Source: a virus
Reading direction: 5' to 3' (one strand)
IMG/VR virus record: IMGVR_UViG_3300025073_000039
Location: 25,433 to 89,432 of that record
DNA: 64,000 bases
This document shows, piece by piece, positions 1 through 64,000 of the stretch. The notes beneath the pieces are model-generated. The model did not search any database and was not told the DNA's origin. It saw nothing but the letters and a program-made list of their open reading frames with translations. Every line of letters starts with the position of its first letter. Position 1 is the stretch's first letter. Both the position numbers and the translations under genes were made by a program.

Positions 1-1
1 C

Positions 2-538
2 TCTAATGTGCCGAAATTCGCTGGTAAGACTTTGATAGTCCTCGACACCAGCGGTTCGATGCAGGGCGATCCGTTAGACATTGGTTCATTATTTGGCGCG
101 GTGTTGTTTAAAGCAAACGCTGACGCAGATTTAATGACGTTTGATGACGACGCTCGGTATGAGAAAGGCATCAGCGGTAAAGATTCGCTCTTGACGATCG
201 CTGAGAAGTTGCGCAAACACGACGGTGGCTCAACCAACTTCCACGATATATTCATTAAGGCTAAAGAGAAGTATGATCGGATCGTGATTCTGTCTGATAT
301 GCAAGGGTGGAGCGGTGGCTACGACAACCCTACTGGAGATTTGCAAACTTATAATAAAAAGTTTGGTGCCGATCCGTTCATTTATTCGTTTGATTTAGAA
401 GGACACGGTACGCTCCAATTCCCTGAGAATAAGATTTTCTGTATTGCTGGTTGGTCTGATAAAATCTTAGGGGTAATGGCGCTTCTGGAAGAAGACAAAA
501 ACGCGTTAGTCAATAAAATAAAAGCAATAGTACTTTAA
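2..538 (+). CDS. rsr: TROVE/Ro60-family RNA-binding protein, C-terminal vWA part (5' truncated by window)
   Basis: The reading frame is open to the window edge, so this is the C-terminal half of a longer protein; the GTG at 8 is probably an internal Val. What is visible is a von Willebrand A fold with a complete MIDAS: DTSGSM at nt 44-61, GGSTN near nt 223-237 and SDMQ near nt 292-303. The linker before it (NVPKFAGKTLIVLD) reads like the junction of the TROVE HEAT ring and vWA domain in Ro60/Rsr proteins. Family members bind Y RNAs and misfolded or structured RNA and can tether exoribonucleases. The call is strongly supported by the YrlA-like RNA directly downstream, an arrangement known from bacterial rsr-yrlA loci and from some phages. 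The TROVE ring itself lies outside the window, so a different vWA protein cannot be fully excluded. Confidence 0.8.
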   Translation, partial: SNVPKFAGKTLIVLDTSGSMQGDPLDIGSLFGAVLFKANADADLMTFDDDARYEKGISGKDSLLTIAEKLRKHDGGSTNFHDIFIKAKEKYDRIVILSDMQGWSGGYDNPTGDLQTYNKKFGADPFIYSFDLEGHGTLQFPENKIFCIAGWSDKILGVMALLEEDKNALVNKIKAIVL

Positions 539-540
539 AA

Positions 541-784
541 TTTACGGAGGCAGCTAAGCCAGGATTTCCTCGAATTACTTTCATAAAGTTATTCTAACGC
601 TTCGGCGTAAGAACTCTTATTGTTCTATGGTAGGTATCAAAAGACCCCGATCGATTGATATCTCCTTACCGGAAAGTCGCCCGAAAGGGTGACCGACCAA
701 AGTGAAGCGTGCAGAGCAATCTGTATCGCTTCGAGCACAGGTAGCGCGATAGCTCCAGTCCTGACTGCCTTTCTCCTCCGTAAA
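541..784 (+). ncRNA. Structured RNA domain between Ro60 gene and Y RNA
   Basis: No plausible gene is present. The stretch is closed by a perfect 10-bp helix (541-550 with 775-784). Inside are an arm at 592-600/605-613 with a UUCG loop, a long hairpin over 629-670 (GGTA/TACC outside, GGTATCAA/TTGATATC inside), a 7-bp stem at 676-682/687-693 with a GAAA tetraloop, and a lower arm joining GCAG (711-714) to CTGC (765-768). Such a density of stable-tetraloop helices inside one closing helix is typical of a folded RNA. It may be a domain of the same transcript as the Y RNA at 795-920 or a separate RNA. I do not recognise a known family. Confidence 0.6.
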
Positions 785-794
785 AATCGATTTT

Positions 795-920
795 CTGGGT
801 AGCGATAGAAAAGTTACTTCGACTTATAATCGAGTGGTCGCTTGTTCGAGTCAAGCCGGCGCCTTCGGGAGCCGTAGCTCAGTTGGTAGAGCACTTTTAC
901 TTTTCTAGATTTTCTCCCAG
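795..920 (+). ncRNA. yrlA: YrlA-like bacterial Y RNA with permuted tRNA-like domain
   Basis: The ends pair: CTGGG 795-799 with CCCAG 916-920, and TAGAAAAGT 806-814 with ACTTTTCTA 899-907, making the long stem expected of a Y RNA. At its tip sits a circularly permuted tRNA. The T-arm has a 5-bp stem 840-844/852-856 and loop TTCGAGT 845-851. The acceptor stem has seven positions (857-863 with 868-874, one G-A mismatch) and is capped by UUCG at 864-867. Then come the two linker bases TA and a D-arm with GCTC 877-880, loop AGTTGGTA 881-888 and GAGC 889-892. This T-arm, closed acceptor, D-arm order matches the tRNA-mimicking module of bacterial YrlA. It lies downstream of a Ro60-like gene, its presumed partner. 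The exact ends are inferred. Confidence 0.82.
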
Positions 921-934
921 TTTAAAAATAAATT

Positions 935-1321
935 ATGTTTAGACGAATTAAATATTTTATCCAGAGAGGGCGGCGCGGATATAGCGACGAAGATCTTTGG
1001 GATTTCGACAGTTATTTATCTAGTATGATTGCTCCGGCGCTTAGGCATCTCGCGAAGAAGTCATTCGGGTGCCCAAGCGACTTATATGATAAAGATAAGA
1101 AAAATGATGAGTGCCATCGGTGGAAGGAGATATTAGAAGAAATGGCACAAGGATTTGACGCCGTGCGTTCGTTAAAAGGGACAGGTATATTACATTATGA
1201 GAAGCAGGATAATGGCGCTTTAAAGATTACGGTAGATGAGAATCGCCAAAAAAACTTGTCTGATAAATTTAATAAAGGGATGCAGTTATTTAGCCAATAT
1301 TTTTTAGGACTTTGGGACTAA
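935..1321 (+). CDS. Hypothetical protein, 128 aa
   Basis: I do not recognise this protein. It is soluble-looking, starts MFRRIKYFIQRGRRGY with a basic amphipathic N-terminus, and is acidic and aromatic afterwards. The ATG is 14 nt after the Y RNA stem and is preceded by TTAAAAATAAAT rather than a Shine-Dalgarno. It ends two bases before the next gene, so the two are co-transcribed. Some phage genes with this kind of N-terminus belong to a dATP/dGTP pyrophosphohydrolase-like group, but no catalytic motif is visible, so no function is assigned. Confidence 0.7.
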   Translation: MFRRIKYFIQRGRRGYSDEDLWDFDSYLSSMIAPALRHLAKKSFGCPSDLYDKDKKNDECHRWKEILEEMAQGFDAVRSLKGTGILHYEKQDNGALKITVDENRQKNLSDKFNKGMQLFSQYFLGLWD

Positions 1322-1322
1322 T

Positions 1323-1589
1323 ATGGTAGTTGTTAACACAAAACAAGATCTAAAGGAAATTGATAGCGCCTACGCACAAGCAGTGGCGCATTTTAAACCC
1401 GTGTTTGGCAACACGCGGCACATCCAAATTGTCGAGTCGCTCAACGAACTGGGTAAATTAGAAAGAGAGCATGCTAATAAGAAAAAACAAGCTGAGGGTA
1501 TCACGGCCTTAGAAAAGAAGATCGCCTTTCTCAAAAGCCAAATCACTTGGCTGAAGCAGGAAGACGATAAAAACTTATCCACAGCTTAG
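1323..1589 (+). CDS. Hypothetical coiled-coil protein, 88 aa
   Basis: Charged and heptad-rich from about residue 40 (ELGKLEREHANKKKQAEG, then LEKKIAFLKSQITWLKQE), suggesting a short coiled coil that oligomerises. It begins one base after the stop of the 128-aa gene and the downstream sigma70 promoter starts four bases after its stop, so it is the last gene of this transcription unit. No enzyme motif is present and the function is unknown. Confidence 0.65.
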   Translation: MVVVNTKQDLKEIDSAYAQAVAHFKPVFGNTRHIQIVESLNELGKLEREHANKKKQAEGITALEKKIAFLKSQITWLKQEDDKNLSTA

Positions 1590-1592
1590 CAC

Positions 1593-1621
1593 TTGACAAG
1601 TAAAGAAAAATGTGATATAAT
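1593..1621 (+). promoter_or_regulatory. Consensus sigma70 promoter with extended -10
   Basis: A perfect TTGACA at 1593-1598, a 17-bp spacer, and a perfect TATAAT at 1616-1621 preceded by TGTGA, an extended -10. It lies about 30 nt upstream of the ATG at 1652 and drives the recombination-gene block. It is the clearest plus-strand host-type promoter in the window. Confidence 0.88.
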
Positions 1622-1651
1622 ATACGTGTTAGAAATTAACTTATATAGCGT

Positions 1652-2026
1652 ATGTTTATAAAAAAAGGAACAGGCGAGGATCTAGTTGACCAAGTAAAAA
1701 GGTTAGCCGAAAATGCGACTCCAGAAGACATGAAGAAAATGGAGAAGGAGCTTGATAGTGAGTTCAGCGGAATGGGCTCTGTGGACAGGGTTAAAACATT
1801 AATGAGGATACTTAGGAGGATGGGCGTACCACCGCATGAATTATTGATTGTTGCTTACGGGATGGTATTAGAATTATCATTATTAGACGATGTGGTAACG
1901 CCAAAAATAAAATTGTATCACTCTAAATTTATAGAGGGTAACAAATGTGTCATAGAGAACTTTAAAGAAAGTATAGAAAAAATTTATAAAAAATCTGCCG
2001 CCACCGGCAGGGAAAAGAAAAAATAA
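1652..2026 (+). CDS. Hypothetical helical protein, 124 aa
   Basis: First gene after the consensus promoter at 1593-1621, so probably expressed early by host polymerase. It is helix-rich and charged (TPEDMKKMEKELDSEF near residues 28-45) with a hydrophobic middle (ELLIVAYGMVLELSLLDD) that is too polar for a clear membrane segment. It ends with a lysine-rich tail. No family is recognised. It sits directly ahead of the possible OB-fold protein. Confidence 0.68.
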   Translation: MFIKKGTGEDLVDQVKRLAENATPEDMKKMEKELDSEFSGMGSVDRVKTLMRILRRMGVPPHELLIVAYGMVLELSLLDDVVTPKIKLYHSKFIEGNKCVIENFKESIEKIYKKSAATGREKKK

Positions 2027-2029
2027 TGT

Positions 2030-2749
2030 ATGTCATTACCAAATTTGTTCGATGACAAGTATAAGGTGAAGATGGGTATCTGGGACTATCGCAAACTCCC
2101 GGTCGGCTCACGGTTCACCGGTACGCTCGTTTGTAAGCGTACTGTGCCAGATAATTATCACCCTGGCCAAGACCAGATGGTCTACGACTTCAAAAGCGAA
2201 ACAGGAGACGTTGTGTCAGTGTTCGGCAAACCTTTGATTGACATGCGCATGAAAACTGTCCGGTTGGGCCAAATAGTGGCTATGGAATATAAAGGAGAAT
2301 CAACCAAGAAAAAGCCAGGCATGCAGCCGGCCAAGATCGTCGAGATTTATTCTGACCCAAAACTTGTCGATGAGGAGTGGTTAAAAGAACAAGAAGAAAT
2401 CAACGGCGCTGAAGAAATCGCTGCTGAATTCGGCGGAGAAGTGGTACAGCCACAGACCCAATCCTTTAATCCGCCAGGTCCTGAACCAGACTTTATGGCA
2501 GGGGTCGGGGCTAATAACCCGATGGCAGGTGTTAAAGTTACAGCCGGCGCTGGAACATTGTCGGGCCCAAGCGTAACCGCTTCTACAGCAACTGCCGCTG
2601 ACCCTAAACTGGCTACAATCATAAAATTGGCAAAAGAGAAAATCCCCGGTACGACTGACGCAAATTACAAAAAGCAAGTCATGGACGCTACTGGGATTGC
2701 TTTCTTAACTCAAAACCTGGACAAGATAATTGAAGTATTATCAGCCTAA
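2030..2749 (+). CDS. Putative OB-fold / ssDNA-binding-like protein, 239 aa
   Basis: Residues 15-110 are beta-rich (VGSRFTGTLVCKRTV, then MVYDFKSETGDVVSVFGKP, then LGQIVAMEYKGE), a spacing of short strands and glycines that resembles an OB-fold nucleic-acid binding domain. The middle (about 120-190) is a low-complexity Pro/Ala/Gly/Thr linker, and the last 45 residues form a helical segment. A beta-barrel followed by a flexible tail just upstream of the SbcD/SbcC pair suggests a single-strand DNA-binding or recombination accessory protein. This is inference from composition and neighbours, not from a recognised signature. A terminator follows. Confidence 0.5.
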   Translation: MSLPNLFDDKYKVKMGIWDYRKLPVGSRFTGTLVCKRTVPDNYHPGQDQMVYDFKSETGDVVSVFGKPLIDMRMKTVRLGQIVAMEYKGESTKKKPGMQPAKIVEIYSDPKLVDEEWLKEQEEINGAEEIAAEFGGEVVQPQTQSFNPPGPEPDFMAGVGANNPMAGVKVTAGAGTLSGPSVTASTATAADPKLATIIKLAKEKIPGTTDANYKKQVMDATGIAFLTQNLDKIIEVLSA

Positions 2750-2776
2750 AAACACTACGGGCTCCGGGTCCACAAG

Positions 2777-2810
2777 ATATGGGGCGCGAGTAATTTCCGC
2801 CCCATATTTT
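2777..2810 (+). terminator. Hairpin terminator, plus strand
   Basis: ATATGGGGCG (2777-2786) pairs perfectly with CGCCCCATAT (2798-2807) across an 11-nt loop, followed by a short T run. It separates the 239-aa gene from the SbcD-like gene. The U-tract is weak, so some read-through into the downstream genes is likely. Confidence 0.72.
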
Positions 2811-2821
2811 AAAAAATAGAT

Positions 2822-3865
2822 ATGTCAAATAAGGTATTAATTGTCGGAGATTTACATTTTAAGGACAGGCGCGGTTACGCCGATTACATAGAAGATGGCC
2901 GTGAATCAGAGCAAGCTCAGGTGCTGAGCGCGATTGTCGAAGCCGCTAATGATTGCGATAGAGTCGTATTTCTTGGCGATCAATTAAATAGTTTGAATAA
3001 CAGCTCATCCGTAATTAATAAATTCGTTAACTTCATAGAACGCTTCGGCAATAAAAGACTATTCATCCTACTCGGTAATCACGACAGAAAACCGGGTAAA
3101 GTATCTGCGTTGAATTTCCTTAGCGAAATAACCGGTAAGAATTGGAAATTGGTTATTGACGATGTCTACTCAGAAGACGGATTAACGTTCTGCCCACATC
3201 TCTACCGCTCAGAACTCGGCACAAACGACAACGCGGAAGCAGCAAAGGCAATACTGGATAAATTACCAGACGGCGATGTCTTATTCGCCCACCATGCCAT
3301 CTCTGATATTAATATGGCGTCAGGCGTATCGACGAGTCTCTTCGACGAACCTGTGCTGAATAAACAAGCCCTCAGTAAGAAATTCAAAGTCACCTTCGCC
3401 GGCCATATCCACTCTTCGCACTTTAAATATCCGCAAGATAATGTGATAATGACAGGCAGTATCTTTAATGATGAATGTGGCGAACACGGGAAATTCGTTT
3501 ATAAATTAGATACAAGCGACTTCTCCGTGGAACAAATCCTCTTGCCTGGGCGCGGCATCTACAAACTGGAAAACCCAATAGAAAAAGATTTTGTCGATTT
3601 GCCTCAGAAGTCTATTCTGAAAGTCGTGTTAACCCAACGCTTATCAGCGGAAGAAATGGAGGCGCTAAAGAAAAGATTACGCTCATTCGAGACGTTTATC
3701 CTGTTGGAACAGTACCCGACTGAACGCCGTAAAATTGAATTAAAAGAGGGGCAGAACATCTTAACGATGGAGACGGAGGAATTATTAAATATTTATGCCA
3801 AGCAGAATAAGCTCGATCCGAGTTTACTGTTATCTGGCTGGAAATTAATTAACACATATGAATAA
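2822..3865 (+). CDS. sbcD: SbcD/Mre11-like exonuclease subunit (T4 gp47-like), 347 aa
   Basis: A calcineurin-type metallophosphoesterase with the Mre11/SbcD motif series in order: GDLHFKD at residues 9-15, GDQLNS near 52, GNHDRK near 86, AHHAIS near 157, and GHIHSSH near 196, which together supply the two-metal site. With the SbcC-like ATPase it should form an MR-type nuclease that trims DNA ends and hairpins. In T4 the gp46/47 pair does this for recombination-dependent replication. The length is close to that of phage gp47 homologues. The ATG follows AAAAAATAGAT with no Shine-Dalgarno. The 3' end overlaps the next start by 8 nt, so translation is coupled. Confidence 0.93.
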   Translation: MSNKVLIVGDLHFKDRRGYADYIEDGRESEQAQVLSAIVEAANDCDRVVFLGDQLNSLNNSSSVINKFVNFIERFGNKRLFILLGNHDRKPGKVSALNFLSEITGKNWKLVIDDVYSEDGLTFCPHLYRSELGTNDNAEAAKAILDKLPDGDVLFAHHAISDINMASGVSTSLFDEPVLNKQALSKKFKVTFAGHIHSSHFKYPQDNVIMTGSIFNDECGEHGKFVYKLDTSDFSVEQILLPGRGIYKLENPIEKDFVDLPQKSILKVVLTQRLSAEEMEALKKRLRSFETFILLEQYPTERRKIELKEGQNILTMETEELLNIYAKQNKLDPSLLLSGWKLINTYE

Positions 3866-4088
3866 AGCTAAAAAAACCACCGGCATGTCCAAATTTGATA
3901 AGGAAGTTGTCGCTTCAGTAATCCATAACGAATTGGTTGAATTAACCAGTCGTGTATTTGGTAAGGACTCGGCTAAAGGCACGCTTAGTTCCACAATGTT
4001 CACCTTCGCGGAAGGGCTGGCGGAACGTATCGACAAGACGCTCATTATGAATCATAATGTCAGCAAAGTTAGATCTAAAACTAAATAG
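3858..4088 (+). CDS. Hypothetical protein, 76 aa, between sbcD and sbcC
   Basis: A small basic protein starting inside the last codons of the SbcD-like gene. It has a helical central segment (KEVVASVIHNELVELTSRVFG) and no recognised domain. Its position inside the nuclease operon suggests an accessory or regulatory role in recombination. It is followed after one base by the ATG of the next gene. Confidence 0.65.
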   Translation: MNKAKKTTGMSKFDKEVVASVIHNELVELTSRVFGKDSAKGTLSSTMFTFAEGLAERIDKTLIMNHNVSKVRSKTK

Positions 4089-4089
4089 T

Positions 4090-4371
4090 ATGGCCGATAA
4101 CGTAATTAAAACAGTCCAGATGGTTAAATGCCCAAGTTGTGACGCTGAGTTCTTTGCTCAGAGTAAATTCGGTATCTTCGGTATCGCAAGCGTGAAGACG
4201 AGAGAAGAGGTGGATAAATGTAAAATTGAACTACTTGAAAAAGTAAAGGGTGGCGAGATTTCCGGGAAAGTGTTGACACCCCAACAAAAAATTGATTTGG
4301 AGATGTGGCTGATTAACCCAGACAACATCTTACTACCGGAAGACGTAGATGATTTCATTGCTAATATATGA
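4090..4371 (+). CDS. Hypothetical protein with single CPSC knuckle, 93 aa
   Basis: The ATG at 4090, one base after the preceding stop and in the context AGTATG, is preferred to an upstream in-frame start that would overlap the previous gene. One CxxC pair (CPSC near residue 13) is visible, and a later lone Cys could only partly complete a zinc site. The rest is helical and acidic. It overlaps the SbcC-like start by 4 nt (ATGA-type coupling). The function is unknown. Confidence 0.65.
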   Translation: MADNVIKTVQMVKCPSCDAEFFAQSKFGIFGIASVKTREEVDKCKIELLEKVKGGEISGKVLTPQQKIDLEMWLINPDNILLPEDVDDFIANI

Positions 4372-6482
4372 TGATTATAGAGGAGGTAAAATTAAAGAAC
4401 TTTTTGTCCCACGGTGATACTACCGTGTCTCTTCAGGATGGGCAAAAAGTGCTTATTGATGGCGCGTCAGGCGCAGGGAAATCGTCTATTGTAGACGCGC
4501 TCGTCTGGGGTCTTTACGGCGAAGGCCGCTCAGACAATCGCTCGCTGGTTAAAAAAGGTAAAAAGTCTTGTGAGGTACAAATCAACTTAAAGAACGGCGA
4601 AAGCCGCTTTCAGGTTAACCGCACAGCGTCCGCGGCTGGTAAGCATACTTTAGAAGTATACGAACATGACGGCGCAGATTTTAAACCGGTGAAGGTGAGC
4701 GGTGTGCGCTATACTCAAGAGTATATTGAGAAGCATGTGACGAAGGCATCACACCTCCTTTTTATTAATTCGGTCATCTGCCCACAAGAAAATACCCAGA
4801 GCTTCATCAAACAAACTGCGCAGAACCGTAAAGACATCATCTTGGAAATAATCCGCGCGTCTGATTATGACGAATACCACGAGAAAGCCAAGAAGTTTTT
4901 GAAAGATAAAACTCAGGAAACTGAATTGCTTCGCGCTGAGTTGGTTGAAAAAGAATCATTTAAAAAAGATAATGAGCAGTTGCTTAGTAGAAAAAGTAAA
5001 CTGAGGGAAGATTTACCTGCTGCGACTGAAGCGTTGGAGTGTCTTTATAAAGAAAAACAGGCCATGCAAGAGGTACAAAAACAAGATAATGATAACCGTG
5101 TAGAGATTGCAAAGCTTGAAAGCTCAGTTAAAGTATATGAGTCGTCTATCAATAATACAAATACGCAGATAAAAGGGTTAGAAGAGTATATTCTTGCGTC
5201 AGATTACTTCTTCCACCCGGCCAAAGTAGATCAATTGAAAGCTGACATCAAACTTCTAAGTGAAAAAGATGCTATTTTAAAAGAGTTGGCCGACCAGAGA
5301 AACGCACTGGCAGAATGGTCAGCAGAAGAGGCGAAAATTAATTCCTTAAAACCATCTGAATGGCAAACCTCGTCACTAGACAAAGAGATTTCTGAACTTA
5401 ATACTACGATCATATCACTGATGAACGAAGCGGAAAAAATTTGCCCTCTTAATCATACCCATTGCCCATCAGCTGTCGAACAGTCTCAAAAAAACATTGA
5501 TTTTTGTGCAAAATCACTGGCTGGAAAAGAGGCACAGAAAAAGGAGTATGAAGCAGCTGCTATTAATTGGCAAAATAGAATGGTTGAGCTTGGGCACAAA
5601 CCGGAATACGACAAAGAAAAATTCAAAGAAATTTCAGCTGATATTAGAAAATTATCTTTGGCCAGAGAAGAATTCGACGCTTTCGAGGCAAAACGATCTG
5701 AATACGATATAAAAAAATCTGAACTAGGATGTGCGAAAAGATTACTTGAGGATGCAAAATCCAAAATGGAAACAGACACAAAGAAGATGTCTGAATTGCG
5801 CAAATTATTACGTAAAGGAATTGATAATGAAATCGCGGCGATAGAAAATAGAATCTATCATTTTAATTCTCAATTATCTGCTGTCAAAAAAGAACTTGAA
5901 ATCATCGCGCAAATTGAACCGGCTTACGACAAGGCAGTGGCGCGTATTGACGAGATAGGCAAACTTGTATACACTATTAATGAAGACATCTCCGCAGTCG
6001 CAGCGGTGAAAGAGGCGTTCGGAAACAGCGGCATCAAATCTATCATGGTAGATTACGTGCTGCCTGAATTGGAAGGCAGAATCAACGATGTGCTGGAGAA
6101 GATGTCTGATTTCAGAATTACAATAGAGACGCAGAAAGATAGCGCTGATGGCGAATCGCTAATAGATGGGTTATTCTTAACCATCACGAATGGGCAGGGT
6201 GAGACGTTCGACTTGGCTAATTACAGCGGTGGCGAGAAGATGAAGATTAACATGGCTATTTCTGAGGGCTTAGCGAGTTTGCAACAGGTGGGCTTCAGAG
6301 TGCTGGATGAAAGTATCACAGGGCTCGACAACTCTACTGTAGAGAGCTTTATGGAGATACTTGAGACCATCCAGAGCCGTTTTAGCCAGTTGGTGTGTAT
6401 CAGCCATCTCCCAGCTGTGAAAGACATGTTCCACGACAAAATCCATGTGGTAAAATTAAACGGGGATTCAGTGATAAAATAA
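4368..6482 (+). CDS. sbcC: SbcC/Rad50-like ATPase (T4 gp46-like), 704 aa
   Basis: An SMC/Rad50-type ABC ATPase. Walker A GASGAGKSS is at residues 32-40, the Q-loop region (ICPQEN) near 139, and long coiled coils run over about 175-330 and 380-540. The ABC signature YSGGEKMKIN is near residue 620 and the Walker B region VLDESITGLD near 645. It partners the SbcD-like nuclease. The hook at the coiled-coil apex is unusual: C359 and C366 are separated by six residues including two histidines, rather than the normal CxxC. The 704-aa length fits phage gp46 relatives and is shorter than bacterial SbcC. Confidence 0.92.
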   Translation: MMIIEEVKLKNFLSHGDTTVSLQDGQKVLIDGASGAGKSSIVDALVWGLYGEGRSDNRSLVKKGKKSCEVQINLKNGESRFQVNRTASAAGKHTLEVYEHDGADFKPVKVSGVRYTQEYIEKHVTKASHLLFINSVICPQENTQSFIKQTAQNRKDIILEIIRASDYDEYHEKAKKFLKDKTQETELLRAELVEKESFKKDNEQLLSRKSKLREDLPAATEALECLYKEKQAMQEVQKQDNDNRVEIAKLESSVKVYESSINNTNTQIKGLEEYILASDYFFHPAKVDQLKADIKLLSEKDAILKELADQRNALAEWSAEEAKINSLKPSEWQTSSLDKEISELNTTIISLMNEAEKICPLNHTHCPSAVEQSQKNIDFCAKSLAGKEAQKKEYEAAAINWQNRMVELGHKPEYDKEKFKEISADIRKLSLAREEFDAFEAKRSEYDIKKSELGCAKRLLEDAKSKMETDTKKMSELRKLLRKGIDNEIAAIENRIYHFNSQLSAVKKELEIIAQIEPAYDKAVARIDEIGKLVYTINEDISAVAAVKEAFGNSGIKSIMVDYVLPELEGRINDVLEKMSDFRITIETQKDSADGESLIDGLFLTITNGQGETFDLANYSGGEKMKINMAISEGLASLQQVGFRVLDESITGLDNSTVESFMEILETIQSRFSQLVCISHLPAVKDMFHDKIHVVKLNGDSVIK

Positions 6483-6485
6483 TGT

Positions 6486-6905
6486 ATGCTTACCATTATC
6501 CAAAAAGTTATAAAAAAAGAAACTGAGCCGAAAGTTTACGCTATCGTTATTGAGAGCGAAATTGCTTCCGGCGTTTTGATGGTAGTAGACTATTGCTTAG
6601 AAGACGCAGCGAGACAGGCCAGAGAGATAGCCGGTGCCAAGTTCCAGCGCCATCCTGAGTCATTCCGGATGGTCAATTACTCCTCCATGACTATCAGTGA
6701 TTTAAAAAACAGCATTTTTAAAATGGAGATATCTGATTTAAAACCTGATACGGCTGAAAAAGGAAACAAGGTTGTCACTAACACGAATATGCTGATGCGC
6801 AAAATAATCGAAAATAAAGATGTTAAGCTCTTTGATAGAATCAAGGGTCGACTATCAGAATCAGAGCGACTTTACATTCAAGAAAAATTATCATTATCTA
6901 AATAA
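6486..6905 (+). CDS. Hypothetical protein, 139 aa
   Basis: It begins three bases after the SbcC-like stop. Residues 15-60 alternate strand and helix (VYAIVIESEIASGVLMVVDY, then ARQAREIAGAKF), suggesting a small alpha/beta domain. The C-terminal half is charged and helical. No motif is recognised. It probably belongs to the same operon. Confidence 0.68.
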   Translation: MLTIIQKVIKKETEPKVYAIVIESEIASGVLMVVDYCLEDAARQAREIAGAKFQRHPESFRMVNYSSMTISDLKNSIFKMEISDLKPDTAEKGNKVVTNTNMLMRKIIENKDVKLFDRIKGRLSESERLYIQEKLSLSK

Positions 6906-6913
6906 TAAATACT

Positions 6914-7411
6914 ATGGAAAAAATATCATTAAAAGTGGGCTTGGTCGCTGATCTAGCGGCACTCGTTGATGGCCTTACCCCTAAAGATTTGGTTAACATG
7001 AAGGGCATTAGACTTTGCTCTAAGCTTACTAAGAGCTTGCGCGAAGTGGCTAAAGATTTAATCTCTAAATCTGAAGCGATTAACGACGAACGCGATGAGA
7101 TCATAGAATCTTACCGCAAAAGATTTGAAACTGAGAGCGCTGCTTTGAAAAACGAAGACGGTGGTGAAGCCACTGAAGCGCAAAAGAAAACATTAAGCGA
7201 CACTCTGGCTGAAGAAATGAACAAAGAAATTCAGGCCAAGTTAAATGACAAAGTTAAAGAATATAACGAACAGGGCAAAACAGTTACAGAATTTGAATTG
7301 AGCCTGGATGAATATAAAAAACTGAAAGAATGGTTCGCTAATTTCTTAGTTGTCAAATACACTAACAAAGAAACTTGCGTCGAAGTAGCTGACGCTTTAA
7401 AAGTTGAATAA
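6914..7411 (+). CDS. Hypothetical helical protein, 165 aa
   Basis: Highly charged and almost wholly helical, with long Lys/Glu-rich segments (about 45-75 and 80-140) compatible with coiled coil. It starts 8 nt after the preceding stop in the context TACTATG. No enzymatic motif is visible. The following gene starts one base after its stop, so this is one operon. Confidence 0.68.
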   Translation: MEKISLKVGLVADLAALVDGLTPKDLVNMKGIRLCSKLTKSLREVAKDLISKSEAINDERDEIIESYRKRFETESAALKNEDGGEATEAQKKTLSDTLAEEMNKEIQAKLNDKVKEYNEQGKTVTEFELSLDEYKKLKEWFANFLVVKYTNKETCVEVADALKVE

Positions 7412-7412
7412 T

Positions 7413-7772
7413 ATGGAAATGTACCAAGAAATTTACAAAGAGTTCCAGACAAAATGCGAAAACAACTCCGCTTCTGCGGTAGACGCAGGACAAGCGTATG
7501 TTAAGCTGACCAGTCTTTACGCGAATTACAACTTAGATTTGGCTTACGCTAAAAAAGCATTAAGCCGTGTTATCGCCGATACCCAAAGTAAAATGGACGA
7601 TGCGACTGGTAAACCAGTCACGTCAGCGAAGGCTGAGATACTGTCGCGCGCAACACCTGAATCTGACTCGGTTGTCTTATCCGAGGCTCATGTAAATAAC
7701 TTGAGTATGATGATCCAGACACTGAAAAAATATCAAGAGGGGTTAGCGCAAGAGTTCTCTCACAACAGCTAA
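7413..7772 (+). CDS. Hypothetical helical protein, 119 aa
   Basis: The ATG at 7413 (AATATG) is chosen over an upstream TTG because it fits the leader used throughout the window. A helical protein with Ala-rich segments and several Tyr (YVKLTSLYANYNLDLAYAKKAL). No family is recognised. It is the last gene before a strong terminator at 7778-7806. Confidence 0.66.
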   Translation: MEMYQEIYKEFQTKCENNSASAVDAGQAYVKLTSLYANYNLDLAYAKKALSRVIADTQSKMDDATGKPVTSAKAEILSRATPESDSVVLSEAHVNNLSMMIQTLKKYQEGLAQEFSHNS

Positions 7773-7777
7773 ATTAT

Positions 7778-7806
7778 AAACCCCGTCATTAAAGACGGGG
7801 TTTTTG
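7778..7806 (+). terminator. Strong rho-independent terminator, plus strand
   Basis: AAACCCCGTC (7778-7787) and GACGGGGTTT (7794-7803) form a 10-bp stem with a 6-nt loop, followed by TTTTTG. It ends the left-arm recombination operon. Confidence 0.92.
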
Positions 7807-7816
7807 TATACACGTT

Positions 7817-8065
7817 ATGGCGAATTGCCTTTCGTGCGGACAAGATTTTGAACCAAAGACTAAGAGACACGCCTATTGCAGCCGTAAATGCTTCCGGAAG
7901 ACGTTTGACGCCAATAGGAGGGCTACGGGAAAACCAGATTATATTTGCTGGTCTTGCCGCACAATAATTAAACTTACTTTCTCACCGAAACTTCAGTATA
8001 GCGCTTGGGTTGTATTTAAGTGCCCCCAGTGCGGGAAGGCGCACAATGAAGATCCTGAAGTTTGA
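7817..8065 (+). CDS. Small zinc-ribbon protein, 82 aa
   Basis: Several metal-binding knuckles are visible: CLSC (residues 4-7) with YCSRKC near 20-25, then CWSC near 44 and CPQC near 69. It probably folds as one or two treble-clef/zinc-ribbon units and may bind nucleic acid or protein. It lies after the terminator, so it needs read-through or its own start site. It ends four bases from the stop of the converging minus-strand giant gene, marking the strand switch. No terminator hairpin is evident in that gap. Confidence 0.72.
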   Translation: MANCLSCGQDFEPKTKRHAYCSRKCFRKTFDANRRATGKPDYICWSCRTIIKLTFSPKLQYSAWVVFKCPQCGKAHNEDPEV

Positions 8066-8069
8066 AATC

Positions 8070-11000
8070 TTATATCGGATTCGCTTCGTAATAAGGCTTG
8101 GCAACTTCTGGAGTATCGTTAAAGATGAATGAAAGTCGGACCTGAAAGGAAGTATGAGAGTCTTCGTATCCACCCCAATTAGAAAGATTACTCTTCTTGG
8201 CGGTTAGAAGCCAAACAGCTATCGTCCTTTTCTGCTCTTCTGTCATATTTGGCGCGACACTGTAGTAATAGTCAGTCACTTCGTCTTTTACTCCATCTTT
8301 AATCTTTTTTATGGCCGCTTTATTATCCTGCTTGACAGACATTATTTCTTTAGATCCTTCATCTTTTTTCTTAGAGAAGAAAGACAAATAGTCTTTTACG
8401 ACTGGATCGCTTATCGGCGCACGTTGAATATTATTATCAGCGAAATATTTTTTTACATTATTCACTCTCGCGTCGTGGGTAAACTGTTGTTCCTTAGCTG
8501 ATAAGCGCTCTGGAAATTCTGGTAAATTAGATACAAGTTTTGCAATAACATCAACAGGGCCCGGTTTCTGTCGTTTTGAACCGATATTCTTCCAATACAC
8601 GGCGAACGCGTTCTTCATTTCATTGTACCTGTCTTGGCTGAATCCTTTACTACTATCAGCGTAGTCATAAATAGCCTGCCGTTCAGAAAGGCTATCAAAG
8701 AAGTTTTTAGCTGCTATATTATGCGGCACTCCTTTAGGTGCATCAAAAAATTTATTTCTCAATAAATCAGACAACTTACTGACACCACCATTGGATAGTT
8801 CCTTATCAAGATTGGATTTCTTTACAGCGTCAGTGGAAGCATTGCTCATGTATTCGGTAAAGGCGTATAGTTTTTGGTTACGCTGCTCCAGCGTTTCTCC
8901 CTGCGCTGGCTTTTTCAATTTCCATCCGCCGATGCTTTCGTCGTTGTCCATAATGCCTTGTATCACGCGCCTGAAAGTAGAATTCTCTCCGACAGATTGG
9001 CCGCCTTTTACTGCTTTCTCTGCTAAATCCATACTATTTTCGAACGTAATTGGGCCTTTCTCATAGTTAGTAAGAGTGGGTGCTTCTTTTCCTCCTTCTC
9101 TTTCGAATATGCCTTTCAACTTATTGGCGTATTCTTCTGGGATTTTGAAGTTGCCCCCTTCGGATTTACCAACAGCGAAAAGCGGACCAGCGTCTCCATC
9201 AGTATCAAAATAAAATTCTCGGTACCCAACTTTATTGTTGACGATCATGCTCTCTCCCAGATCGGTGATGCCACGCTCTTCAGCTGATATTACTTTAAAA
9301 GGCAGTAGGCCTGTCCTTTTTGTGTTAGGATGTCGCGTCGCCAACACAACTTCCGGGTTACCAAGCTTTTCAATTGTTTTGTTGGAAAGCATAATAGAAT
9401 CCTCTGGCACTTCCGCCCATTTACCGTTAGGAGATTTGATAACACCAAAGTCTGGGTAGAATTTACCGTAGTGCGCCTTTAAGAATTGCCCGTTTAGCAC
9501 ATAATCACGCAGCGAATTATGAAGTGCTAATTCTAATTCGTAGCGGATATCACTTCCGTTCTTTCCCCAACCACCATTCTCTAAGATTTTTTTAGTTTTG
9601 CCATACATGTTCTCCCCTAACGCAGTCTTAAAGATATCCTGATATTCGCTCAGAACCGCGCGCGCTTCTTTAGCAGTTTTAGAACCATACACAAGTTCGG
9701 TAAACGCCTTTTTAAATCGTTCGACTGGTTGAGAGTACATCTCCTCTACAACTTTATTTAGTCCGTCGGCGTAACCAAACTTACTATTAAGATATGGGGA
9801 GAATTTATAATCTTGATCCGGCATCTTTGGGAGTTCATATTTAGCGCGAAAAGCAGACATCGGGAATTCCCCGACGTAGTAGTTTGGTTTGCCTTCGCCA
9901 AAGTTCTCTAGTATCTTTGTGCTGATTTTTACGTTGTTATGTGACGTAATATAGTCGCCTGGTTGAAATTTATAATTTGGGATATACTGTCTTACGTATT
10001 CTTCTATCCGCTCTGCGGTCGCGCTGTCTGGCTTGACGCCGAATAATTCATTTTTTATAATGTTTGGTTTGCCGTCTTCGCCTTTAAACGTTATTACATT
10101 TTTATTAGTCAAGTACTCCTCTGGTTTATGGAGGTACCCGCCTTCTTTGTTAATTCGGATCATGTCATCGGTGTGCACAAAGGAAGCGCCATCAACTATC
10201 TCATGTTTGTTGGCGTCTTTGCCAAAGTTAATGACGATTAATCTTTTTTTAACGTTACTATCGTTGATCGGTTTAAATTCTGCGAAGTTGAACTCCTTCC
10301 AGCGCTTGTTCAACACTGCTTTGTCGTCAGTTTTGCTTAAATTAAGTACATTACTGATAATAAAATCAAAGAATTTATCTGTTCCTTCTTTAATATTCTT
10401 GCTACCGCCGATAATAGGGTCGTACTTAATTCCGAATAAAGTATCAGCAGAATTGCCGGTAGCCCCAAATGGGACATATCCAGCTTCATATAATTTATTT
10501 TTTAAATCCGATATGCTCATTTTTTTACGCATCTTACTATCAACTTGAACCTTCATCACATCTAAATCAGTCCCGCGCTCTTTGTTGAATTGTGCTAACG
10601 ATTCGTCTATAAAACTAGCCGGTTGAGGAGTGCGCTCGATCACGGAAGTTTTTGTAGGTGTGACCAGTATCGCTTTATCCGGAACGCTTTGAGCGGTTCT
10701 CTTAAATAGCGATTTCAGAGCAGCTTTAGACTTTCGCCCAGTGATTGGCGTGTCTATGCCTAATTTTTGGTAGTTTGACTCTACGCTATTAATAAATTCA
10801 TTAAACGCGTGGTCTTCGTTGCCATTGTATTTGTTAACCAGTTCTTTTGATTTAACATACATCTCTTCTGCCGACAGAGATTTTTTAATACCTTCCGCTA
10901 CCTTTATTTGTTCTGGGGTGGCCTTAACTTCTGACAGTTTTTTATCGATATCGTCGCTTAAACCCTTAATTACTCCTTTCTCGTCAAAGCGTCTGAAATC

Positions 11001-14000
11001 TCGGATGTTAACTTTTTCTGTTGCCGGAGCTGGCTGCGGATTTTTCATTGCCAGTTCTACTTTCGGTTCAGCGGTAGAGAACAGATCAAGTTGTTTTGTG
11101 TCGTAGAATTTGTTTTCTGTTGCTGGCGCGGTAACCTTAGGAGCGGTTTGAGGAGTAGTCTGCGTAGGGCGTGAGGCCAATAGCGTCTTCATTTCTTCAA
11201 CAACAGCTTCTTTCGGTTTGGCTTGTGGCGCAATTTGAGGTGATTGCTGCACGGTCTCTTGCTTAGGTGCTATGGTCACGCTCGGTTTAACAGCCGACTT
11301 AGTCGGAGTAGTAAATGTCTTAACAGCGTTATTCGCTGCGTCAGACACACGTTGAGTTTTTTCTTCGGCGCTTACATTAATTATTTTGTCGCGCACCGGC
11401 TTACCTGGGTTAATAGTGTTTTCAGTTTTATTATAAATTGAAGAAAGCATGTCCATTTGGCCAGCAGCTTTTTTCTCTTTCATCATCTGCCTTACTTCCC
11501 TGGTCAAATCTTTCTCCGTCACCGGTTTATAAGATAGCACTCTTGATTCAGGTTTTTTTATTTCTGGCAAAGAAAGTTCTAACTGTTTGGCTTGCCGTAT
11601 CGCTTTCATCGTATCTAAAATACGGTCTACCGTGATCGCTTCTTTGCTCGAAATTCCAATATTGCGCAACACAGATTGAGCGTCCATGTTATTGCCGAGC
11701 GTGTCTGTGCCCATCTTAATAACTATAGCTGGTAGACCCGACTCCACGTTCTTGGCTTCAGCGAATGAAATCTGCACTATTCTAGCGCTGATCCCATTCT
11801 GTTTCATACTATCGTAAATAGTGTCTTTATTAACATCCGAATCGTACAATTCAGCTGGTAAATTTCTTTTCGCAGCTACACTAAGTTGTTTTTGGTTCAT
11901 CTGCTCAGCGATATTCGTTTTACTCGGAGCATACCCAAGATTTAAAAATTCTCCATTTTTATACGCGACAAGAGCAAGATGCTTTTCAGCACTTTCTCCT
12001 GCCAGTTTCCCGGCCTGTTTTACGGCATATGTAATTTCTGGGTTATCAACCAAAAATCCGTACTGAGGGTTGTTAGGATCATAAACAAAGTCAGAAGCAA
12101 ATTTGATCTGGTTGTCTTTAATGATTCCGTCTTTACCCTGTGATGTAATTTGCAAATAAGACGGGCGCACTGTGTTGCCCTCAGCATTAATATAATTATC
12201 TTTTGCGCCAACAAATTTCTTTTCAGAAGCATTTTTAAACGCGACTGGATCTGACTCAGCTGTTATTAAAGGCATTTTTCTTTCTCCAATATCAAATAAA
12301 TCCTTGTTGCCTTCGATAAATCTAACGCCAGCGTCAGGTACAAGTTTAATGCGGTGCGTCGGTAAATCAATGCCATTGTCTTTATTAAGTTGCTCCCAGT
12401 TAACTTTTGATTCAGCATCTAAAGCAATTACCCTGTCAATTTTAGGGGATGTATTCGCAACGGCAATATTTTCCAACCACCGAGAACCGGCAATTAGCTT
12501 GCCAATTTCTTGGTTCATTTTTACCTCATCAATTTCGCCATTGTGGTATGCTTTAATTATTTCTGATTGCGCACGTACATTATCGTTCATTAAATCGCTG
12601 CCGTATTTCATTCTTTGCTCTAAGGCAGACCCAATCGGAGGGGGCTCAGTAGCTCTTATTTTAGCTCTGCCTAACCACAAATTGCGCTGCCCAAGAACAG
12701 AATCGGTCGCTATCTTTTCTGCGTCTGTGGCGATACTTCCCTTAGCTTGAGTAGCGACACCGACTCCATGAAGGCCGCCCATAATAGCACCGGATAAAAG
12801 AGCATTATCAACATCTCCTGAATTGATATACTCTATCATCATACCGGCGAACGCGGCACCGAATGCGCCTTTTACGCTCATAGGAAGGCCAGAGAGAGAC
12901 AAGGCCATGGAAGTGTCAGTAAATACACGTCTTGCGCGGGACCCCTCTTCGTCTTGTTTACTTAACTGCCCGACAGTATTAAAAATTAAAGCATTTTTCG
13001 CTGCAGTCTTGCCATATCCCTTTAGCCCTGGCGCAAGCATTTTTGCTATTATCGGAACAGCTGTAGAAGTTCCTTTCGGCTGAACGTATTTAGCAGCGAG
13101 CGCCGGCTTAGATTCATACTCCATGATCTTGGCTAATTTTGTAGCGCCGGAAGTAACAAGCGGAATTTTCCTTGCTGAGGCGACATACTTAAAGCCATTC
13201 AGTAGTAATCCTTCTACGGCTTTAAATGACGCAATTGCGCCTGCGACATGGCCAGTGACATTCGCGACGCTATTGGCTGTTTTTTCCCATTGTGCCTCCA
13301 CTGTCCCTGGTTTAGGAGCGGCAGCCGGTAAATCAAAATAGCCGAATGTCATTCCGCTTAACACACCTTTTGTAAACGCCGAAGTCATCGGAGGCATTAT
13401 GATATCCAAACTCTTAGCGGCATCGGCTTTAAACGATGTCCACGTCTTTTTAAAGGCTTCAGGGATACCGGTTATGGCGTCTTTTATGCCGGTTGGTGTT
13501 ACTGTTTCCCACTTCTTTTTATACTCTTCAGCAATCTTAGTTGGCAAAATAATTTGTTCATTACCAAATTTGTCTTTTATGGTTTCTTTTTGGTCTAAGT
13601 TTACACCGGCGACGTCTTTGTCTTGCCAGTTAAGCGAGAGAGCCGTGGCTTCATTTTTACTGATTTTACCGGCGGTATATAACGCGCGCGCGACTTCGCC
13701 TACTTTAGTTTTTTTATCGTGGTCAAAAATATTTAGGACTTGTTTATTTTCCAACGTATCTGATCCTTCTAACCAGATTGGGTAAATATGGTCTACTTGA
13801 TATAGGGATGATGATCTACCGCCCAAGAGAATATTTTTTTCGATCTGCTGCTCTGGAGTTTCAAAGCGCCTTTCTGATTTTAAATACGCGCTTGGATTTG
13901 TTGGGTCATAAGCATACTGGCCCCCGCCGACAAACTTGCTTAAAGTGGCAAATTTAGCAGATACTGGCTGCTGCTTAACATAATTTGGATCAAAAGTATA

Positions 14001-14222
14001 CCCAGGATAGTTTTCTTGGATATTTAAACTCGGAACAGATTTTTCAAATTGCACGCCAGCTACAGTTTTTTCCGGTAGAGCCGCGGGAATATTCTTGAAT
14101 TTGCTAACATCTATCGGCTTAGCGCTTTTTAAATATGTGCCTGGGGCTTTTAGCACTTGCGCTGCTCTCTGCCCAACCGTTGCTTGATTGTAACTTGTGT
14201 TAAGCGGCAGTTGATTGGCCAT
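8070..14222 (-). CDS. Giant virion protein with putative single-chain DPBB RNA polymerase (crAss gp66/YonO-like), 2050 aa
   Basis: The C-terminal third carries RNA-polymerase landmarks. D1673-T-D1675-G-D1677 (nt 9192-9206) is the DxDGD metal-binding loop of the beta'-like double-psi barrel. It is preceded 43 residues earlier by RHPNTKRTGLLPF (from residue 1630), matching the beta' pattern RxPxxxRxGxxxF. A beta-like barrel is suggested by VDGASF near 1343-1348 and a KG at 1380-1381. The N-terminus has an HNH-like motif at 144-175 (DHIYP, later N, H and K), two Ala/Gly-rich hydrophobic stretches (about 265-345 and 435-490), and a Thr/Pro linker near 970-1060. In crAss-like phages such a protein is packaged and ejected to transcribe early genes. 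The flanking giant virion genes support the same role here. It could instead be a polyvalent protein with a decayed polymerase. Confidence 0.75.
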   Translation of the reverse strand: MANQLPLNTSYNQATVGQRAAQVLKAPGTYLKSAKPIDVSKFKNIPAALPEKTVAGVQFEKSVPSLNIQENYPGYTFDPNYVKQQPVSAKFATLSKFVGGGQYAYDPTNPSAYLKSERRFETPEQQIEKNILLGGRSSSLYQVDHIYPIWLEGSDTLENKQVLNIFDHDKKTKVGEVARALYTAGKISKNEATALSLNWQDKDVAGVNLDQKETIKDKFGNEQIILPTKIAEEYKKKWETVTPTGIKDAITGIPEAFKKTWTSFKADAAKSLDIIMPPMTSAFTKGVLSGMTFGYFDLPAAAPKPGTVEAQWEKTANSVANVTGHVAGAIASFKAVEGLLLNGFKYVASARKIPLVTSGATKLAKIMEYESKPALAAKYVQPKGTSTAVPIIAKMLAPGLKGYGKTAAKNALIFNTVGQLSKQDEEGSRARRVFTDTSMALSLSGLPMSVKGAFGAAFAGMMIEYINSGDVDNALLSGAIMGGLHGVGVATQAKGSIATDAEKIATDSVLGQRNLWLGRAKIRATEPPPIGSALEQRMKYGSDLMNDNVRAQSEIIKAYHNGEIDEVKMNQEIGKLIAGSRWLENIAVANTSPKIDRVIALDAESKVNWEQLNKDNGIDLPTHRIKLVPDAGVRFIEGNKDLFDIGERKMPLITAESDPVAFKNASEKKFVGAKDNYINAEGNTVRPSYLQITSQGKDGIIKDNQIKFASDFVYDPNNPQYGFLVDNPEITYAVKQAGKLAGESAEKHLALVAYKNGEFLNLGYAPSKTNIAEQMNQKQLSVAAKRNLPAELYDSDVNKDTIYDSMKQNGISARIVQISFAEAKNVESGLPAIVIKMGTDTLGNNMDAQSVLRNIGISSKEAITVDRILDTMKAIRQAKQLELSLPEIKKPESRVLSYKPVTEKDLTREVRQMMKEKKAAGQMDMLSSIYNKTENTINPGKPVRDKIINVSAEEKTQRVSDAANNAVKTFTTPTKSAVKPSVTIAPKQETVQQSPQIAPQAKPKEAVVEEMKTLLASRPTQTTPQTAPKVTAPATENKFYDTKQLDLFSTAEPKVELAMKNPQPAPATEKVNIRDFRRFDEKGVIKGLSDDIDKKLSEVKATPEQIKVAEGIKKSLSAEEMYVKSKELVNKYNGNEDHAFNEFINSVESNYQKLGIDTPITGRKSKAALKSLFKRTAQSVPDKAILVTPTKTSVIERTPQPASFIDESLAQFNKERGTDLDVMKVQVDSKMRKKMSISDLKNKLYEAGYVPFGATGNSADTLFGIKYDPIIGGSKNIKEGTDKFFDFIISNVLNLSKTDDKAVLNKRWKEFNFAEFKPINDSNVKKRLIVINFGKDANKHEIVDGASFVHTDDMIRINKEGGYLHKPEEYLTNKNVITFKGEDGKPNIIKNELFGVKPDSATAERIEEYVRQYIPNYKFQPGDYITSHNNVKISTKILENFGEGKPNYYVGEFPMSAFRAKYELPKMPDQDYKFSPYLNSKFGYADGLNKVVEEMYSQPVERFKKAFTELVYGSKTAKEARAVLSEYQDIFKTALGENMYGKTKKILENGGWGKNGSDIRYELELALHNSLRDYVLNGQFLKAHYGKFYPDFGVIKSPNGKWAEVPEDSIMLSNKTIEKLGNPEVVLATRHPNTKRTGLLPFKVISAEERGITDLGESMIVNNKVGYREFYFDTDGDAGPLFAVGKSEGGNFKIPEEYANKLKGIFEREGGKEAPTLTNYEKGPITFENSMDLAEKAVKGGQSVGENSTFRRVIQGIMDNDESIGGWKLKKPAQGETLEQRNQKLYAFTEYMSNASTDAVKKSNLDKELSNGGVSKLSDLLRNKFFDAPKGVPHNIAAKNFFDSLSERQAIYDYADSSKGFSQDRYNEMKNAFAVYWKNIGSKRQKPGPVDVIAKLVSNLPEFPERLSAKEQQFTHDARVNNVKKYFADNNIQRAPISDPVVKDYLSFFSKKKDEGSKEIMSVKQDNKAAIKKIKDGVKDEVTDYYYSVAPNMTEEQKRTIAVWLLTAKKSNLSNWGGYEDSHTSFQVRLSFIFNDTPEVAKPYYEANPI

Positions 14223-14223
14223 A

Positions 14224-16710
14224 TTAGATTAGAATTTTATTAGGTTGGAATTGGTCCATGATGATAAAGAGCATATCGTCTGGGCTAAAGTCGGCCACTT
14301 TATTTTTCTTCCATTCGGGATTATTCACGTATTGTGAATTTGCAGCGCCGGATAATACACTATCAACAGTTATTTTGTCTTGGCCCGCCAGAGGGTTACT
14401 CTTAACGAAGCTCACAACAGAGTCTAAAACCCCCTCGTTAACTGATCCAGAAAAACGATTCTTCCAGTCTGAAAGAAATTTGTCATCGCTGACTTCGCCC
14501 CAAGTCCGCGGCTTATTTAGACCGGATGTTTTTAATGATAGATCCTTTAACGCGGATAAAACATTATTAGAAGCGTTCTGGTCGCTCCACAATTGGCTTT
14601 TCAGTTTATTGTATATACCGGATTGTAAGGAGCTCAGAAGCTGTTGCGTATTCGCTTTAACAATTTCATTAATACTACCCCGCTCATCGCGTCCAGCTTC
14701 ATTCCAAAATTCTTTAATACGGTTAAGGTAAACATCAACCATCTGTTTAAATGTGGTAGAGCCGGCTGATGCGGTCGCTAGTTGTTGCGCGTTATTTCTT
14801 ATCTCGGTACCGTAGGCCTCAAGAACCCCGTTTGGATCGAGTGACCTTGCGCTATCGCCTTCGGTTACTTTAGATTGGGCGGCAAAATCAACTAACGCGG
14901 CAAGATTGCTGTCGCTAATCGCTATCTTTTTTTGATAGTCCGCCGGATCAGGTACTTGGACTTGGTTGCTGACAGGGCTATTGCTTAATATTTGTTCGTA
15001 TTTGTCCCAGTCTTTTTGGATGTAATTACCAGTGTAAGTTCCAAGCGTAGTTTGACCAAGCTCGGCTGATTTTTTCATTACATCAAGATAGAGGGACTGC
15101 TTCTCAAGTTCGATCGAATCTCGGTTCGCCATGTTAGTATAAAGGTCTTGGAGCATCGCGTCTAAGCGGCTGTAAACTGCCTGCGCTTGCGTCTGGTCAT
15201 TCTTAAATCTGTCTAATTCATCTTGGAATTTAGTCCAGTTGGTGTCGTATAAGCTTTTTAGTTGCTCGGTCTGTGTATTATAAAGATTAATAGATTGGTT
15301 CGCGAAATCAATATAACGCTTCTGTTGGCGCCCCTTTAGAATGGTCAAATAATTCATGTAATTTGACACGTCTTTTTGTCTTGAAGGATCAGCCATGTCC
15401 ATGCCTTTCATCTGCTCTTTGGCTTTATCCATCATGCCGTTGATACCATTAACCACTTCGTCACGCGTAGCAATATAAGTTTTCAGGTCTTCCCCAAGGG
15501 TGTTCCCAGCGGTAATACGCGCCAAAAGTTGGTTCTGAATTTCGTTGATTTTGTATTCTTTTTTGTATTTATCGATTACGTCGTTCGCGTTACCGAACAA
15601 TAAATTGCTATCCGGTAGAGAGTTTTCTGGGATACCAAGATACTTCGCTAATTCACTTTTACGCGCTGGCGAAAGCATACCCTGAGAGAATGTAACAGGG
15701 CCAACGCCTGCTTCAAGCGACTGGTCTAAGAAGCTAAGACCGGTATCATAAGACGCTGGCGCGGCAGGCGTAGCGCCACTGAAATCCATTTTTGTACCAG
15801 CAGAGAACGACTGAGAACCTGTAGGGGCTCCGGTTTGTCCTCCCGATAATCCCGGTACAAAATAATCTCCGGTTTCGCCAGATGGGAGAGGTTGGTATTG
15901 AGACGGTTGTGCTCCAGTTGCTCCCGGCGCCACGGTTGATGTAGCCGCGGCCGGTTGCGCAGTCGTTTGTTTTGATTTTTTTAGAGTATTAATAGCGCTA
16001 AGTAATTGCTGATTGACCGTAGCCTCAGACGCGCCGGGAAATTTACTGCGGAGTTGTTGGGCGGCATCGCTTGCTTTAAATCCATCTTCGACAATCGCTT
16101 TAGCCGCTATTTGAATACCGCTATTAAATTGCTGCGGCACAAGATTCGGAAGAATTGGGCCGCTGAAAAATTTCTTTAATGCTTCAGTCGCCAAAGTTGT
16201 TTTTGGCATAGTGACGAATTGGCTACCTAATCCTGGTTGCGTACGCGCGATATCAACAAGTTTTTTTGCGCCAGTGTCCAAAGCACCGGCAGTCGCAACC
16301 GCCAAATTCCCAGCTGTCTGCGTTATCGGTTTATAAATATTTTCAGGAATCCATTGGAAACCTTTGCCGATGGCTTTGCCGATAGATGTGATACCACTTT
16401 TTACTGCGCTTCCGACTGTTGGAGACATTACAGGATTGGGAATTAATAAAGTATTTCTGGACAGTTGAGCAGGCGCTGGTTGCGGCGCTATCGGCGCTGT
16501 TGTCGTAGGATATTCAATCGCTGCACCTTGTCCGTCATCAATATCATGGCCAAATTTATTACTGGCGGATGTATTCATAGATTTCAAAATCAACGCAGCT
16601 TTTTTACGCTTTGTGCTTCCTGCCGGAGCGTCAAAAGCGTCTCTCAATTCTTTTAGTAGCTGAGGATTCTTCATTACCGCTTCCATTGTAATAGATTTAG
16701 CTTGAGCCAT
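14224..16710 (-). CDS. Large presumed internal virion/ejection protein, 828 aa
   Basis: The start is placed at 16710 (TATATG, MAQAKSITMEAV) rather than the upstream in-frame ATG at 16740, which would overlap the peptidase gene. Residues about 60-130 are Pro/Ala-rich, then comes an Ala/Gly-rich amphipathic stretch. Residues about 230-290 are low-complexity Thr/Ala/Gln. Residues about 390-570 are long polar helices rich in Gln, Tyr and Leu, probably coiled coil. No catalytic motif is seen. It lies between the putative virion polymerase and the M23 peptidase, all with gaps of a few bases, which suggests an ejected inner-core or channel protein like those of podoviruses. Confidence 0.6.
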   Translation of the reverse strand: MAQAKSITMEAVMKNPQLLKELRDAFDAPAGSTKRKKAALILKSMNTSASNKFGHDIDDGQGAAIEYPTTTAPIAPQPAPAQLSRNTLLIPNPVMSPTVGSAVKSGITSIGKAIGKGFQWIPENIYKPITQTAGNLAVATAGALDTGAKKLVDIARTQPGLGSQFVTMPKTTLATEALKKFFSGPILPNLVPQQFNSGIQIAAKAIVEDGFKASDAAQQLRSKFPGASEATVNQQLLSAINTLKKSKQTTAQPAAATSTVAPGATGAQPSQYQPLPSGETGDYFVPGLSGGQTGAPTGSQSFSAGTKMDFSGATPAAPASYDTGLSFLDQSLEAGVGPVTFSQGMLSPARKSELAKYLGIPENSLPDSNLLFGNANDVIDKYKKEYKINEIQNQLLARITAGNTLGEDLKTYIATRDEVVNGINGMMDKAKEQMKGMDMADPSRQKDVSNYMNYLTILKGRQQKRYIDFANQSINLYNTQTEQLKSLYDTNWTKFQDELDRFKNDQTQAQAVYSRLDAMLQDLYTNMANRDSIELEKQSLYLDVMKKSAELGQTTLGTYTGNYIQKDWDKYEQILSNSPVSNQVQVPDPADYQKKIAISDSNLAALVDFAAQSKVTEGDSARSLDPNGVLEAYGTEIRNNAQQLATASAGSTTFKQMVDVYLNRIKEFWNEAGRDERGSINEIVKANTQQLLSSLQSGIYNKLKSQLWSDQNASNNVLSALKDLSLKTSGLNKPRTWGEVSDDKFLSDWKNRFSGSVNEGVLDSVVSFVKSNPLAGQDKITVDSVLSGAANSQYVNNPEWKKNKVADFSPDDMLFIIMDQFQPNKILI

Positions 16711-16714
16711 ATAA

Positions 16715-17296
16715 TTATGAAACTTTCTTATAGAAATCAAATGGGTTAATATATTTGTTGTAAGCGTTTGTGATTCTGTAATCCAAGTGTGAGCCGGTTC
16801 CTCCGTGGAGGCTGTAAGTATTTCCTGTATTGCCCATTCCTCCGATCAAAGTTCCGGGATTAACCGTTTGCCCAACTTTAACCCAGACATTATTTAAATG
16901 GCTATAGCGATGTTTATTGCCTTGCGCGTCTTCGACCAAAACGTAATTACCAGCATTTTTTTCCCCTTGCGCTCTGCCGGTTTTTAAGTCGATCACTTTA
17001 CCACCGACAAATGATGGAATGGGTGTACCAATTTTATTGGCGATATCAAGTCCCGGATGAAATTTTTCTATTCTAGTGCCTTCTCCATAATCAGTCGTTA
17101 ACGTTCCAAGATTAGAAAATTTACCGCCATATTGCGGAGTAGATGATTTCTGTTGTGCAGGAGCATTTTGTGTAGGCTGCTGGCCCAAATTAACAAAACG
17201 GTTAGTATTAATAGATTTTAATTTAGGCATTCTGCTGCTCGCACTAAATGCCATGCTTGTTGCTCCTTGAAATATTTTATTTGGGTCAAGTGCCAT
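16715..17296 (-). CDS. M23-family zinc metallopeptidase (peptidoglycan hydrolase), 193 aa
   Basis: The LytM/lysostaphin-type fold is recognisable: HPGLD near residue 81 gives the first His and Asp zinc ligands, YSHL near 133 the catalytic His region, and GSHLDYRI near 168 the last ligand motif (HLD in place of the usual HLH, a common variant). VKVGQTVNPGTLIGGMGNTGNT is the typical strand-turn before it. The N-terminal 60 residues are a Gln/Pro-rich linker with no signal peptide. Placed among large virion proteins, it probably opens host peptidoglycan during DNA entry rather than acting as the lysis endolysin. Confidence 0.9.
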   Translation of the reverse strand: MALDPNKIFQGATSMAFSASSRMPKLKSINTNRFVNLGQQPTQNAPAQQKSSTPQYGGKFSNLGTLTTDYGEGTRIEKFHPGLDIANKIGTPIPSFVGGKVIDLKTGRAQGEKNAGNYVLVEDAQGNKHRYSHLNNVWVKVGQTVNPGTLIGGMGNTGNTYSLHGGTGSHLDYRITNAYNKYINPFDFYKKVS

Positions 17297-17304
17297 ATAA
17301 TTAA

Positions 17305-20300
17305 TTAGAATCCGCGCATCGCTTTTAAGAGCGCCGTGTTGCCAGTTCCTGAAACATAATCATAATTTTTTATTCCGTAATTTGATGCTAGTTTTTGTCT
17401 GTTAGTAAGCGAAGAGTCATATCCGATACCTTTCAAATAATCTACAACAGACGGGCCGGAATAATTTTTAGGATTATAATTTTTAACTAAATCTGCTGCC
17501 GCCTGCGCAGTCTGAGCAGCCGGGGCAGTATAGTCCTGCGTGTTTGGGATAAAGGGATCAATATTTGTAGTTGTGACTGTTGGCGCAGTAGTCCTCGCAG
17601 CGGTCTGAGCTGCTGTTTGCTGTGCAGTCAATTGCTGTTGTAATGTGCTTGCTACGCTTTGCGCGGGGTTAGTGCCAGCGACCGGTTGCGCCGGTTGTGC
17701 GGCCGGTGCGGTATACCCGCTGCTGGCTGGTAAAATTTCGCTTAGAGAAGTCGCTCTTTCACCAATTTGGCCTTCTGTAAATGGCCGTGCGGCGGCTTCT
17801 TCGGCGTCTAAAGAGTTTTGCAAAGCGGTTGCTGTTTGATAAGATGTCTTATCTTTAAGTGTCGTAAGCCTATTATTCATTAGTGTAGCATTAGTTTCGC
17901 TTCTATACAACGGCGTTCCACTACTGGTATCGATATTGGCATCAATTATCGCTTGCAGATAAGCGTCTGACTCGTTTGGGGCTAGTGATCTGAGGTTTTC
18001 CAAAGTAAAAAAATTTAAATCTTCTTGAGAAGGCACAAGAGCCCAAGACTGTAATTCGCTTTGGCTAGGCGCTGAATAAATTAATTGTCCGTTTTGGTCA
18101 TAAACGCCATTTTTCATTTCAGTCGCAGTAGCATATTTAAGGAAGTACTCCCTGCGCTTAGCAGTTTCGTCATCAGTCCTTGTTTGTCTCAGAAGGTCGT
18201 CTTGTTTTCTTACGCGCTGGAGCATTTTATCTCTGGCTTCTTGGTGGATGCCGCTCTCATAAATATTAGCTCCAGACATTGTAGTGCCAAGCGTATTAAT
18301 TTGATCCCAAGCGTTAAGAGCATTGTCTGCCAGTTTAATTTTGTATTTACTTTCTATCTGCTGCTTCAACATGCGCCACTGTTCTTGCGCCAGAGCATGA
18401 GTTCTCTCATTATTAGATTCAAGATTTTGCAAAATAACATCATGGTATAATGATTTTATCTTGTCGACTTCAGCTTTAAATTCAGGAGAAGTAACATCTA
18501 AAAGCGGCGTTAAGAAATTGAACGCTTCTTTTGGTAATTGGAATATTGGTAAATTAAAAACAGAAGAATCTTGTTCCGCGTATTGCGCTGGGACAGTAAG
18601 AGACGGTATTGAATTTGCAGCTTGACCACCAACAGTATTAGCGTATTCAGTCTTAGATAAGTTAGGATTTATGATCATTACGTTAGATACGGAAGGATCG
18701 CCGCTCGCTGATAATTCTCGGCGTTTTAAATCTTTAAATACATCATTAAAAGAGTACCCACCATAAGCCACAGCGTTTAAGTAGAATGCGTAAAGATTAG
18801 GATTATTTCTGATGTTGCTAATTGTAGAAGGAGTAACCCCGGCTTGCTGCGCAACAGTTAAGAATCCGTCTAACATCAGATGCGCATCAGAATTTTTTTG
18901 CACAGTTGGCGTCTGATTATAATAATGCGCAAAAGTAATTGAAGCGTCCTGCTTAGCTTGAAACATCGGGTCTGTACCATCGCTTTGGATTGTGCCACTG
19001 GCGTCAGGCGGCTGAGTGAACCCCTTATTCAATAATAGACTAATAGAGATTGTCGGAATTCTACCGGCAGCGTCTAACTGCTCAACCGTTGCGCCATTAA
19101 GAGGTTGGTAATTAGCCACCGCTTCTGGAGAAGCAAATTTCTGAATAGTCTTTGTAGCCGCGTCGATTAAATATAGATCATTGGGTCGAGTTGGATCTAA
19201 GCGCACTACGCCCATTGCCCCACCGTCAAATGTAAAATCATCCCAGTTACCAATATCGGTATAAGAAGGCGTTTGTGCCGCGGGTGTAGTTGGCTCTTCT
19301 ACTGGTTCAGGTTCTACATACATTTCTGGGGTTGTACCAGACACGTCTTGTTTGTAGCGTTTTCCATTAAGATAAACAGCGGCTCCATCAAGATATTTTT
19401 CTATCGTCCACTTGCGCCGCGCTTCGTCTGTAATAGTAGAAAAATCAGGTGGCACTAAAGACCAGCCGTTTGTATCGGTTGTGTTATCTACTGGCGCTGG
19501 TGGAATTGTCAATTCTTTTTCAGCTTCCGGGATAGTATTAACACGATCGCCCAGAAGTTCGTTGACTGCATTCACGGCTTGAGAAGGAGTGTAATTAGCC
19601 GCAATGTATTTATCAAGATACTGCTGATATTCACCTGGCTTTAAAGCATTATTTTCTGGCGTCGTCGCCGGTACAGTGCCATCTGGTGAACCCATTGTCT
19701 GCCATTGCTCCCACATTAATGCTTTGTTGGCTTCTGACTTTTCAAATGTCGGTTGTACGTTGCCCCAGTAAGTTTCAAAGGCGGTGGAGTAGTTTGTGTT
19801 AGTTGGAATATTAGTTGTTTGTGGCGCTGCTGGTTGCGTTGAAGTTGATGGAGTCGTAGTCGCGGGCGCTGGAGTTAAAGAAACACCAGGTACATACACA
19901 CCGGGCTGGACATACACTACCGCGTAATTATTAGTAGTGTCATAAGCTTTTAAAGTGTTCGTAGCGGTTGGAGCGGATGTCTTAGCTTGGTTGTTAGTTG
20001 TTGTTGTTGGTTGTGTCGCCGAAGACGACTGAGTAGCGGCGGCGATAGATCTTGGGCCCCAATACCCTGGGCCAGTAGAATTATCTACGCCATTTGCTTC
20101 TTGCCATGCTTTTACAGCGGCAGTTGTTTGTGGCCCATAAGTTCCGTAGCCGGTGTTAACTTGCGCCTGAGTCATGTGGCCTTGGGCGACAAGAAAATCT
20201 TGCAATTGTTTTACAGCTGCGCCAGTACTGCCGGGTTGCAGATTAGTTGTTGGGAAATTTACCGTATTAACTGTTGATTGCGATTGCGCTGGCGCGTTTC

Positions 20301-20958
20301 CAAATGAAGCGAGTTGTAAGTCGCTTTCGTGTTTTGCGTCCGACGCAAGTTTATCAAATGGATCTTGATAAGTATTCTCCAGATTTGAGATTTGCTTAAA
20401 AACTTCAGGCGCGCCTTGAGAAAGAGGTTTTGTAAATTCATCAGTTATTCTCGTGTAAGCTTCTTGCATCTGGGTGATATCACCGGCAAGATTGGAGAGG
20501 TCTTTACCAGTCGCCAAACGCTCCTCTGCGTTCTTCTGAGCTTGCTGTAAGTCAATCAAATACTGATTAAAATCACGAGTTCCATCTGGTGTAAAATACT
20601 CACTTAATCTCTTTTGCCATTTACCACCAGCGCTCGAACTGCCGCGTGGTTGCCCGTTGCCCAACATAAAAGTTGATCCGTCAACATTTAAGCCCATATT
20701 CAAAGCAGCGTCTGAAGCAAAATTAGGATTAACACGGTTAACAATAGCCAGCTGCTCTGGTATAGAAAGTGATTTGAACTTACTCATAAAACCAGCGACA
20801 TCAGGTGGTTTGTACGCTATTAGTTTTTGGGCAAGAGCGATTTGTTCAGGCGTAGCGCCAGCAGCTGCTTGTGCATCGATTAGAGCTTGAATAGCCGCTC
20901 TTTGTTCAGGTGTTAATTGGCTTGATGGCGTATAAGTTCCGAGTGCTTCGTTGGGCAT
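17305..20958 (-). CDS. Large virion protein with peptidoglycan-binding domain, 1217 aa
   Basis: Residues about 240-310 are a PG_binding_1-type domain (LQPGSTGAAVKQLQDFL, then YGPQTTAAVKAWQ, then YWGPRSIAAA). Long Thr/Pro/Gln-rich linkers follow (about 310-410 and 1080-1160). The rest is Ala/Gln-rich and helical, with no hydrolase motif seen. It ends 9 nt before the M23 peptidase, so the two may act together at the host wall: this protein as anchor and the peptidase as cutter. It could be an ejected inner-core protein or a tail lysin scaffold. Confidence 0.68.
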   Translation of the reverse strand: MPNEALGTYTPSSQLTPEQRAAIQALIDAQAAAGATPEQIALAQKLIAYKPPDVAGFMSKFKSLSIPEQLAIVNRVNPNFASDAALNMGLNVDGSTFMLGNGQPRGSSSAGGKWQKRLSEYFTPDGTRDFNQYLIDLQQAQKNAEERLATGKDLSNLAGDITQMQEAYTRITDEFTKPLSQGAPEVFKQISNLENTYQDPFDKLASDAKHESDLQLASFGNAPAQSQSTVNTVNFPTTNLQPGSTGAAVKQLQDFLVAQGHMTQAQVNTGYGTYGPQTTAAVKAWQEANGVDNSTGPGYWGPRSIAAATQSSSATQPTTTTNNQAKTSAPTATNTLKAYDTTNNYAVVYVQPGVYVPGVSLTPAPATTTPSTSTQPAAPQTTNIPTNTNYSTAFETYWGNVQPTFEKSEANKALMWEQWQTMGSPDGTVPATTPENNALKPGEYQQYLDKYIAANYTPSQAVNAVNELLGDRVNTIPEAEKELTIPPAPVDNTTDTNGWSLVPPDFSTITDEARRKWTIEKYLDGAAVYLNGKRYKQDVSGTTPEMYVEPEPVEEPTTPAAQTPSYTDIGNWDDFTFDGGAMGVVRLDPTRPNDLYLIDAATKTIQKFASPEAVANYQPLNGATVEQLDAAGRIPTISISLLLNKGFTQPPDASGTIQSDGTDPMFQAKQDASITFAHYYNQTPTVQKNSDAHLMLDGFLTVAQQAGVTPSTISNIRNNPNLYAFYLNAVAYGGYSFNDVFKDLKRRELSASGDPSVSNVMIINPNLSKTEYANTVGGQAANSIPSLTVPAQYAEQDSSVFNLPIFQLPKEAFNFLTPLLDVTSPEFKAEVDKIKSLYHDVILQNLESNNERTHALAQEQWRMLKQQIESKYKIKLADNALNAWDQINTLGTTMSGANIYESGIHQEARDKMLQRVRKQDDLLRQTRTDDETAKRREYFLKYATATEMKNGVYDQNGQLIYSAPSQSELQSWALVPSQEDLNFFTLENLRSLAPNESDAYLQAIIDANIDTSSGTPLYRSETNATLMNNRLTTLKDKTSYQTATALQNSLDAEEAAARPFTEGQIGERATSLSEILPASSGYTAPAAQPAQPVAGTNPAQSVASTLQQQLTAQQTAAQTAARTTAPTVTTTNIDPFIPNTQDYTAPAAQTAQAAADLVKNYNPKNYSGPSVVDYLKGIGYDSSLTNRQKLASNYGIKNYDYVSGTGNTALLKAMRGF

Positions 20959-20959
20959 A

Positions 20960-21175
20960 TTATTGTATTATATTTGTAAGTTCAAGTGTGATGTTTGGGC
21001 CAAATTTAGTTTTAAGTTTTTGTTCGCATTTAGTTTTAATCGTTTCAATTTTTTCATCCGTCAATTTTTCTTTTGTCTCAACATAAAGATTATTTAGCAT
21101 CATCGTAATCTCAAAATCACCGACTTCGTCCGTTTCTTTCTTAAAGTTAATCTTGGGTTGGAAAATATAATACAT
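20960..21175 (-). CDS. Hypothetical protein, 71 aa
   Basis: A small alpha/beta-looking protein (EITMMLNNLYVETKEKL, then ETIKTKCEQKLKTKFG). It sits with 1-nt gaps between the 2261-aa fibre and the 1217-aa gene, so it is certainly co-transcribed. A chaperone for fibre assembly is possible from the position, but there is no sequence evidence. Confidence 0.62.
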   Translation of the reverse strand: MYYIFQPKINFKKETDEVGDFEITMMLNNLYVETKEKLTDEKIETIKTKCEQKLKTKFGPNITLELTNIIQ

Positions 21176-21176
21176 A

Positions 21177-24100
21177 TTATACGACTAATTCGATTGCTTT
21201 GCCAGCGTTGCCAGCATTAGCAGCGCTACCGTTATTACCTGGTGAACCATTTGCAGATATTAAACCGATGCCCCCCGCACCACCAGTCCCAGTTGTGCCA
21301 GCGGCACCGCCTGAAGCGGTAATTGTGCCAGAGCCACTCTTTGTAGAATAAACAACTATGGTAACACCGCCAGCGCCTCCGCCTCCAGCGCCCCCTCCGC
21401 CGCCACCACCGCCTCCATAACCTGAAGCGTGGCTGGGGTGCCCATCACCTCCATCGCCGCCATCGCCGCCATTACCACCTGCGCCACCGTCTGCAGAAAT
21501 AGCTCCGTTATTGACAATTGTTTTAGCGAATACTATGACAATACCACCTGTTGAGCCAGAACCACCACCACCGCCACCGCCACCGCCAAAACCTTCAACA
21601 GAAGACAATCTCCCAACACCTCCACCCGCACCGCCCCCACTTCCTGAACCAGCTGATGAACGAATAGAATCAGCAGATGGTAAATCATCCGCCATTCTCA
21701 TCGCATGTTGCGAATTGCGCGGTGTGTTATAAACAGTGCCTGATTTAGCCCCTCCACCGCCGCCGCTTCCGCCAGATTGTGTCCCCGAACCTGGGTTACC
21801 TGATGCTCCACCTGTTCCGCCATTTGAACCATCAGCCCCGTTCGCAGCGAATCCTTTAACGCTGCCATCGCCTGCGGTCCCTGGGTCGCCTGGGTCACTA
21901 CCTGTCCCTCTACCGTTTTTACCAGCTCCGCCGGTCTTACCATCTTCTCCGCCTGAAATTGATCCGCTTGTTTTTGCTGCCCCGCCTGAACCACCAGCGC
22001 CACCAGCGCCGTGGCTCGATCCTGTGTAATCATCACCATCGCCCCCGGCAGTGCCGGCAGTGCCCGCAAGCCCATCTCTGTGCACTTTATAAGTGCTATT
22101 AATTGTTAAAATACCCTTAACGAATAATCTGTATCCGCCACAATCTAAGCTACCGCCTGATAAAGTTAAATCATCAAAGTAAGCATCTCGTGTTAAAATA
22201 TTTGAAGTGATTGGGCCAGAAGAAAATGAACCTGAATTTATATCAACATCACCGTCTGAGCCATCACCGAATTGGTTTTGGTTGCTTAACGCAGATCCAT
22301 TAATCGTCGCAGACTGAGCGACTAAATCGCCAGCGGCAGTCACATAAAACAAAGCTCCTGTTCCGGCATTATCGGTAGCACCCGCGAAGAACGATTTTGT
22401 TGTCCCAGTCCCTTGGATTGAGCCAGAAAAAGCAGAACCTGAACCACCGTACCATTTACCAGAAGCAATCGTCCAGCCAGAACCAGCGCCGCCGATATAA
22501 CCTGTGTCAGCTGTTACTGTGCCGGTGATGGTTGCGCTTGACGCAGTTAAAGCGCCAGCTTCAGTAACTCTAAATTCTGCACTGCCCGGCGTTGCATCTC
22601 CTGCCCAAAAACGAATATCGTCTCCGCCTGTGACTGCAGAAGAGAGGCCGACTACTCCTGCCGCGTCCTTAATGGCATCCGAAGTGACCACCCAACCGCC
22701 GATTGCGCCAGAAGTAGCAGTTATCGCCCCTGTTATTGTAGCAGAAGTTGCTGTAAGTGCGCCAGACTCCGTGACTCTAAACTCAGCGCTTCCTGGCGTA
22801 GCGTCTCCTGCCCAGAAGCGAATATCATCGCCTCCGGTTACAGCTGAAGATAATCCGACTACCCCGGCAGCGTCCTTAATTGCGTCTGAAGTAACAACCC
22901 ATCCGCCGATTGCGCCAGATGTAGCAGTTATTGCTCCGGTGATGGTTGCGCTTGTAGCAGTCAATGCACCAGCTTCAGTGACTCTAAATTCAGCGCTTCC
23001 TGGCGTAGCATCTCCCGCCCAGAAGCGAATGTCATCGCCTCCAGTTACAGCGGATGATAAACCGACTACTCCGGCAGCGTCAGTAATTGAAGTAGAATTT
23101 ATTGTCCACCCTCCGATTGTCCCAGAGGTCGCTGTTATTGACCCTGTGATAGTCGCGCTTGTAGCGGTAAGGGCCCCCGCGTGAGATACTCTAAATTCGG
23201 CAGAACCTGGGGTATCGTTGCCTGCCCAAAAAGCGTAAGTAGCATCTCCGGTAGTAGTTGCTAACCCAATTCCAGTAGAAGTAATCTTGCCAGCTGCGAT
23301 AACCCAGCCACTTGTGCCACCGATATAGCCAGTATTAGCAACAATTACGCCTTTTAAGTAGGCATTATCAGTATATAAACCCCAAACATCTGTCGAACTT
23401 AAACCAACGTCAGCGTCAACGATACCTTGTAGCCATCCGAATCTGCCGTGGATTGTGTAATCACTATAAGTATTTGAGTTACGACCGTAAATATCAATAT
23501 AAGGGCTGCTGGCAGAAGAGCTGTCAAGTAAGACAAAGCCTGTCTTCGTCCCAGTGCCCACGCCCATTGATACTACAGCAGTGCCTGTCGTCCAGACAGG
23601 GTTATTATCAGCAGTATACGAACCAGCCAAGTCGCGAGTTACGACATAAGTCGGAGCACCTGATGCGTCAGTTACTAGCATCCATTCGTCGTCTGTGCCG
23701 TCTTTTATTCTAATAACTTCATTGTTTACAAATGTTGTTTCGCCTGTTATGACGACATTTGACGCGTCTAAAGCAGTCATATCAGAATCAAGCACATCAG
23801 CTTTTGAAACTAACACAATACCATTGACAGCAGAAATTGTGTCTTTTTCGAAAACAGATGTTCTAATAGTGCCGCGCACAGTAACGTTTTGAAATTCGGC
23901 CTCGCCAGTACTCATTATGCGCCAGCCAGAACCCAATGGGCCAGAAACAAATGAACTAGAGCTAATAAAGTTAGACCCCAAAGTGTTTCCTCCGATTGTA
24001 CCTGAAGTCGCCGAGATGACTCCAGCTTCTGTGACACGGAATGGAGCAGATCCTGGCGTTACGTGCCCAGCCCAGAATCTGATATCATCTCCACCAGTCA

Positions 24101-27100
24101 CAGCCGAAGATAAACCAAAAGTAGCGGCAGTATCTGTTATGGTTGTCGCGTTAATTGTAAATCCACCGATAGCGCCAGAAGTAGCAGTGATCGCGCCAGA
24201 GATAGAAACTCCTGTAGCGGATAAAGCCCCAGCATGGGTTACGCTAAATTCAGCAGATGCGGGTGTGTCATTGCCTGCCCAGAAAGCATAAGTGGCGTCT
24301 CCAGCGGAGGTCGCTACTCCGATCCCAGTGGAAGTAATTTTACCTGTAGCGATTACCCAGCCAGTTACTCCACCAATATACCCTGTATTCGCTGTTATAA
24401 CACCAGTGATTGTCGCTGACGAAGCAGTCAATGCACCAGCTTCAGTGACTCTAAATTCCGCGCTTCCTGGTGTAGCGTCTCCAGCCCAAAATCTAATATC
24501 ATCGCCTCCAGTTACAGCTGAAGATAATCCGACTACTCCGGCAGCGTCTTGAATATAATCAGCTCCAATTACCCACCCACCAATAGTACCGGTCGTGGCT
24601 GTGATACTGCCTGTGATTGTGGCTGAAGTCGCGACTAATGCGCCTGCTTCGGTAACACGGAAAGGCGCTGATGCTGGTGTAGCATTACCAGCAAAAAAGC
24701 GGATATCATCGCCTCCGGTTACAGTCGATAACATGCCGACTACCCCAGCCGCGTCTTTAATTGAATCAGCGCCGATAGCCCAGCCGCCAATAGTCGCAGT
24801 CCCAGCGCCGATACTGCCAGCTGTGATCGTGCCTAAATCAGCGGTGATGGCTGATAGTTGAGAAACACTAAGTAACCCAGCTGTGATGGAATTTGCGACG
24901 ATAGAATCAGTGCCAAGCAAAAATGTTCCTCCGATACCTCCGAATACTTGGAAAGTGGCAGCCGCTGCGCCATTAATTGCTGTCGCAACGATTATCTTAC
25001 CAGTACCAACAGCGGTAGTCGCGGTCGTTGTTACTTGAAAAGCTATAGTAGATACTGCGATATCTAAGTAAATGTAAGTGCGTGCGACCATGTTGCCCGT
25101 GTTACCGGCTCCAATACTATAAGATGTGCCGCCAGTTACAGTCAAAGTACCTGCTCCCCAAGAAACAGTATCAGCATCAGTAGAAGAAAATGCGCAAGTT
25201 AAATTCCATCCTTGGTTGGCAATATTTAAGTTTGTTTGTGCGACAGTGCCGCTTAAGTAGTCTGTCGCTATAACTGAGCCGACTGCCGCAGTTAAAGCGC
25301 CGGTTATAGTTGCGGTTGAGGCGGTCAATGCGCCAGCTTCTGTTACTCTAAATGGTGCTGACGCCGGTGTCGCGTTCCCCGCGAAAAAGCGTATGTCATC
25401 ACCGCCAGTAACAGTCGAGAGCATGCCCACAACCCCGGCTGCGTCCTTAATAGCGTCTGATGTCACCACCCAACCTCCGATCGCTCCTGTGGTAGCCGTT
25501 ATAGCGCCTGTGATAGTCGCGCTTGTGGCGACTAAAGCACCAGCTTCAGTAACGCGGAAGGGGGCACTCCCAGGTGTAGCATTTCCAGCAAAAAATCTAA
25601 TATCGTCACCGCCTGTTACTGTTGAGAGCATCCCTACTACGCCCGCCGCGTCTTTGATAGCGTCAGACGTCACGACCCAGCCACCAATAGCGCCAGAAGT
25701 AGCAGTGATAGCACCTGTAATAGTTGCTGAAGTCGCGACAATCGCGCCTGATTCATATACTCTGAACTCAGCGCTCGCAGGTGTTGCGTCACCCGCCCAA
25801 AAGCGAATATCGTCTCCACCTGTTACAACAGCTGAAAGTCCGACTGTTCCGGCTGCGTCTTTTAAATACCCGGCAGATATTACCCAACCTGAAGTACCGC
25901 CGATGTAACCAGTATTAGCGACGATTACACCCTTGATGTAAGCGTTATCAGTGTATAAGCCCCAGACATCAGTAGATGATAATCCAACGTCGCTATCAAC
26001 AATACCTTGAAGCCAGCCAAAGCGTCCATGAATAGTATAATCAGAATAAGTATTGGAATTTCTGCCATAGATATCGATATATGGCGAAGAAGCGCTTGAA
26101 CTGTCAAGAAGGACAAACCCAGTTTTAGTCCCTGTGCCTACGCCCATAGATACTACAGCCGTCCCTATCTTCCACACCGGGTTATTATTTGCTGTGTAAG
26201 TCGCTGCTAAATCGCGAGTCACGACATAAGTAGGCGCGCCAGAAGCATCAGTGACCAACATCCATTCGTCATCAGTCCCGTCTTTAATGCGGATTACTTC
26301 ATTATTAACAAAAGTAGTCTCACCTGTAATAGTAACTGTCGAAGCGTCAAGCGCCGTCATGTCAGCGTCAAGCACATCAGCTTTTGAAACCAAAACTATA
26401 CCATTCACCGCTGAGATAGTATCTTTTTCAAAAACAGATGTTCTGATTACGCCGCGCACCGTTACATTCTGAAATTCAGCTTCACCCGTGCTCATTAATC
26501 TCCACCCCGTACCAAGTGGCCCGGACACGAACGAACTTGAACTGATAAAGTTAGTGCCAAGAGTGTTTCCACCAATTGTACCGCTTGTTGCTTTGATAAC
26601 ACCAGCTTCAGTGACATAGAACGGCGCAGAAGCAGGTGTCGCGTTGCCAGCCCAAAAGCGAATATCATCGCCCCCTGTTACAGCTGAAGATAATCCGACT
26701 ACAGCAGCAGTGTCAGTAATACTAGTCGCGTTTATCGTCCAACCTCCGATTGTACCGGACGTGGATGTGATAGACCCTGTAATTGTAGCTGAGCTGGCGA
26801 CAAGAGCGCCTGATTCAGTAACATAGAACGGCGCTGATGCTGGTGTTGCGTGGCCGGCCCAGAAGCGAATGTCATCGCCTCCAGTTACAGCAGCGGATAA
26901 GCCAACCACACCTGCAGCGTCTTTAATATAATTCGTAGAAACTACCCATCCTGTTGCCCCTCCAAGGTATCCGGAATTCGCCGTAATCACACCAGTCACT
27001 GTCGCAGAAGTAAATGAAGCTGCGCCGGTGTTAAGAACATAAGCAGGAGCAGTCGCATATCCGGTTGCTTCATTTGTCCCCCACCACGTATTACCGGTAG

Positions 27101-27962
27101 TATCAACGTGCATTGAATTAGCGGTGGTTGTATCAGGTATGTCTAATTTACCGACGGAGATAGCCGTTGCTGTAACACTGCCGTCTTCGTATACACGATA
27201 AGGAGCAGTGGCTCTATTAGCGAAGGTGGAACCAGCCCAAATTCTTACGTCATTTCCACCTGTGACAGTAGAAGCAAAACCAAAACTATCAGCCGCGTCC
27301 CTGATATAATCTGAACCGATACTAAAGCCGCCGATAGCGCCAGTTGTAGCAGTGATCGAACCGGTGATATTTAATGCCGCGCCAGTCCAGTGGATAAAAT
27401 CGCCAGCAGGGTCTCCGGCCCTAAATTCATAATCAGATCCGTCTTTGCCGATAAATATACCAACTCCAGTTAGAGGTGCAGTCGCCAAACCGAATAATAT
27501 TTGCTCATTAGTAGAGTTGATGTGAACACTCCCACTGGATAATTCATTGGCAGATATTGTCCATCCGCCGATAGCGCCAGCTGTGGCAGTAATAGTGCCT
27601 TCGATAGTAGCATTTTTAGCAAAGAAGTTTAAGCATTCAATATATCCACTTGGCCCGTCAATCCAAAAACCGCGCTCTTTAGGGGCGTAGTTAGTTGATT
27701 TAATCCACGTGTCTATCCAGACATCGGCCATTTGTGACCCTTCTACTGTGCCAGGTCTAACTTGAGCCGGTGAGGATACTTGTGTGCCGCCTGATGTCGC
27801 CGCCAAATCATCTGACTGCGCGACGTTTCCCATGTTGTAATTAGCTCCACTTAGTAAATTCTCACCGCTTTCAACCTTCACCATGTCTCCATCCGCTCTC
27901 CGCATCAAGTTATCGTATGGCAAGTCGATTGTCTGATAATCCATTTTATCGCCTTGCGCCAT
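21177..27962 (-). CDS. Giant repeat-built tail fibre/adhesin with polyglycine tip, 2261 aa
   Basis: Residues about 90-1830 are built from beta-strand repeats with a core of GGDDIRFWAG, ATPxSAxF and VTEAGALxATSATITGxITATSGAIGGW. I read about a dozen full units plus degenerate ones, and two long near-identical blocks of about 220 residues. The last 300 residues are dominated by glycine (runs of up to ten) with short hydrophobic strands between, like polyglycine-sandwich receptor-binding tips. The N-terminal 60 residues, with no repeats, probably attach to the virion. The likely role is host recognition. No signal peptide or protease site is seen. Gaps to both neighbours are under 8 nt. Confidence 0.82.
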   Translation of the reverse strand: MAQGDKMDYQTIDLPYDNLMRRADGDMVKVESGENLLSGANYNMGNVAQSDDLAATSGGTQVSSPAQVRPGTVEGSQMADVWIDTWIKSTNYAPKERGFWIDGPSGYIECLNFFAKNATIEGTITATAGAIGGWTISANELSSGSVHINSTNEQILFGLATAPLTGVGIFIGKDGSDYEFRAGDPAGDFIHWTGAALNITGSITATTGAIGGFSIGSDYIRDAADSFGFASTVTGGNDVRIWAGSTFANRATAPYRVYEDGSVTATAISVGKLDIPDTTTANSMHVDTTGNTWWGTNEATGYATAPAYVLNTGAASFTSATVTGVITANSGYLGGATGWVVSTNYIKDAAGVVGLSAAVTGGDDIRFWAGHATPASAPFYVTESGALVASSATITGSITSTSGTIGGWTINATSITDTAAVVGLSSAVTGGDDIRFWAGNATPASAPFYVTEAGVIKATSGTIGGNTLGTNFISSSSFVSGPLGTGWRLMSTGEAEFQNVTVRGVIRTSVFEKDTISAVNGIVLVSKADVLDADMTALDASTVTITGETTFVNNEVIRIKDGTDDEWMLVTDASGAPTYVVTRDLAATYTANNNPVWKIGTAVVSMGVGTGTKTGFVLLDSSSASSPYIDIYGRNSNTYSDYTIHGRFGWLQGIVDSDVGLSSTDVWGLYTDNAYIKGVIVANTGYIGGTSGWVISAGYLKDAAGTVGLSAVVTGGDDIRFWAGDATPASAEFRVYESGAIVATSATITGAITATSGAIGGWVVTSDAIKDAAGVVGMLSTVTGGDDIRFFAGNATPGSAPFRVTEAGALVATSATITGAITATTGAIGGWVVTSDAIKDAAGVVGMLSTVTGGDDIRFFAGNATPASAPFRVTEAGALTASTATITGALTAAVGSVIATDYLSGTVAQTNLNIANQGWNLTCAFSSTDADTVSWGAGTLTVTGGTSYSIGAGNTGNMVARTYIYLDIAVSTIAFQVTTTATTAVGTGKIIVATAINGAAAATFQVFGGIGGTFLLGTDSIVANSITAGLLSVSQLSAITADLGTITAGSIGAGTATIGGWAIGADSIKDAAGVVGMLSTVTGGDDIRFFAGNATPASAPFRVTEAGALVATSATITGSITATTGTIGGWVIGADYIQDAAGVVGLSSAVTGGDDIRFWAGDATPGSAEFRVTEAGALTASSATITGVITANTGYIGGVTGWVIATGKITSTGIGVATSAGDATYAFWAGNDTPASAEFSVTHAGALSATGVSISGAITATSGAIGGFTINATTITDTAATFGLSSAVTGGDDIRFWAGHVTPGSAPFRVTEAGVISATSGTIGGNTLGSNFISSSSFVSGPLGSGWRIMSTGEAEFQNVTVRGTIRTSVFEKDTISAVNGIVLVSKADVLDSDMTALDASNVVITGETTFVNNEVIRIKDGTDDEWMLVTDASGAPTYVVTRDLAGSYTADNNPVWTTGTAVVSMGVGTGTKTGFVLLDSSSASSPYIDIYGRNSNTYSDYTIHGRFGWLQGIVDADVGLSSTDVWGLYTDNAYLKGVIVANTGYIGGTSGWVIAAGKITSTGIGLATTTGDATYAFWAGNDTPGSAEFRVSHAGALTATSATITGSITATSGTIGGWTINSTSITDAAGVVGLSSAVTGGDDIRFWAGDATPGSAEFRVTEAGALTATSATITGAITATSGAIGGWVVTSDAIKDAAGVVGLSSAVTGGDDIRFWAGDATPGSAEFRVTESGALTATSATITGAITATSGAIGGWVVTSDAIKDAAGVVGLSSAVTGGDDIRFWAGDATPGSAEFRVTEAGALTASSATITGTVTADTGYIGGAGSGWTIASGKWYGGSGSAFSGSIQGTGTTKSFFAGATDNAGTGALFYVTAAGDLVAQSATINGSALSNQNQFGDGSDGDVDINSGSFSSGPITSNILTRDAYFDDLTLSGGSLDCGGYRLFVKGILTINSTYKVHRDGLAGTAGTAGGDGDDYTGSSHGAGGAGGSGGAAKTSGSISGGEDGKTGGAGKNGRGTGSDPGDPGTAGDGSVKGFAANGADGSNGGTGGASGNPGSGTQSGGSGGGGGAKSGTVYNTPRNSQHAMRMADDLPSADSIRSSAGSGSGGGAGGGVGRLSSVEGFGGGGGGGGGSGSTGGIVIVFAKTIVNNGAISADGGAGGNGGDGGDGGDGHPSHASGYGGGGGGGGGAGGGGAGGVTIVVYSTKSGSGTITASGGAAGTTGTGGAGGIGLISANGSPGNNGSAANAGNAGKAIELVV
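22490..27300 (-). repeat. Intragenic tandem repeats of the fibre gene
   Basis: Units of roughly 60-85 codons recur through this stretch. The amino acid sequence is nearly constant while synonymous positions differ from copy to copy; the GGDDIRF segment, for example, is spelled several different ways. Two longer blocks (about 23320-23990 and 25900-26570) encode almost the same 220 residues and also differ mainly at silent sites. Boundaries are approximate. Confidence 0.85.
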
Positions 27963-27968
27963 ATATTT

Positions 27969-29720
27969 TTAACTTTTTTGTACTTCTTGTTCTGCCGTGT
28001 CTGAGTATTCAAGCGCTACACGGCTAATTTTTACATATCCTTTTGAACTTTCTTTAAGACACAGCCTTATCTTTCGGCAGCGAGCGTATTTATCATTGGC
28101 TTCTTGCGGAACAACCGGGATAACAGCGCACCCTTTATTAGCAGTTAAATTCAAACCGTACAGTTGACCGCGATCAAGCGATACGAATGGTAAAATAGTA
28201 TTTCCGCTTTCAGTTTCTACAATAAATCGCTTGGGGTAACTAATCAACTCAAAATCTTTATTCAACGTGATATCAGACGACATGATCATAAACGGGATTT
28301 CAGCGTTATTATCAGATGTGCCAGTGAGAAAGTCATAAACCGCGTAGTCCACACTGCTAGTGAAGACAATTTTATCAGGGTCAGTGCTCGTGATATAATT
28401 TTCAAATCTTGAAGCTGGGACATTGATATGGACGAACCAGTTTTCTTGTCTGATATTATATTCCAAAACGACATTGCTTAAAGTTTTATAAGTTGAGCCA
28501 TCAGTGTTATAAAGCGTTACAGTCCCGATTGAGAAGAATAAGTACAGACCTTTCTTGCCAACGGCGCACGCTTCCAAACCGGCTTGAGTAGCGCCATCAA
28601 AATAATCTTGGACTTTAGAAGAAATAAGTTTTGGTTCTCCGCCGGTTGTAGCATAAACCCCTGTATAGTGAGTAAAGAACAAAATATTATTTACCTTTAT
28701 AAATCCATCAGGAGAAACGCAACCAATCTTGGAATCAAAACCAGTAAGGTTGCTCCCATTCCAGACCATGAAAGAATCTTTATGTGAAACCGCCATCACA
28801 TCGCCGATGTTAGTAAGAAGATTAATCTGGTTGTTGCTGCCGCCGGTCATCTTAAAGGAGTCATAGCGCTTGACACTCGTGCCATTAGCAACATCAGCCC
28901 ATCTAAATACCATGCCGTTTGTGCCATCGTAGGTATTTGCAACCCAAAGTTCGTCTGAGCTTAGGATATTCGCGCTTAAAGAACTGGCTGTAATAGTAGT
29001 TTCAGTCTTAGCGGTGATAGCGATTGTAGCAATTTTAGTCCCACCGCGCACGACGTCAAGCGAATCAGTCGCATAAATATATTTTGTATCGGTGACGTCA
29101 ATCGTGACAGGCGACCCACTCAAAGTAACATCAGCACTCGTGAGGGCCACTATCCCAACCGGTTTCGAAGAAAACATAACGCCATTCTTTATACGGCTAG
29201 AGCCCAAATAATAATCTGCCACGTAGAGCCTGTCTTTATAATAATTTATCTTAAAAGCCTTCGGCGATCTGAAAACATGATTAGTGGTAGCGAAAGATGC
29301 TGAAGTTGTTACAGTAGTGCCATCAGCGGCGATAAAGCGGTTCACGTCCGTACCGTTAACGAGGAAGCAACAGTTCTCGGCGACAGTAGCACTTACTCGC
29401 GCTGCTGAAAGTCCTGTGCCAGCACCCGTTAATGCTGTCCAGACACTAGAGTTATTTAAATAGTAAACAGTTATGGATGCTCCGACTGTTGTAATCCGAT
29501 ACAAAAATTTGTTAGAAGTAGTGCTCTCAAAATAAAACAAGCCGTAGTTTGCCAACGGCGTAATGCCAGTACCGAGAGAAGAATAGCCTCGGCGTTTTTC
29601 AATACTCCCAATTTTTAATGACCGGACATTTTCAGCATATTCCAACTCAACCTTCTTTGAAAGGTTATGTTCAACGATGGTGTTAACACCCTCAAAGTAT
29701 GGAATATTTATCCGAGCCAT
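27969..29720 (-). CDS. Tail-tube/stabilisation-like protein (P22 gp10 / T7 gp12 type), 583 aa
   Basis: The N-terminus (residues 1-50: FEGVNTIVEHNLSKKVELEY, then a RRGYSSLG turn) resembles phage stabilisation or tail-nozzle proteins, which open with an invariant knot before a beta-propeller or beta-sandwich body. The remaining sequence is beta-rich with Tyr and Thr strands, consistent with that fold. It lies directly after the adaptor-like gene, the order seen in short-tailed phages. The assignment comes from position and N-terminal pattern. Confidence 0.58.
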   Translation of the reverse strand: MARINIPYFEGVNTIVEHNLSKKVELEYAENVRSLKIGSIEKRRGYSSLGTGITPLANYGLFYFESTTSNKFLYRITTVGASITVYYLNNSSVWTALTGAGTGLSAARVSATVAENCCFLVNGTDVNRFIAADGTTVTTSASFATTNHVFRSPKAFKINYYKDRLYVADYYLGSSRIKNGVMFSSKPVGIVALTSADVTLSGSPVTIDVTDTKYIYATDSLDVVRGGTKIATIAITAKTETTITASSLSANILSSDELWVANTYDGTNGMVFRWADVANGTSVKRYDSFKMTGGSNNQINLLTNIGDVMAVSHKDSFMVWNGSNLTGFDSKIGCVSPDGFIKVNNILFFTHYTGVYATTGGEPKLISSKVQDYFDGATQAGLEACAVGKKGLYLFFSIGTVTLYNTDGSTYKTLSNVVLEYNIRQENWFVHINVPASRFENYITSTDPDKIVFTSSVDYAVYDFLTGTSDNNAEIPFMIMSSDITLNKDFELISYPKRFIVETESGNTILPFVSLDRGQLYGLNLTANKGCAVIPVVPQEANDKYARCRKIRLCLKESSKGYVKISRVALEYSDTAEQEVQKS

Positions 29721-29725
29721 AAATT

Positions 29726-31111
29726 TTAAACATTAGTTTCCGCGGCCGGTTCCCACGAATCTAAATGGTCGCTCTGCTTCACGGACGTAACTTTCATAAG
29801 CGATACTCCGGCAGTATAAGCAGTAATATAAACTTGCGTTTCATTTTGGCTCCGCCCTAATTTAGGACAAGCGCGGTACATCATATAATCCAGTAAGAAA
29901 TAGAAGTTATTATCAGGGAAATCCACTGTCGAATACATACTGCTAAGCACTGACGACTTAGATTTATAATACATGTAATAAACATCAGCCGCTGTTGGGG
30001 TTGGGACAAAGCCGATTTTTGTTCCGCGTAAATAGTACTTTGTTAAGCTTATCGCGTAAGTGTCGTACCGGTAGCCGAGCACTTCTGAAATTGGAATATT
30101 ATCTATCTTTACACCTTGAGTATCAGTGATTGATACCACATCACCGAAATCAGTGATAGACAAATCTGTTTCAAGATCATACTCCGTAGTCCCAGACACC
30201 GTAGTGATTGTCGCCTGCGACGCGACGCTATATTCATTGTTAACCAAATTTAATTCGTTCTTAGCTCTGGCGTACCCTTCGTTTAACCAACGCAGAGCAT
30301 CAGTGTCCGAAATCAGAGAGCGCTCTTTGTTATTTAGCATGCTGTAGAATGAGTCCAATATTTTCTTAACTGAATTTTCGGCGAAATCAGCATATGGGAT
30401 TGCATTAGAGTTGCTGGAAGTAATATTTACCGTTAGTGTACCAGTGCCAAGGGTGACATTGTTCTCCGCCACACCAGAAGCGTTAGTGACTTCAAAATAA
30501 TTAGTGCCTACCGCAGTGACAGTAAACGTTCCGTTGTTAGCGACATTAAAATTTTGGCCGTTTGTCACCACTGAAGACCCAACGTAAACTCTATTGATAA
30601 TATTAGGGTCTGTCCCAGTCGTGTCATAAGTATACCGATAAGTCGTACCACTTGTGTTAGTAATGTCGAATTGAGTGGTGGAACCGCCGAGAGAAAGAGA
30701 CTTATAATAAACAAACCAGCCGAACCCTGTGCTATTGCTGCCATCATTATAGACAGTATAAAGCGCATCGGCTTGGATATTAGAAGTCGCGAGAAGTGTA
30801 GTCGTAGCGTAAGTAGCGGTTGAAGTCCAGTAAAATTTAACTTGGTTATAAGGTAAAATGTATACTTTCGTGCTCTCCGGATGAGCGAATAACGTTGTCG
30901 CGACAGTGAGAGTATTAGTCGATACCGCGCTGACTTGCACAATTTCACTTGTTTCTGAACCAAACTCACCGAGCAATAAAGAGTCGCCAATTTGAAAACC
31001 GCTGCCGTTAGTTACAACCAAAGATGTGACGCCTGAAGCGTAGTTCGCCGTTAGATAAGATGATTTAACGCCGTTTAACAGCGCGCTATTATTTGCTTTT
31101 AAGATAACCAT
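29726..31111 (-). CDS. Head-tail adaptor / lower-collar-like protein, 461 aa
   Basis: Residues 1-230 are beta-rich (ALLNGVKSSYLTANYASGVT, VTNGSGFQIGDSLLLGE), a decoration-type domain common on connector proteins. Residues about 240-460 contain the adaptor-like helix-turn segment (DALRWLNEGYARAKNELN) followed by YDLETDLSITDFGDVVSI, a layout known from T7 gp11/P22 gp4-type adaptors. The gene precedes the tail-tube-like gene by 5 nt in transcription order. Confidence in the general role is moderate. Confidence 0.58.
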   Translation of the reverse strand: MVILKANNSALLNGVKSSYLTANYASGVTSLVVTNGSGFQIGDSLLLGEFGSETSEIVQVSAVSTNTLTVATTLFAHPESTKVYILPYNQVKFYWTSTATYATTTLLATSNIQADALYTVYNDGSNSTGFGWFVYYKSLSLGGSTTQFDITNTSGTTYRYTYDTTGTDPNIINRVYVGSSVVTNGQNFNVANNGTFTVTAVGTNYFEVTNASGVAENNVTLGTGTLTVNITSSNSNAIPYADFAENSVKKILDSFYSMLNNKERSLISDTDALRWLNEGYARAKNELNLVNNEYSVASQATITTVSGTTEYDLETDLSITDFGDVVSITDTQGVKIDNIPISEVLGYRYDTYAISLTKYYLRGTKIGFVPTPTAADVYYMYYKSKSSVLSSMYSTVDFPDNNFYFLLDYMMYRACPKLGRSQNETQVYITAYTAGVSLMKVTSVKQSDHLDSWEPAAETNV

Positions 31112-31112
31112 A

Positions 31113-31283
31113 TTAATTGAATTCTATTACACCAACTAACGACGTTTTTTCTATAACCCCATCCATATCCGGCAAATCTGCGTCAGCGTATATTGGGGCT
31201 CTTTCGCTTCTGCCCTCAAACGAAACAATGGCGCAACCGGCGCTAACAAATATCGAATCAATTGTACCGGGAGCGTTTATCAT
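31113..31283 (-). CDS. Small hypothetical protein, 56 aa
   Basis: An open frame MINAPGTIDSIF to VGVIEFN that fills the gap between the membrane-protein gene and the adaptor gene exactly, with 1-nt spacings on both sides. It has a short hydrophobic segment (SIFVSAGCAIVSFEG). Its ATG is one of only three in the window not preceded by T (AAAATG). Tight packing supports a real gene; the function is unknown. Confidence 0.6.
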   Translation of the reverse strand: MINAPGTIDSIFVSAGCAIVSFEGRSERAPIYADADLPDMDGVIEKTSLVGVIEFN

Positions 31284-31284
31284 T

Positions 31285-31581
31285 TTATTTTTTTGATATT
31301 TTTACATTCTTAGCAGCGTTAGCCACTTTGCGCGTTATGACCGCTAATTTTTCAGTGATAATTGGCAATAAATACTGGGCACCTTCGAATGCCGCTTTGA
31401 GCACTAACCTGCCGACTAAAACAACCGCACCTATCCATCCTGACGCTTCAAGATTTTCATAAGTAAAAGTCTGAACAGCCATGGTAAATGATACCATGAA
31501 CCCAGTTAAAAATGTTAAGAAAGAGCTCCACGCATAACGTTTCCAATTCTTTTTTAATACTGAGAGTGTGAAATTTGCCAT
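31285..31581 (-). CDS. Two-helix membrane protein, holin candidate, 98 aa
   Basis: Two hydrophobic helices (about residues 18-38, SSFLTFLTGFMVSFTMAV, and about 48-66, WIGAVVLVGRLVLKAAF) are followed by a lysine-rich tail. The size, two membrane segments, basic C-terminus and position next to the C1-peptidase/peptidoglycan-binding protein fit a holin. A general membrane protein remains possible. Confidence 0.6.
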   Translation of the reverse strand: MANFTLSVLKKNWKRYAWSSFLTFLTGFMVSFTMAVQTFTYENLEASGWIGAVVLVGRLVLKAAFEGAQYLLPIITEKLAVITRKVANAAKNVKISKK

Positions 31582-31587
31582 ATTTTT

Positions 31588-32685
31588 TTATTTAGAAAAT
31601 AAAGAATTTAACTTAAACCGAGTCGCGGGACCAACTTTTTTACCGTTAACAATGTTTAGCTCCCACCAAGACGCAACTTTATACTTGACTTGGAATGCCT
31701 TAACCGCCTTTTGCGTAATCACACCATAGTAACCGGTCTCTTTCTGGCGCACTGGGAACACTCCGTCAATTTTAAGAGCAGTTTGTAATTTCTTTACGTC
31801 ATCATTATTTTGGCCGAACTTCAAATCGTAATAAAAGTGATGTTTAAATTCCTGCTCGCTCGGCAAATTATGAACTTCATCCAACAGCTCGTTTGGCAAG
31901 TCAATCGCAGTAATCGCTTCGTCGATGAATGGTTTGTATTGTTCATAAAAGAAAAACCCAGTTCCATTATCAGCCCAATCTTTAGACCACGAATTTAAGA
32001 AATAAAATTTTGTAAAACCGCCTTCTTCGCTTGTACGATATCCGTAAAGCCAAATCTCATGACCGCTCACAATTTGCGCCGGTGGTCTAATTGGTAAAAT
32101 ATCAGATGCTTTCCATGAATTTTTACCGTTCTTATCAGTCCACCACTCTCTACCTACGCGTACAAGAAGCATACAACCCTGTCCGGCGATAATAGCCTGT
32201 TTGAGTTCATCACAGCTTAATCCAGCAGTAGCGTAACTCTTAATTTTGTACTTCGCCGCTTCTTTTATCGCAGCGCTTGGTATGTTTTCAAGTTTACGAT
32301 TAAAAACGTATTCTTCGTGGGAAAGATCGCAATTATTTGGCACAGTCTTTTCTGTCGCACAGCCATAATCTTTCGCCGCCTTCATTAAAATCCGCGGATA
32401 TGTGCCTTCGCCCGGATAATTATCAAAGCATTTTGCTAACGCGTAAAGAAAGCGCGGGCTTAAATTTAAAATACTTTTTGTTTCAGTCTCTTCCTGTTTT
32501 TGGCGATATTTTGCACCCGCGTGACCGACACAAGAGCCAATCGATTTTTGATTCCAGATCGGTAAATTTTTTATATCGACAAAATATTCCTTCGGTAAAT
32601 TCTGCGGCGCGCCTAAAACAGCCGTTAATTTGATATCGCGGTAATCTTTAGGACTAGGGATACCACCAAAAGAAATTGGTTGCAT
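31588..32685 (-). CDS. Papain-like (C1) peptidase with C-terminal peptidoglycan-binding domain, 365 aa
   Basis: Papain-type landmarks appear in order: WNQKSIGSCVGHA (residues 44-56, oxyanion Gln and catalytic Cys), SGHEIWLYGY (near 210, catalytic His), and NSWSKDWADNGTGFF (near 230, catalytic Asn). Residues about 290-355 form a PG_binding_1-like domain (NDDVKKLQTALKIDG, then YGVITQKAVKAFQVKY). There is no signal peptide. The fusion suggests a cysteine peptidase targeted to the cell wall, perhaps cutting peptide cross-links or surface proteins, as endolysin or entry enzyme. The neighbouring holin candidate favours lysis. Confidence 0.85.
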   Translation of the reverse strand: MQPISFGGIPSPKDYRDIKLTAVLGAPQNLPKEYFVDIKNLPIWNQKSIGSCVGHAGAKYRQKQEETETKSILNLSPRFLYALAKCFDNYPGEGTYPRILMKAAKDYGCATEKTVPNNCDLSHEEYVFNRKLENIPSAAIKEAAKYKIKSYATAGLSCDELKQAIIAGQGCMLLVRVGREWWTDKNGKNSWKASDILPIRPPAQIVSGHEIWLYGYRTSEEGGFTKFYFLNSWSKDWADNGTGFFFYEQYKPFIDEAITAIDLPNELLDEVHNLPSEQEFKHHFYYDLKFGQNNDDVKKLQTALKIDGVFPVRQKETGYYGVITQKAVKAFQVKYKVASWWELNIVNGKKVGPATRFKLNSLFSK

Positions 32686-32705
32686 ATAAAATTATTAAAA
32701 TTGGG

Positions 32706-32737
32706 TTGGGGTCTTTTGTTATTCCGGTAGACCCCAA
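32706..32737 (-). terminator. Possible minus-strand terminator after GC-rich gene pair
   Basis: TTGGGGTC (32706-32713) and GACCCCAA (32730-32737) form a perfect 8-bp stem with a 16-nt loop, just past the stop of the 56-aa zinc-ribbon gene. Only a CCCAATTTT run follows in the minus direction, so termination would be partial. Confidence 0.45.
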
Positions 32738-32754
32738 ACCGGAAATCGGAGGGG

Positions 32755-32925
32755 CTACTGAACGGTGGGGTGGGGTTCGTGCGTGGGGTGGGGCGGGTAG
32801 GGCGCGCGGTAGTCCTCGGCTTCCATTCCGCAGTTGTCGCAGATGTAGAAGTGGCGGGCATAGTGTTTCCACTTTCCCCGCGAGCCGAGGTAGCGCATTT
32901 TCGCGTCGCATTTCACGCAATTCAT
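32755..32925 (-). CDS. Small zinc-ribbon protein, 56 aa, GC-rich
   Basis: MNCVKC at the N-terminus and CDNC near residue 29 give two CxxC knuckles, a classic zinc ribbon, followed by a Pro/His-rich tail. The ATG (GAAAGATG) is three bases after the previous stop and has AGGGTGAAAG upstream, a recognisable ribosome site unlike other genes in the window. Base composition is markedly GC-rich. It looks like part of an inserted two-gene unit. Confidence 0.68.
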   Translation of the reverse strand: MNCVKCDAKMRYLGSRGKWKHYARHFYICDNCGMEAEDYRAPYPPHPTHEPHPTVQ

Positions 32926-32928
32926 CTT

Positions 32929-33126
32929 TCACCCTTTCTGTTCGTGGGCGTAGTTGTCGCGGTTCAAGTATTCCCACTCCTTGATACCGAGAGAAACGAC
33001 GCGCTGTTGTCCACACTTCAAGCACTCAATGGTCGCCTGCGCCTTGTAATCGCCCAAGAGGGCTTTCACGAAGCGATGTTCGCGCCAGTTGAGGCACTTG
33101 GAGCAAACGAACTTCCTGCCTTTCAT
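32929..33126 (-). CDS. Small zinc-ribbon protein, 65 aa, with strong Shine-Dalgarno
   Basis: MKGRKFVCSKC gives the first knuckle and CLKC near residue 34 the second. The start at 33126 is fixed by AAGGAGG seven bases upstream, the only strong Shine-Dalgarno seen in the window; a longer in-frame GTG start at 33177 would put that site inside the gene. Composition is GC-rich. With the following 56-aa gene it forms a compact unit transcribed with the virion genes. It may be a moron or a late regulator. Confidence 0.68.
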   Translation of the reverse strand: MKGRKFVCSKCLNWREHRFVKALLGDYKAQATIECLKCGQQRVVSLGIKEWEYLNRDNYAHEQKG

Positions 33127-33312
33127 GCTCTGCCTCCTTATGCTAATCAGCACACCGCCAATCCCGTTGAGCCACACTCCTGATGTAGCCCAACAGCTTA
33201 GCGGAAACTGTTCATATCAATCTTACGATTGACGATGTGCCGATTAGTAATTTTAAAGAACTGTTGACAACTTTTTTAGAAATATCGTTTTTAGAAGTTG
33301 TCTACCGGTTGT
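33127..33312 (-). promoter_or_regulatory. Leader with hairpins and inverted repeat upstream of the GC-rich pair
   Basis: About 185 nt with no gene. It holds an 8-bp inverted repeat GACAACTT (33266-33273) / AAGTTGTC (33295-33302), a TCAATC/GATTGA hairpin near 33217-33232, and the Shine-Dalgarno at its end. No convincing -35/-10 pair was found, but an operator or processed leader is plausible. Confidence 0.35.
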
Positions 33313-33315
33313 AAA

Positions 33316-33684
33316 CTATTTATTTTTCACAGTATCATAAACTATTTTTAAAGTGGTATCCAATGCGGTTATTCGGTTACTCATCTCGCCCATCATCGCA
33401 GACAGATTGTCAATTTTAGTATCCAGTGTATGTATGTGATTCTGTGCCAAAGCGGTGGCTTCGGATTGTGATTTGCTTAATTCAAGGAACCGTCTTTCGT
33501 TTGACTCTTTTTCCCATTGAACTTGTCTGGCTAAAACATCAGCAGTATTCTGAGCCTCCTTTTCTGCCAAAGCTTGCCGCTTGTCAATTTCTTCTTGTGG
33601 CTTGTGGAAGTAAAAAAATATCGAAAATATTACACCGAGCAATCCGATTACGAACATTATATTTGATGGCGTTAGCAAGTCCAT
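33316..33684 (-). CDS. Single-pass membrane protein with coiled coil, 122 aa
   Basis: Residues 8-27 are a clear membrane helix (NIMFVIGLLGVIFSIFFYF), followed by a long Glu/Lys/Gln-rich coiled coil (about 35-110). This N-in anchor plus periplasmic or cytoplasmic coiled coil resembles small phage inner-membrane proteins such as spanin or Rz-like subunits, or a lysis regulator. No lipobox is present. It lies close to the lysis-like genes. Confidence 0.62.
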   Translation of the reverse strand: MDLLTPSNIMFVIGLLGVIFSIFFYFHKPQEEIDKRQALAEKEAQNTADVLARQVQWEKESNERRFLELSKSQSEATALAQNHIHTLDTKIDNLSAMMGEMSNRITALDTTLKIVYDTVKNK

Positions 33685-33689
33685 ACTAA

Positions 33690-34106
33690 TTAAGCATCTA
33701 ATAAGTAACCAAACAATTCAAAGGCGCCAGTCTCAGAATCAGCCGTAGCACCAACCTGCACCTTTATACCAAGCACGTCAGCAGCCGCAAAGTATTGAGT
33801 GTTGGCGTTTGTAGATGTTAATATCATCATTTCTGGTGATGTGTCTACAGTCGTTAGGGCCGTTGTCCCTTTCCATTCTGTGTACCCAGCTGATTTGCCA
33901 ACTGAAACCTGGGCTACAACCGTCGGGTTGGTCGATGCTGTTATGCGGACTATGGCGTGGGTGATAATAGCAATCTTACCTGTTGGTACGGTGAATAAAT
34001 TGGTTCCGGCGATTGTTTTCATATCCACACCTGTCGCCGATCCTAATAGATTTATAACTGAGGGGACGGTGCTGTTATCGGTGTATGTTACATTTCCTTT
34101 GGACAT
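33690..34106 (-). CDS. Hypothetical beta-rich structural protein, 138 aa
   Basis: Beta-strand and Thr-rich with a pattern common to small virion decoration or fibre-associated proteins (NLFTVPTGKIAIITHAIVRI, then FELFGYLLD at the end). No enzymatic motif is visible. It lies 22 nt after the 780-aa fibre-like gene in transcription order. Confidence 0.6.
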   Translation of the reverse strand: MSKGNVTYTDNSTVPSVINLLGSATGVDMKTIAGTNLFTVPTGKIAIITHAIVRITASTNPTVVAQVSVGKSAGYTEWKGTTALTTVDTSPEMMILTSTNANTQYFAAADVLGIKVQVGATADSETGAFELFGYLLDA

Positions 34107-34128
34107 ATAATAATTTTAAAATTTATTG

Positions 34129-36471
34129 CTATATAGCGGTTCTTGCTAATTCTCTCCAAGCCTGCCCACCAGCAGTAGTAGTAGTAAGAGCCAGTGTCAG
34201 GGTATCGTTAGCTGTCATTGAAAAATTAGACGCTCCCGCTAAAAGCACCGTGATATCACTACCACTCGTGGCAGTACCGTGATTTATGGTTACACTTTCA
34301 TTAGCAATCAAAGTAATCTCATGCCCATCTTGATAACCAGTTTTAGTAATCAGGTTGACCGCAGTTGTACCGGTTAACTCAAACTTATTTCCATCAGTTG
34401 GGATAACAATCGTACTTGCCGAAGCAATATCAGTCCCTTGGTTGCCGATAATAGCTCCATCAAAACGTGAGGCGCCAGCATCTACAAAGATTGAGTATGG
34501 ACCATTAGCAGGAGTGGTTCCTGCGACCGGTGCAGCCTCGATGTAAAGCGCGGCAAGGTTCGTTACCACTTCTGAACCTGCTCCATCAGTGATGGTTAAT
34601 GTATCAATCGAAAGTCCCGCAATTGTGCTATGGGTCCCACTCGATGCTTCTGTGATTCCACCACCGAGATTCAAATGAGCGATCGCGTTTCCTGCTGCCC
34701 CTGTGAACGCGCGGTTAATCTGCAGTGTAAAGTCTGTATCCGGTGTAGTCACCCCACCACCGATAACCCCGACACCTCTTAAGACATAATTTCCAGCTAA
34801 ATCAAGAACGCCTGCAGGAGTTAGCGTCATCTTTGTAGTGAGCGACGCTCCGCCGCCCGCCATGGTCTGCCATACAAATTCTGTACCAACATCCCCAGTT
34901 GTCGGGGTAGGATCGTCCACTTGCGCATAAAAACGTGCCGAAAGTGTCGCAAGGTTCGTGCCGTCAGCGGCATAAAATCCAAGAACACCAAGCTTGTCAT
35001 TATCTTGCACGACAGTGCTACTGCCTATAGTCGCATTGCGTGATTTTATAAATTGAAGTTCAGACGCAAAAGCATCAGCACTAAAGCGACCAAACAAACC
35101 AGATGAATCAGGCCCAGCAGTACCAAGCACCTGAAATTCAGGAGCCATGTCTGTTGTAATTTGTGCCGTATGCCCAATCACTACACCTGTCCCATTCGCG
35201 AACAGGGTGTCAGTGTTTGGGGTAAGAGTAATCGAACCTGCGGGAGCAGATATATTTTGCGTGATGACAGTGCCATCAAAACGAGAATCGCCAGAGCCGA
35301 CCCAAAGAGCGTAATTATTTGTAAGCGTCACCGAGGCCCCTGCTGTCATCGCGCCTTCAATAAATACAGTAGCGGCATCCGTAACAACCACAGCACCACC
35401 CGATTGATTGATTGTTTTACCCATCAAAACCGCCGTTCCGATAAGGCCTGTGGTGATATTGGTGGTCTTTCCGAGCGTTACGACATTCCCACCTGCCAAT
35501 AAATCACCGATAGTAGCATCAGCCGAAGACTGATAAATAGTATTATCTTCTGTTCCCAAAGTGAGTGAAACCAAAGTACCAAACTCAACCAAATTGCTTG
35601 CGGCGGTCGGTGCATTTATGCTTGCACCCGAAGCATTGGTAATCGTGCGGACAAGGGTTGTGGAGGTAAGTGAATGGTTGTCGATAACCAAGGAAACAAA
35701 ATTATCAAGCGTAGCCGTCTGATTGCCAAGATTCAAATTTCCATTTGTCCCATCACCACTGATAAGCAAACCAAATCTGTATGTAGCCGCACCGATTCCG
35801 TTCGCAATGCCGGGCATAAAAATCTGTTGCTGTTGTGCGGTGAGGTGGCTGGACTCATTGGAATCCTGTGTACTGCCGAGTGTTAAAGCAGCGTGACCCG
35901 TACCGTTTGCGCTACGCACCGCAATAAATTGCCCTGCAGATGTCTGTAAAGTCCCAACTCCGTTGGTAATCGAAACATCACTTAAATTGACATAAGCTCC
36001 AAAAAATCCAGAGGCTCCTGAGGAAGGTCCAGTAAGAGTAAAGGTTCCGTCAAGAGACAAAAATGCCGATTGGGAATTGCCTGTCGCCGTATAGTCGTTA
36101 GAATGGTCAACCATCAATATAGCCTCATTAGGTTGTATCGTGGAGATAGACGTAAGAAACAAATTTCCCTGAGTCGTAACCCTGAAAACCTCCGTCGTTC
36201 CAAGCGTTCCACCATACGCACTAATAAAATCTGTATTATTCCATCCTGTAACATTGGTTTCCGTAACAACCATCTTAATACCACGGAAATAATCTGAACC
36301 ACCTGCAGCACCTGCGTCATTGAGAGTTGCGGCAAGGCTAAGAATTTTATCATTTGTACCGCCAGAGGTAAATGTTGACGATAAAACAAGAGTATCATTC
36401 GCGATTCTCTGAGTAATGTTTGTCCCAGACCTCTTAAAAGGAGGCCACATTGTTACGACAGGAAGTCCCAT
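34129..36471 (-). CDS. Fibre-like structural protein, 780 aa
   Basis: Starts MGLPVVTMWPPFKRSG and continues as Thr/Ser/Gly-rich beta strands with recurring Asn-Gly turns and segments such as NYALWVGSGDSRFDG and GPYSIFVDAGASRFDG. These look like repeats of a shaft that displays the same knot at intervals. The C-terminus (ANDTLTLALTTTTAGGQAWRELART) is typical of fibre tips or trimerising ends. A host-contact or neck-fibre role is likely. No endosialidase or depolymerase motif is visible. Confidence 0.66.
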   Translation of the reverse strand: MGLPVVTMWPPFKRSGTNITQRIANDTLVLSSTFTSGGTNDKILSLAATLNDAGAAGGSDYFRGIKMVVTETNVTGWNNTDFISAYGGTLGTTEVFRVTTQGNLFLTSISTIQPNEAILMVDHSNDYTATGNSQSAFLSLDGTFTLTGPSSGASGFFGAYVNLSDVSITNGVGTLQTSAGQFIAVRSANGTGHAALTLGSTQDSNESSHLTAQQQQIFMPGIANGIGAATYRFGLLISGDGTNGNLNLGNQTATLDNFVSLVIDNHSLTSTTLVRTITNASGASINAPTAASNLVEFGTLVSLTLGTEDNTIYQSSADATIGDLLAGGNVVTLGKTTNITTGLIGTAVLMGKTINQSGGAVVVTDAATVFIEGAMTAGASVTLTNNYALWVGSGDSRFDGTVITQNISAPAGSITLTPNTDTLFANGTGVVIGHTAQITTDMAPEFQVLGTAGPDSSGLFGRFSADAFASELQFIKSRNATIGSSTVVQDNDKLGVLGFYAADGTNLATLSARFYAQVDDPTPTTGDVGTEFVWQTMAGGGASLTTKMTLTPAGVLDLAGNYVLRGVGVIGGGVTTPDTDFTLQINRAFTGAAGNAIAHLNLGGGITEASSGTHSTIAGLSIDTLTITDGAGSEVVTNLAALYIEAAPVAGTTPANGPYSIFVDAGASRFDGAIIGNQGTDIASASTIVIPTDGNKFELTGTTAVNLITKTGYQDGHEITLIANESVTINHGTATSGSDITVLLAGASNFSMTANDTLTLALTTTTAGGQAWRELARTAI

Positions 36472-36483
36472 ATAATTTTTAGT

Positions 36484-36527
36484 ATTACCGGAATGGTTAC
36501 CGTATAACCGGGATGGATACCGTATTA
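36484..36527. repeat. Tandem 20-nt imperfect repeat in intergenic gap
   Basis: Two adjacent copies of ACCGGRATGGWTACCGTAT occur in the 63-nt gap between the 780-aa and 1130-aa genes. A small hairpin GGTTA/TAACC spans the junction. The role is unknown; it could be a processing or attenuation site. Confidence 0.5.
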
Positions 36528-36534
36528 ATTAAAA

Positions 36535-39500
36535 TTATGAGCCACAGAGAAAATCTGCGCCTTCGCCGTTAGTATCTACGTCTAAGTAGACAGTCGCGCG
36601 GTTAGTTACAGATAATATCACAGCGTCACCAGCTGCTAATATCAGTTGTTTATTAGTGGCAGCGTCTACAGAGCTATCGCCAACATATAAATTATTTGTG
36701 TTAGTAGATTTAGCACGAACATATACCCACTTAGTAACCAAGCTAGCGCCTAATGCTTCACCAGTGCCTGAAGTCGCGACAGTTTTACTACCACCAGTCA
36801 AGGTGGCTGCGCTATCGTTGACATTAAGCTCGCCGGCTGTCGTCACAAGCGCAGTATCAGTGCCGTCAGTTAATTTAGTAAACGGAGCATTGCCAACAGC
36901 TTCACCGGCCGGAGCAACTTTACCAGAAGCGTCAACATTTTGGGTGGCGACAACTATAGTCGCAGTCGTACGCGCAGTGTTGGCGGCTAAGATATTGGCG
37001 CGAGTGTCAGTCCCAGCGTCTTTTAATTCAACAGCGCCAATTTCTATGTCGCCAGTGCTTAAAGTTACTGACGAAGTTTGAAAAGTGGTGTCTTCCTTTT
37101 CTACTGATTTAAAAGCGATAAAAGAGAGATCAAGATTGTCAGCGTCTCCGTTGCTAATATATACTGATAAAGCCGCAGTTTCAGGAAAAGAAGTATTCAA
37201 CTCCGCAACCTGAATATCGCTCACAAAGAATTTTACACGATCTTTATACCAGCTGATGCGATATTTTGTGGCGGTAGCTGTCCAAGCGGCCAACCACGTA
37301 ACAGTATCATATTCAGTATTACCATCCTTATCGTAACCACGACAAATTAATTTGTCACCAGTGACTTGAAACAAAATGGCGTTTTGGTTTCCGTACGAAG
37401 CTGATTTTAAACCAAACTGTTTATTGGAAGCGGTCGTAACCGTCCCAGTGCCAGTTAAGCCGTTCATATAACCAGCGCCTGAAATATCAGTGCCAGCACC
37501 ACCAGACACAGCAGACAGTACAGTTATAGAACTAACACCGCTAATTGTGTCAGAAGTTAACACGAAATGGTCTGTGCTCCAGACAACAGTATCGGCGTCT
37601 CCTGTTAACGCTACCACGGCGTCTTCGATCACTTGCGCTACGAAATCCATCTGATCTGCCATCGCTCGGTTAGTTACTGTGCCACGCCCTGTTTCCGCGT
37701 CCATAAACGCTGTTCCTCCAGCGCCAGAGATATCAGTGCCGGCACCCGGTGCGGAGGTAACAGTCATTGCGCTGATTGAAGTTGTGTTAACAGACGAGAC
37801 GATAAACTTATTTGTAGACCAGACAACAGTTTCGGTAGAAGAAGTCAATGCGCGGATAGCAGTCTGGATTTCTGAAGCAACATCAGTCATCGTCTTAGCT
37901 GTCGTGTGATTAGTCACAGTACCGTTGCCCGTGTCTGAATCCATAAACGCTGTGCCACCTGCACCAGAGATATCAGTACCAGCGCCTGTCGCAGAAGCAA
38001 CAGTTATTGCGCTATCTACAGTCGTATTAACAGACGAAACTACAAAGTGGTTAGTTGACCAAACTACAGTTTCAGTAGAAGAGGTAGCAGCGCGGACCGC
38101 AGTTTGTATGGAAGACGCGACATCGGTCATCGTCTTAGTCGTAGTATGATTTGTGACAGTGCCATTACCAGTGTCTGAATCCATAAACGCTGTACCGCCT
38201 GCGCCAGAGATATCTGTGCCACCGCCAGTGGCGGAAGCAACAGTGATTGCGCTGTCTACAGTCGTGTTCACAGAAGAAACTATGAAATGGTCGGTAGACC
38301 AAGTTACAGTCTCTAATGCACTAGTAGCAGCTCTCAATGCTGTTTGTATAGTAGTTGCGACTTGAGACATCGTCATTAAAGACGCTTTATTAGTCACAGT
38401 TCCTCTACCGGTTTCAGAATCCAAGAACGCAGTCACACCAGCACCTGAGATATCAGTACCAGCGGGAGCCGCGACAGCAGCTGTAACAGTAATCGCACTC
38501 GATGACGTAGTAAGAACAGACGAAATAACAAAGTGGTTAGTAGACCACACCACAGTTTCTGTGGATGAAGTTACTGTACGTAATGCAGTCTGGATCTTCG
38601 TAGCGACATCAGACATTGTTAAGTTAGAAACTTTATTTGTTACCGTACCATGGCCAGTATCACAATCCATAAAATCAGTACCACCAGCGCCAGAAATATC
38701 AGTACCAGCGGGGGCCGCTACAGTCTCAGCTACCGTGATAGCGCTGGAAGATGTAGTGACCGAAGAAGTGATTACAAAATGATCAGTATCCCAAACAACC
38801 GTCTCAGTCAAGCTTGTGACAGCGCGCAAAGCAGCCTGGATAGTGGCGGCGACGTCTGCCATTGTAGTATCACCAGTAAAGTCAATCGCAGTTACGGTTC
38901 TCGCGACACCGTTAATAGTAATTTTAAATTCTCCATCAGTAATCGCTGACCAAATAGCAGGATTGCTAGTGGCCGCTCCGCCACCAGTCAAAAAGGCTGG
39001 TGTATAAGCTACCACATTAGAAAAGTCAATGCCAGTTACGTCGCGAGACACACCATTAACAACTATATTAAATTCACCATCGGTAACGGCTTCCCAAGTC
39101 AATGGGTTACTTGTCGCTAAAGCGCCACCAGTCAAAAAGGCTGGTGTATAAGCCGCGACAGCAGAAAAATCTATACCAGACACAGTTCTGAGAGTCCCGT
39201 CCACTGTCATAGCGAAGCTGCCGTCAGTTACAGCCGCCCAAGTGTCAACGTTCGTAGTCGCACCAGCGCCACCAGTCAAATAAGCCGATGTGTATGGGAA
39301 AGCAGTTTTAAAGTTAATACCCGAAATTGTTCTGGCTGATCCGTCTATCGTCATTGCGAAACTGCCATCAGTCACAGCGGCCCAAGTGTCGATAGCGGAA
39401 GTCGCAGAATTACCACCCGTTAAATACGCTGAGGTGTAAGGGAAAGCAGTTTTAAAGTTAATACCAGTAACAGCGCGGACCGTGCCATTAATTGTGATGC

Positions 39501-39927
39501 TAAAACCTCCACTTGTTACAGCAGCCCAAGTGTCAATTGCAGAAGTAGCGGATGTGCCGCCAGTTAAATACGCAGGAGTATAAGTGCCACCAGAAAAATC
39601 CAAGCCTGTTACATCATAATCTGTACCGTCAATAGTAATAGCAAATTCACCATCTGTAATTACATCCCAATCTGTAATCGTGGTAGTCCCAGCCGCGCCA
39701 CAAGTTAGAACTGCGCCAGAGAGCGCCGGTACGTTTAGTTTAAATTCATATTCGCCATGTAAAAATTGCGGAACAGAATATGCCGTCGCAGAAGTAAAAC
39801 GCAATACACTACCACTAATTGCGGGAGTACCAGTAGTCGCTTTTAAAAAGAAGCCATCTGTATAACCATGCAATGCTGGGTCATACATCAAATGATCAAA
39901 ATTATTCGAAGTTCTAACGTCAGACAT
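36535..39927 (-). CDS. Repeat-built structural protein, DUF3383-like modules, 1130 aa
   Basis: After a 100-residue N-terminal domain (YDPALHGYTDGFFLKATT, then LHGEYEFKLNV) come two families of tandem repeats. About six 45-residue units are built around TWAAVTDGSFAMTIDG and YTSAYLTGG (residues about 95-330). About seven 75-residue units are built around VATTIQTALR, TETVVWSTNHFVVSS and GTDISGAGG (about 340-830). The two halves together resemble one DUF3383-type domain, as if each half had been amplified separately. The C-terminal 300 residues are a beta-sandwich-like domain with lectin-like strands (QFGLKSASYGNQNAILFQV). Probably a long surface fibre. Confidence 0.7.
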   Translation of the reverse strand: MSDVRTSNNFDHLMYDPALHGYTDGFFLKATTGTPAISGSVLRFTSATAYSVPQFLHGEYEFKLNVPALSGAVLTCGAAGTTTITDWDVITDGEFAITIDGTDYDVTGLDFSGGTYTPAYLTGGTSATSAIDTWAAVTSGGFSITINGTVRAVTGINFKTAFPYTSAYLTGGNSATSAIDTWAAVTDGSFAMTIDGSARTISGINFKTAFPYTSAYLTGGAGATTNVDTWAAVTDGSFAMTVDGTLRTVSGIDFSAVAAYTPAFLTGGALATSNPLTWEAVTDGEFNIVVNGVSRDVTGIDFSNVVAYTPAFLTGGGAATSNPAIWSAITDGEFKITINGVARTVTAIDFTGDTTMADVAATIQAALRAVTSLTETVVWDTDHFVITSSVTTSSSAITVAETVAAPAGTDISGAGGTDFMDCDTGHGTVTNKVSNLTMSDVATKIQTALRTVTSSTETVVWSTNHFVISSVLTTSSSAITVTAAVAAPAGTDISGAGVTAFLDSETGRGTVTNKASLMTMSQVATTIQTALRAATSALETVTWSTDHFIVSSVNTTVDSAITVASATGGGTDISGAGGTAFMDSDTGNGTVTNHTTTKTMTDVASSIQTAVRAATSSTETVVWSTNHFVVSSVNTTVDSAITVASATGAGTDISGAGGTAFMDSDTGNGTVTNHTTAKTMTDVASEIQTAIRALTSSTETVVWSTNKFIVSSVNTTSISAMTVTSAPGAGTDISGAGGTAFMDAETGRGTVTNRAMADQMDFVAQVIEDAVVALTGDADTVVWSTDHFVLTSDTISGVSSITVLSAVSGGAGTDISGAGYMNGLTGTGTVTTASNKQFGLKSASYGNQNAILFQVTGDKLICRGYDKDGNTEYDTVTWLAAWTATATKYRISWYKDRVKFFVSDIQVAELNTSFPETAALSVYISNGDADNLDLSFIAFKSVEKEDTTFQTSSVTLSTGDIEIGAVELKDAGTDTRANILAANTARTTATIVVATQNVDASGKVAPAGEAVGNAPFTKLTDGTDTALVTTAGELNVNDSAATLTGGSKTVATSGTGEALGASLVTKWVYVRAKSTNTNNLYVGDSSVDAATNKQLILAAGDAVILSVTNRATVYLDVDTNGEGADFLCGS

Positions 39928-39956
39928 ATATTTTATAAATTAAATTAATTTTGTAA

Positions 39957-39985
39957 TTCCGCTTCGCCTTAAAAATGAAGCGGAA
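39957..39985 (-). terminator. Hairpin terminator candidate, minus strand
   Basis: TTCCGCTTC (39957-39965) pairs with GAAGCGGAA (39977-39985), a 9-bp stem after the 209-aa gene. In the minus direction it is followed by TTACAAAATT. Weak U-tract; it may instead stabilise the upstream mRNA. Confidence 0.55.
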
Positions 39986-39997
39986 CAGAAAATCAAC

Positions 39998-40627
39998 TTA
40001 TTCAGCTTCTTCCGATTTGGCGCCCTTTTTTCCTTTTACTTTAGTGCCTGTTTTTGTCATGTTACCCGAAGTGATAGTGAAACTGTCAGGTGGACTATTT
40101 GTAGTCGTACCAGTCATAGTCACAGGCGCATTAGAAATATTCACTTCATGCTCGGCTACTTCAGCAGATTTATTAGATTCAGCAGCCGCGTTCTTTAAAC
40201 CGAGAATAATATCCGCGGTTAATTTTGGCACTAAATCTTTTAAAGCCGCTTCCGTCATTGACTTCGCCATTCCAGAAGCTAAATCGGTGATCGCTTTTTT
40301 CATTTCCGGGGTCATTGAGCTTACAGCAGTGGCGGGATTAACATTTTTACCAACGTGGCCGTACTCAATGTTAACTACGTTATGCTCTGGCTCGATAGAC
40401 CGGCGAACAAAAGGATCTTTGTTTCCCTCTTCCGCTGAAATATAATCGCGATTAAACCCAGGATGTGCCAGCATCAAATCGATTATCTTCTCGTCCACCA
40501 CGCTGGCTACACCGTCTTCAAATTTGACGTACAATCCGTGTATCGCAGCTCTGCCGGAAAGTGGCTCAGCTTGAATACCTGGGGATAATACGACACGCAA
40601 ATTAGAATTTTTTGATATAAACTTCAT
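39998..40627 (-). CDS. Hypothetical virion-associated protein, 209 aa
   Basis: The N-terminal 60 residues (LRVVLSPGIQAEPLSG, YVKFEDGVASV, HPGFNRDY) read like a small head-completion domain. The middle is helical and Ala-rich and the tail is a Lys-rich run (KVKGKKGAKSEEAE). It lies between two structural genes and next to hairpin terminators. No known domain is recognised. Confidence 0.6.
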   Translation of the reverse strand: MKFISKNSNLRVVLSPGIQAEPLSGRAAIHGLYVKFEDGVASVVDEKIIDLMLAHPGFNRDYISAEEGNKDPFVRRSIEPEHNVVNIEYGHVGKNVNPATAVSSMTPEMKKAITDLASGMAKSMTEAALKDLVPKLTADIILGLKNAAAESNKSAEVAEHEVNISNAPVTMTGTTTNSPPDSFTITSGNMTKTGTKVKGKKGAKSEEAE

Positions 40628-40648
40628 ATATAATAATTAATTTCCAAA

Positions 40649-40670
40649 GGGGGATGGTCGCCCATCCCCC
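40649..40670 (-). terminator. GC-rich hairpin after 239-aa gene, minus strand
   Basis: GGGGGATGG (40649-40657) and CCATCCCCC (40662-40670) form a perfect 9-bp stem with a 4-nt loop. In the minus direction it is followed by CTTTGG, so it is either a weak terminator or a 3' barrier protecting the abundant upstream transcript. Confidence 0.55.
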
Positions 40671-40677
40671 AGAAGAA

Positions 40678-41397
40678 TTACTCAATAAAACCAGCTAAAC
40701 GTAAGTAGAAAGTGGTAGACGTTAAATCGTCATTATCAGGGATAAGAACGACTAAGTCATGGCCTTCTTTTGCGGTTAACATGTCTTTACCAGAGCGCCA
40801 GTTGATTGTGGTGGCAGAATTATCAACAGCAGCGATGCTAAAGACGGAAATTTCCTCTTTAGGGTAGCCGTTGTAATAAGACGTGTCATACACAGTGACA
40901 GTGGACGCGGTAGCGCCAGACAAGTTAAGCAAATACTTGATTTCACTCAAGTGTACGCGATGGTTGTCGCGATTTGGTCTTGTGAAACCGCGATCGTAAG
41001 TTATCCGATAAGCAGTATAATCAGCGGCAGAAGAATCTACCAACACATCCCAAACGGTTTCGCCGTAGAATGTGCTAGAAGTAATCGCGCCATCGATAAA
41101 CTGCGAAGCAGTATCTTTAGATCGAAGCGTATCAAGAACTTTCGCTTCAAAAATACCATCGAGATTGATTTGGTCGACTAAAGCACCAACCGTGGTGTAA
41201 GTAGCGAAATCATACGCGTCAGTACCACCGTCTGATGTCACCATAGTGATATCATTAGCTGTGGTGGTAGTTACCGAAGTAACTGAACCAGTACCGACAT
41301 AGCGTAATCTGATAGCTACACTTTGGTCAGCGCCAACAATCGCCGCAACGCCTCTCTTTCTAAGTTCACGTTCCTGTAAGAAATCTAATGAACCCAT
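40678..41397 (-). CDS. Structural protein A of a paralogous pair, 239 aa
   Basis: Starts MGSLDFLQERELRKRG and carries VAIRLRYVGTGSVTSVTTTTA, then a GGTDAYDFATYTT segment. Strand-rich throughout with a conserved middle (ITSSTFYGETVWDVLVD). It is clearly paralogous to the 235-aa protein just upstream in transcription order. Its leader holds the hairpin at 41420-41437. The position after the major capsid gene suggests a capsid decoration or head-surface protein. Confidence 0.7.
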   Translation of the reverse strand: MGSLDFLQERELRKRGVAAIVGADQSVAIRLRYVGTGSVTSVTTTTANDITMVTSDGGTDAYDFATYTTVGALVDQINLDGIFEAKVLDTLRSKDTASQFIDGAITSSTFYGETVWDVLVDSSAADYTAYRITYDRGFTRPNRDNHRVHLSEIKYLLNLSGATASTVTVYDTSYYNGYPKEEISVFSIAAVDNSATTINWRSGKDMLTAKEGHDLVVLIPDNDDLTSTTFYLRLAGFIE

Positions 41398-41407
41398 AAT
41401 ATTGTAG

Positions 41408-41444
41408 TTAATTTGTAACAGCCGTTCACCCGCGGCCTTGTCGG
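41408..41444 (-). promoter_or_regulatory. Conserved leader element copy 1 with 5-bp hairpin
   Basis: Upstream of the 239-aa gene. On the minus strand it forms a hairpin (stem 41420-41424/41433-41437, loop 41425-41432) followed by CTGTTACAAATTAA. It matches the leader upstream of the paralogue at 42231-42267, with compensatory base changes in the stem and a nearly identical loop (CGGGTGA plus one base). Confidence 0.72.
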
Positions 41445-41512
41445 GATGGATACATGCTATCCACTAGAACATCTATTTTTTAAATCGGATGTCCCAACAG
41501 CGATTTTACGAA

Positions 41513-42220
41513 CTACTCTACTAAACCAGAGACGTATAGGTAGTTGGCAGCTGCGTCAGAGATAGAAGTGCCGTCAGATAAGTAGACGAGCAAATCATGC
41601 CCTTCGTCAGCAGTCAAATAACCGTTGCCACTAGCCCAGTTTTCGGTAGTCTTGGTAGCGCTGACAGAAGCCTGTTGGTAAACAAGCGTTTCAGTGCTGC
41701 CTTTCACGTCGTAGACTTTAACCAAGTTCGCACCAGCACCACCTAAGGTGATGTAGTAAACGAATTCTTTCAAATGCACTCTGCGGTTGCCCGAAGGAGT
41801 GTTGTTGAAACCACGATCAGAAGTCAAACGATAAGCAAAATATTTCGCAGCGCTGGTGTCTACCAACACGTCCCAGATGGTAACACCATCCAAAGTGCTG
41901 GAAGTAATCGCGCCGGTAACAAATTGCGAAGCGGTTGTTTCGGAAGGCAGGGTGTCCAAGATCTTCGCTTCAAAGATACCATCAGCGTTAATGGCCGCAG
42001 CCAAAGTCGCGACAGTAGTATAAGTAGCGAATGCGTAAGTATCAGTACCGCCGTCCGAAGTAATCATCACGATGTTAGTCGCGGTCGTAGTGGTCACGGA
42101 AGTGACTGTACCAGAACCGACATACTTCAATCTGATGGCTACCGGCAAATCGGTACCAACTTGGCCGACTGCGCCTTTGGCAGCAACCTGACGCATCTGC
42201 ATTGATTCTAATGAACCCAT
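41513..42220 (-). CDS. Structural protein B of a paralogous pair, 235 aa
   Basis: Starts MGSLESMQMRQVAAKG, then VAIRLKYVGSGTVTSVTTTTA and GGTDTYAFATYTT, matching the 239-aa protein over most of its length. It lies between the major capsid gene and its paralogue, each copy with its own leader. Tandem duplication with retained leaders indicates recent amplification of a highly expressed virion protein, probably decoration or minor capsid. Confidence 0.7.
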   Translation of the reverse strand: MGSLESMQMRQVAAKGAVGQVGTDLPVAIRLKYVGSGTVTSVTTTTATNIVMITSDGGTDTYAFATYTTVATLAAAINADGIFEAKILDTLPSETTASQFVTGAITSSTLDGVTIWDVLVDTSAAKYFAYRLTSDRGFNNTPSGNRRVHLKEFVYYITLGGAGANLVKVYDVKGSTETLVYQQASVSATKTTENWASGNGYLTADEGHDLLVYLSDGTSISDAAANYLYVSGLVE

Positions 42221-42230
42221 AAAATTATAA

Positions 42231-42267
42231 TTAATTTGTAACAGCCAATCACCCGTGGCTTTGTCGG
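42231..42267 (-). promoter_or_regulatory. Conserved leader element copy 2 with 5-bp hairpin
   Basis: Upstream of the 235-aa gene. Stem 42243-42247/42256-42260 around loop 42248-42255. Compared with copy 1, the loop-closing pair is A-U in place of G-C and the basal pair is A-U in place of G-U, so pairing is preserved. Confidence 0.72.
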
Positions 42268-42268
42268 A

Positions 42269-42316
42269 GCGGAACTGCTTCCGCGGAGGGGGCTTTATTT
42301 AGGCTCTCGCCCCCTC
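42269..42316 (-). terminator. Two-hairpin intercistronic structure after major capsid gene
   Basis: GCGGAA (42269-42274) pairs with TTCCGC (42279-42284), and GAGGGGGC (42286-42293) pairs with GCCCCCTC (42309-42316). Both are perfect. There is no U-tract, so this is probably an attenuator or a 3' stabiliser of the abundant capsid mRNA rather than a full terminator. Confidence 0.55.
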
Positions 42317-42341
42317 TTGTGAAGAGTTTAATTACTATTTA

Positions 42342-43610
42342 CTAGGCGGTTACACCTTTCAATAAAGCGTGTTTCGGCGCTTGCATTCTTTGCAAACCAA
42401 CCTCAGACACGTATTGATCGATCTGACCGTCAACATCCGGGGCTTGTACGTTAGTCAACAGTCTGGTGTCGCGATTGTTCATGTAGCGATACTTGAGACA
42501 ATCCATATCCAGCAAGAAAGCTGAACCAGCGTAATCTTGTACAAACAACGGGTTGTGAACCAAGTTCACAGTGCCGAAAGCAGTGACATATTCACCGATT
42601 TGCATGCCGTAGCTCTTTTCGAGCGGGCGCATGCGGATTTGACCGCGCGCGAACTCGTTAATCGCTTGAAGCACTAAACCGCCGCAGAACAAAGTCTTGG
42701 TGCTGTTACCATAGGTAAAGCCTTCACGCAAGAAAGTGTTGAAATCAGGAGCGGTCAAAACACCGCCTTGATTCTGCACGTATGAATTACCACCTTCAAT
42801 GAACTCTAAGACACCGCCGGTAGCACGACGAGGATGACCCATAGTGCCAGAAGTGTCAGATTTCTTTTCACCAAACCAAAATGCTCTTTCGATATCCAAG
42901 CCGTGTTGAGTACCCATCTTAGCGCGGAGATAAGGGAGATCCTTAGCACCGTACAAGTTGGCCTCTTTTTCAGTGTTAGACACGGAAATCGTGGTCTTGA
43001 AAATCTGGCAATAGTTGGTTTCTTTCGCTGAGCGAGTAGTGTTTACATTACGAGCACCAGCGTTTTCTTCGTTCACATTGCCGACGATGAATAAGCCATC
43101 GCCATCAGCACCAGCGGCAGCGGCAGTCGTACCAAAGGCACGTCCACCAGAAGCAACGGTGATGGTAGTAGCAGAGGCAATAGTCGCTACTAACATGTTT
43201 TCACCGGTGCGCGCATTTTTAATTACGTCGCCGACAGTGAAAATGTAAGCTGAACTTGAGCCAGCTCCAGTCACGGTGATCGTCACAGCGCCAGTTGAGT
43301 AAGTACCACTTACTTTGGCGTAACGACCGCCCATGTAATCTTCGAGCCATCCGAACTCAGGATTGCCCGCCGCGGCTTTCATGATACCAGACCCAGTCCA
43401 AGCTTTACCATCGTAGACTTTGCCGACATTTGTCAACAAAGCAACTAAGGGATGCTTGTTAGGCTCCAACAACATGATTTTATCAGCCACGTCGAGAACT
43501 AGCCGTCCTTCAGCGCTAGATACCGCGGTAGTACGTGCGGCGTTGCCAGACGCTTGGGTGACTACGCCCTGATCGTGCGTAGGCTCTGTATAATACGGAA
43601 AGGTTGCCAT
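42342..43610 (-). CDS. Major capsid protein (HK97-fold type), 422 aa
   Basis: The N-terminal pattern GRLVLDVADKIMLLEPNKHPL and FGWLEDYMGGRYAKVSG is characteristic of a major-capsid group that includes SU10-like (DUF5309-type) phages. The size of 422 aa, the position between scaffold and decoration genes, and the Gly/Ala/Thr-rich insertion near residues 100-175 all fit. It should form the icosahedral shell. ATG in the context CTATG. Confidence 0.87.
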   Translation of the reverse strand: MATFPYYTEPTHDQGVVTQASGNAARTTAVSSAEGRLVLDVADKIMLLEPNKHPLVALLTNVGKVYDGKAWTGSGIMKAAAGNPEFGWLEDYMGGRYAKVSGTYSTGAVTITVTGAGSSSAYIFTVGDVIKNARTGENMLVATIASATTITVASGGRAFGTTAAAAGADGDGLFIVGNVNEENAGARNVNTTRSAKETNYCQIFKTTISVSNTEKEANLYGAKDLPYLRAKMGTQHGLDIERAFWFGEKKSDTSGTMGHPRRATGGVLEFIEGGNSYVQNQGGVLTAPDFNTFLREGFTYGNSTKTLFCGGLVLQAINEFARGQIRMRPLEKSYGMQIGEYVTAFGTVNLVHNPLFVQDYAGSAFLLDMDCLKYRYMNNRDTRLLTNVQAPDVDGQIDQYVSEVGLQRMQAPKHALLKGVTA

Positions 43611-43675
43611 AGAATTATTATTAATTAATTTCTACAGCTCACTAATTTGTTTTCAGTTAAATTGCAAAGAACGGA

Positions 43676-44473
43676 TTATAACATGTTCGGATTGCTTCGA
43701 GGCGCAATCAGCTCGTCCACCGCATTTTGGCCGACTTGCATCGAACCACCCTGTGAAGAACCACCGCCTGCGTTCAAAGCCATCTCTTTTCGCAATTCCG
43801 CGACCGCCGCTGCATCGCCTTCAGTTAAAGCTTTTTCCAAAGCCTTGCCCTTCACGGCGTAATAAGCGACTTCGATGTTAACTTGGTCCGGATTATCCGA
43901 AAGCCATTTGTTAACATCGTCAGCGTACTTCTCGAAATCTTTTGTATTCGCGATAAAATGCGCTGTTTTATCTTCGAAATTGCGCAATTCTTCACGTTCA
44001 TCGAACGTACGAGTCATTTCTTCTTTCATAGCAGCAGCCTTCTCTTCAACGAGTTTCGTGATGCTATCGATAGAAGTTGCGTCGTATTTTTTATCTCCCA
44101 TATCTTTTTTAACCTGATCGTGAGCTGCACTTACAATTGCCGCATCTTCGATTTTTACTTTGCCCTCAAGTGCGGCCTTTGCCAAACTGGTATCGACTTT
44201 GCCGTCTAGAATGGCTTTAATCAATTCCGGTTGAGCGTCAAGCTTTTCTAAGAGAGGCTCGACACTCTTAAAGAATGTCCGCAACTCTCCCAGCTCTTGA
44301 CCTTGAGAACCTAACTTCGTTTGCAACTCTTCATATTGGGTTTTAAAGTCACCCTGACTAGCACCGGTATTGTGGCCTGAGTCCCCTGCGTTAGCGCCTC
44401 CCGCAGGATCAGTGGTAGAACCTCCAGCACTCCCCGCTTGGCCAGCGGATGCCGGGAATAATTCATCTGCCAT
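43676..44473 (-). CDS. Scaffolding protein, 265 aa
   Basis: A Gly/Ser/Thr-rich first 40 residues, then acidic, almost purely helical sequence (about 45-230) with leucine heptads, no catalytic motif, and a short Gly/Ser-rich C-terminus ending in DELIAPRSNPNML. Composition, length and location one gene before the capsid protein are typical of a helical scaffold that guides prohead assembly. Confidence 0.76.
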   Translation of the reverse strand: MADELFPASAGQAGSAGGSTTDPAGGANAGDSGHNTGASQGDFKTQYEELQTKLGSQGQELGELRTFFKSVEPLLEKLDAQPELIKAILDGKVDTSLAKAALEGKVKIEDAAIVSAAHDQVKKDMGDKKYDATSIDSITKLVEEKAAAMKEEMTRTFDEREELRNFEDKTAHFIANTKDFEKYADDVNKWLSDNPDQVNIEVAYYAVKGKALEKALTEGDAAAVAELRKEMALNAGGGSSQGGSMQVGQNAVDELIAPRSNPNML

Positions 44474-44516
44474 ATAAATTCATATATTAAATTAAATAAA
44501 CACTCTAAAAGATCCT

Positions 44517-44672
44517 TTATGATATTTTTTTACTGTTCTTAAAGTTTTTCTTCGCCAAATCCTTGGTGATGGAGACAAGATCGACCCCTTTTTTATTGGC
44601 TTCTTCTCCGTCTTTACTCTTATCTACTAAGGCTTTAACAGCCGAAAAACTTGATAATACTTCGCTCTTCAT
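44517..44672 (-). CDS. Small lysine-rich protein, 51 aa
   Basis: The frame begins MKSEVLSSFSAVKALVDKSK and ends in a Lys-rich tail. ATG in the context ATATATATG. It is the last of nine small genes before the scaffold gene. No domain is recognised; basic and probably nucleic-acid associated. Confidence 0.6.
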   Translation of the reverse strand: MKSEVLSSFSAVKALVDKSKDGEEANKKGVDLVSITKDLAKKNFKNSKKIS

Positions 44673-44687
44673 ATATATATATTTTTT

Positions 44688-44840
44688 TTAATATTTTATA
44701 CTCTTTACCGGTTTGATTTTTTTGCTTTTAAAATTTTTTACCGCTGTTTTCATCACTGCGGATTTCTTAGCGGAAAAAACCATCGGCTTGTATTTTATTT
44801 TGCCAATAACTTTACTGGCAGAAATTTTTCCACGAGCCAT
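44688..44840 (-). CDS. Small basic protein, 50 aa
   Basis: Starts MARGKISASKVIGKIKYKP. About one residue in three is Lys or Arg. ATG in the context AATATG, and the upstream stop is one base away. Similar in style to the neighbouring basic genes at 45322 and 45560. Confidence 0.6.
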   Translation of the reverse strand: MARGKISASKVIGKIKYKPMVFSAKKSAVMKTAVKNFKSKKIKPVKSIKY

Positions 44841-44841
44841 A

Positions 44842-45018
44842 TTATTTTTTCTTAAGATTCTTTTTTACCTTACCACTAACAGACTTCATCAAATTAGTGT
44901 GCTCTCCTTTTTCCATCGTGCCGGCCTCCATTTTTTCTTCATGGCCGCCTTTCTCATGCATTCTTTTCATCATCGCGTCCATGACTTTTTTAGATTTTGG
45001 ACCCATCATCTTTTTCAT
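44842..45018 (-). CDS. Small Met/Lys-rich protein, 58 aa
   Basis: Starts MKKMMGPKSKKVMDAMMKRM and carries HEKGGHEEKME and a C-terminal KVKKNLKKK. Compactly placed with a 1-nt gap to the next gene. Unrecognised; basic and helical. Confidence 0.6.
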   Translation of the reverse strand: MKKMMGPKSKKVMDAMMKRMHEKGGHEEKMEAGTMEKGEHTNLMKSVSGKVKKNLKKK

Positions 45019-45029
45019 AAAATTGAAAA

Positions 45030-45320
45030 TTATTTAATCATACCGATCTTCTCGATCTGAAGATCAAAATTTTCTCTGCGTTTTTTCTCGTTATCATTTT
45101 TATTTTCGTTAATAGAATGACCAATTATGCAGCATTCCATCACGAGTTTAACATTCTGACCAACTTCTTGACCAGCCAAAGACGGCGCCTGCTCCGCGTT
45201 CAAGTAAAGTGTTGGATAAGGCATACCGATAGGACAATCCATACCTTTACTTTTTTTCTGCGTCTTTTTCGCAGAATGCATCTTCACCTGGTTTAATAAT
45301 ACTTCTCTTTTTGATGCCAT
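45030..45320 (-). CDS. Hypothetical protein, 96 aa
   Basis: The start is chosen at 45320 (MASKREVLLNQ, ATATTATG just after its upstream neighbour) rather than an earlier in-frame start inside that gene. A central segment (MDCPIGMPYPTLYLNAEQAPSLAGQEVGQNVKLVM) is beta-like and resembles small capsid-protein loops. The ends are Lys/Asn-rich. It is the largest and least basic of the group next to the 102-aa gene. Confidence 0.62.
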   Translation of the reverse strand: MASKREVLLNQVKMHSAKKTQKKSKGMDCPIGMPYPTLYLNAEQAPSLAGQEVGQNVKLVMECCIIGHSINENKNDNEKKRRENFDLQIEKIGMIK

Positions 45321-45321
45321 A

Positions 45322-45555
45322 TTATTTTTTCTTAGGCCGCAACGAACCAAGATTGGTCCAATCGCGCACTGGAGTCGTTACCGGCATTAAATTCTTATAC
45401 GGTTTCCCGAACACAGAATCACTCGGCCGAACGCCAAGTTTTATATCACTCGCGCGTGTCCCAGTTAATTTCGGTTTAACACCAAACGAAGCTGATTTTG
45501 AAACAGCTTTTTTTAACAAAGACCTCTTCGCTGATTTTAATGTGTCTAAAGCCAT
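45322..45555 (-). CDS. Small basic protein, 77 aa
   Basis: MALDTLKSAKRSLLKKAV, then a segment with KPKLTGTRASDIK, ending LGSLRPKKK. Basic throughout. The start at 45555 is used because it follows the upstream stop directly and has the local TATG context. Unrecognised. Confidence 0.6.
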   Translation of the reverse strand: MALDTLKSAKRSLLKKAVSKSASFGVKPKLTGTRASDIKLGVRPSDSVFGKPYKNLMPVTTPVRDWTNLGSLRPKKK

Positions 45556-45559
45556 ATTT

Positions 45560-45736
45560 TTATTTATGCATTTTACCAAGAGTCTTGGCGAGGATCTTTC
45601 TTCGTTTCATAAGCGAAGAGTCACCTTCTTTAACTGATAATTTTGAAGCAGGGATTTTTTTACTCTGCGGAATATTTAGCGCAGAATGCAACGCGCCCGG
45701 CTTCTTTATCGCTCCTGCGATCCAATTCTTTGCCAT
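45560..45736 (-). CDS. Small basic protein, 58 aa; first gene of promoter A unit
   Basis: MAKNWIAGAIKKPGALHSAL and a C-terminal MKRRKILAKTLGKMHK. The promoter at 45756-45785 lies about 20 nt upstream, so this gene starts a transcription unit covering the scaffold and capsid genes. Unrecognised. Confidence 0.62.
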   Translation of the reverse strand: MAKNWIAGAIKKPGALHSALNIPQSKKIPASKLSVKEGDSSLMKRRKILAKTLGKMHK

Positions 45737-45755
45737 ATAAAATTGTTATAAATTA

Positions 45756-45785
45756 ATCATAACACAAGTACGCATTTTAATCCAA
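45756..45785 (-). promoter_or_regulatory. Minus-strand promoter A with 12-nt spacer motif
   Basis: -35 TTGGAT (45780-45785), -10 TATGAT (45756-45761), 18-bp spacing. The spacer contains TGCGTACTTGTG (reverse complement of 45763-45774), shared with promoters B and C. Confidence 0.72.
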
Positions 45786-45787
45786 TT

Positions 45788-46096
45788 TTACACAGCGCCA
45801 CTATTTTTCTCGTTACGGTGTCTTTTTAATTCGGCGACGTATATACCAAGATCCATCAGACCCATTCGTGTGCCTTGGCTTCGTGCGGTCTCAGTAGGAT
45901 TCTTAAACGGGTCGATACTGAAAAGCGCCTGCTCGGCTAAACGCATCCGGTAAGCGTTATACTTCTGATAAGCTTCCCAGAATTTCGACTCAGACAGTTC
46001 TATTAAAAGCTGTTCCATCTCAGAATCTGTCATTTCGACGTCTTTCGCATCAAGAACTGGCTCATTTTGAGCCTTTTTAGTAGTTTTTTTCTTCAT
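45788..46096 (-). CDS. Hypothetical helical protein, 102 aa
   Basis: Unlike its neighbours it is acidic in the middle (DAKDVEMTDSEMEQLLIELSESKF), with a Lys-rich start. A helical body with an RMGLMDLGIYVAELKRHRNE end. Located just upstream of promoter A and co-transcribed with the portal unit. Unknown. Confidence 0.64.
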   Translation of the reverse strand: MKKKTTKKAQNEPVLDAKDVEMTDSEMEQLLIELSESKFWEAYQKYNAYRMRLAEQALFSIDPFKNPTETARSQGTRMGLMDLGIYVAELKRHRNEKNSGAV

Positions 46097-46114
46097 ATAT
46101 GTATATTAATTAGC

Positions 46115-46384
46115 TTAAATTAGCGGTTTCTTGGCTAACATTGGCTTTTTTAATGGTGCAACTGCCTTCTGGACAGTGTTCCCGACGCTTTTTAGCGCAG
46201 GAGACACCACTGGCTTAACTGGCTTAGCCAATTTACCAAACGCAGAGGCCTGATTCCGCACAGCCGCGGCCTTTTGTTGGCCTAATTGACCAGTCGGGTA
46301 GTACTTTATTGGCTTTTTAGGAGGCATTTTGTAAGCTGGCGGTTTAATTGGTTTTGGGCTGCCCCATATTGTGGCTTGATCCAT
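46115..46384 (-). CDS. Small Pro/Lys-rich protein, 89 aa
   Basis: MDQATIWGSPKPIKPPAYKMP, then repeated KP and VKP elements and an Ala/Lys segment. The strongly basic, proline-rich composition suggests a flexible DNA- or RNA-binding peptide. Unrecognised; it sits between portal and capsid genes. Confidence 0.6.
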   Translation of the reverse strand: MDQATIWGSPKPIKPPAYKMPPKKPIKYYPTGQLGQQKAAAVRNQASAFGKLAKPVKPVVSPALKSVGNTVQKAVAPLKKPMLAKKPLI

Positions 46385-46441
46385 ATATTTGTTTTTTATT
46401 AGTTAAAAGATTGTAGATAAGGCAAATCGACCGAAGTAGCC

Positions 46442-46573
46442 TTATTTTGCGCAATTCTTTACTAGTTTTTGCGCTATTTTACGCTTTTTCTTCTTTAAAC
46501 TACCTATTTGCACTACCATTCTGTTTTGGCTGTCCGCAGTAGTAACGGGGCCATTAAAATTTGGAGTGTCCAT
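46442..46573 (-). CDS. Small basic protein, 43 aa
   Basis: MDTPNFNGPVTTADSQNRMV followed by a KKKKRKIAQKLVKN tail. It starts 8 nt from the portal stop in the context ATATG. Very short, but its place in a close-packed series and its TATG start support it. Confidence 0.52.
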   Translation of the reverse strand: MDTPNFNGPVTTADSQNRMVVQIGSLKKKKRKIAQKLVKNCAK

Positions 46574-46580
46574 ATAATAT

Positions 46581-48701
46581 CTACTGTTGAATGTTGAAAG
46601 TTCTGTTGAGAAGCGCGCTTGTAGGGTTGCTATTCTGATTCACATTAATATTAGTATTTACCTTCCCTGTCCTGTTCATACCACGCGGATTACCCATTGG
46701 AGGCCTTAAAGCACCTCTCTGTTTTGTCGTGTCAGCGGCAGTCGGAGGGGCGCCAGCTTTTAAGAGGTTAATAGGTGCACCAGCTTCAGCAAATTGGCCC
46801 TGGCCGCCTTGTACGGCGACTTCCGGAGTTCCCATAAGGGACATAACCTGCTGTAGCACATCAGGGGGCACATTTCCGGGAGACAATCCCCCCACTTGGC
46901 CTTCCATGCCAGGAGGCATTTGGCCAGCCATTTCTGGCGGCATACCCTCAGCTCCAGGCATTCCTGGCTGAGCGCCTTCCATACCGGGCAGCATTCCCTC
47001 CATGCCAGGTTGTTGTTCTGAAGCGATAGATTCCAAATTCCAGTTCCAGTCGCGCAATACTTTGCTGACAAGTTTCTTTTGATCAACAAATGGCAAAGTG
47101 ACAAGCAGTTGGAATAAATCCATGTCCTGCTTTTTATTTATATCATTCTGACCAGCGATCGAAGGCAACACCGTAGCGCGGAAGTCAAATTCACCATTCA
47201 GATCGTCTTTCTCGATCAGTGGGTATTCCGTCATACCGTCATCACCAGTGATTCTGATTATCATCGATTTAGTCCAGAACTGCCTATACATCGAAATCCA
47301 ACAGCGCAACACATCAGCGAATCCGTCGCCTAAGTGGTTTACATATAAGCGCACGCGCTCAAGAGTAGACTCGCGCAAATGCCGAACCGCTGTAGCACTT
47401 TGACCAGCTGCACCAGCGCCCATAGAAAAGTCATCTACGCCGGAAGCATAACGCATATCACTCTTCAGCAATTCTTCTTCCTTATACGCACTCGCTTTAA
47501 TATCAGAAAATTCTATTTCGCGCACACCATTCGGATCAGTAGAATATACGATACCGAACGGTCTGGTGACTAATTCTTGTTTATTAATATTTGCAAGCGG
47601 ATTCACAATCCACATTTTGTGGATGTTCAAAGTCATCGCGTCAAGGCGTTGGTTCTTAACCATATTCAACATGATCTGGGGATTTTCTAAAATCATCGGC
47701 AGACCATACCCCTCAAATTCATGCGGAACTTTTAAATAAGGCACATCAAAAAACGGCGCTTCTTTAAAGTCATATGGGATGGGCATAAAACCACCCTTCA
47801 ATATCGGCACGTCATTTACCATAACAGCGTAAGCATCGTCATATGGCCTCCACCAACAGAACACTTCGTGCATCTTTAAATCAGGATCTGACTGTGTTTG
47901 GTAAATATCCCACGCCACCGCGCCACCCTGACGATAATCAGAACCCTTATTAATATAATTATGAGCCGTCTTAACTTCATTACGGATAGAACCGTAGTCA
48001 GTCAAATCAGCACCGCCATGAGCGAACGCCATTTCTAAACGTTTTTTATCATGCCCAGGGAAACGTCTTTTAATTTCCTGGCCAGTTAACACTTGCCGCT
48101 TAAACCAGAATTGCTTGCTTTCACGATTGATGTTGTGCCAGTCATACCACAGAGCATAGTTGTCAACCCACTCCAAAGTCGGAGCATCATAGAAAACTTG
48201 TTTTTTCTTTTCCCATTTCAATTTCTTTTTAGATAAATCTTTTACCGTCAAAAATTCATGCTCACGCACATCCTTCTTCCACCCGACTTCGAGAAACCCG
48301 CTGCCATAAACCAAAGACGACCGGACTAAATCTTCTACAACTTTATCAGCGCGAGCCTTTTCCCAAGTATAATCGCAAAGCGTTTGCACTTTTGGCGCGC
48401 GCAACTGGTCATCTTCGCTTCTGCCCTGGACGGCAAAATCAGGCCGCGCGTCTAAAATACGCGGCATTAAAGTTTCAACTACAGCCTGCACATACGGGAC
48501 AAAGATATTAGCTTGCCAGTTTTTAATTTCTTTCCCCCTATCCCCGTTATAGGCGATATAAAGTTTATAAGACCGATCGAGTCTCGGCTTGATACAGTTT
48601 AAAAAATAAAGTTTCGCGTCTTCTTTTTGGAGCAGAAACTTTGCCATCATTTTTTCTTCATCTTTTCCGAAGTGACTCGCTTGGTACATTAGCGTTGACA
48701 T
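46581..48701 (-). CDS. Portal protein (P22/podovirus-like), 706 aa
   Basis: Residues 1-130 carry the portal-type start (helices with MMAKFLLQKEDAKLYFLNC, then WQANIFVPYVQAVVETLMPRI and LDARPDFAVQG). Residues about 150-520 hold the clip and stem core with many Trp/Tyr pairs (TQSDPDLKMHEVFCWWRPYDD). From about 550 there is a Gly/Met/Pro-rich low-complexity stretch followed by an Asn/Gln-rich tail. It forms the dodecameric DNA channel between head and tail. The location just after the large terminase gene supports it. Confidence 0.88.
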   Translation of the reverse strand: MSTLMYQASHFGKDEEKMMAKFLLQKEDAKLYFLNCIKPRLDRSYKLYIAYNGDRGKEIKNWQANIFVPYVQAVVETLMPRILDARPDFAVQGRSEDDQLRAPKVQTLCDYTWEKARADKVVEDLVRSSLVYGSGFLEVGWKKDVREHEFLTVKDLSKKKLKWEKKKQVFYDAPTLEWVDNYALWYDWHNINRESKQFWFKRQVLTGQEIKRRFPGHDKKRLEMAFAHGGADLTDYGSIRNEVKTAHNYINKGSDYRQGGAVAWDIYQTQSDPDLKMHEVFCWWRPYDDAYAVMVNDVPILKGGFMPIPYDFKEAPFFDVPYLKVPHEFEGYGLPMILENPQIMLNMVKNQRLDAMTLNIHKMWIVNPLANINKQELVTRPFGIVYSTDPNGVREIEFSDIKASAYKEEELLKSDMRYASGVDDFSMGAGAAGQSATAVRHLRESTLERVRLYVNHLGDGFADVLRCWISMYRQFWTKSMIIRITGDDGMTEYPLIEKDDLNGEFDFRATVLPSIAGQNDINKKQDMDLFQLLVTLPFVDQKKLVSKVLRDWNWNLESIASEQQPGMEGMLPGMEGAQPGMPGAEGMPPEMAGQMPPGMEGQVGGLSPGNVPPDVLQQVMSLMGTPEVAVQGGQGQFAEAGAPINLLKAGAPPTAADTTKQRGALRPPMGNPRGMNRTGKVNTNINVNQNSNPTSALLNRTFNIQQ

Positions 48702-48714
48702 ATATTATATATAA

Positions 48715-50154
48715 TTAGTATGCTGTTGATTTTGGTAGATGTTCTGATTCATCAATCTGGTTTAATTTGCCCGTGTACAATATTTTAAACCCCTGGAACG
48801 CGATTCCAGCCGCGAAGATCGCGTCGTCATGATAACCATCTTGAGCGATCATATCATTATTAATGTTGTAAACGAAAGTTAACATTTCATCCAGTAAATC
48901 TTTGCTGTGTATTTTTAAAACTCCATCGCGCAACGCTTGCGCTAAATCATCTATTAAAATAATTCTGGTTAATTTAGTCGTTCGCCAACCGAGCTTGTCA
49001 GTGTAACTTACGCCAATCGTTTCAAACTTAGTCGGCCTGTAGTACAACGACGGATAAGATAATTGTTTTAAAACGGTTAGTGTGGTTAAGCCATGGTTGT
49101 TAACTTCAACTACCAACAGCGCGTTATTATAAATTTTTCCAAATTTACTGCAGAGTTCGGCTAATCTGTCAGGCGCAATCAGTCCGCGGTACATCGCAAC
49201 TTCTTCCCCGGTATTCCTGTCGAAAATTATTGCCACCGAATAGTCACCGCCTTGCACGCCTTCGGAAACGTCTACGCCCATCACGTATAAATGGTCTTTG
49301 TCAGGGTCGCTATAAATTATAAATCCCTCTTCCTCACGCACTTTTTTACCACTTGCTTCCGGATACTCGTCGCCGACATTCAGAAGATTCATTCTTTGCT
49401 TTCTAACAACATTGTAGTCAAAGACCGGGCGGCCAGACGAAAGAAACTCAAGGTTATACTCTTGCGCGAATCTAAGCGGATCGTTCATTCTACGCGCTAT
49501 TAAATCGACCTCTTCTCGTGAATATCCCCACCACCAGCCGTATTCTTTTTTAGTATAGCCATTATTTTTTGACGACCAGATTCGGTGGTATAAATTTGCG
49601 ACACCATTTGGTGTTGATTCCACGACGATAGTTCCCTTTTCGGCAGTCGCCTCAAGAGACGCCATCTTTTCTTCTGCTTTCTCCCAAAAAGCCAGCTCAG
49701 TACAAAGACAATAATTTAAAGTATACCCACGCCCTACGTTCTCAGTAGACGGCAGAACTATAATCTTAGAATCAATCTTCGGAAAACTGATTTCATGTTT
49801 TGAATTGTAATGAATTGTCGGCTTCAATTGGTCCGGAGTTGTGCGATAAAAAGTTTTAATTTTATCCAGCAACTCAGAAGTCAAGTCGCTGTTGTAGCCA
49901 ATCAAAGCCGTGTTCGTCCCCGGAGTGGTGATTGTTTTATGATAAAAATAACCAGCCACTGCGGTAGACATCCCAAGCTGACGTGATTTAAGAATTATAA
50001 TACGCTGGTCAGTGTTAAGCGAATTAAATAAATCTTTCTGCGCGTCATTTAAAATGAACGGTTGCAAACCCTTTTCTTTGGTCTTGATCTTACAAAAATT
50101 TTCAAGATAAAATTTTGGGTCCTTAATCTTGTCCAACAACTCAATATTATTCAT
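48715..50154 (-). CDS. terL: Terminase large subunit, 479 aa
   Basis: The start at 50154 (MNNIELLDK, TATATG) is preferred over a longer upstream frame. Motifs read in order: ATPase adenine region and Walker-A-like KSRQLGMST (near residue 55-63), Walker B CTELAFW (near 150-157), coupling motif VESTPNG (near 177-183), then the RNase H-like nuclease with GVDVSEGVQGGDYSVAIIFD (near 288-307), VVEVNNHG (near 342) and DDAIFAAGIA at the end. It packages DNA through the portal. It overlaps the small-subunit gene by 8 nt. Confidence 0.94.
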   Translation of the reverse strand: MNNIELLDKIKDPKFYLENFCKIKTKEKGLQPFILNDAQKDLFNSLNTDQRIIILKSRQLGMSTAVAGYFYHKTITTPGTNTALIGYNSDLTSELLDKIKTFYRTTPDQLKPTIHYNSKHEISFPKIDSKIIVLPSTENVGRGYTLNYCLCTELAFWEKAEEKMASLEATAEKGTIVVESTPNGVANLYHRIWSSKNNGYTKKEYGWWWGYSREEVDLIARRMNDPLRFAQEYNLEFLSSGRPVFDYNVVRKQRMNLLNVGDEYPEASGKKVREEEGFIIYSDPDKDHLYVMGVDVSEGVQGGDYSVAIIFDRNTGEEVAMYRGLIAPDRLAELCSKFGKIYNNALLVVEVNNHGLTTLTVLKQLSYPSLYYRPTKFETIGVSYTDKLGWRTTKLTRIILIDDLAQALRDGVLKIHSKDLLDEMLTFVYNINNDMIAQDGYHDDAIFAAGIAFQGFKILYTGKLNQIDESEHLPKSTAY

Positions 50155-50680
50155 ATATGGATTTCTCCATGTCCGCGTCCTCGGCTCGTTTCTTTTGCAC
50201 ATCATCCGGAATTTGCGGGACATTTACTTCATATAAAATTTTACCGTCAATGGCGTTTTGATTTTTAAGAGTCGGCGTAGCGTTTTCTTTTTCAGCAATT
50301 TTAAGCAACAACTCTTCCCAATTTTTACCATCATTTTCTGACGCTTCATACTTGTCCAAACCAATTGATTTCAACAGTATGGCGTACGCTTTTAACTTTA
50401 CGTCGTCTTTAACGGAGTGTAAGGTAATATCTTTTATACCGTTCACCAGTGTGTCCAAGCCCATACCATTGCGCGCCAGCGCTTCGTGGTACTCGCGCCT
50501 AATAGATAATTTATCAAGCGTCCGATACACCTCAGCGTCAGAATGAAACTTGGCCACCTTCTTCAGCTCGTTTATATCAGTGGTATAATTTAAAGCTTTA
50601 AGAAGCAGGTTCTGCTGGAACATCTGGCTCCGGTATTTTTTTGACGGACCGTTTATTATTGTGAGTGGTTTTAACTTCAT
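50147..50680 (-). CDS. Probable terminase small subunit, 177 aa
   Basis: A helical protein with a basic N-terminus, conserved-looking helices in the middle (EVYRTLDKLSIRREYHEALARN) and an acidic C-terminus (DDVQKKRAEDADMEKS). Position directly upstream of TerL with an 8-nt coding overlap, and size, both fit a small terminase subunit that recognises DNA. The ATG at 50680 (ATATATG) is inside the 3' end of the preceding gene. No HTH motif was read with certainty. Confidence 0.62.
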   Translation of the reverse strand: MKLKPLTIINGPSKKYRSQMFQQNLLLKALNYTTDINELKKVAKFHSDAEVYRTLDKLSIRREYHEALARNGMGLDTLVNGIKDITLHSVKDDVKLKAYAILLKSIGLDKYEASENDGKNWEELLLKIAEKENATPTLKNQNAIDGKILYEVNVPQIPDDVQKKRAEDADMEKSIYE

Positions 50681-51323
50681 ATATTTCTTCGTTTTTGATT
50701 ACTACCGGTAAATTACATACCCTCCGATACGCTTTACTGATCGTATATTTTTGGACACCTGTCTCTTCATTTTCGCAATTAATGTAATTAGAAACGTAAT
50801 TTACAAATTGCGGATAAGTCATCTTCATGGATTCACCGTAGGCGAGCAATTCGATTCTCTCATCCATCCACGCAACGAGTAGCACCCCTTCAAGCGTAAT
50901 ATACTCATAAGGGAACTTATAATCTTGCACAAACGGATCGCCAGTCGTTAATAAATCAGGGAACCAATCTTTTAAGTATGTGCCTATCGCCCAATTGCGC
51001 AAATCCTTGCTTATTAAATTACCAGACCTACCGACGTACCATTTCATAAAAGCACCATACACATGGTAGTCGCTCCCGCCTACCATTTTCTTACCACTGC
51101 TAATCGTCCCCTTTCTGCCTCTATATCTGAATTTATCTCTCAACCAATGAAATTTTACAATGGCTTCAAGACAATCATCAGAAAATTTCTTAATCACTCC
51201 GCGCATTCTGTTAACGTATTCGCCATATTCCATTGATTCGCCGCTTACCAGCTCAGGGTCGCACGCCCAATCCGCATATTTTTTGTCAAAGAGATCTGCA
51301 TATCGTTTTTTGTGAATCTTCAT
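50598..51323 (-). CDS. Hypothetical protein, 241 aa, upstream of terminase
   Basis: Soluble and helix-rich with many aromatic residues (DYHVYGAFMKWYVGRSG, EYITLEGVLLVAWMDERIELLAYG). Its C-terminus overlaps the next gene by 83 nt and is Lys/Pro/Ala-rich. No domain is recognised. Its position suggests a packaging or head-assembly accessory. Confidence 0.6.
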   Translation of the reverse strand: MKIHKKRYADLFDKKYADWACDPELVSGESMEYGEYVNRMRGVIKKFSDDCLEAIVKFHWLRDKFRYRGRKGTISSGKKMVGGSDYHVYGAFMKWYVGRSGNLISKDLRNWAIGTYLKDWFPDLLTTGDPFVQDYKFPYEYITLEGVLLVAWMDERIELLAYGESMKMTYPQFVNYVSNYINCENEETGVQKYTISKAYRRVCNLPVVIKNEEIYEVKTTHNNKRSVKKIPEPDVPAEPAS

Positions 51324-51342
51324 ATTTATTTTTCATATTCAT

Positions 51343-51942
51343 TTACTGTTGCGGAGGTCTCATCACTTCGCTGGCTAAATTATTAAACTTTCCCATTAGA
51401 CCCGGCGCAGTGCCGCCGCCACTAGGAGGCGCGACAGGTGGCACCATTCCCATAGTCGCAGGCGCGCCGCCAAGTTCAGGGCCTGGAGGAGGCAACTGGG
51501 CGCCAGTCGCGGCAGGCGCTTCGCCTTCCGGAGGTACGAAACCAGTAAGATTATTAAACGCGATTTCGAACACTTCGAATAAATCGGGATCAGTTTCAGA
51601 TAATTTTTCTAAGAACGCGCGCACTGATTCTGGATTTGCCGGATCAACACCAGCCTTCTTCATGATATCAAATAAGTCACGCAACAAACTGGAGCGTGCT
51701 TCATCAGTAATATTACTATCACTTATCTCTTTCGCTTTTAAGTTACTATTTTTGCTATTCAATTCAGCTGCCTTAGATTCTAAGTCAGCGACCATCTGCT
51801 CTTTGCTCATTGCGGAGGCTCCGCCTGGCATCGCCTCAACAGGGGGCATTTCACCGCCCATCTGGGCGGCAGGCATCGGTGGCTGAGCGCCACCATTCTC
51901 TGACACTATTCTACCAACGTTCTGCGGTAATTTCATCGCCAT
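51343..51942 (-). CDS. Hypothetical Pro/Ala/Gly-rich protein, 199 aa
   Basis: Three parts: a Pro/Gly/Met-rich N-terminus (about 1-50), a helical core (SNITDEARSSLLRDLFDIMKKA to DPDLFEVFEIAFNNLTG, about 70-130), and a Pro/Ala/Gly-rich C-terminus. Composition resembles minor head or assembly proteins. Follows the 1015-aa gene by 5 nt. Confidence 0.56.
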   Translation of the reverse strand: MAMKLPQNVGRIVSENGGAQPPMPAAQMGGEMPPVEAMPGGASAMSKEQMVADLESKAAELNSKNSNLKAKEISDSNITDEARSSLLRDLFDIMKKAGVDPANPESVRAFLEKLSETDPDLFEVFEIAFNNLTGFVPPEGEAPAATGAQLPPPGPELGGAPATMGMVPPVAPPSGGGTAPGLMGKFNNLASEVMRPPQQ

Positions 51943-51947
51943 ATATT

Positions 51948-54900
51948 TTATTGATTATATTTAATATTTAAAGGATATAAACCAATACCGGCATAAGCGC
52001 TTAAAATTGCGCGTTCAGTCGCGGTAACGCGTGACTCTTTTGTAGATTTACCAACTGGTGTTTTACCCTTAACAGCATAACCAACCTTTCTATACTTATA
52101 ACTTGGGATATAAGGAAGCGCCACCTCAGGCGTCACTAACCCCAAACCGGCGAGGTTCGCTGGAAAGACAGTTTCACCAAGACTACGCGCAAAGTATCCA
52201 GCTTTCTGAGCGATAGTGGCATCTTGTGGATATAGCGGCTGATCGAAAATACCGGTTGGGTTTGTGTCACGCAATAAAATCGGGACAATAAAATAATCCG
52301 TAACTAACTGCCCTTCAGGAGTTTTCAATAGCGGAATCGAATCGATTATCTTAACTATAGCACCACCGACTGTGTCTTCCGTGCGTCTCTCTGACGGTTC
52401 AAAGATATTCATCGTCATATGCGAAAAAAACGCGGCCATATTTATATACACAGGGCTATCTCTAAAAAACGGTATACTAACCATACCGTTCTCTTTCATC
52501 CAACTGTAGTATGGGGAATTCAAGGCATCTTTTTCAAGTGGGGAGCGACCGCCATTCAGTTCATTAATCAAGAATTGAGCTTTATTAAAAAATGCCGGGT
52601 TATAAAGCGCGGTCTGCCCGGTCTTCGCGAGCATAGCGTAAGCAAAACTCGCAAACGGCATACCGACAAGAGGCATCGAGCGCATTACCTTAACAGCAGT
52701 CGGCATAGCGGCGTAGTTCATATAGACGTCACTCGCTACATCAGCAGCTTTTAAACCGCTAAATTTCCAACGATCAGTCCCGGTATCATGAAAAACATCA
52801 ACACCGTACTGCACTGGATTAAATCTTTTTAATATCGTCAATTCTTTTTCAGTGATTCCATTTTTTACCAGATGCGCTGCCAAACCAAGTTTGTACGATT
52901 GGTCGGTAGCTTCGAAGAGGGACACCGGCTTATTAAAAACATAATCAAGCGCTTTGCCCCACAACTTCCCATCATCAGCTGCTTCTTTAGCGGCCGACAT
53001 CATGTCTTTCCAATAACTTGCAGACCCTAGTTCTTGCGAAATATAAGTAGTCTCAAGTTCATTACCAGAAATTATTCCACGCTTTTCTAAATTTAATAAA
53101 AGTTCTTTTTTAGCTTGTTCGCGCAAACTTTCAAGTTCAACAGTATTAAGTGTCGGCATCTCCATCTCACGCAAATATTTTGTCATTACTTCGTGGAATC
53201 CCGCCTGCGGATTAGTTAATAAATCAGGCCTGATTTTAAATACAGCATAAAACACGTCAGGATAAACTTCAGCCAATTCTTTAAACTCAGGGTGGTTCAT
53301 TAATTGCATCAAACTAACAGAAGTCTCGCCAGTGCCGAGGGCCTTAAGCGCAGCGCCAATACCGCTTTTCATTTCTCGCAAAAATCCAGGGTCAGCGATA
53401 TTGATACCGTACATGTTTGTCATCACCGCGTTGTTCAGCATCGCGAGCGCTGTAGAAGAAAGTTGACCGATTTTAGTCGTCTTAAACATGTCGATAAAAG
53501 CGCGGTACCCCTTCATGATTTGTTCGCCTTTTAATTTATCTTTTACAATCCACATTTGAGAAAATTTACGCGCCGCGTCATCAAACGCTTTCCACCCTGT
53601 TTCCGGTTGCGCAAAATCTTTTAATTCGCGCAGTATCGATCGCGCCTCTTCCATGGAAACGCCGGCGTCTTTTAATTCTTTAGCTCTTACCTTAATAGTC
53701 AAATCATCAAGGAATTCATTGGTTAAAAGATTTTTAAGTTGGTCATGGTCAAAGTTTTTAGCCTCAGAAGATAAACTCGTCATTAAATCACGCGCCTCGT
53801 CAAGAGTGTTCTCAGTACGCACCTTAGCGAATGTGCTTGGGCCCTTCATCATTGCTTCAAGTTCTTCTTTCGCCATGGCGAGTACATCTGTTTCAGTCGG
53901 CATAACACCAAAGCGGTCTCTCATCAAATCAGAAAGTTGTTGCGTCATTTCCTGCGGTGTTCCTTCGAGTCTATACGTATCACGGAGAGTGCCATCAGCG
54001 TCAGCCATAGTAGTCATAGTAGGGAATTTTGCTCTATCCTCTTTAACTATTTTCGATACCACACCTTTTTTCGCCTCGTGCCCCAACCACCCGCGCGCGC
54101 CACCGAGTTCTTGGTACTTAACAGCTTTTTCAGTGCGCTCAACTAAACGCTTAAAATAATCTTGCGGTGAATATTTAAAATATGAAGCAAATTTCCCGGC
54201 GAGTTCCGGGTTTGCGTCAGCCATCTTAGAAAAAACCATATCTGACGCGTTCTTAATTACGCCTGGGTCGCCTAAGAATTTCTCAGCCGTCCATCCAGTC
54301 GCAGCGCGGTACCCTTCTTTAGCTTCAGAAGCCGCGGTCTTTAAAGCCGAACGCGCTTGTACCACTTTAGGTATAGAAATAAAATCAGCGGGCTTTGTCA
54401 CCGCTTTTGCAAAATTTAATCCTGTCATTTTTAAAGCCGAAGTCAATCCTTCTACGCCGCCTTTGGTAGCACCAGTAAAAATTCGTGGAACGAGCGCTTG
54501 GCTTCCAAATGTCACCCAGTTTATTGGGTCAAGAGCAATATCGAGCGCAAGGCCACCCGCCAAAGCCGTAGGGCCGCTAGCCCCGTACTGTCTTAATAAA
54601 TCGCCAAAAGTACCACCCTCCTCCATATTGGCTTTTATGTTAGCCAACCCTTTCTTAGTCCCTTTGCCTAAAGCAGCCTCAACGCCGCCAACAATACCAT
54701 AAAGCGGTAGCCCTAAACCATGCAGTGCGCGATTAATAACCCCCTGTGGCTTTTTGCGTGGAGCCAATTCCTCTGCGCTTAAAACTTTTCCTTTATTCTT
54801 CGCCGCTTCGTCCTCATACCAGTTTTTCTGAATCTCTAAATCACGCGCACCAGTCTCTCGCGCCTTAATACGCGCTAACTGCTTACTCAAAGAGATATCA

Positions 54901-54995
54901 GAAGAAGACGGAGCTGTCCCAGTCCCGTAAGCAGTAGGCGAAGACTGTAATTTTTTCTCAATTTCTTTGCGCTGAGCCGAAAGAGTATCCGCCAT
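51948..54995 (-). CDS. Large presumed internal/ejected virion protein, 1015 aa
   Basis: First gene behind promoter B. The N-terminus is polar with coiled helices. Residues about 95-190 have an Ala/Gly-rich block (ALHGLGLPLYGIVGGVEAAL, GGLALDIALDPINWVTFG) like the polyvalent-protein-associated segments of large phage proteins, then long helices with EAR, AAK and ELK heptads. A later block (VYMNYAAMPTAVKVMRSMPL) is amphipathic. No catalytic site is seen. It probably is an inner-core or portal-associated protein ejected with the DNA. Confidence 0.56.
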   Translation of the reverse strand: MADTLSAQRKEIEKKLQSSPTAYGTGTAPSSSDISLSKQLARIKARETGARDLEIQKNWYEDEAAKNKGKVLSAEELAPRKKPQGVINRALHGLGLPLYGIVGGVEAALGKGTKKGLANIKANMEEGGTFGDLLRQYGASGPTALAGGLALDIALDPINWVTFGSQALVPRIFTGATKGGVEGLTSALKMTGLNFAKAVTKPADFISIPKVVQARSALKTAASEAKEGYRAATGWTAEKFLGDPGVIKNASDMVFSKMADANPELAGKFASYFKYSPQDYFKRLVERTEKAVKYQELGGARGWLGHEAKKGVVSKIVKEDRAKFPTMTTMADADGTLRDTYRLEGTPQEMTQQLSDLMRDRFGVMPTETDVLAMAKEELEAMMKGPSTFAKVRTENTLDEARDLMTSLSSEAKNFDHDQLKNLLTNEFLDDLTIKVRAKELKDAGVSMEEARSILRELKDFAQPETGWKAFDDAARKFSQMWIVKDKLKGEQIMKGYRAFIDMFKTTKIGQLSSTALAMLNNAVMTNMYGINIADPGFLREMKSGIGAALKALGTGETSVSLMQLMNHPEFKELAEVYPDVFYAVFKIRPDLLTNPQAGFHEVMTKYLREMEMPTLNTVELESLREQAKKELLLNLEKRGIISGNELETTYISQELGSASYWKDMMSAAKEAADDGKLWGKALDYVFNKPVSLFEATDQSYKLGLAAHLVKNGITEKELTILKRFNPVQYGVDVFHDTGTDRWKFSGLKAADVASDVYMNYAAMPTAVKVMRSMPLVGMPFASFAYAMLAKTGQTALYNPAFFNKAQFLINELNGGRSPLEKDALNSPYYSWMKENGMVSIPFFRDSPVYINMAAFFSHMTMNIFEPSERRTEDTVGGAIVKIIDSIPLLKTPEGQLVTDYFIVPILLRDTNPTGIFDQPLYPQDATIAQKAGYFARSLGETVFPANLAGLGLVTPEVALPYIPSYKYRKVGYAVKGKTPVGKSTKESRVTATERAILSAYAGIGLYPLNIKYNQ

Positions 54996-55022
54996 AATAA
55001 AAAATTAACATTTTATACTTAA

Positions 55023-55051
55023 AATATACCACAAGTACGCATTTCTATCAA
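55023..55051 (-). promoter_or_regulatory. Minus-strand promoter B with 12-nt spacer motif
   Basis: -35 TTGATA (55046-55051), 17-bp spacer, -10 TATATT (55023-55028). The spacer holds the reverse complement of 55030-55041 (TGCGTACTTGTG). The -10 lies about 28 nt from the ATG of the 1015-aa gene. Confidence 0.76.
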
Positions 55052-55108
55052 ATTTTTAAAGAAAAAATCTCAAAAATGAAAAAATTTATCACTTTTAAGT
55101 CAAAATCA

Positions 55109-55134
55109 ACAAAAAAAGAGCGAAATTCGCTCTT
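55109..55134 (-). terminator. Rho-independent terminator after HU-like gene
   Basis: Minus strand reads AAGAGCG, loop AATTT, CGCTCTT, then a run of T (55109-55117 as A on the plus strand). Stem 55116-55122/55128-55134. It isolates the HU-like unit from promoter B. Confidence 0.9.
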
Positions 55135-55138
55135 AATT

Positions 55139-55450
55139 TTACTTTTTTATCTGTTTTCCCTCGTTAAGATACAAAACTATCTTCCGACAAGGCGTAAAGC
55201 GCAACACTTTTTTCCCTTCCTTAACCATTCTTTCGCCAGTGTTAACGTTAATCCCAGGCCTATCGCCCAACTTCTTTATCTTAAACTCCCCTAAATCAGG
55301 CAGAACGGCAAGACCAAGGTTGCGCGCATCGCGGAAAAGCACAGTGACAATCGATCTGTAAATATTCTTAACCGTGGCGATCGAATTGACCCCAGCTTCA
55401 GCTCCAACTTTATAAAAAAACTCATCCCCCTGTTCTTTTGTGATCTTCAT
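55139..55450 (-). CDS. HU/IHF-like DNA-binding protein, 103 aa
   Basis: The HU family signature is readable: an N-terminal helix pair (KEQGDEFFYKVGAEAGVN), then VLPDLGEFKIKKL and the beta-arm motif RPGINVNTGE (about residues 60-84) ending with a basic RFTPCRK turn. Such proteins bend or compact DNA. It lies in its own small unit with a strong terminator and a 150-nt structured leader. It could help package or organise phage DNA. Confidence 0.88.
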   Translation of the reverse strand: MKITKEQGDEFFYKVGAEAGVNSIATVKNIYRSIVTVLFRDARNLGLAVLPDLGEFKIKKLGDRPGINVNTGERMVKEGKKVLRFTPCRKIVLYLNEGKQIKK

Positions 55451-55462
55451 ATATTTTAATTA

Positions 55463-55616
55463 CCCCTAGCGGGCGAGGAGTAATATAACGCTTAAAGGAA
55501 TATTTCCCATTCGGCGTTAGCGGCTTTCCTCGCCTCCGCTTACAATAGCGCATAGCGTAGATAACTAGTCCACTCCATGGTTATTCTAAAAGCGGTGATT
55601 CGCCGCCAGCTAGGGG
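55463..55616 (-). ncRNA. Structured leader RNA upstream of HU-like gene
   Basis: The ends pair through CCCCTAGC (55463-55470) and GCTAGGGG (55609-55616). Nested inside are GGCGAGGA/TCCTCGCC (55472-55479/55527-55534) and TAACGC/GCGTTA (55486-55491/55514-55519), with a further GC-rich stem near 55591-55605. This multi-helix fold runs from just after the 152-aa gene to the HU ATG. It may be a riboregulator, a processed leader or a small RNA. No known riboswitch class is recognised. Confidence 0.55.
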
Positions 55617-55638
55617 CGAATAATCTTACTTAACCAGT

Positions 55639-56097
55639 CTAAACAGCTTCGCCTTCACCTTCTGGTAGAGGTTCTTCAACAGCGCCTTCGCTTTGTTCAA
55701 CAACTGGTTCAGTTGGTTCAACAGCTCCGCCCATCTCTTCGCTACCTTCTGGCGCAAGAGCGACAGCGTCGGTGGCGTCAGGCGTGAGGCTTCCTGATTC
55801 AGAAGCTCCGGCAGCGTCGGAGGGGGAAAAATCCTCGTCCGGCGAAGGCAAGGTTTGTTCTTCTACGACCGGATCGATTTTCAACTCCATCTCTGGCACC
55901 AGCTCTACGTTGTCCTTAAACACCTCATCGGTTACTTCTTTTTCCAGAACCAAACCGTGGTCTAGTAGAGAGCCTAAAAAGCCCATACTTACTTGCCCAT
56001 TGTACTGGTCTAGTTCGTCTTTCGCCAGCTTAAACGCTTGCGCCGCAGTCAATTCCCCATTCTTAACGCGGTGCAACAAGCTTTGTTCCATGTCCAT
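55639..56097 (-). CDS. Acidic hypothetical protein, 152 aa
   Basis: First gene of the minus-strand block after promoter C. The N-terminal 60 residues are a small helical domain (QSLLHRVKNGELTAAQAFK and so on) and the rest is a Glu/Pro/Ala-rich disordered acidic tail (about 75-152). The shape recalls DNA-mimic or capsid-assembly accessory proteins, but no family is recognised. Confidence 0.62.
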   Translation of the reverse strand: MDMEQSLLHRVKNGELTAAQAFKLAKDELDQYNGQVSMGFLGSLLDHGLVLEKEVTDEVFKDNVELVPEMELKIDPVVEEQTLPSPDEDFSPSDAAGASESGSLTPDATDAVALAPEGSEEMGGAVEPTEPVVEQSEGAVEEPLPEGEGEAV

Positions 56098-56136
56098 ATT
56101 GTTTGATATCCCCCATTAGTCTGGGGTCATTGTTTA

Positions 56137-56165
56137 AGTTTGACACAAGTACGCACAAGCGTCAA
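56137..56165 (-). promoter_or_regulatory. Minus-strand promoter C with 12-nt spacer motif
   Basis: -35 TTGACG (56160-56165), the same 12-nt spacer motif (reverse complement of 56144-56155), weak -10 CAAACT (56137-56142). The motif starts one base from the -10 in all three sites, so its position is fixed. Confidence 0.65.
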
Positions 56166-56520
56166 CCGCTTTTCGCGCTTTCCGCGTCAGGCGTTTCAGT
56201 TTTATATCATTTTTGTACATTATCTGAAACGGGTTAAACCAGTCGCTAGACGGGAGGGCGGGCAAAAGTTTAAAAAATTGGCGGATTTTTTTGTAGCCCG
56301 GAGGGTGGTATGCCCTTGGCGTTTTTTGGGGAAGTGGTGTTTAGCCGGTAGCCTGTAGCTGTTACGCATTGTGGATGGTTTAAAAAGACAAAAAGACGCG
56401 AGTGGGTTATTCCCCCACCCCCCTCTGAAATCCCTACGGACCCGAAGAGAACAACCCCCCCCTAGGGCCCACCGCGTCGTAGCGTCATCGTCGTGCCCTA
56501 TAGCCCACGCCCGTGTGCCC
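56166..56520. other. Non-coding divergent control region
   Basis: About 350 nt with no gene I can support. Notable are C-runs and G-runs (56413-56425 and around 56454-56466 are cytosine-rich, 56233-56250 guanine-rich), T-runs (56285-56292, 56320-56327) and short hairpins. It lies between divergent genes, so it may house control elements or a replication origin. Nothing definite is recognised. Confidence 0.45.
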
Positions 56521-56524
56521 GTCG

Positions 56525-56537
56525 CTACTCTCTTTTG
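56525..56537 (+). promoter_or_regulatory. 13-nt motif copy 1 (CTACTCTCTTTTG)
   Basis: First of three copies of CTACTHTCTTTTG, with flanking TCG in copies 1 and 3. It lies about 55 nt upstream of the ATG at 56580. Possibly a promoter or binding site specific to this arm. Confidence 0.55.
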
Positions 56538-56556
56538 GACAGTGTCACCACTGTCC
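56537..56556 (+). promoter_or_regulatory. Perfect 8-bp palindromic hairpin
   Basis: GGACAGTG (56537-56544) and CACTGTCC (56549-56556) around TCAC. There is no U-tract, so an operator or mRNA hairpin rather than a terminator. It directly abuts motif copy 1. Confidence 0.5.
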
Positions 56557-56579
56557 GTTATAAAATAAACATTAAGCAT

Positions 56580-56771
56580 ATGAACGCACTCGCTTGTGGT
56601 GTGGGTCAGCATCTTGACCTATGCGACGCAGACCTGCGCGCCGTCAACCCTGTGGCTGCTCGTGCCGCCTCAGTCTTAACGCCTGCAGACATGCACCAAA
56701 TGACGCTGGATGAGTCGATACAGCGTGAGATAGAAGCAGCGCAGCAAGGCAAGTTATTCGCTGATTGTTAA
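56580..56771 (+). CDS. Small hypothetical protein, 63 aa
   Basis: The ATG at 56580 (GCATATG) is used; an earlier in-frame start would run through the palindrome. A GC-rich gene, MNALACGVGQHLDL, then an Ala-rich helix. No domain is recognised. First gene of the right arm. Confidence 0.6.
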   Translation: MNALACGVGQHLDLCDADLRAVNPVAARAASVLTPADMHQMTLDESIQREIEAAQQGKLFADC

Positions 56772-56775
56772 ACAT

Positions 56776-56922
56776 ATGCCGAGGACGCACTACACAGTCG
56801 TAGACAAAGAGAGTAACACAACTTACGACTATCTGAACTTCTTTGAAGCCAGAAGCAAATTAGTAGAGCTCGTTACGCTCGGCATAGCCACGTATATGTT
56901 CAGCCAAAGACTTTACGCGTAG
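56776..56922 (+). CDS. Small hypothetical protein, 48 aa
   Basis: An open frame MPRTHYTVVDKESNTTYDYL to TYMFSQRLYA. Tight spacing with the previous gene (4 nt) and the CATATG start support it. Weakly strand-helix-strand in character. Unrecognised. Confidence 0.5.
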   Translation: MPRTHYTVVDKESNTTYDYLNFFEARSKLVELVTLGIATYMFSQRLYA

Positions 56923-56927
56923 CGCGA

Positions 56928-56940
56928 CTACTATCTTTTG
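56928..56940 (+). promoter_or_regulatory. 13-nt motif copy 2 (CTACTATCTTTTG)
   Basis: Second copy, about 26 nt upstream of the 84-aa gene. The constant core is CTACT, one variable base, then TCTTTTG. Confidence 0.55.
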
Positions 56941-56966
56941 GTAATTTAATAATTAACTTTAATCAT

Positions 56967-57221
56967 ATGGCATCAGTCCAAACACCAGACGCAAAAAAGC
57001 AATACCCAGAAATGGAACGCACATTCGTCGGCAGAGGCTGGCAGAATAAAACTCAAGATGGCCGTGAGTTTATCAATTTACGCATTGACAGAGGAGTCGC
57101 CGCGCAGGTTGATGAGACTTGCCAATTTCAGTTATGGCCAAACAAGAAACGTGAAGGCAAAAAAGATGCTGATTTCCGCCTCAGCATTCTTATTCCGAAA
57201 TCAGCGGTAGCACAAGCTTAA
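56967..57221 (+). CDS. DUF736-like small protein, 84 aa
   Basis: Residues 18-45 carry the GRGWQNKTQDGREFINLRID pattern, which resembles DUF736-like small phage and plasmid proteins (GxGWxK..DGxxFIxLxLD). It is a beta-rich single domain with a Lys/Arg-rich second half (FQLWPNKKREGKKDADF). The function of the family is unknown; possibly nucleic-acid binding. It is followed by a strong terminator, so it is a monocistronic unit. Confidence 0.58.
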   Translation: MASVQTPDAKKQYPEMERTFVGRGWQNKTQDGREFINLRIDRGVAAQVDETCQFQLWPNKKREGKKDADFRLSILIPKSAVAQA

Positions 57222-57230
57222 TGCTTGGGG

Positions 57231-57264
57231 AGGCAGTAGAGTTATTCTACTGCCTTCTTTTTTT
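57231..57264 (+). terminator. Strong rho-independent terminator, plus strand
   Basis: AGGCAGTAGA (57231-57240) and TCTACTGCCT (57246-57255) form a 10-bp stem with a 5-nt loop, followed by TC and a run of eight T. Confidence 0.93.
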
Positions 57265-57690
57265 CAACGTCCGTGCGTGTTCGCTACTTTCTTTTGCGTG
57301 GTGATCAAACCACTCTGCCTGAACTATAGTTCGGACGGAAAACTTCATCACGCAACTTAAGCTAACAAGCGCGGGTGCATCTTAAACGGGAAAGATGCTT
57401 AAATCACCTTCCTCTTCTCGCCATTTGCAACGTTAGTGCCCTTTGATGGGACTGAAACAGTGGAGACTAAGGAGAATGACTCAGGAGCCTGCGCTTCGAA
57501 GCTTTTTAATTTGATAATTTACCTTAAGAGGGTATGTCCGCCGTTCGACTCGGCAGGCAGGGTGTGAATGAAATAATATTGTTGTGTGCCCAAGTTTAAC
57601 GAGAAATGGGGTACATTTAAATATCTCGTTTGGCGATATTATTTGTCAGTCATTCTGGCACACACCTCCTTGGGCAAGTTATCAATAATT
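57265..57690 (+). ncRNA. Structured non-coding region, candidate regulatory RNA
   Basis: Over 430 nt with no gene. Helices seen are TTGCGTG/CACGCAA (57294-57300/57349-57355), GCATCTT/AAGATGC (57377-57383/57392-57398), AACGAGA/TCTCGTT (57598-57604/57624-57630), and a T-arm-like GCCG-TTCGACT-CGGC at 57540-57554. TGTGTGCC (57583-57590) can pair either with GGCACACA (57657-57664) or, in the overlapping form TGCCCAAG (57587-57594), with CTTGGGCA (57669-57676). These exclude each other, a switch-like arrangement ending 25 nt before the next ATG. No known family is recognised; a tmRNA or riboswitch is not supported by other parts. Confidence 0.58.
57284..57296 (+). promoter_or_regulatory. 13-nt motif copy 3 (CTACTTTCTTTTG)
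   Basis: Third copy, at the 5' edge of the structured region 57265-57690, preceded by TTCG as copy 1 is preceded by GTCG. Confidence 0.55.
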
Positions 57691-57701
57691 TATTTTTAAT
57701 T

Positions 57702-57878
57702 ATGAAAGAATTAATAAACTTAATAAATCAAATTGGCACAATTAATATCCAACGCGGCCTCACAGTTGAAGTTAAGATATTAGATGTCAGAAAATCATAC
57801 GGTAAAATTCAATACCAAGTATCCCCCACCCGCGGAAGCGGAGCGACGTGGGTTGAAAATGTTAACGATATAAAATAA
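57702..57878 (+). CDS. Small hypothetical protein, 58 aa
   Basis: The start at 57702 (MKELINLINQIGTINIQ, AATTATG) lies just after the structured region; longer in-frame starts would run through it. It has a helix then strands (TVEVKILDVRKSYGKIQYQV), a small beta-rich domain. Probably controlled by the upstream RNA. Unknown. Confidence 0.6.
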   Translation: MKELINLINQIGTINIQRGLTVEVKILDVRKSYGKIQYQVSPTRGSGATWVENVNDIK

Positions 57879-57882
57879 TTTT

Positions 57883-58128
57883 ATGCAGAAAAAATTTACT
57901 TGTCCCTCATGCAAAAAAAGCTCAACAAAAATATTATATTGCTCACAAAGAACAGTATACGCCAATTACAATCTAGCACAACGCAAATTCACATCTAAAC
58001 TAGTAATGTCTCATAACGAAATCCCAGAAAAATTCAGCTGCACACATTGCCAATACATACTAAAAATCGAAGATTATGATCAAGTACAATTTGATAAAAT
58101 AAATAGGCCGAACTTTAATACTAAATAA
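57883..58128 (+). CDS. Small zinc-ribbon protein, 81 aa
   Basis: CPSC near residue 8 and CTHC near residue 54 give two CxxC knuckles, a zinc-ribbon layout, with a basic middle. It starts four bases after the previous stop. Possibly nucleic-acid binding. Confidence 0.66.
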   Translation: MQKKFTCPSCKKSSTKILYCSQRTVYANYNLAQRKFTSKLVMSHNEIPEKFSCTHCQYILKIEDYDQVQFDKINRPNFNTK

Positions 58129-58132
58129 TTTT

Positions 58133-58363
58133 ATGCAACACAAACCACTCAAACCGAGACAATCGGACAGACTCCACAAATCATTCCCCATCACATACAT
58201 CTGTCGCGCTGATTTAGAAGGCGCGGGGTTCGATACAACAAAAGTCGACAATGCCACCATGGAACACTTAGCCGGTAAAATGGCTGACGCGTATTGTGAT
58301 GACGGCTTCTGGATTGATTTACCAATCATTGCGGAACATTTAAATATACCACGAGCAAAATAA
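58133..58363 (+). CDS. Small hypothetical protein, 76 aa
   Basis: A basic N-terminus (MQHKPLKPRQSDRLHKS), then an acidic helical segment with a conserved-looking DLEGAGFDTTKVDNATMEHL and the end FWIDLPIIAEHLNIPRAK. No cysteine motif. Unrecognised, compactly placed. Confidence 0.62.
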   Translation: MQHKPLKPRQSDRLHKSFPITYICRADLEGAGFDTTKVDNATMEHLAGKMADAYCDDGFWIDLPIIAEHLNIPRAK

Positions 58364-58367
58364 CCAT

Positions 58368-58628
58368 ATGTCAAAATGCACACATTGTGATAAGGACATG
58401 CTTAAAACTGACAGTTGTAGTTTTAATAGCGTTGTCCACGACAACGGCAAAGTATACAAGCGCAAGCACGAATGCCTTGCCAAAGAAATTACTAAATGCC
58501 ACGACTGTAATATGACACCAGCCGATGGCCACTCGCATCATTTCGGTTGCGACAATGAAATCTGTCCGATTTGCAAAGGACAAATTATTTGTTGCGATTG
58601 CAAGTGGAGCAAGTTAGCGAATAAGTAA
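58368..58628 (+). CDS. Cys/His-rich zinc protein, 86 aa
   Basis: At least three CxxC knuckles (CTHC near residue 4, CHDC near 44, CPIC near 67) plus a HSHHFGC stretch near 54-60 and a final CCDC. Highly metal-binding, likely a compact multi-zinc fold. Role unknown. Start CATATG. Confidence 0.68.
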   Translation: MSKCTHCDKDMLKTDSCSFNSVVHDNGKVYKRKHECLAKEITKCHDCNMTPADGHSHHFGCDNEICPICKGQIICCDCKWSKLANK

Positions 58629-58630
58629 AT

Positions 58631-58930
58631 ATGAAAAAAGATAACTGCACAAAATTCATATCTTGCTGCACCTGCCACAGAGAAAGCACTAAGCCAACTA
58701 AAAGCGGCCTGTGCCCAAAATGCTTCTCAAGTGATTGGTCAGAATCAGAAACACCTAAAAAGAAACCGAAACTATTCGCGTCTATCAGAATCGTTAAAGC
58801 TAACAATCGTATCCAAGCCATGCATGACATTGAGAATTGTAATGCGCAATTTATAGACAGCGATGAACTCAGCGACGTGATTGTCGAACTCACGCCAGAA
58901 CTTAGAGACAGTATCTTGAATGCGATATGA
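58631..58930 (+). CDS. Zinc-binding hypothetical protein, 99 aa
   Basis: N-terminal FISCCTCHRESTKPTKSGLC with a second CPKC shortly after, a zinc ribbon in the first 35 residues, then a helical/strand domain (KLFASIRIVKANNRIQAMHD). It overlaps the next gene by 4 nt (ATGA). Unrecognised. Confidence 0.65.
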   Translation: MKKDNCTKFISCCTCHRESTKPTKSGLCPKCFSSDWSESETPKKKPKLFASIRIVKANNRIQAMHDIENCNAQFIDSDELSDVIVELTPELRDSILNAI

Positions 58931-59124
58931 AAAAATACTCAGCCACGATTCATTACAGCCGAGAAATATTTGCTGAAAATGAAGATGATGCTGCTCAAAT
59001 CTTTTGGGAAGATATGGAGCAATCAAATCAAACACCGCTCACAACATTAGAAGACCGACTCGTCATTAAAGAAATAAAATCTGATAAAATTCCAATCCTG
59101 GATCAAGAGATTGGCGAACTATAA
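58927..59124 (+). CDS. Small hypothetical protein, 65 aa
   Basis: YSATIHYSREIFAENEDDAA, then an acidic helix and a C-terminal strand. A strand-helix shape like ferredoxin-fold or PIN-regulator-like small proteins. The overlap of 4 nt with the upstream gene implies coupling. Unknown. Confidence 0.62.
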   Translation: MKKYSATIHYSREIFAENEDDAAQIFWEDMEQSNQTPLTTLEDRLVIKEIKSDKIPILDQEIGEL

Positions 59125-59129
59125 CCACT

Positions 59130-59675
59130 ATGCCAAATTGGTGTGAAAACATCCTCACCGTCACTGGTGAAACAGAAGAAGTTAATGCGTTTGTTAAAAA
59201 AGCCAAACGCTCTACACGCAACAAAACAGGAAAATATAAAACTGATTTCTCACTCGACAAATTAGTGCCATTACCCGAAGGATTACGCGATACGCAATCT
59301 CCTCCCAAAGACGAAGAGACCAAAAAATCCAATCTTGAAAAATATCAAGCTGAAGATTGGTATCACTGGTGCTGCAATAATTGGGGAACGAAATGGGATG
59401 TAACCGCAAGACTTGAATACCACAACAAAGGCGAAGCACAATATTTCTTTGATTCCGCATGGTCGCCACCCTGCGATGGAATCTTAGCGATATCGAAATT
59501 ATATCCAGACTTAGTATTTCACCTTAAATATTGCGAACCCGGCATGGTCTTTATGGGAGAATACGAAGCCCAAAACGGAGAGATACTAATGGACGAATCC
59601 GAAAATGACGTCTGGGATGAATTTAAAGACGATGACCTCTCTGACGAAGCAGAATCATTATTAGTTAAAGAATAA
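59130..59675 (+). CDS. DUF1281/Api92-like ferredoxin-fold protein, 181 aa
   Basis: The opening MPNWCENILTVTGETEEVNAF is the recognisable start of Api92-like (DUF1281) proteins found in plasmids and phages. WYHWCCNNWGTKWDVTARLEY near residues 70-90 and FDSAWSPPCDG near 110 are the second family motif. An acidic C-terminal tail follows. The family function is unknown; possibly modulates host factors. Confidence 0.78.
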   Translation: MPNWCENILTVTGETEEVNAFVKKAKRSTRNKTGKYKTDFSLDKLVPLPEGLRDTQSPPKDEETKKSNLEKYQAEDWYHWCCNNWGTKWDVTARLEYHNKGEAQYFFDSAWSPPCDGILAISKLYPDLVFHLKYCEPGMVFMGEYEAQNGEILMDESENDVWDEFKDDDLSDEAESLLVKE

Positions 59676-59678
59676 ACT

Positions 59679-61283
59679 ATGCATAAACCATTTCCGTTTA
59701 CGCTGGGGGCCGACCCAGAATTTAACGTTGTAATCAATAATCGGAAAGCCAACGCCCACACTTTAATCCAAGCTGTGCTATCAAAAGAATACAAAGCCAC
59801 CAGCATGGGCTTTGACATTAACGGTAAAGCCAATATCGGCTGGGACGGATGCGATTCCACCGGAGAAATTAGACCATCGCCCGCCAATACACCACACGAA
59901 ATCGTAGAGAATTTACGCGCAGCATTCCAAGCAGTGACAGCCAAAGTAGCCATCTTTGACTTTATCACTCACTCCAAACGCGCTCCAGTCGGTGGCCATA
60001 TCCACTTACTCTTAGCACAGGGTACAACTGACGCGAAACTCAGAACCATTCACAATTGCATGAGCGCATTTTATATGCCGCTCTTACTTTGTGAAGATAT
60101 CATCAACATGAAATTACGAGTTAAAGACTACGGATTACTCAGCGACTATCGCACTCAGAATGTCAGCCAAAATATCACCACATATGAATTCAGAGCACCA
60201 AGTGCTGAATGGCTGACAACGCCTAAAATCGCCGAAGCCACACTCGCTTACATGGGCACAATCTATCACGAAATATTAAAAAACGGCCCGGAGAAATTCG
60301 CTAAAGAATTTAAACATGTCGTCTGGAAAAATGGCAGTCAAGCCGACACCATGCAACAATTATTCTTAAACGAATTCACTTGCCCAATTGAGAGCATGCT
60401 CAAGACCATTACTAAAGCCGTGAAGAAATTTGAGTACTACAAAGAATATAAACAAGAAATAGATTATCTCTTACGCCCCAAGACCGTGCTCAAAGATAAA
60501 CACAACGCCAGTTTCAACATCATGACAGGATGGAAATTAAATCCGCGCCAGCCGAGTAAGAAAAATCTGCTCAACCAAAAAGCCACAAAGAAGAAAGCCG
60601 AAGACATCAACATGGATTTATTTTCTAAAGCCATCAGCCTCCAATTTAATGAGGATAAGAATGTCGCCTTATTTGCAGAGGATTTCAAAGACAAGATTAT
60701 CGCGCATGGCTGGAAATTAAAGAACGCTTATTATTTCTACGGGCTCAAAAAAGGGGTTGAGAAATATTTAGTGTTTAACAAATCCAACGAATGCTTCTAC
60801 CATGGCGGACAAATCCAAACCGTCGAAGACGCAGTGGCGATTTCTGAAGTAGTCAAACGCATGAGCCAGAGATTCGAACTCGAAGGCACCATTAACGCCA
60901 AAGACAAAAAAGAACAAGCTGATAGACACATCCTTGTCGGCATCCCATACCAAGTCCGAATCGATCAGGATTTCAAATCACTAGTCTCTCTAGTCTATGA
61001 CATCGAACACGGGACACTTAAACCGGCGCCGATCGAGCAAAAGAATTTAGTAATGCACGCCACAACAAGTGGAAAAAATAGAATTGCGACTCCAGTCGCT
61101 GATGCTTATAAAGGAAGTAGCCCGATGCCAATCGAAGCAGAAAGTGGCAACTCCGCGCTAAGATGTGAAATAGACACCAGAGATAGACTAGAAATGGATC
61201 ATGGCATACGGCTTGAAAGTCCAGGCATATTTATCGGGCCAAACACACCACTTCATATCCTACCCGGAGAAGCAGCATTTTAA
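59679..61283 (+). CDS. phiEco32-like COOH-NH2 ligase-type amidoligase, 534 aa
   Basis: FTLGADPEFNVVINNRKA at residues 5-22, DINGKANIGWDGCDSTGEIRP (about 48-68), GGHIHLLLAQG (about 108) and TTYEFRAPSAEWL (about 168) form the glutamine-synthetase-like fold expected of phiEco32-type amidoligases (COOH.NH2 ligase type 2), which join carboxyl and amino groups using ATP. The region from about 300 to 440 is additional. It is followed immediately by a class II glutamine amidotransferase, a pairing also known from phage amidoligase clusters. The product, a peptide tag or wall or nucleotide modification, is not known. Confidence 0.8.
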   Translation: MHKPFPFTLGADPEFNVVINNRKANAHTLIQAVLSKEYKATSMGFDINGKANIGWDGCDSTGEIRPSPANTPHEIVENLRAAFQAVTAKVAIFDFITHSKRAPVGGHIHLLLAQGTTDAKLRTIHNCMSAFYMPLLLCEDIINMKLRVKDYGLLSDYRTQNVSQNITTYEFRAPSAEWLTTPKIAEATLAYMGTIYHEILKNGPEKFAKEFKHVVWKNGSQADTMQQLFLNEFTCPIESMLKTITKAVKKFEYYKEYKQEIDYLLRPKTVLKDKHNASFNIMTGWKLNPRQPSKKNLLNQKATKKKAEDINMDLFSKAISLQFNEDKNVALFAEDFKDKIIAHGWKLKNAYYFYGLKKGVEKYLVFNKSNECFYHGGQIQTVEDAVAISEVVKRMSQRFELEGTINAKDKKEQADRHILVGIPYQVRIDQDFKSLVSLVYDIEHGTLKPAPIEQKNLVMHATTSGKNRIATPVADAYKGSSPMPIEAESGNSALRCEIDTRDRLEMDHGIRLESPGIFIGPNTPLHILPGEAAF

Positions 61284-61298
61284 TCTTAATCACTCATT

Positions 61299-62522
61299 AT
61301 GTGTGGAATTATAGCAGCATTCAACAACGAAAAACAACCCGTAAACGAGTGGGTGATTAATAAGTACGAAGATCAATTCAGCCGCGGGGATAAAGGTTTC
61401 GGCATCGTCACTATCGACAATAAAATGAAGATCAAAGTGATGAGAGCCACTGAACCAGCCAAAATGATGTTCGACATGCATTTGAATCCAGCGCCGATGA
61501 TCCTAATGCATCACCGCTGGCCAACATCATCCGCCAACACCATGGACCAAACTCACCCCATTCTCGTAAGCAACGGCTCACTCAAATTTGACTATCTCGT
61601 TATCCATAACGGCGTAGTTGGCAATGATGATGAGTTAAAAGAGGAACACGAAAAACTCGGCTTCTGTTACAACACCGCCTACAAAGAAGTAAGCGCGTAC
61701 AGTAAAATTGAAACCGATAAATTCAATGACAGCGAAGCATTAGCAATCGAAGTAGCACGCTTCATTGAAAACCAAACTGATAAAATCGGCGCAAGAGGAT
61801 CAGCCGCTTTTGTCGCTCTCCAAATTAAAAAAGACAAAAAGAATAAAGGTAAAGTTAATAAAGTGTTCTTCGGACGCAACGAAGGCAATCCTCTTATTCT
61901 TCAAGCATCAAACAAAAAGATTCTGTTATCAAGCGAAGGAAGTGGAGATGATATCAAAGCGTTCGAACTCTATTCATTTACGCCCGGCAAAACAAAATTC
62001 ACCAAACGTAAAATGACCTTCGCAACTTATCCGACTTACCCACTCGCGACAGTATACCCGACAACACCAAGCTGTGGTATAAGAACCAGTGACGAATTCG
62101 GGTTCTCTGCTAAAGACAAATGGAGCCACTCGCTCTCCGACAAATACGGAACAAAAGTAGAATCCAAATATCCAGACGCAGCCATTGAAGCTGATATGCA
62201 AAGTGAATATATAGACGAAGAAGTAGATTTAGAAATGGCCATAGAAGAATTCTCAGAAAATGTCGACCACTTAGTAGAAGAGTACAAAGATTCACTGCGC
62301 GAGACATTCATCACTGGCGCATACGACAGTGAGTTCACGATTAAATCAATCGCCGCTTTTATGCAGTCAGTCGAAGCCAAGGTCGATAAAATAAAACTCA
62401 ACATGGTAATAGAATCAGAAAACGACTATGAAACAGGTTTACCCCACAAAACAGCAAATTCTCTCCTCCCCAATGCGGTTTCCACGACAGTTGCTGAATT
62501 TGGTCCAGGAATGGAAGACTAA
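61299..62522 (+). CDS. Class II glutamine amidotransferase, 407 aa
   Basis: Starts MCGIIAAFN so that Cys2 becomes the N-terminal nucleophile after Met removal. DKGFGIV (residues about 31-37), MHHRWPTSSANTMDQTHP (about 67-84) and VIHNGVV (about 101-107) are the PurF-type class II signatures. It would hydrolyse glutamine and pass ammonia to a partner, here most likely the adjacent amidoligase. The C-terminal 110 residues are acidic and helical and overlap the next gene by 95 nt. Confidence 0.88.
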   Translation: MCGIIAAFNNEKQPVNEWVINKYEDQFSRGDKGFGIVTIDNKMKIKVMRATEPAKMMFDMHLNPAPMILMHHRWPTSSANTMDQTHPILVSNGSLKFDYLVIHNGVVGNDDELKEEHEKLGFCYNTAYKEVSAYSKIETDKFNDSEALAIEVARFIENQTDKIGARGSAAFVALQIKKDKKNKGKVNKVFFGRNEGNPLILQASNKKILLSSEGSGDDIKAFELYSFTPGKTKFTKRKMTFATYPTYPLATVYPTTPSCGIRTSDEFGFSAKDKWSHSLSDKYGTKVESKYPDAAIEADMQSEYIDEEVDLEMAIEEFSENVDHLVEEYKDSLRETFITGAYDSEFTIKSIAAFMQSVEAKVDKIKLNMVIESENDYETGLPHKTANSLLPNAVSTTVAEFGPGMED

Positions 62523-62904
62523 ATGCTGGGATACAAAATTAAATAATGACCAAAAATTCCGAGCTATTAAAACCCTTATTCTCACACTAATGTGGCACAA
62601 CTACCACAAAGAAGAAGAATTAACAGCCCCAATTCTTTTCGACGCTTTCATGCGCAACCCGTCTTACTTTACTGATGTACCGGGGAAAATTGAAATATGG
62701 CAAATGTACGCTTGCGATTATAGACATAAAATAATCTACTTAAGCGCGAACAGCCCGTCGATAATCTCAGCCCTCCACGAATTTGGTCATTATAAATACG
62801 GTCGAAGTGAATTAAAAGCCTGTCGATTCTCAGTCCATCTGTTTAAAGAAATCTTCCCAATAGCATACAAAAAGCTTAAATGGGAAGGCCACATGTTAAA
62901 ATAA
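62428..62904 (+). CDS. Hypothetical HEFGH-motif (zincin-like) protein, 158 aa
   Basis: ALHEFGHYKYG near residues 117-127 is an HExxH zinc-peptidase-like motif, with no obvious third ligand nearby. The rest is helical. The start at 62428 (GACTATG) overlaps the upstream gene by 95 nt; a shorter start is possible, but the upstream residues look natural. It might be a small metallopeptidase such as an ImmA-like repressor protease. Assignment is tentative. Confidence 0.58.
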   Translation: MKQVYPTKQQILSSPMRFPRQLLNLVQEWKTKCWDTKLNNDQKFRAIKTLILTLMWHNYHKEEELTAPILFDAFMRNPSYFTDVPGKIEIWQMYACDYRHKIIYLSANSPSIISALHEFGHYKYGRSELKACRFSVHLFKEIFPIAYKKLKWEGHMLK

Positions 62905-62908
62905 TTCT

Positions 62909-63412
62909 ATGCCAGTAGAAACTGAAGCCGTAGTCATGAACTCACAATTCGATAGACTCGGCGTAAAACAACACAAACTCGTTGAAAAGAAACCCATCTG
63001 CGACGAATGCGCGCTAATAAACAATCGCATTCTTGGCATAATCAAAGTCAAACGCAAATGCGCCCTCTGCAAACGAAAAGCATATTGTAGTCTCACCACC
63101 CCGCCACAATTCCAAACACACAGAGAAAGAGAAGATTCAGACGACGATCCAATATTCCGCTGCCCTGATTGCGGAGAAGAAGTCACGCATCTCAATTATT
63201 ATATACCCTGCACAGAAAACGGAACATATCGCCTATCAACCAATTCAGGCGGTGGAGATTATAATGATGGTGACCACGACACTAGCGGCGACGCGACTTT
63301 CTCTTGCCCCGAATGCGGAAACGACATTGATCGTGATGAAGTCGAAAACAATCACACCACTAGAGAAGAAGAAGATGGTGAAGAAGATGAGGAAGGAGGT
63401 GGCGATAAATGA
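62909..63412 (+). CDS. Multi-zinc-ribbon acidic protein, 167 aa
   Basis: CDEC near residue 31, CALC near 52, CPDC near 87 and CPEC near 133 give several zinc knuckles, and there are long Asp/Glu runs near residues 72-82 and 150-165. The start is at ATG 62909 (TTCTATG), four bases after the previous stop. It may be a scaffold or nucleic-acid-associated adaptor. No family is recognised. Confidence 0.68.
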   Translation: MPVETEAVVMNSQFDRLGVKQHKLVEKKPICDECALINNRILGIIKVKRKCALCKRKAYCSLTTPPQFQTHREREDSDDDPIFRCPDCGEEVTHLNYYIPCTENGTYRLSTNSGGGDYNDGDHDTSGDATFSCPECGNDIDRDEVENNHTTREEEDGEEDEEGGGDK

Positions 63413-63423
63413 ACACATAAAAT

Positions 63424-63732
63424 ATGCCAAACAATTTAGCCAACTTCGTTTTTAAGATTCCAAACTCTCACATTGAATTATCATTCCACGCCTACAAAAA
63501 TAATAACTGGAAGATAACATTTTTCAATTCAGAGAACAACAAACAAAAACTCTTAGAAAGAAGTTTCAACCCTGAGCAAACAAAAGCGCTCACCAATTTG
63601 CTCATCGCGTCTTGCGCCTCGCACGAGAATACCCTCTACGGCAAAACGGCAATAGACACAATCACAGCGCTCAAAATCGAAATTCAAAAAATAAAAAAGG
63701 AATATGTCGTCAAGACACACCCTCACATTTGA
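63424..63732 (+). CDS. Hypothetical protein, 102 aa
   Basis: Residues 1-60 alternate strands (LANFVFKIPNSHIELSF, NNWKITFFNS) and the rest is helical and basic. It begins 11 nt after the previous stop in the context AAATATG. Overlaps the next gene by 29 nt. Unrecognised. Confidence 0.62.
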   Translation: MPNNLANFVFKIPNSHIELSFHAYKNNNWKITFFNSENNKQKLLERSFNPEQTKALTNLLIASCASHENTLYGKTAIDTITALKIEIQKIKKEYVVKTHPHI

Positions 63733-63931
63733 AGTGGATGTCCGCACAATTAAATACGGCATAGCCAAAGTCAAAGCGCACTCCGCCGATGAAGCCATGG
63801 AACTTGTCCGGCACGCGCACAACAAACTGCAATTCATTGAAGAATGGAAAAGCATTGAAATGGAACCCGTATCAGCGAAAATCCGCAACCAGGACTTTAC
63901 CAGTCTTGACGTTGCTCTCAGTCAATTATAA
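63704..63931 (+). CDS. Hypothetical protein, 75 aa
   Basis: MSSRHTLTFEVDVRTIKYGIA, then a helix and a C-terminal strand, a small alpha/beta domain. The start has a weak AAGGA four bases upstream of the ATG (GAATATG), one of few in the window. Overlaps the preceding gene by 29 nt. Unknown. Confidence 0.62.
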   Translation: MSSRHTLTFEVDVRTIKYGIAKVKAHSADEAMELVRHAHNKLQFIEEWKSIEMEPVSAKIRNQDFTSLDVALSQL

Positions 63932-63944
63932 TTTATTCAAACTT

Positions 63945-64000
63945 ATGTCCAAAACATACAACCAGTTAGTCGACATCGCGCGCGAGAACGCCCGTGATTT
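63945..64000 (+). CDS. Partial gene at right edge
   Basis: MSKTYNQLVDIARENARD and onward, cut by the window. ATG in the context ACTTATG after a short gap. Too short to assign. Confidence 0.5.
   Translation, partial: MSKTYNQLVDIARENARD

Follow-up and report, generated by a model that had tools for sequence, protein, structure and literature searches.

The 12-nt motif TGCGTACTTGTG probably (a probability of about 0.6) represents the core of a distinct class of virion-gene (late) promoters in a clade of uncultured tailed phages, with a phage-determined factor that would act in the promoter spacer. What is seen directly is the element with its fixed placement and orientation; it is conserved at virion operons in synteny and contrasts with early-type promoters carrying TTGACA. 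The element seems to stand in for the -35 box, and so to separate late from early genes.

Motif copies and their promoters

The 64-kb window corresponds to bases 25433-89432 of the 89,432-base uncultured virus record G000. Across the whole 89,432-base contig, the minus strand, which is the virion strand, carries three exact copies of TGCGTACTTGTG (45763-45774, 55030-55041, and 56144-56155), with no further exact or one-mismatch copy in either the window or the contig. Each copy occupies positions -25 to -14 of its promoter and lies 1 nt from the -10, with TGTGn directly before the -10 at all three sites. The -10 hexamers are TATGAT (45756-45761), TATATT (55023-55028), and CAAACT (56137-56142), all deviating from TATAAT, and the -35-like hexamers TTGGAT (45780-45785), TTGATA (55046-55051), and TTGACG (56160-56165) are separated from the motif by 5, 4, and 4 nt, respectively. 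The preliminary description had reported three copies in one orientation, 1 nt from the -10 and 4-5 nt from the -35; its coordinates and spacings were all confirmed, and the motif proved not to be scattered at many random positions in the genome.

The virion genes occupy the minus strand between about 56.6 and 8.1 kb. Promoter 1 (45756-45785, minus), with its TTGGAT-like -35, begins directly after a conserved 102-aa gene that follows the portal (45788-46096, minus; homologues in relatives at 37-47% identity), which served as the synteny anchor. It precedes a run of small ORFs, the first encoding 58 aa (45560-45736, minus), followed by a gene in the scaffold position (43676-44473) and the major head protein gene (42342-43610; phrog_1328, E 6e-42), together spanning 42342-44473 on the minus strand. 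Promoter 2 (55023-55051, minus) precedes a 1015-aa gene (51948-54995, minus) with homologues in all compared relatives, and then the packaging block, in which PHROGs identified the terminase (48715-50223) and the portal (46581-48701); the same promoter type lies before the homologous gene in the relatives G005, G008, and G389. Promoter 3 (56137-56165, minus), with the weak -10 CAAACT, precedes a 152-aa gene (55639-56097) and an HU-like DNA-binding protein gene (55139-55450; PF00216, E 2e-7), spanning 55139-56097 on the minus strand. Downstream of the HU-like gene and ahead of promoter 2, a terminator scan placed an intrinsic-terminator-like hairpin with a T-run (55116-55134, minus).

A fourth, diverged copy, CACGTACTTATGATATAGT, lies on the plus strand outside the window, before a gene for a 101-aa DUF5659-like protein (Pfam match just below the cut-off). 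In G005 and G008, the DUF5659 homologues are likewise preceded by this type of promoter, and the element therefore goes with the gene and not with the strand.

Two other features of the window were recorded. At 59679-62522, a gene for a phiEco32-like COOH.NH2 ligase (PF14395) lies beside a gene that weakly matches glutamine amidotransferases, an arrangement kept in relatives, and a 2261-aa gene at 21177-27962, with tail-fibre-like matches, is internally repetitive, with many long direct DNA repeats.

The expected count of the TGCGTACTTGTG word in the contig is 0.008. Since order-2 simulated contigs each contain 2-22 12-mers of mid GC with at least three copies (both strands counted), the triple is weak by itself, and the case is therefore built on position and comparison, not on repetition. 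Such simulated triples are what chance repetition would produce, and duplication of a single promoter could likewise be imagined; both are refuted by the comparison below, in which the promoters are conserved in synteny among diverged relatives whose flanks do not align, leaving this explanation highly improbable.

The same promoter in related phages

Relatives found by the head protein share 71-80% identity, and a terminase profile recovered about 43 contigs at ≥50% identity, all from uncultured phages; the phage collection searched held no close isolate of the clade. In the relatives, a promoter of this kind is found at two corresponding places: behind the 102-aa gene following the portal, and ahead of the 1015-aa gene block that lies upstream of the terminase. 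In the gap corresponding to promoter 1, after the 102-aa homologue, they have promoters such as GTTACTTGTGCTATAAT, GGGACTTATGCTATAAT, and GTAACTTGTGTTATAAT. The part shared across the clade is ACTTRTGnTATAAT, with ACT often led by G's and GGGACT a frequent form. The -10 in relatives is TATAAT, nothing is strongly conserved at -30 except A-richness, and the late promoters mostly read ACTTA rather than ACTTG. The TGCG part of TGCGTACTTGTG is particular to G000, and the part conserved elsewhere is ACT (-20 to -18) and its G-rich lead. The earlier proposal that sequence beyond the extended -10 is present is thus upheld in one respect, in that the extra part marks virion-gene promoters clade-wide and in synteny, and needs revision in another, in that the conserved extra part is ACT and not the whole of TGCGTACT.

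Perfect matches to ACTTNTGNTATAAT in the relatives' loci number 30 on the virion strand versus 0 on the other strand, a figure that includes overlapping or near-identical contigs, so that independent cases are fewer. Nearly all of them fall at two syntenic places, one following the 102-aa gene and the other preceding the 1015-aa/199-aa block. When ACT was not required, the gap after the 102-aa gene contained TRTGnTATAAT with at most one mismatch in 18 of 18 non-redundant relatives; the preceding triplet was ACT in 14, ATT in 3, and TTT in 1. These 18 syntenic gaps and the 37 sites described below are the two unbiased tests; other position counts for the late class come from promoters selected by the motif itself.

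In G389, GGACT is shifted one base toward the -10 at 5 sites, which suggests that the element is separable. ACT is absent from the same promoters in some clade members (G390/L221 and L072), so the element is specific to certain lineages of the clade.

A public-virome scan for TTG-N7-TGCGTACTTGTG returned 42 loci, none in the clade except remote helicase matches, and the hits were put down to chance. A corresponding scan for GTACTTGTGnTATAAT returned 99 loci, including one clade member, L134. A literature search on this motif class found nothing relevant.

The relatives also display unusual gene structures. The major head protein gene lies in separate pieces, as if split by introns, in G008 (72106-75227) and G390 (71273-75074), and the G390 terminase has 924 aa versus about 500, as if it contained an intein. 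The relative G002 has 26 tRNA genes, a near-complete set, mostly in one array (L068 5115-7890, L069 638-709), and none were seen in G000 outside the window.

Two promoter classes

All TRTGnTATAAT sites of nine phage records (n=37) were gathered irrespective of positions -20 to -18. ACT is present in 22 and absent from 15. A TTGACA-like -35 accompanies 3 of the 22 ACT sites versus 11 of the 15 sites without ACT (Fisher p = 4e-4); the two features tend to exclude each other.

Early-type (class E) promoters carry TTGACA inside a CACTTGACAAGTG palindrome over the -35, lack ACT, often have the DnaA-box-like TTATCCACA upstream, and precede RecA and other non-virion genes. The contrasting example in the window (1572-1621, plus) comprises ACTTATCCACAGC, CACTTGACAAGT (the palindrome over the -35, at 1593), and TGTGATATAAT. 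This plus-strand promoter had been described as having only the TGTG part, which agrees with the TTGACA-N17-TATAAT arrangement seen there, with TGTG and without ACT. Four more copies of the CACTTGACAAGTG palindrome promoter occur in G000, and others in G005, G008, G389, and G390; this promoter type is conserved throughout the clade. The palindrome resembles an operator or a control site linked to replication. Of 17 late-type (class L) sites, 16 are intergenic, as are 24 of 26 palindromes, although coding sequence takes up 87% of these genomes. The ACTTG shared by the late motif and the half-site of the early palindrome was considered as a possible link and dropped, most relatives having ACTTA at late promoters.

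The element could also be a repressor operator that keeps late promoters off early in infection, since it lies, by its sequence, at a position from which a bound protein would obstruct polymerase. Its asymmetry, single orientation, almost fixed spacing, and loss of the -35 fit positive control instead, and the palindrome belongs to the early class, making repression quite unlikely. On these grounds, an activator is favoured over a repressor. Of the initial suggestion of an activator or repressor site coordinating virion genes, the mark on virion promoters is retained, the activator is favoured, and the repressor is disfavoured.

Host and bacterial control

The relative L072 was found in a metagenome bin of roughly 0.5 Mb, whose phylum has genomes of 0.4-2.0 Mb. 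From this one bin, Patescibacteria are a tentative candidate for the host phylum; terminase searches for a host, covering 380 and 61 genomes, returned the known bin only. TRTGnTATAAT is abundant in some genomes of the bin's phylum, with 189, 152, and 147 sites versus 5, 4, and 7 in the control. In the candidate-phylum genomes G296, G118, and G166, with about 150-190 sites per genome of roughly 0.7 Mb, it is apparently a main promoter type.

ACT precedes TRTGnTATAAT at 11 of 218 sites in three small-genome bacteria versus 22 of 37 in phages (p = 3e-14), the 218 sites being from the parts read of three genomes from the phylum of the MAG that holds the relative phage; as these genomes were picked for having ACT matches, the bacterial figure is biased upward. 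The commonest triplets at the bacterial sites are AAA and TTT, with ACT at 3-6%. This scarcity speaks against ACT being common to TRTGnTATAAT promoters at large, provided that the tentative host assignment is right.

These counts bear on the explanation that the host's own preference is involved, with an unusual main sigma or polymerase core reading spacer positions -20 to -18 at extended -10 promoters that lack a -35, and no phage factor. The element abuts the extended -10 and accompanies the absence of the -35; some candidate-phylum genomes have real-looking ACTTRTGnTATAAT promoters with no clear -35; and ACT is mildly over-represented in G296 (8 of 131 sites versus about 3 expected from base frequencies). 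Against it stand the bacterial preference for AAA and TTT, the one-base shift in G389, which is ill-suited to a rigid sigma contact, and a review's statement that no specific polymerase contacts are known upstream of -15 in the spacer, save the -17/-16 TRTG effects (PMC2613000). On balance, the host-based explanation is rather unlikely.

Search for a regulator

Gene-content comparison and Pfam scans revealed no DNA-binding protein present in the phages that use ACT (G000, G005, G008, and G389) and absent from the non-user G390; the two groups were told apart only by a HAD-like phosphatase and a 160-aa protein of unknown function. The DUF5659 gene has its own class L promoter in G000, G005, G008, and G389 (in the shifted form in the last), and its product was considered as the regulator and rejected, being also present in the non-user; its predicted structure was of unusable quality (pLDDT 53.5). 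Another idea, a crAss-like virion polymerase, was likewise rejected, the giant proteins scanned yielding no polymerase match and no convincing catalytic motif.

Proposed mechanism and significance

The general promoter form would be (G-rich)-ACT-TRTGn-TATAAT. Host RNA polymerase carrying the main sigma factor would read TRTGnTATAAT as an extended -10, and a phage-determined factor beside the polymerase would read ACT in the spacer (-20 to -18, and one base closer in one lineage), replacing the missing contact between sigma region 4 and the -35. Late promoters would then fire only after the factor is made. G000 has the longer form CGTACTTRTG and weak -10s, as would be expected for factor-dependent promoters. 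We infer the timing of transcription, the activator, and its identity. A more specific proposal, which we offer tentatively, is a phage-encoded factor of a new kind that reads ACT immediately upstream of the extended -10, tolerates a one-base shift, replaces the contact between sigma region 4 and the -35, and switches on all virion operons in a widespread clade, possibly with candidate-phyla hosts.

The element provides a sequence-level handle on early and late control in a large uncultured phage group (at least 40 contigs). It could reveal virion operons in fragments of these phages, is testable by reporters and, given a host, would lead to its regulator.

Comparison with known systems

Phage-encoded sigma factors, such as T4 gp55 and those of SPO1, define a separate late promoter class in which the -10 itself is altered. 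The putative late promoters described here resemble such systems in forming a separate class, but the relatives retain the host-type TATAAT, and no sigma-like protein was matched among the proteins scanned.

TRTGnTATAAT is identical to the extended -10 consensus of Gram-positive and other bacteria, in which TRTG spans -17 to -14 (PMC2613000). Unlike those promoters, the clade has a conserved ACT at -20 to -18 and a G-rich lead, both outside that consensus, with ACT at 14 of 18 syntenic promoters.

The sites of lambdoid Q/21Q and AlpA (QBE and ABE) lie in the promoter spacer (PMC6606751, PMC9371919), and the asymmetric element in the spacer between the -10 and the -35 of a late promoter resembles them, as does the AlpA site GGGACG the clade form GGGACT (PMC9371919). 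By extension, a phage protein bound to the spacer element might load onto paused polymerase and permit read-through of the late region of roughly 40 kb, a long unidirectional gene block served by very few late promoters. However, QBE and ABE need a downstream -10-like pause sequence and act on termination, and neither feature was found here: the initial transcribed region shows no enrichment of a -10-like pause element (no offset has TANNNT in more than 5 of 38), and terminators within the late block show no strong excess. No Q- or AlpA-like protein was found among the proteins scanned, the Q families being very divergent. Antitermination of this type is therefore an unlikely explanation, a little less so than repression.

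T4 middle promoters combine a MotA box with a -10 and are served by sigma appropriation through AsiA and MotA (PMC2988021). As at those promoters, a phage element would replace the -35 and the host -10 is kept, often with TGn, and the element is short, tolerant, and at a near-fixed distance from the -10 (PMC2988021). In contrast, the MotA box (WWWTGCTTTA) has its centre at -30, 12 bp away from the -10, whereas ACT lies at -20 to -18 with its centre near -19, and MotA serves middle genes, whereas the promoters here precede late genes. MotA and AsiA families gave no match in Pfam and PHROGs scans covering part of the ORFs. ACT next to an extended -10 without a -35 matches none of the site types compared (MotA, Q, and AlpA) and is best explained, by analogy, as the contact of an activator beside sigma, as MotA is at T4 middle promoters.
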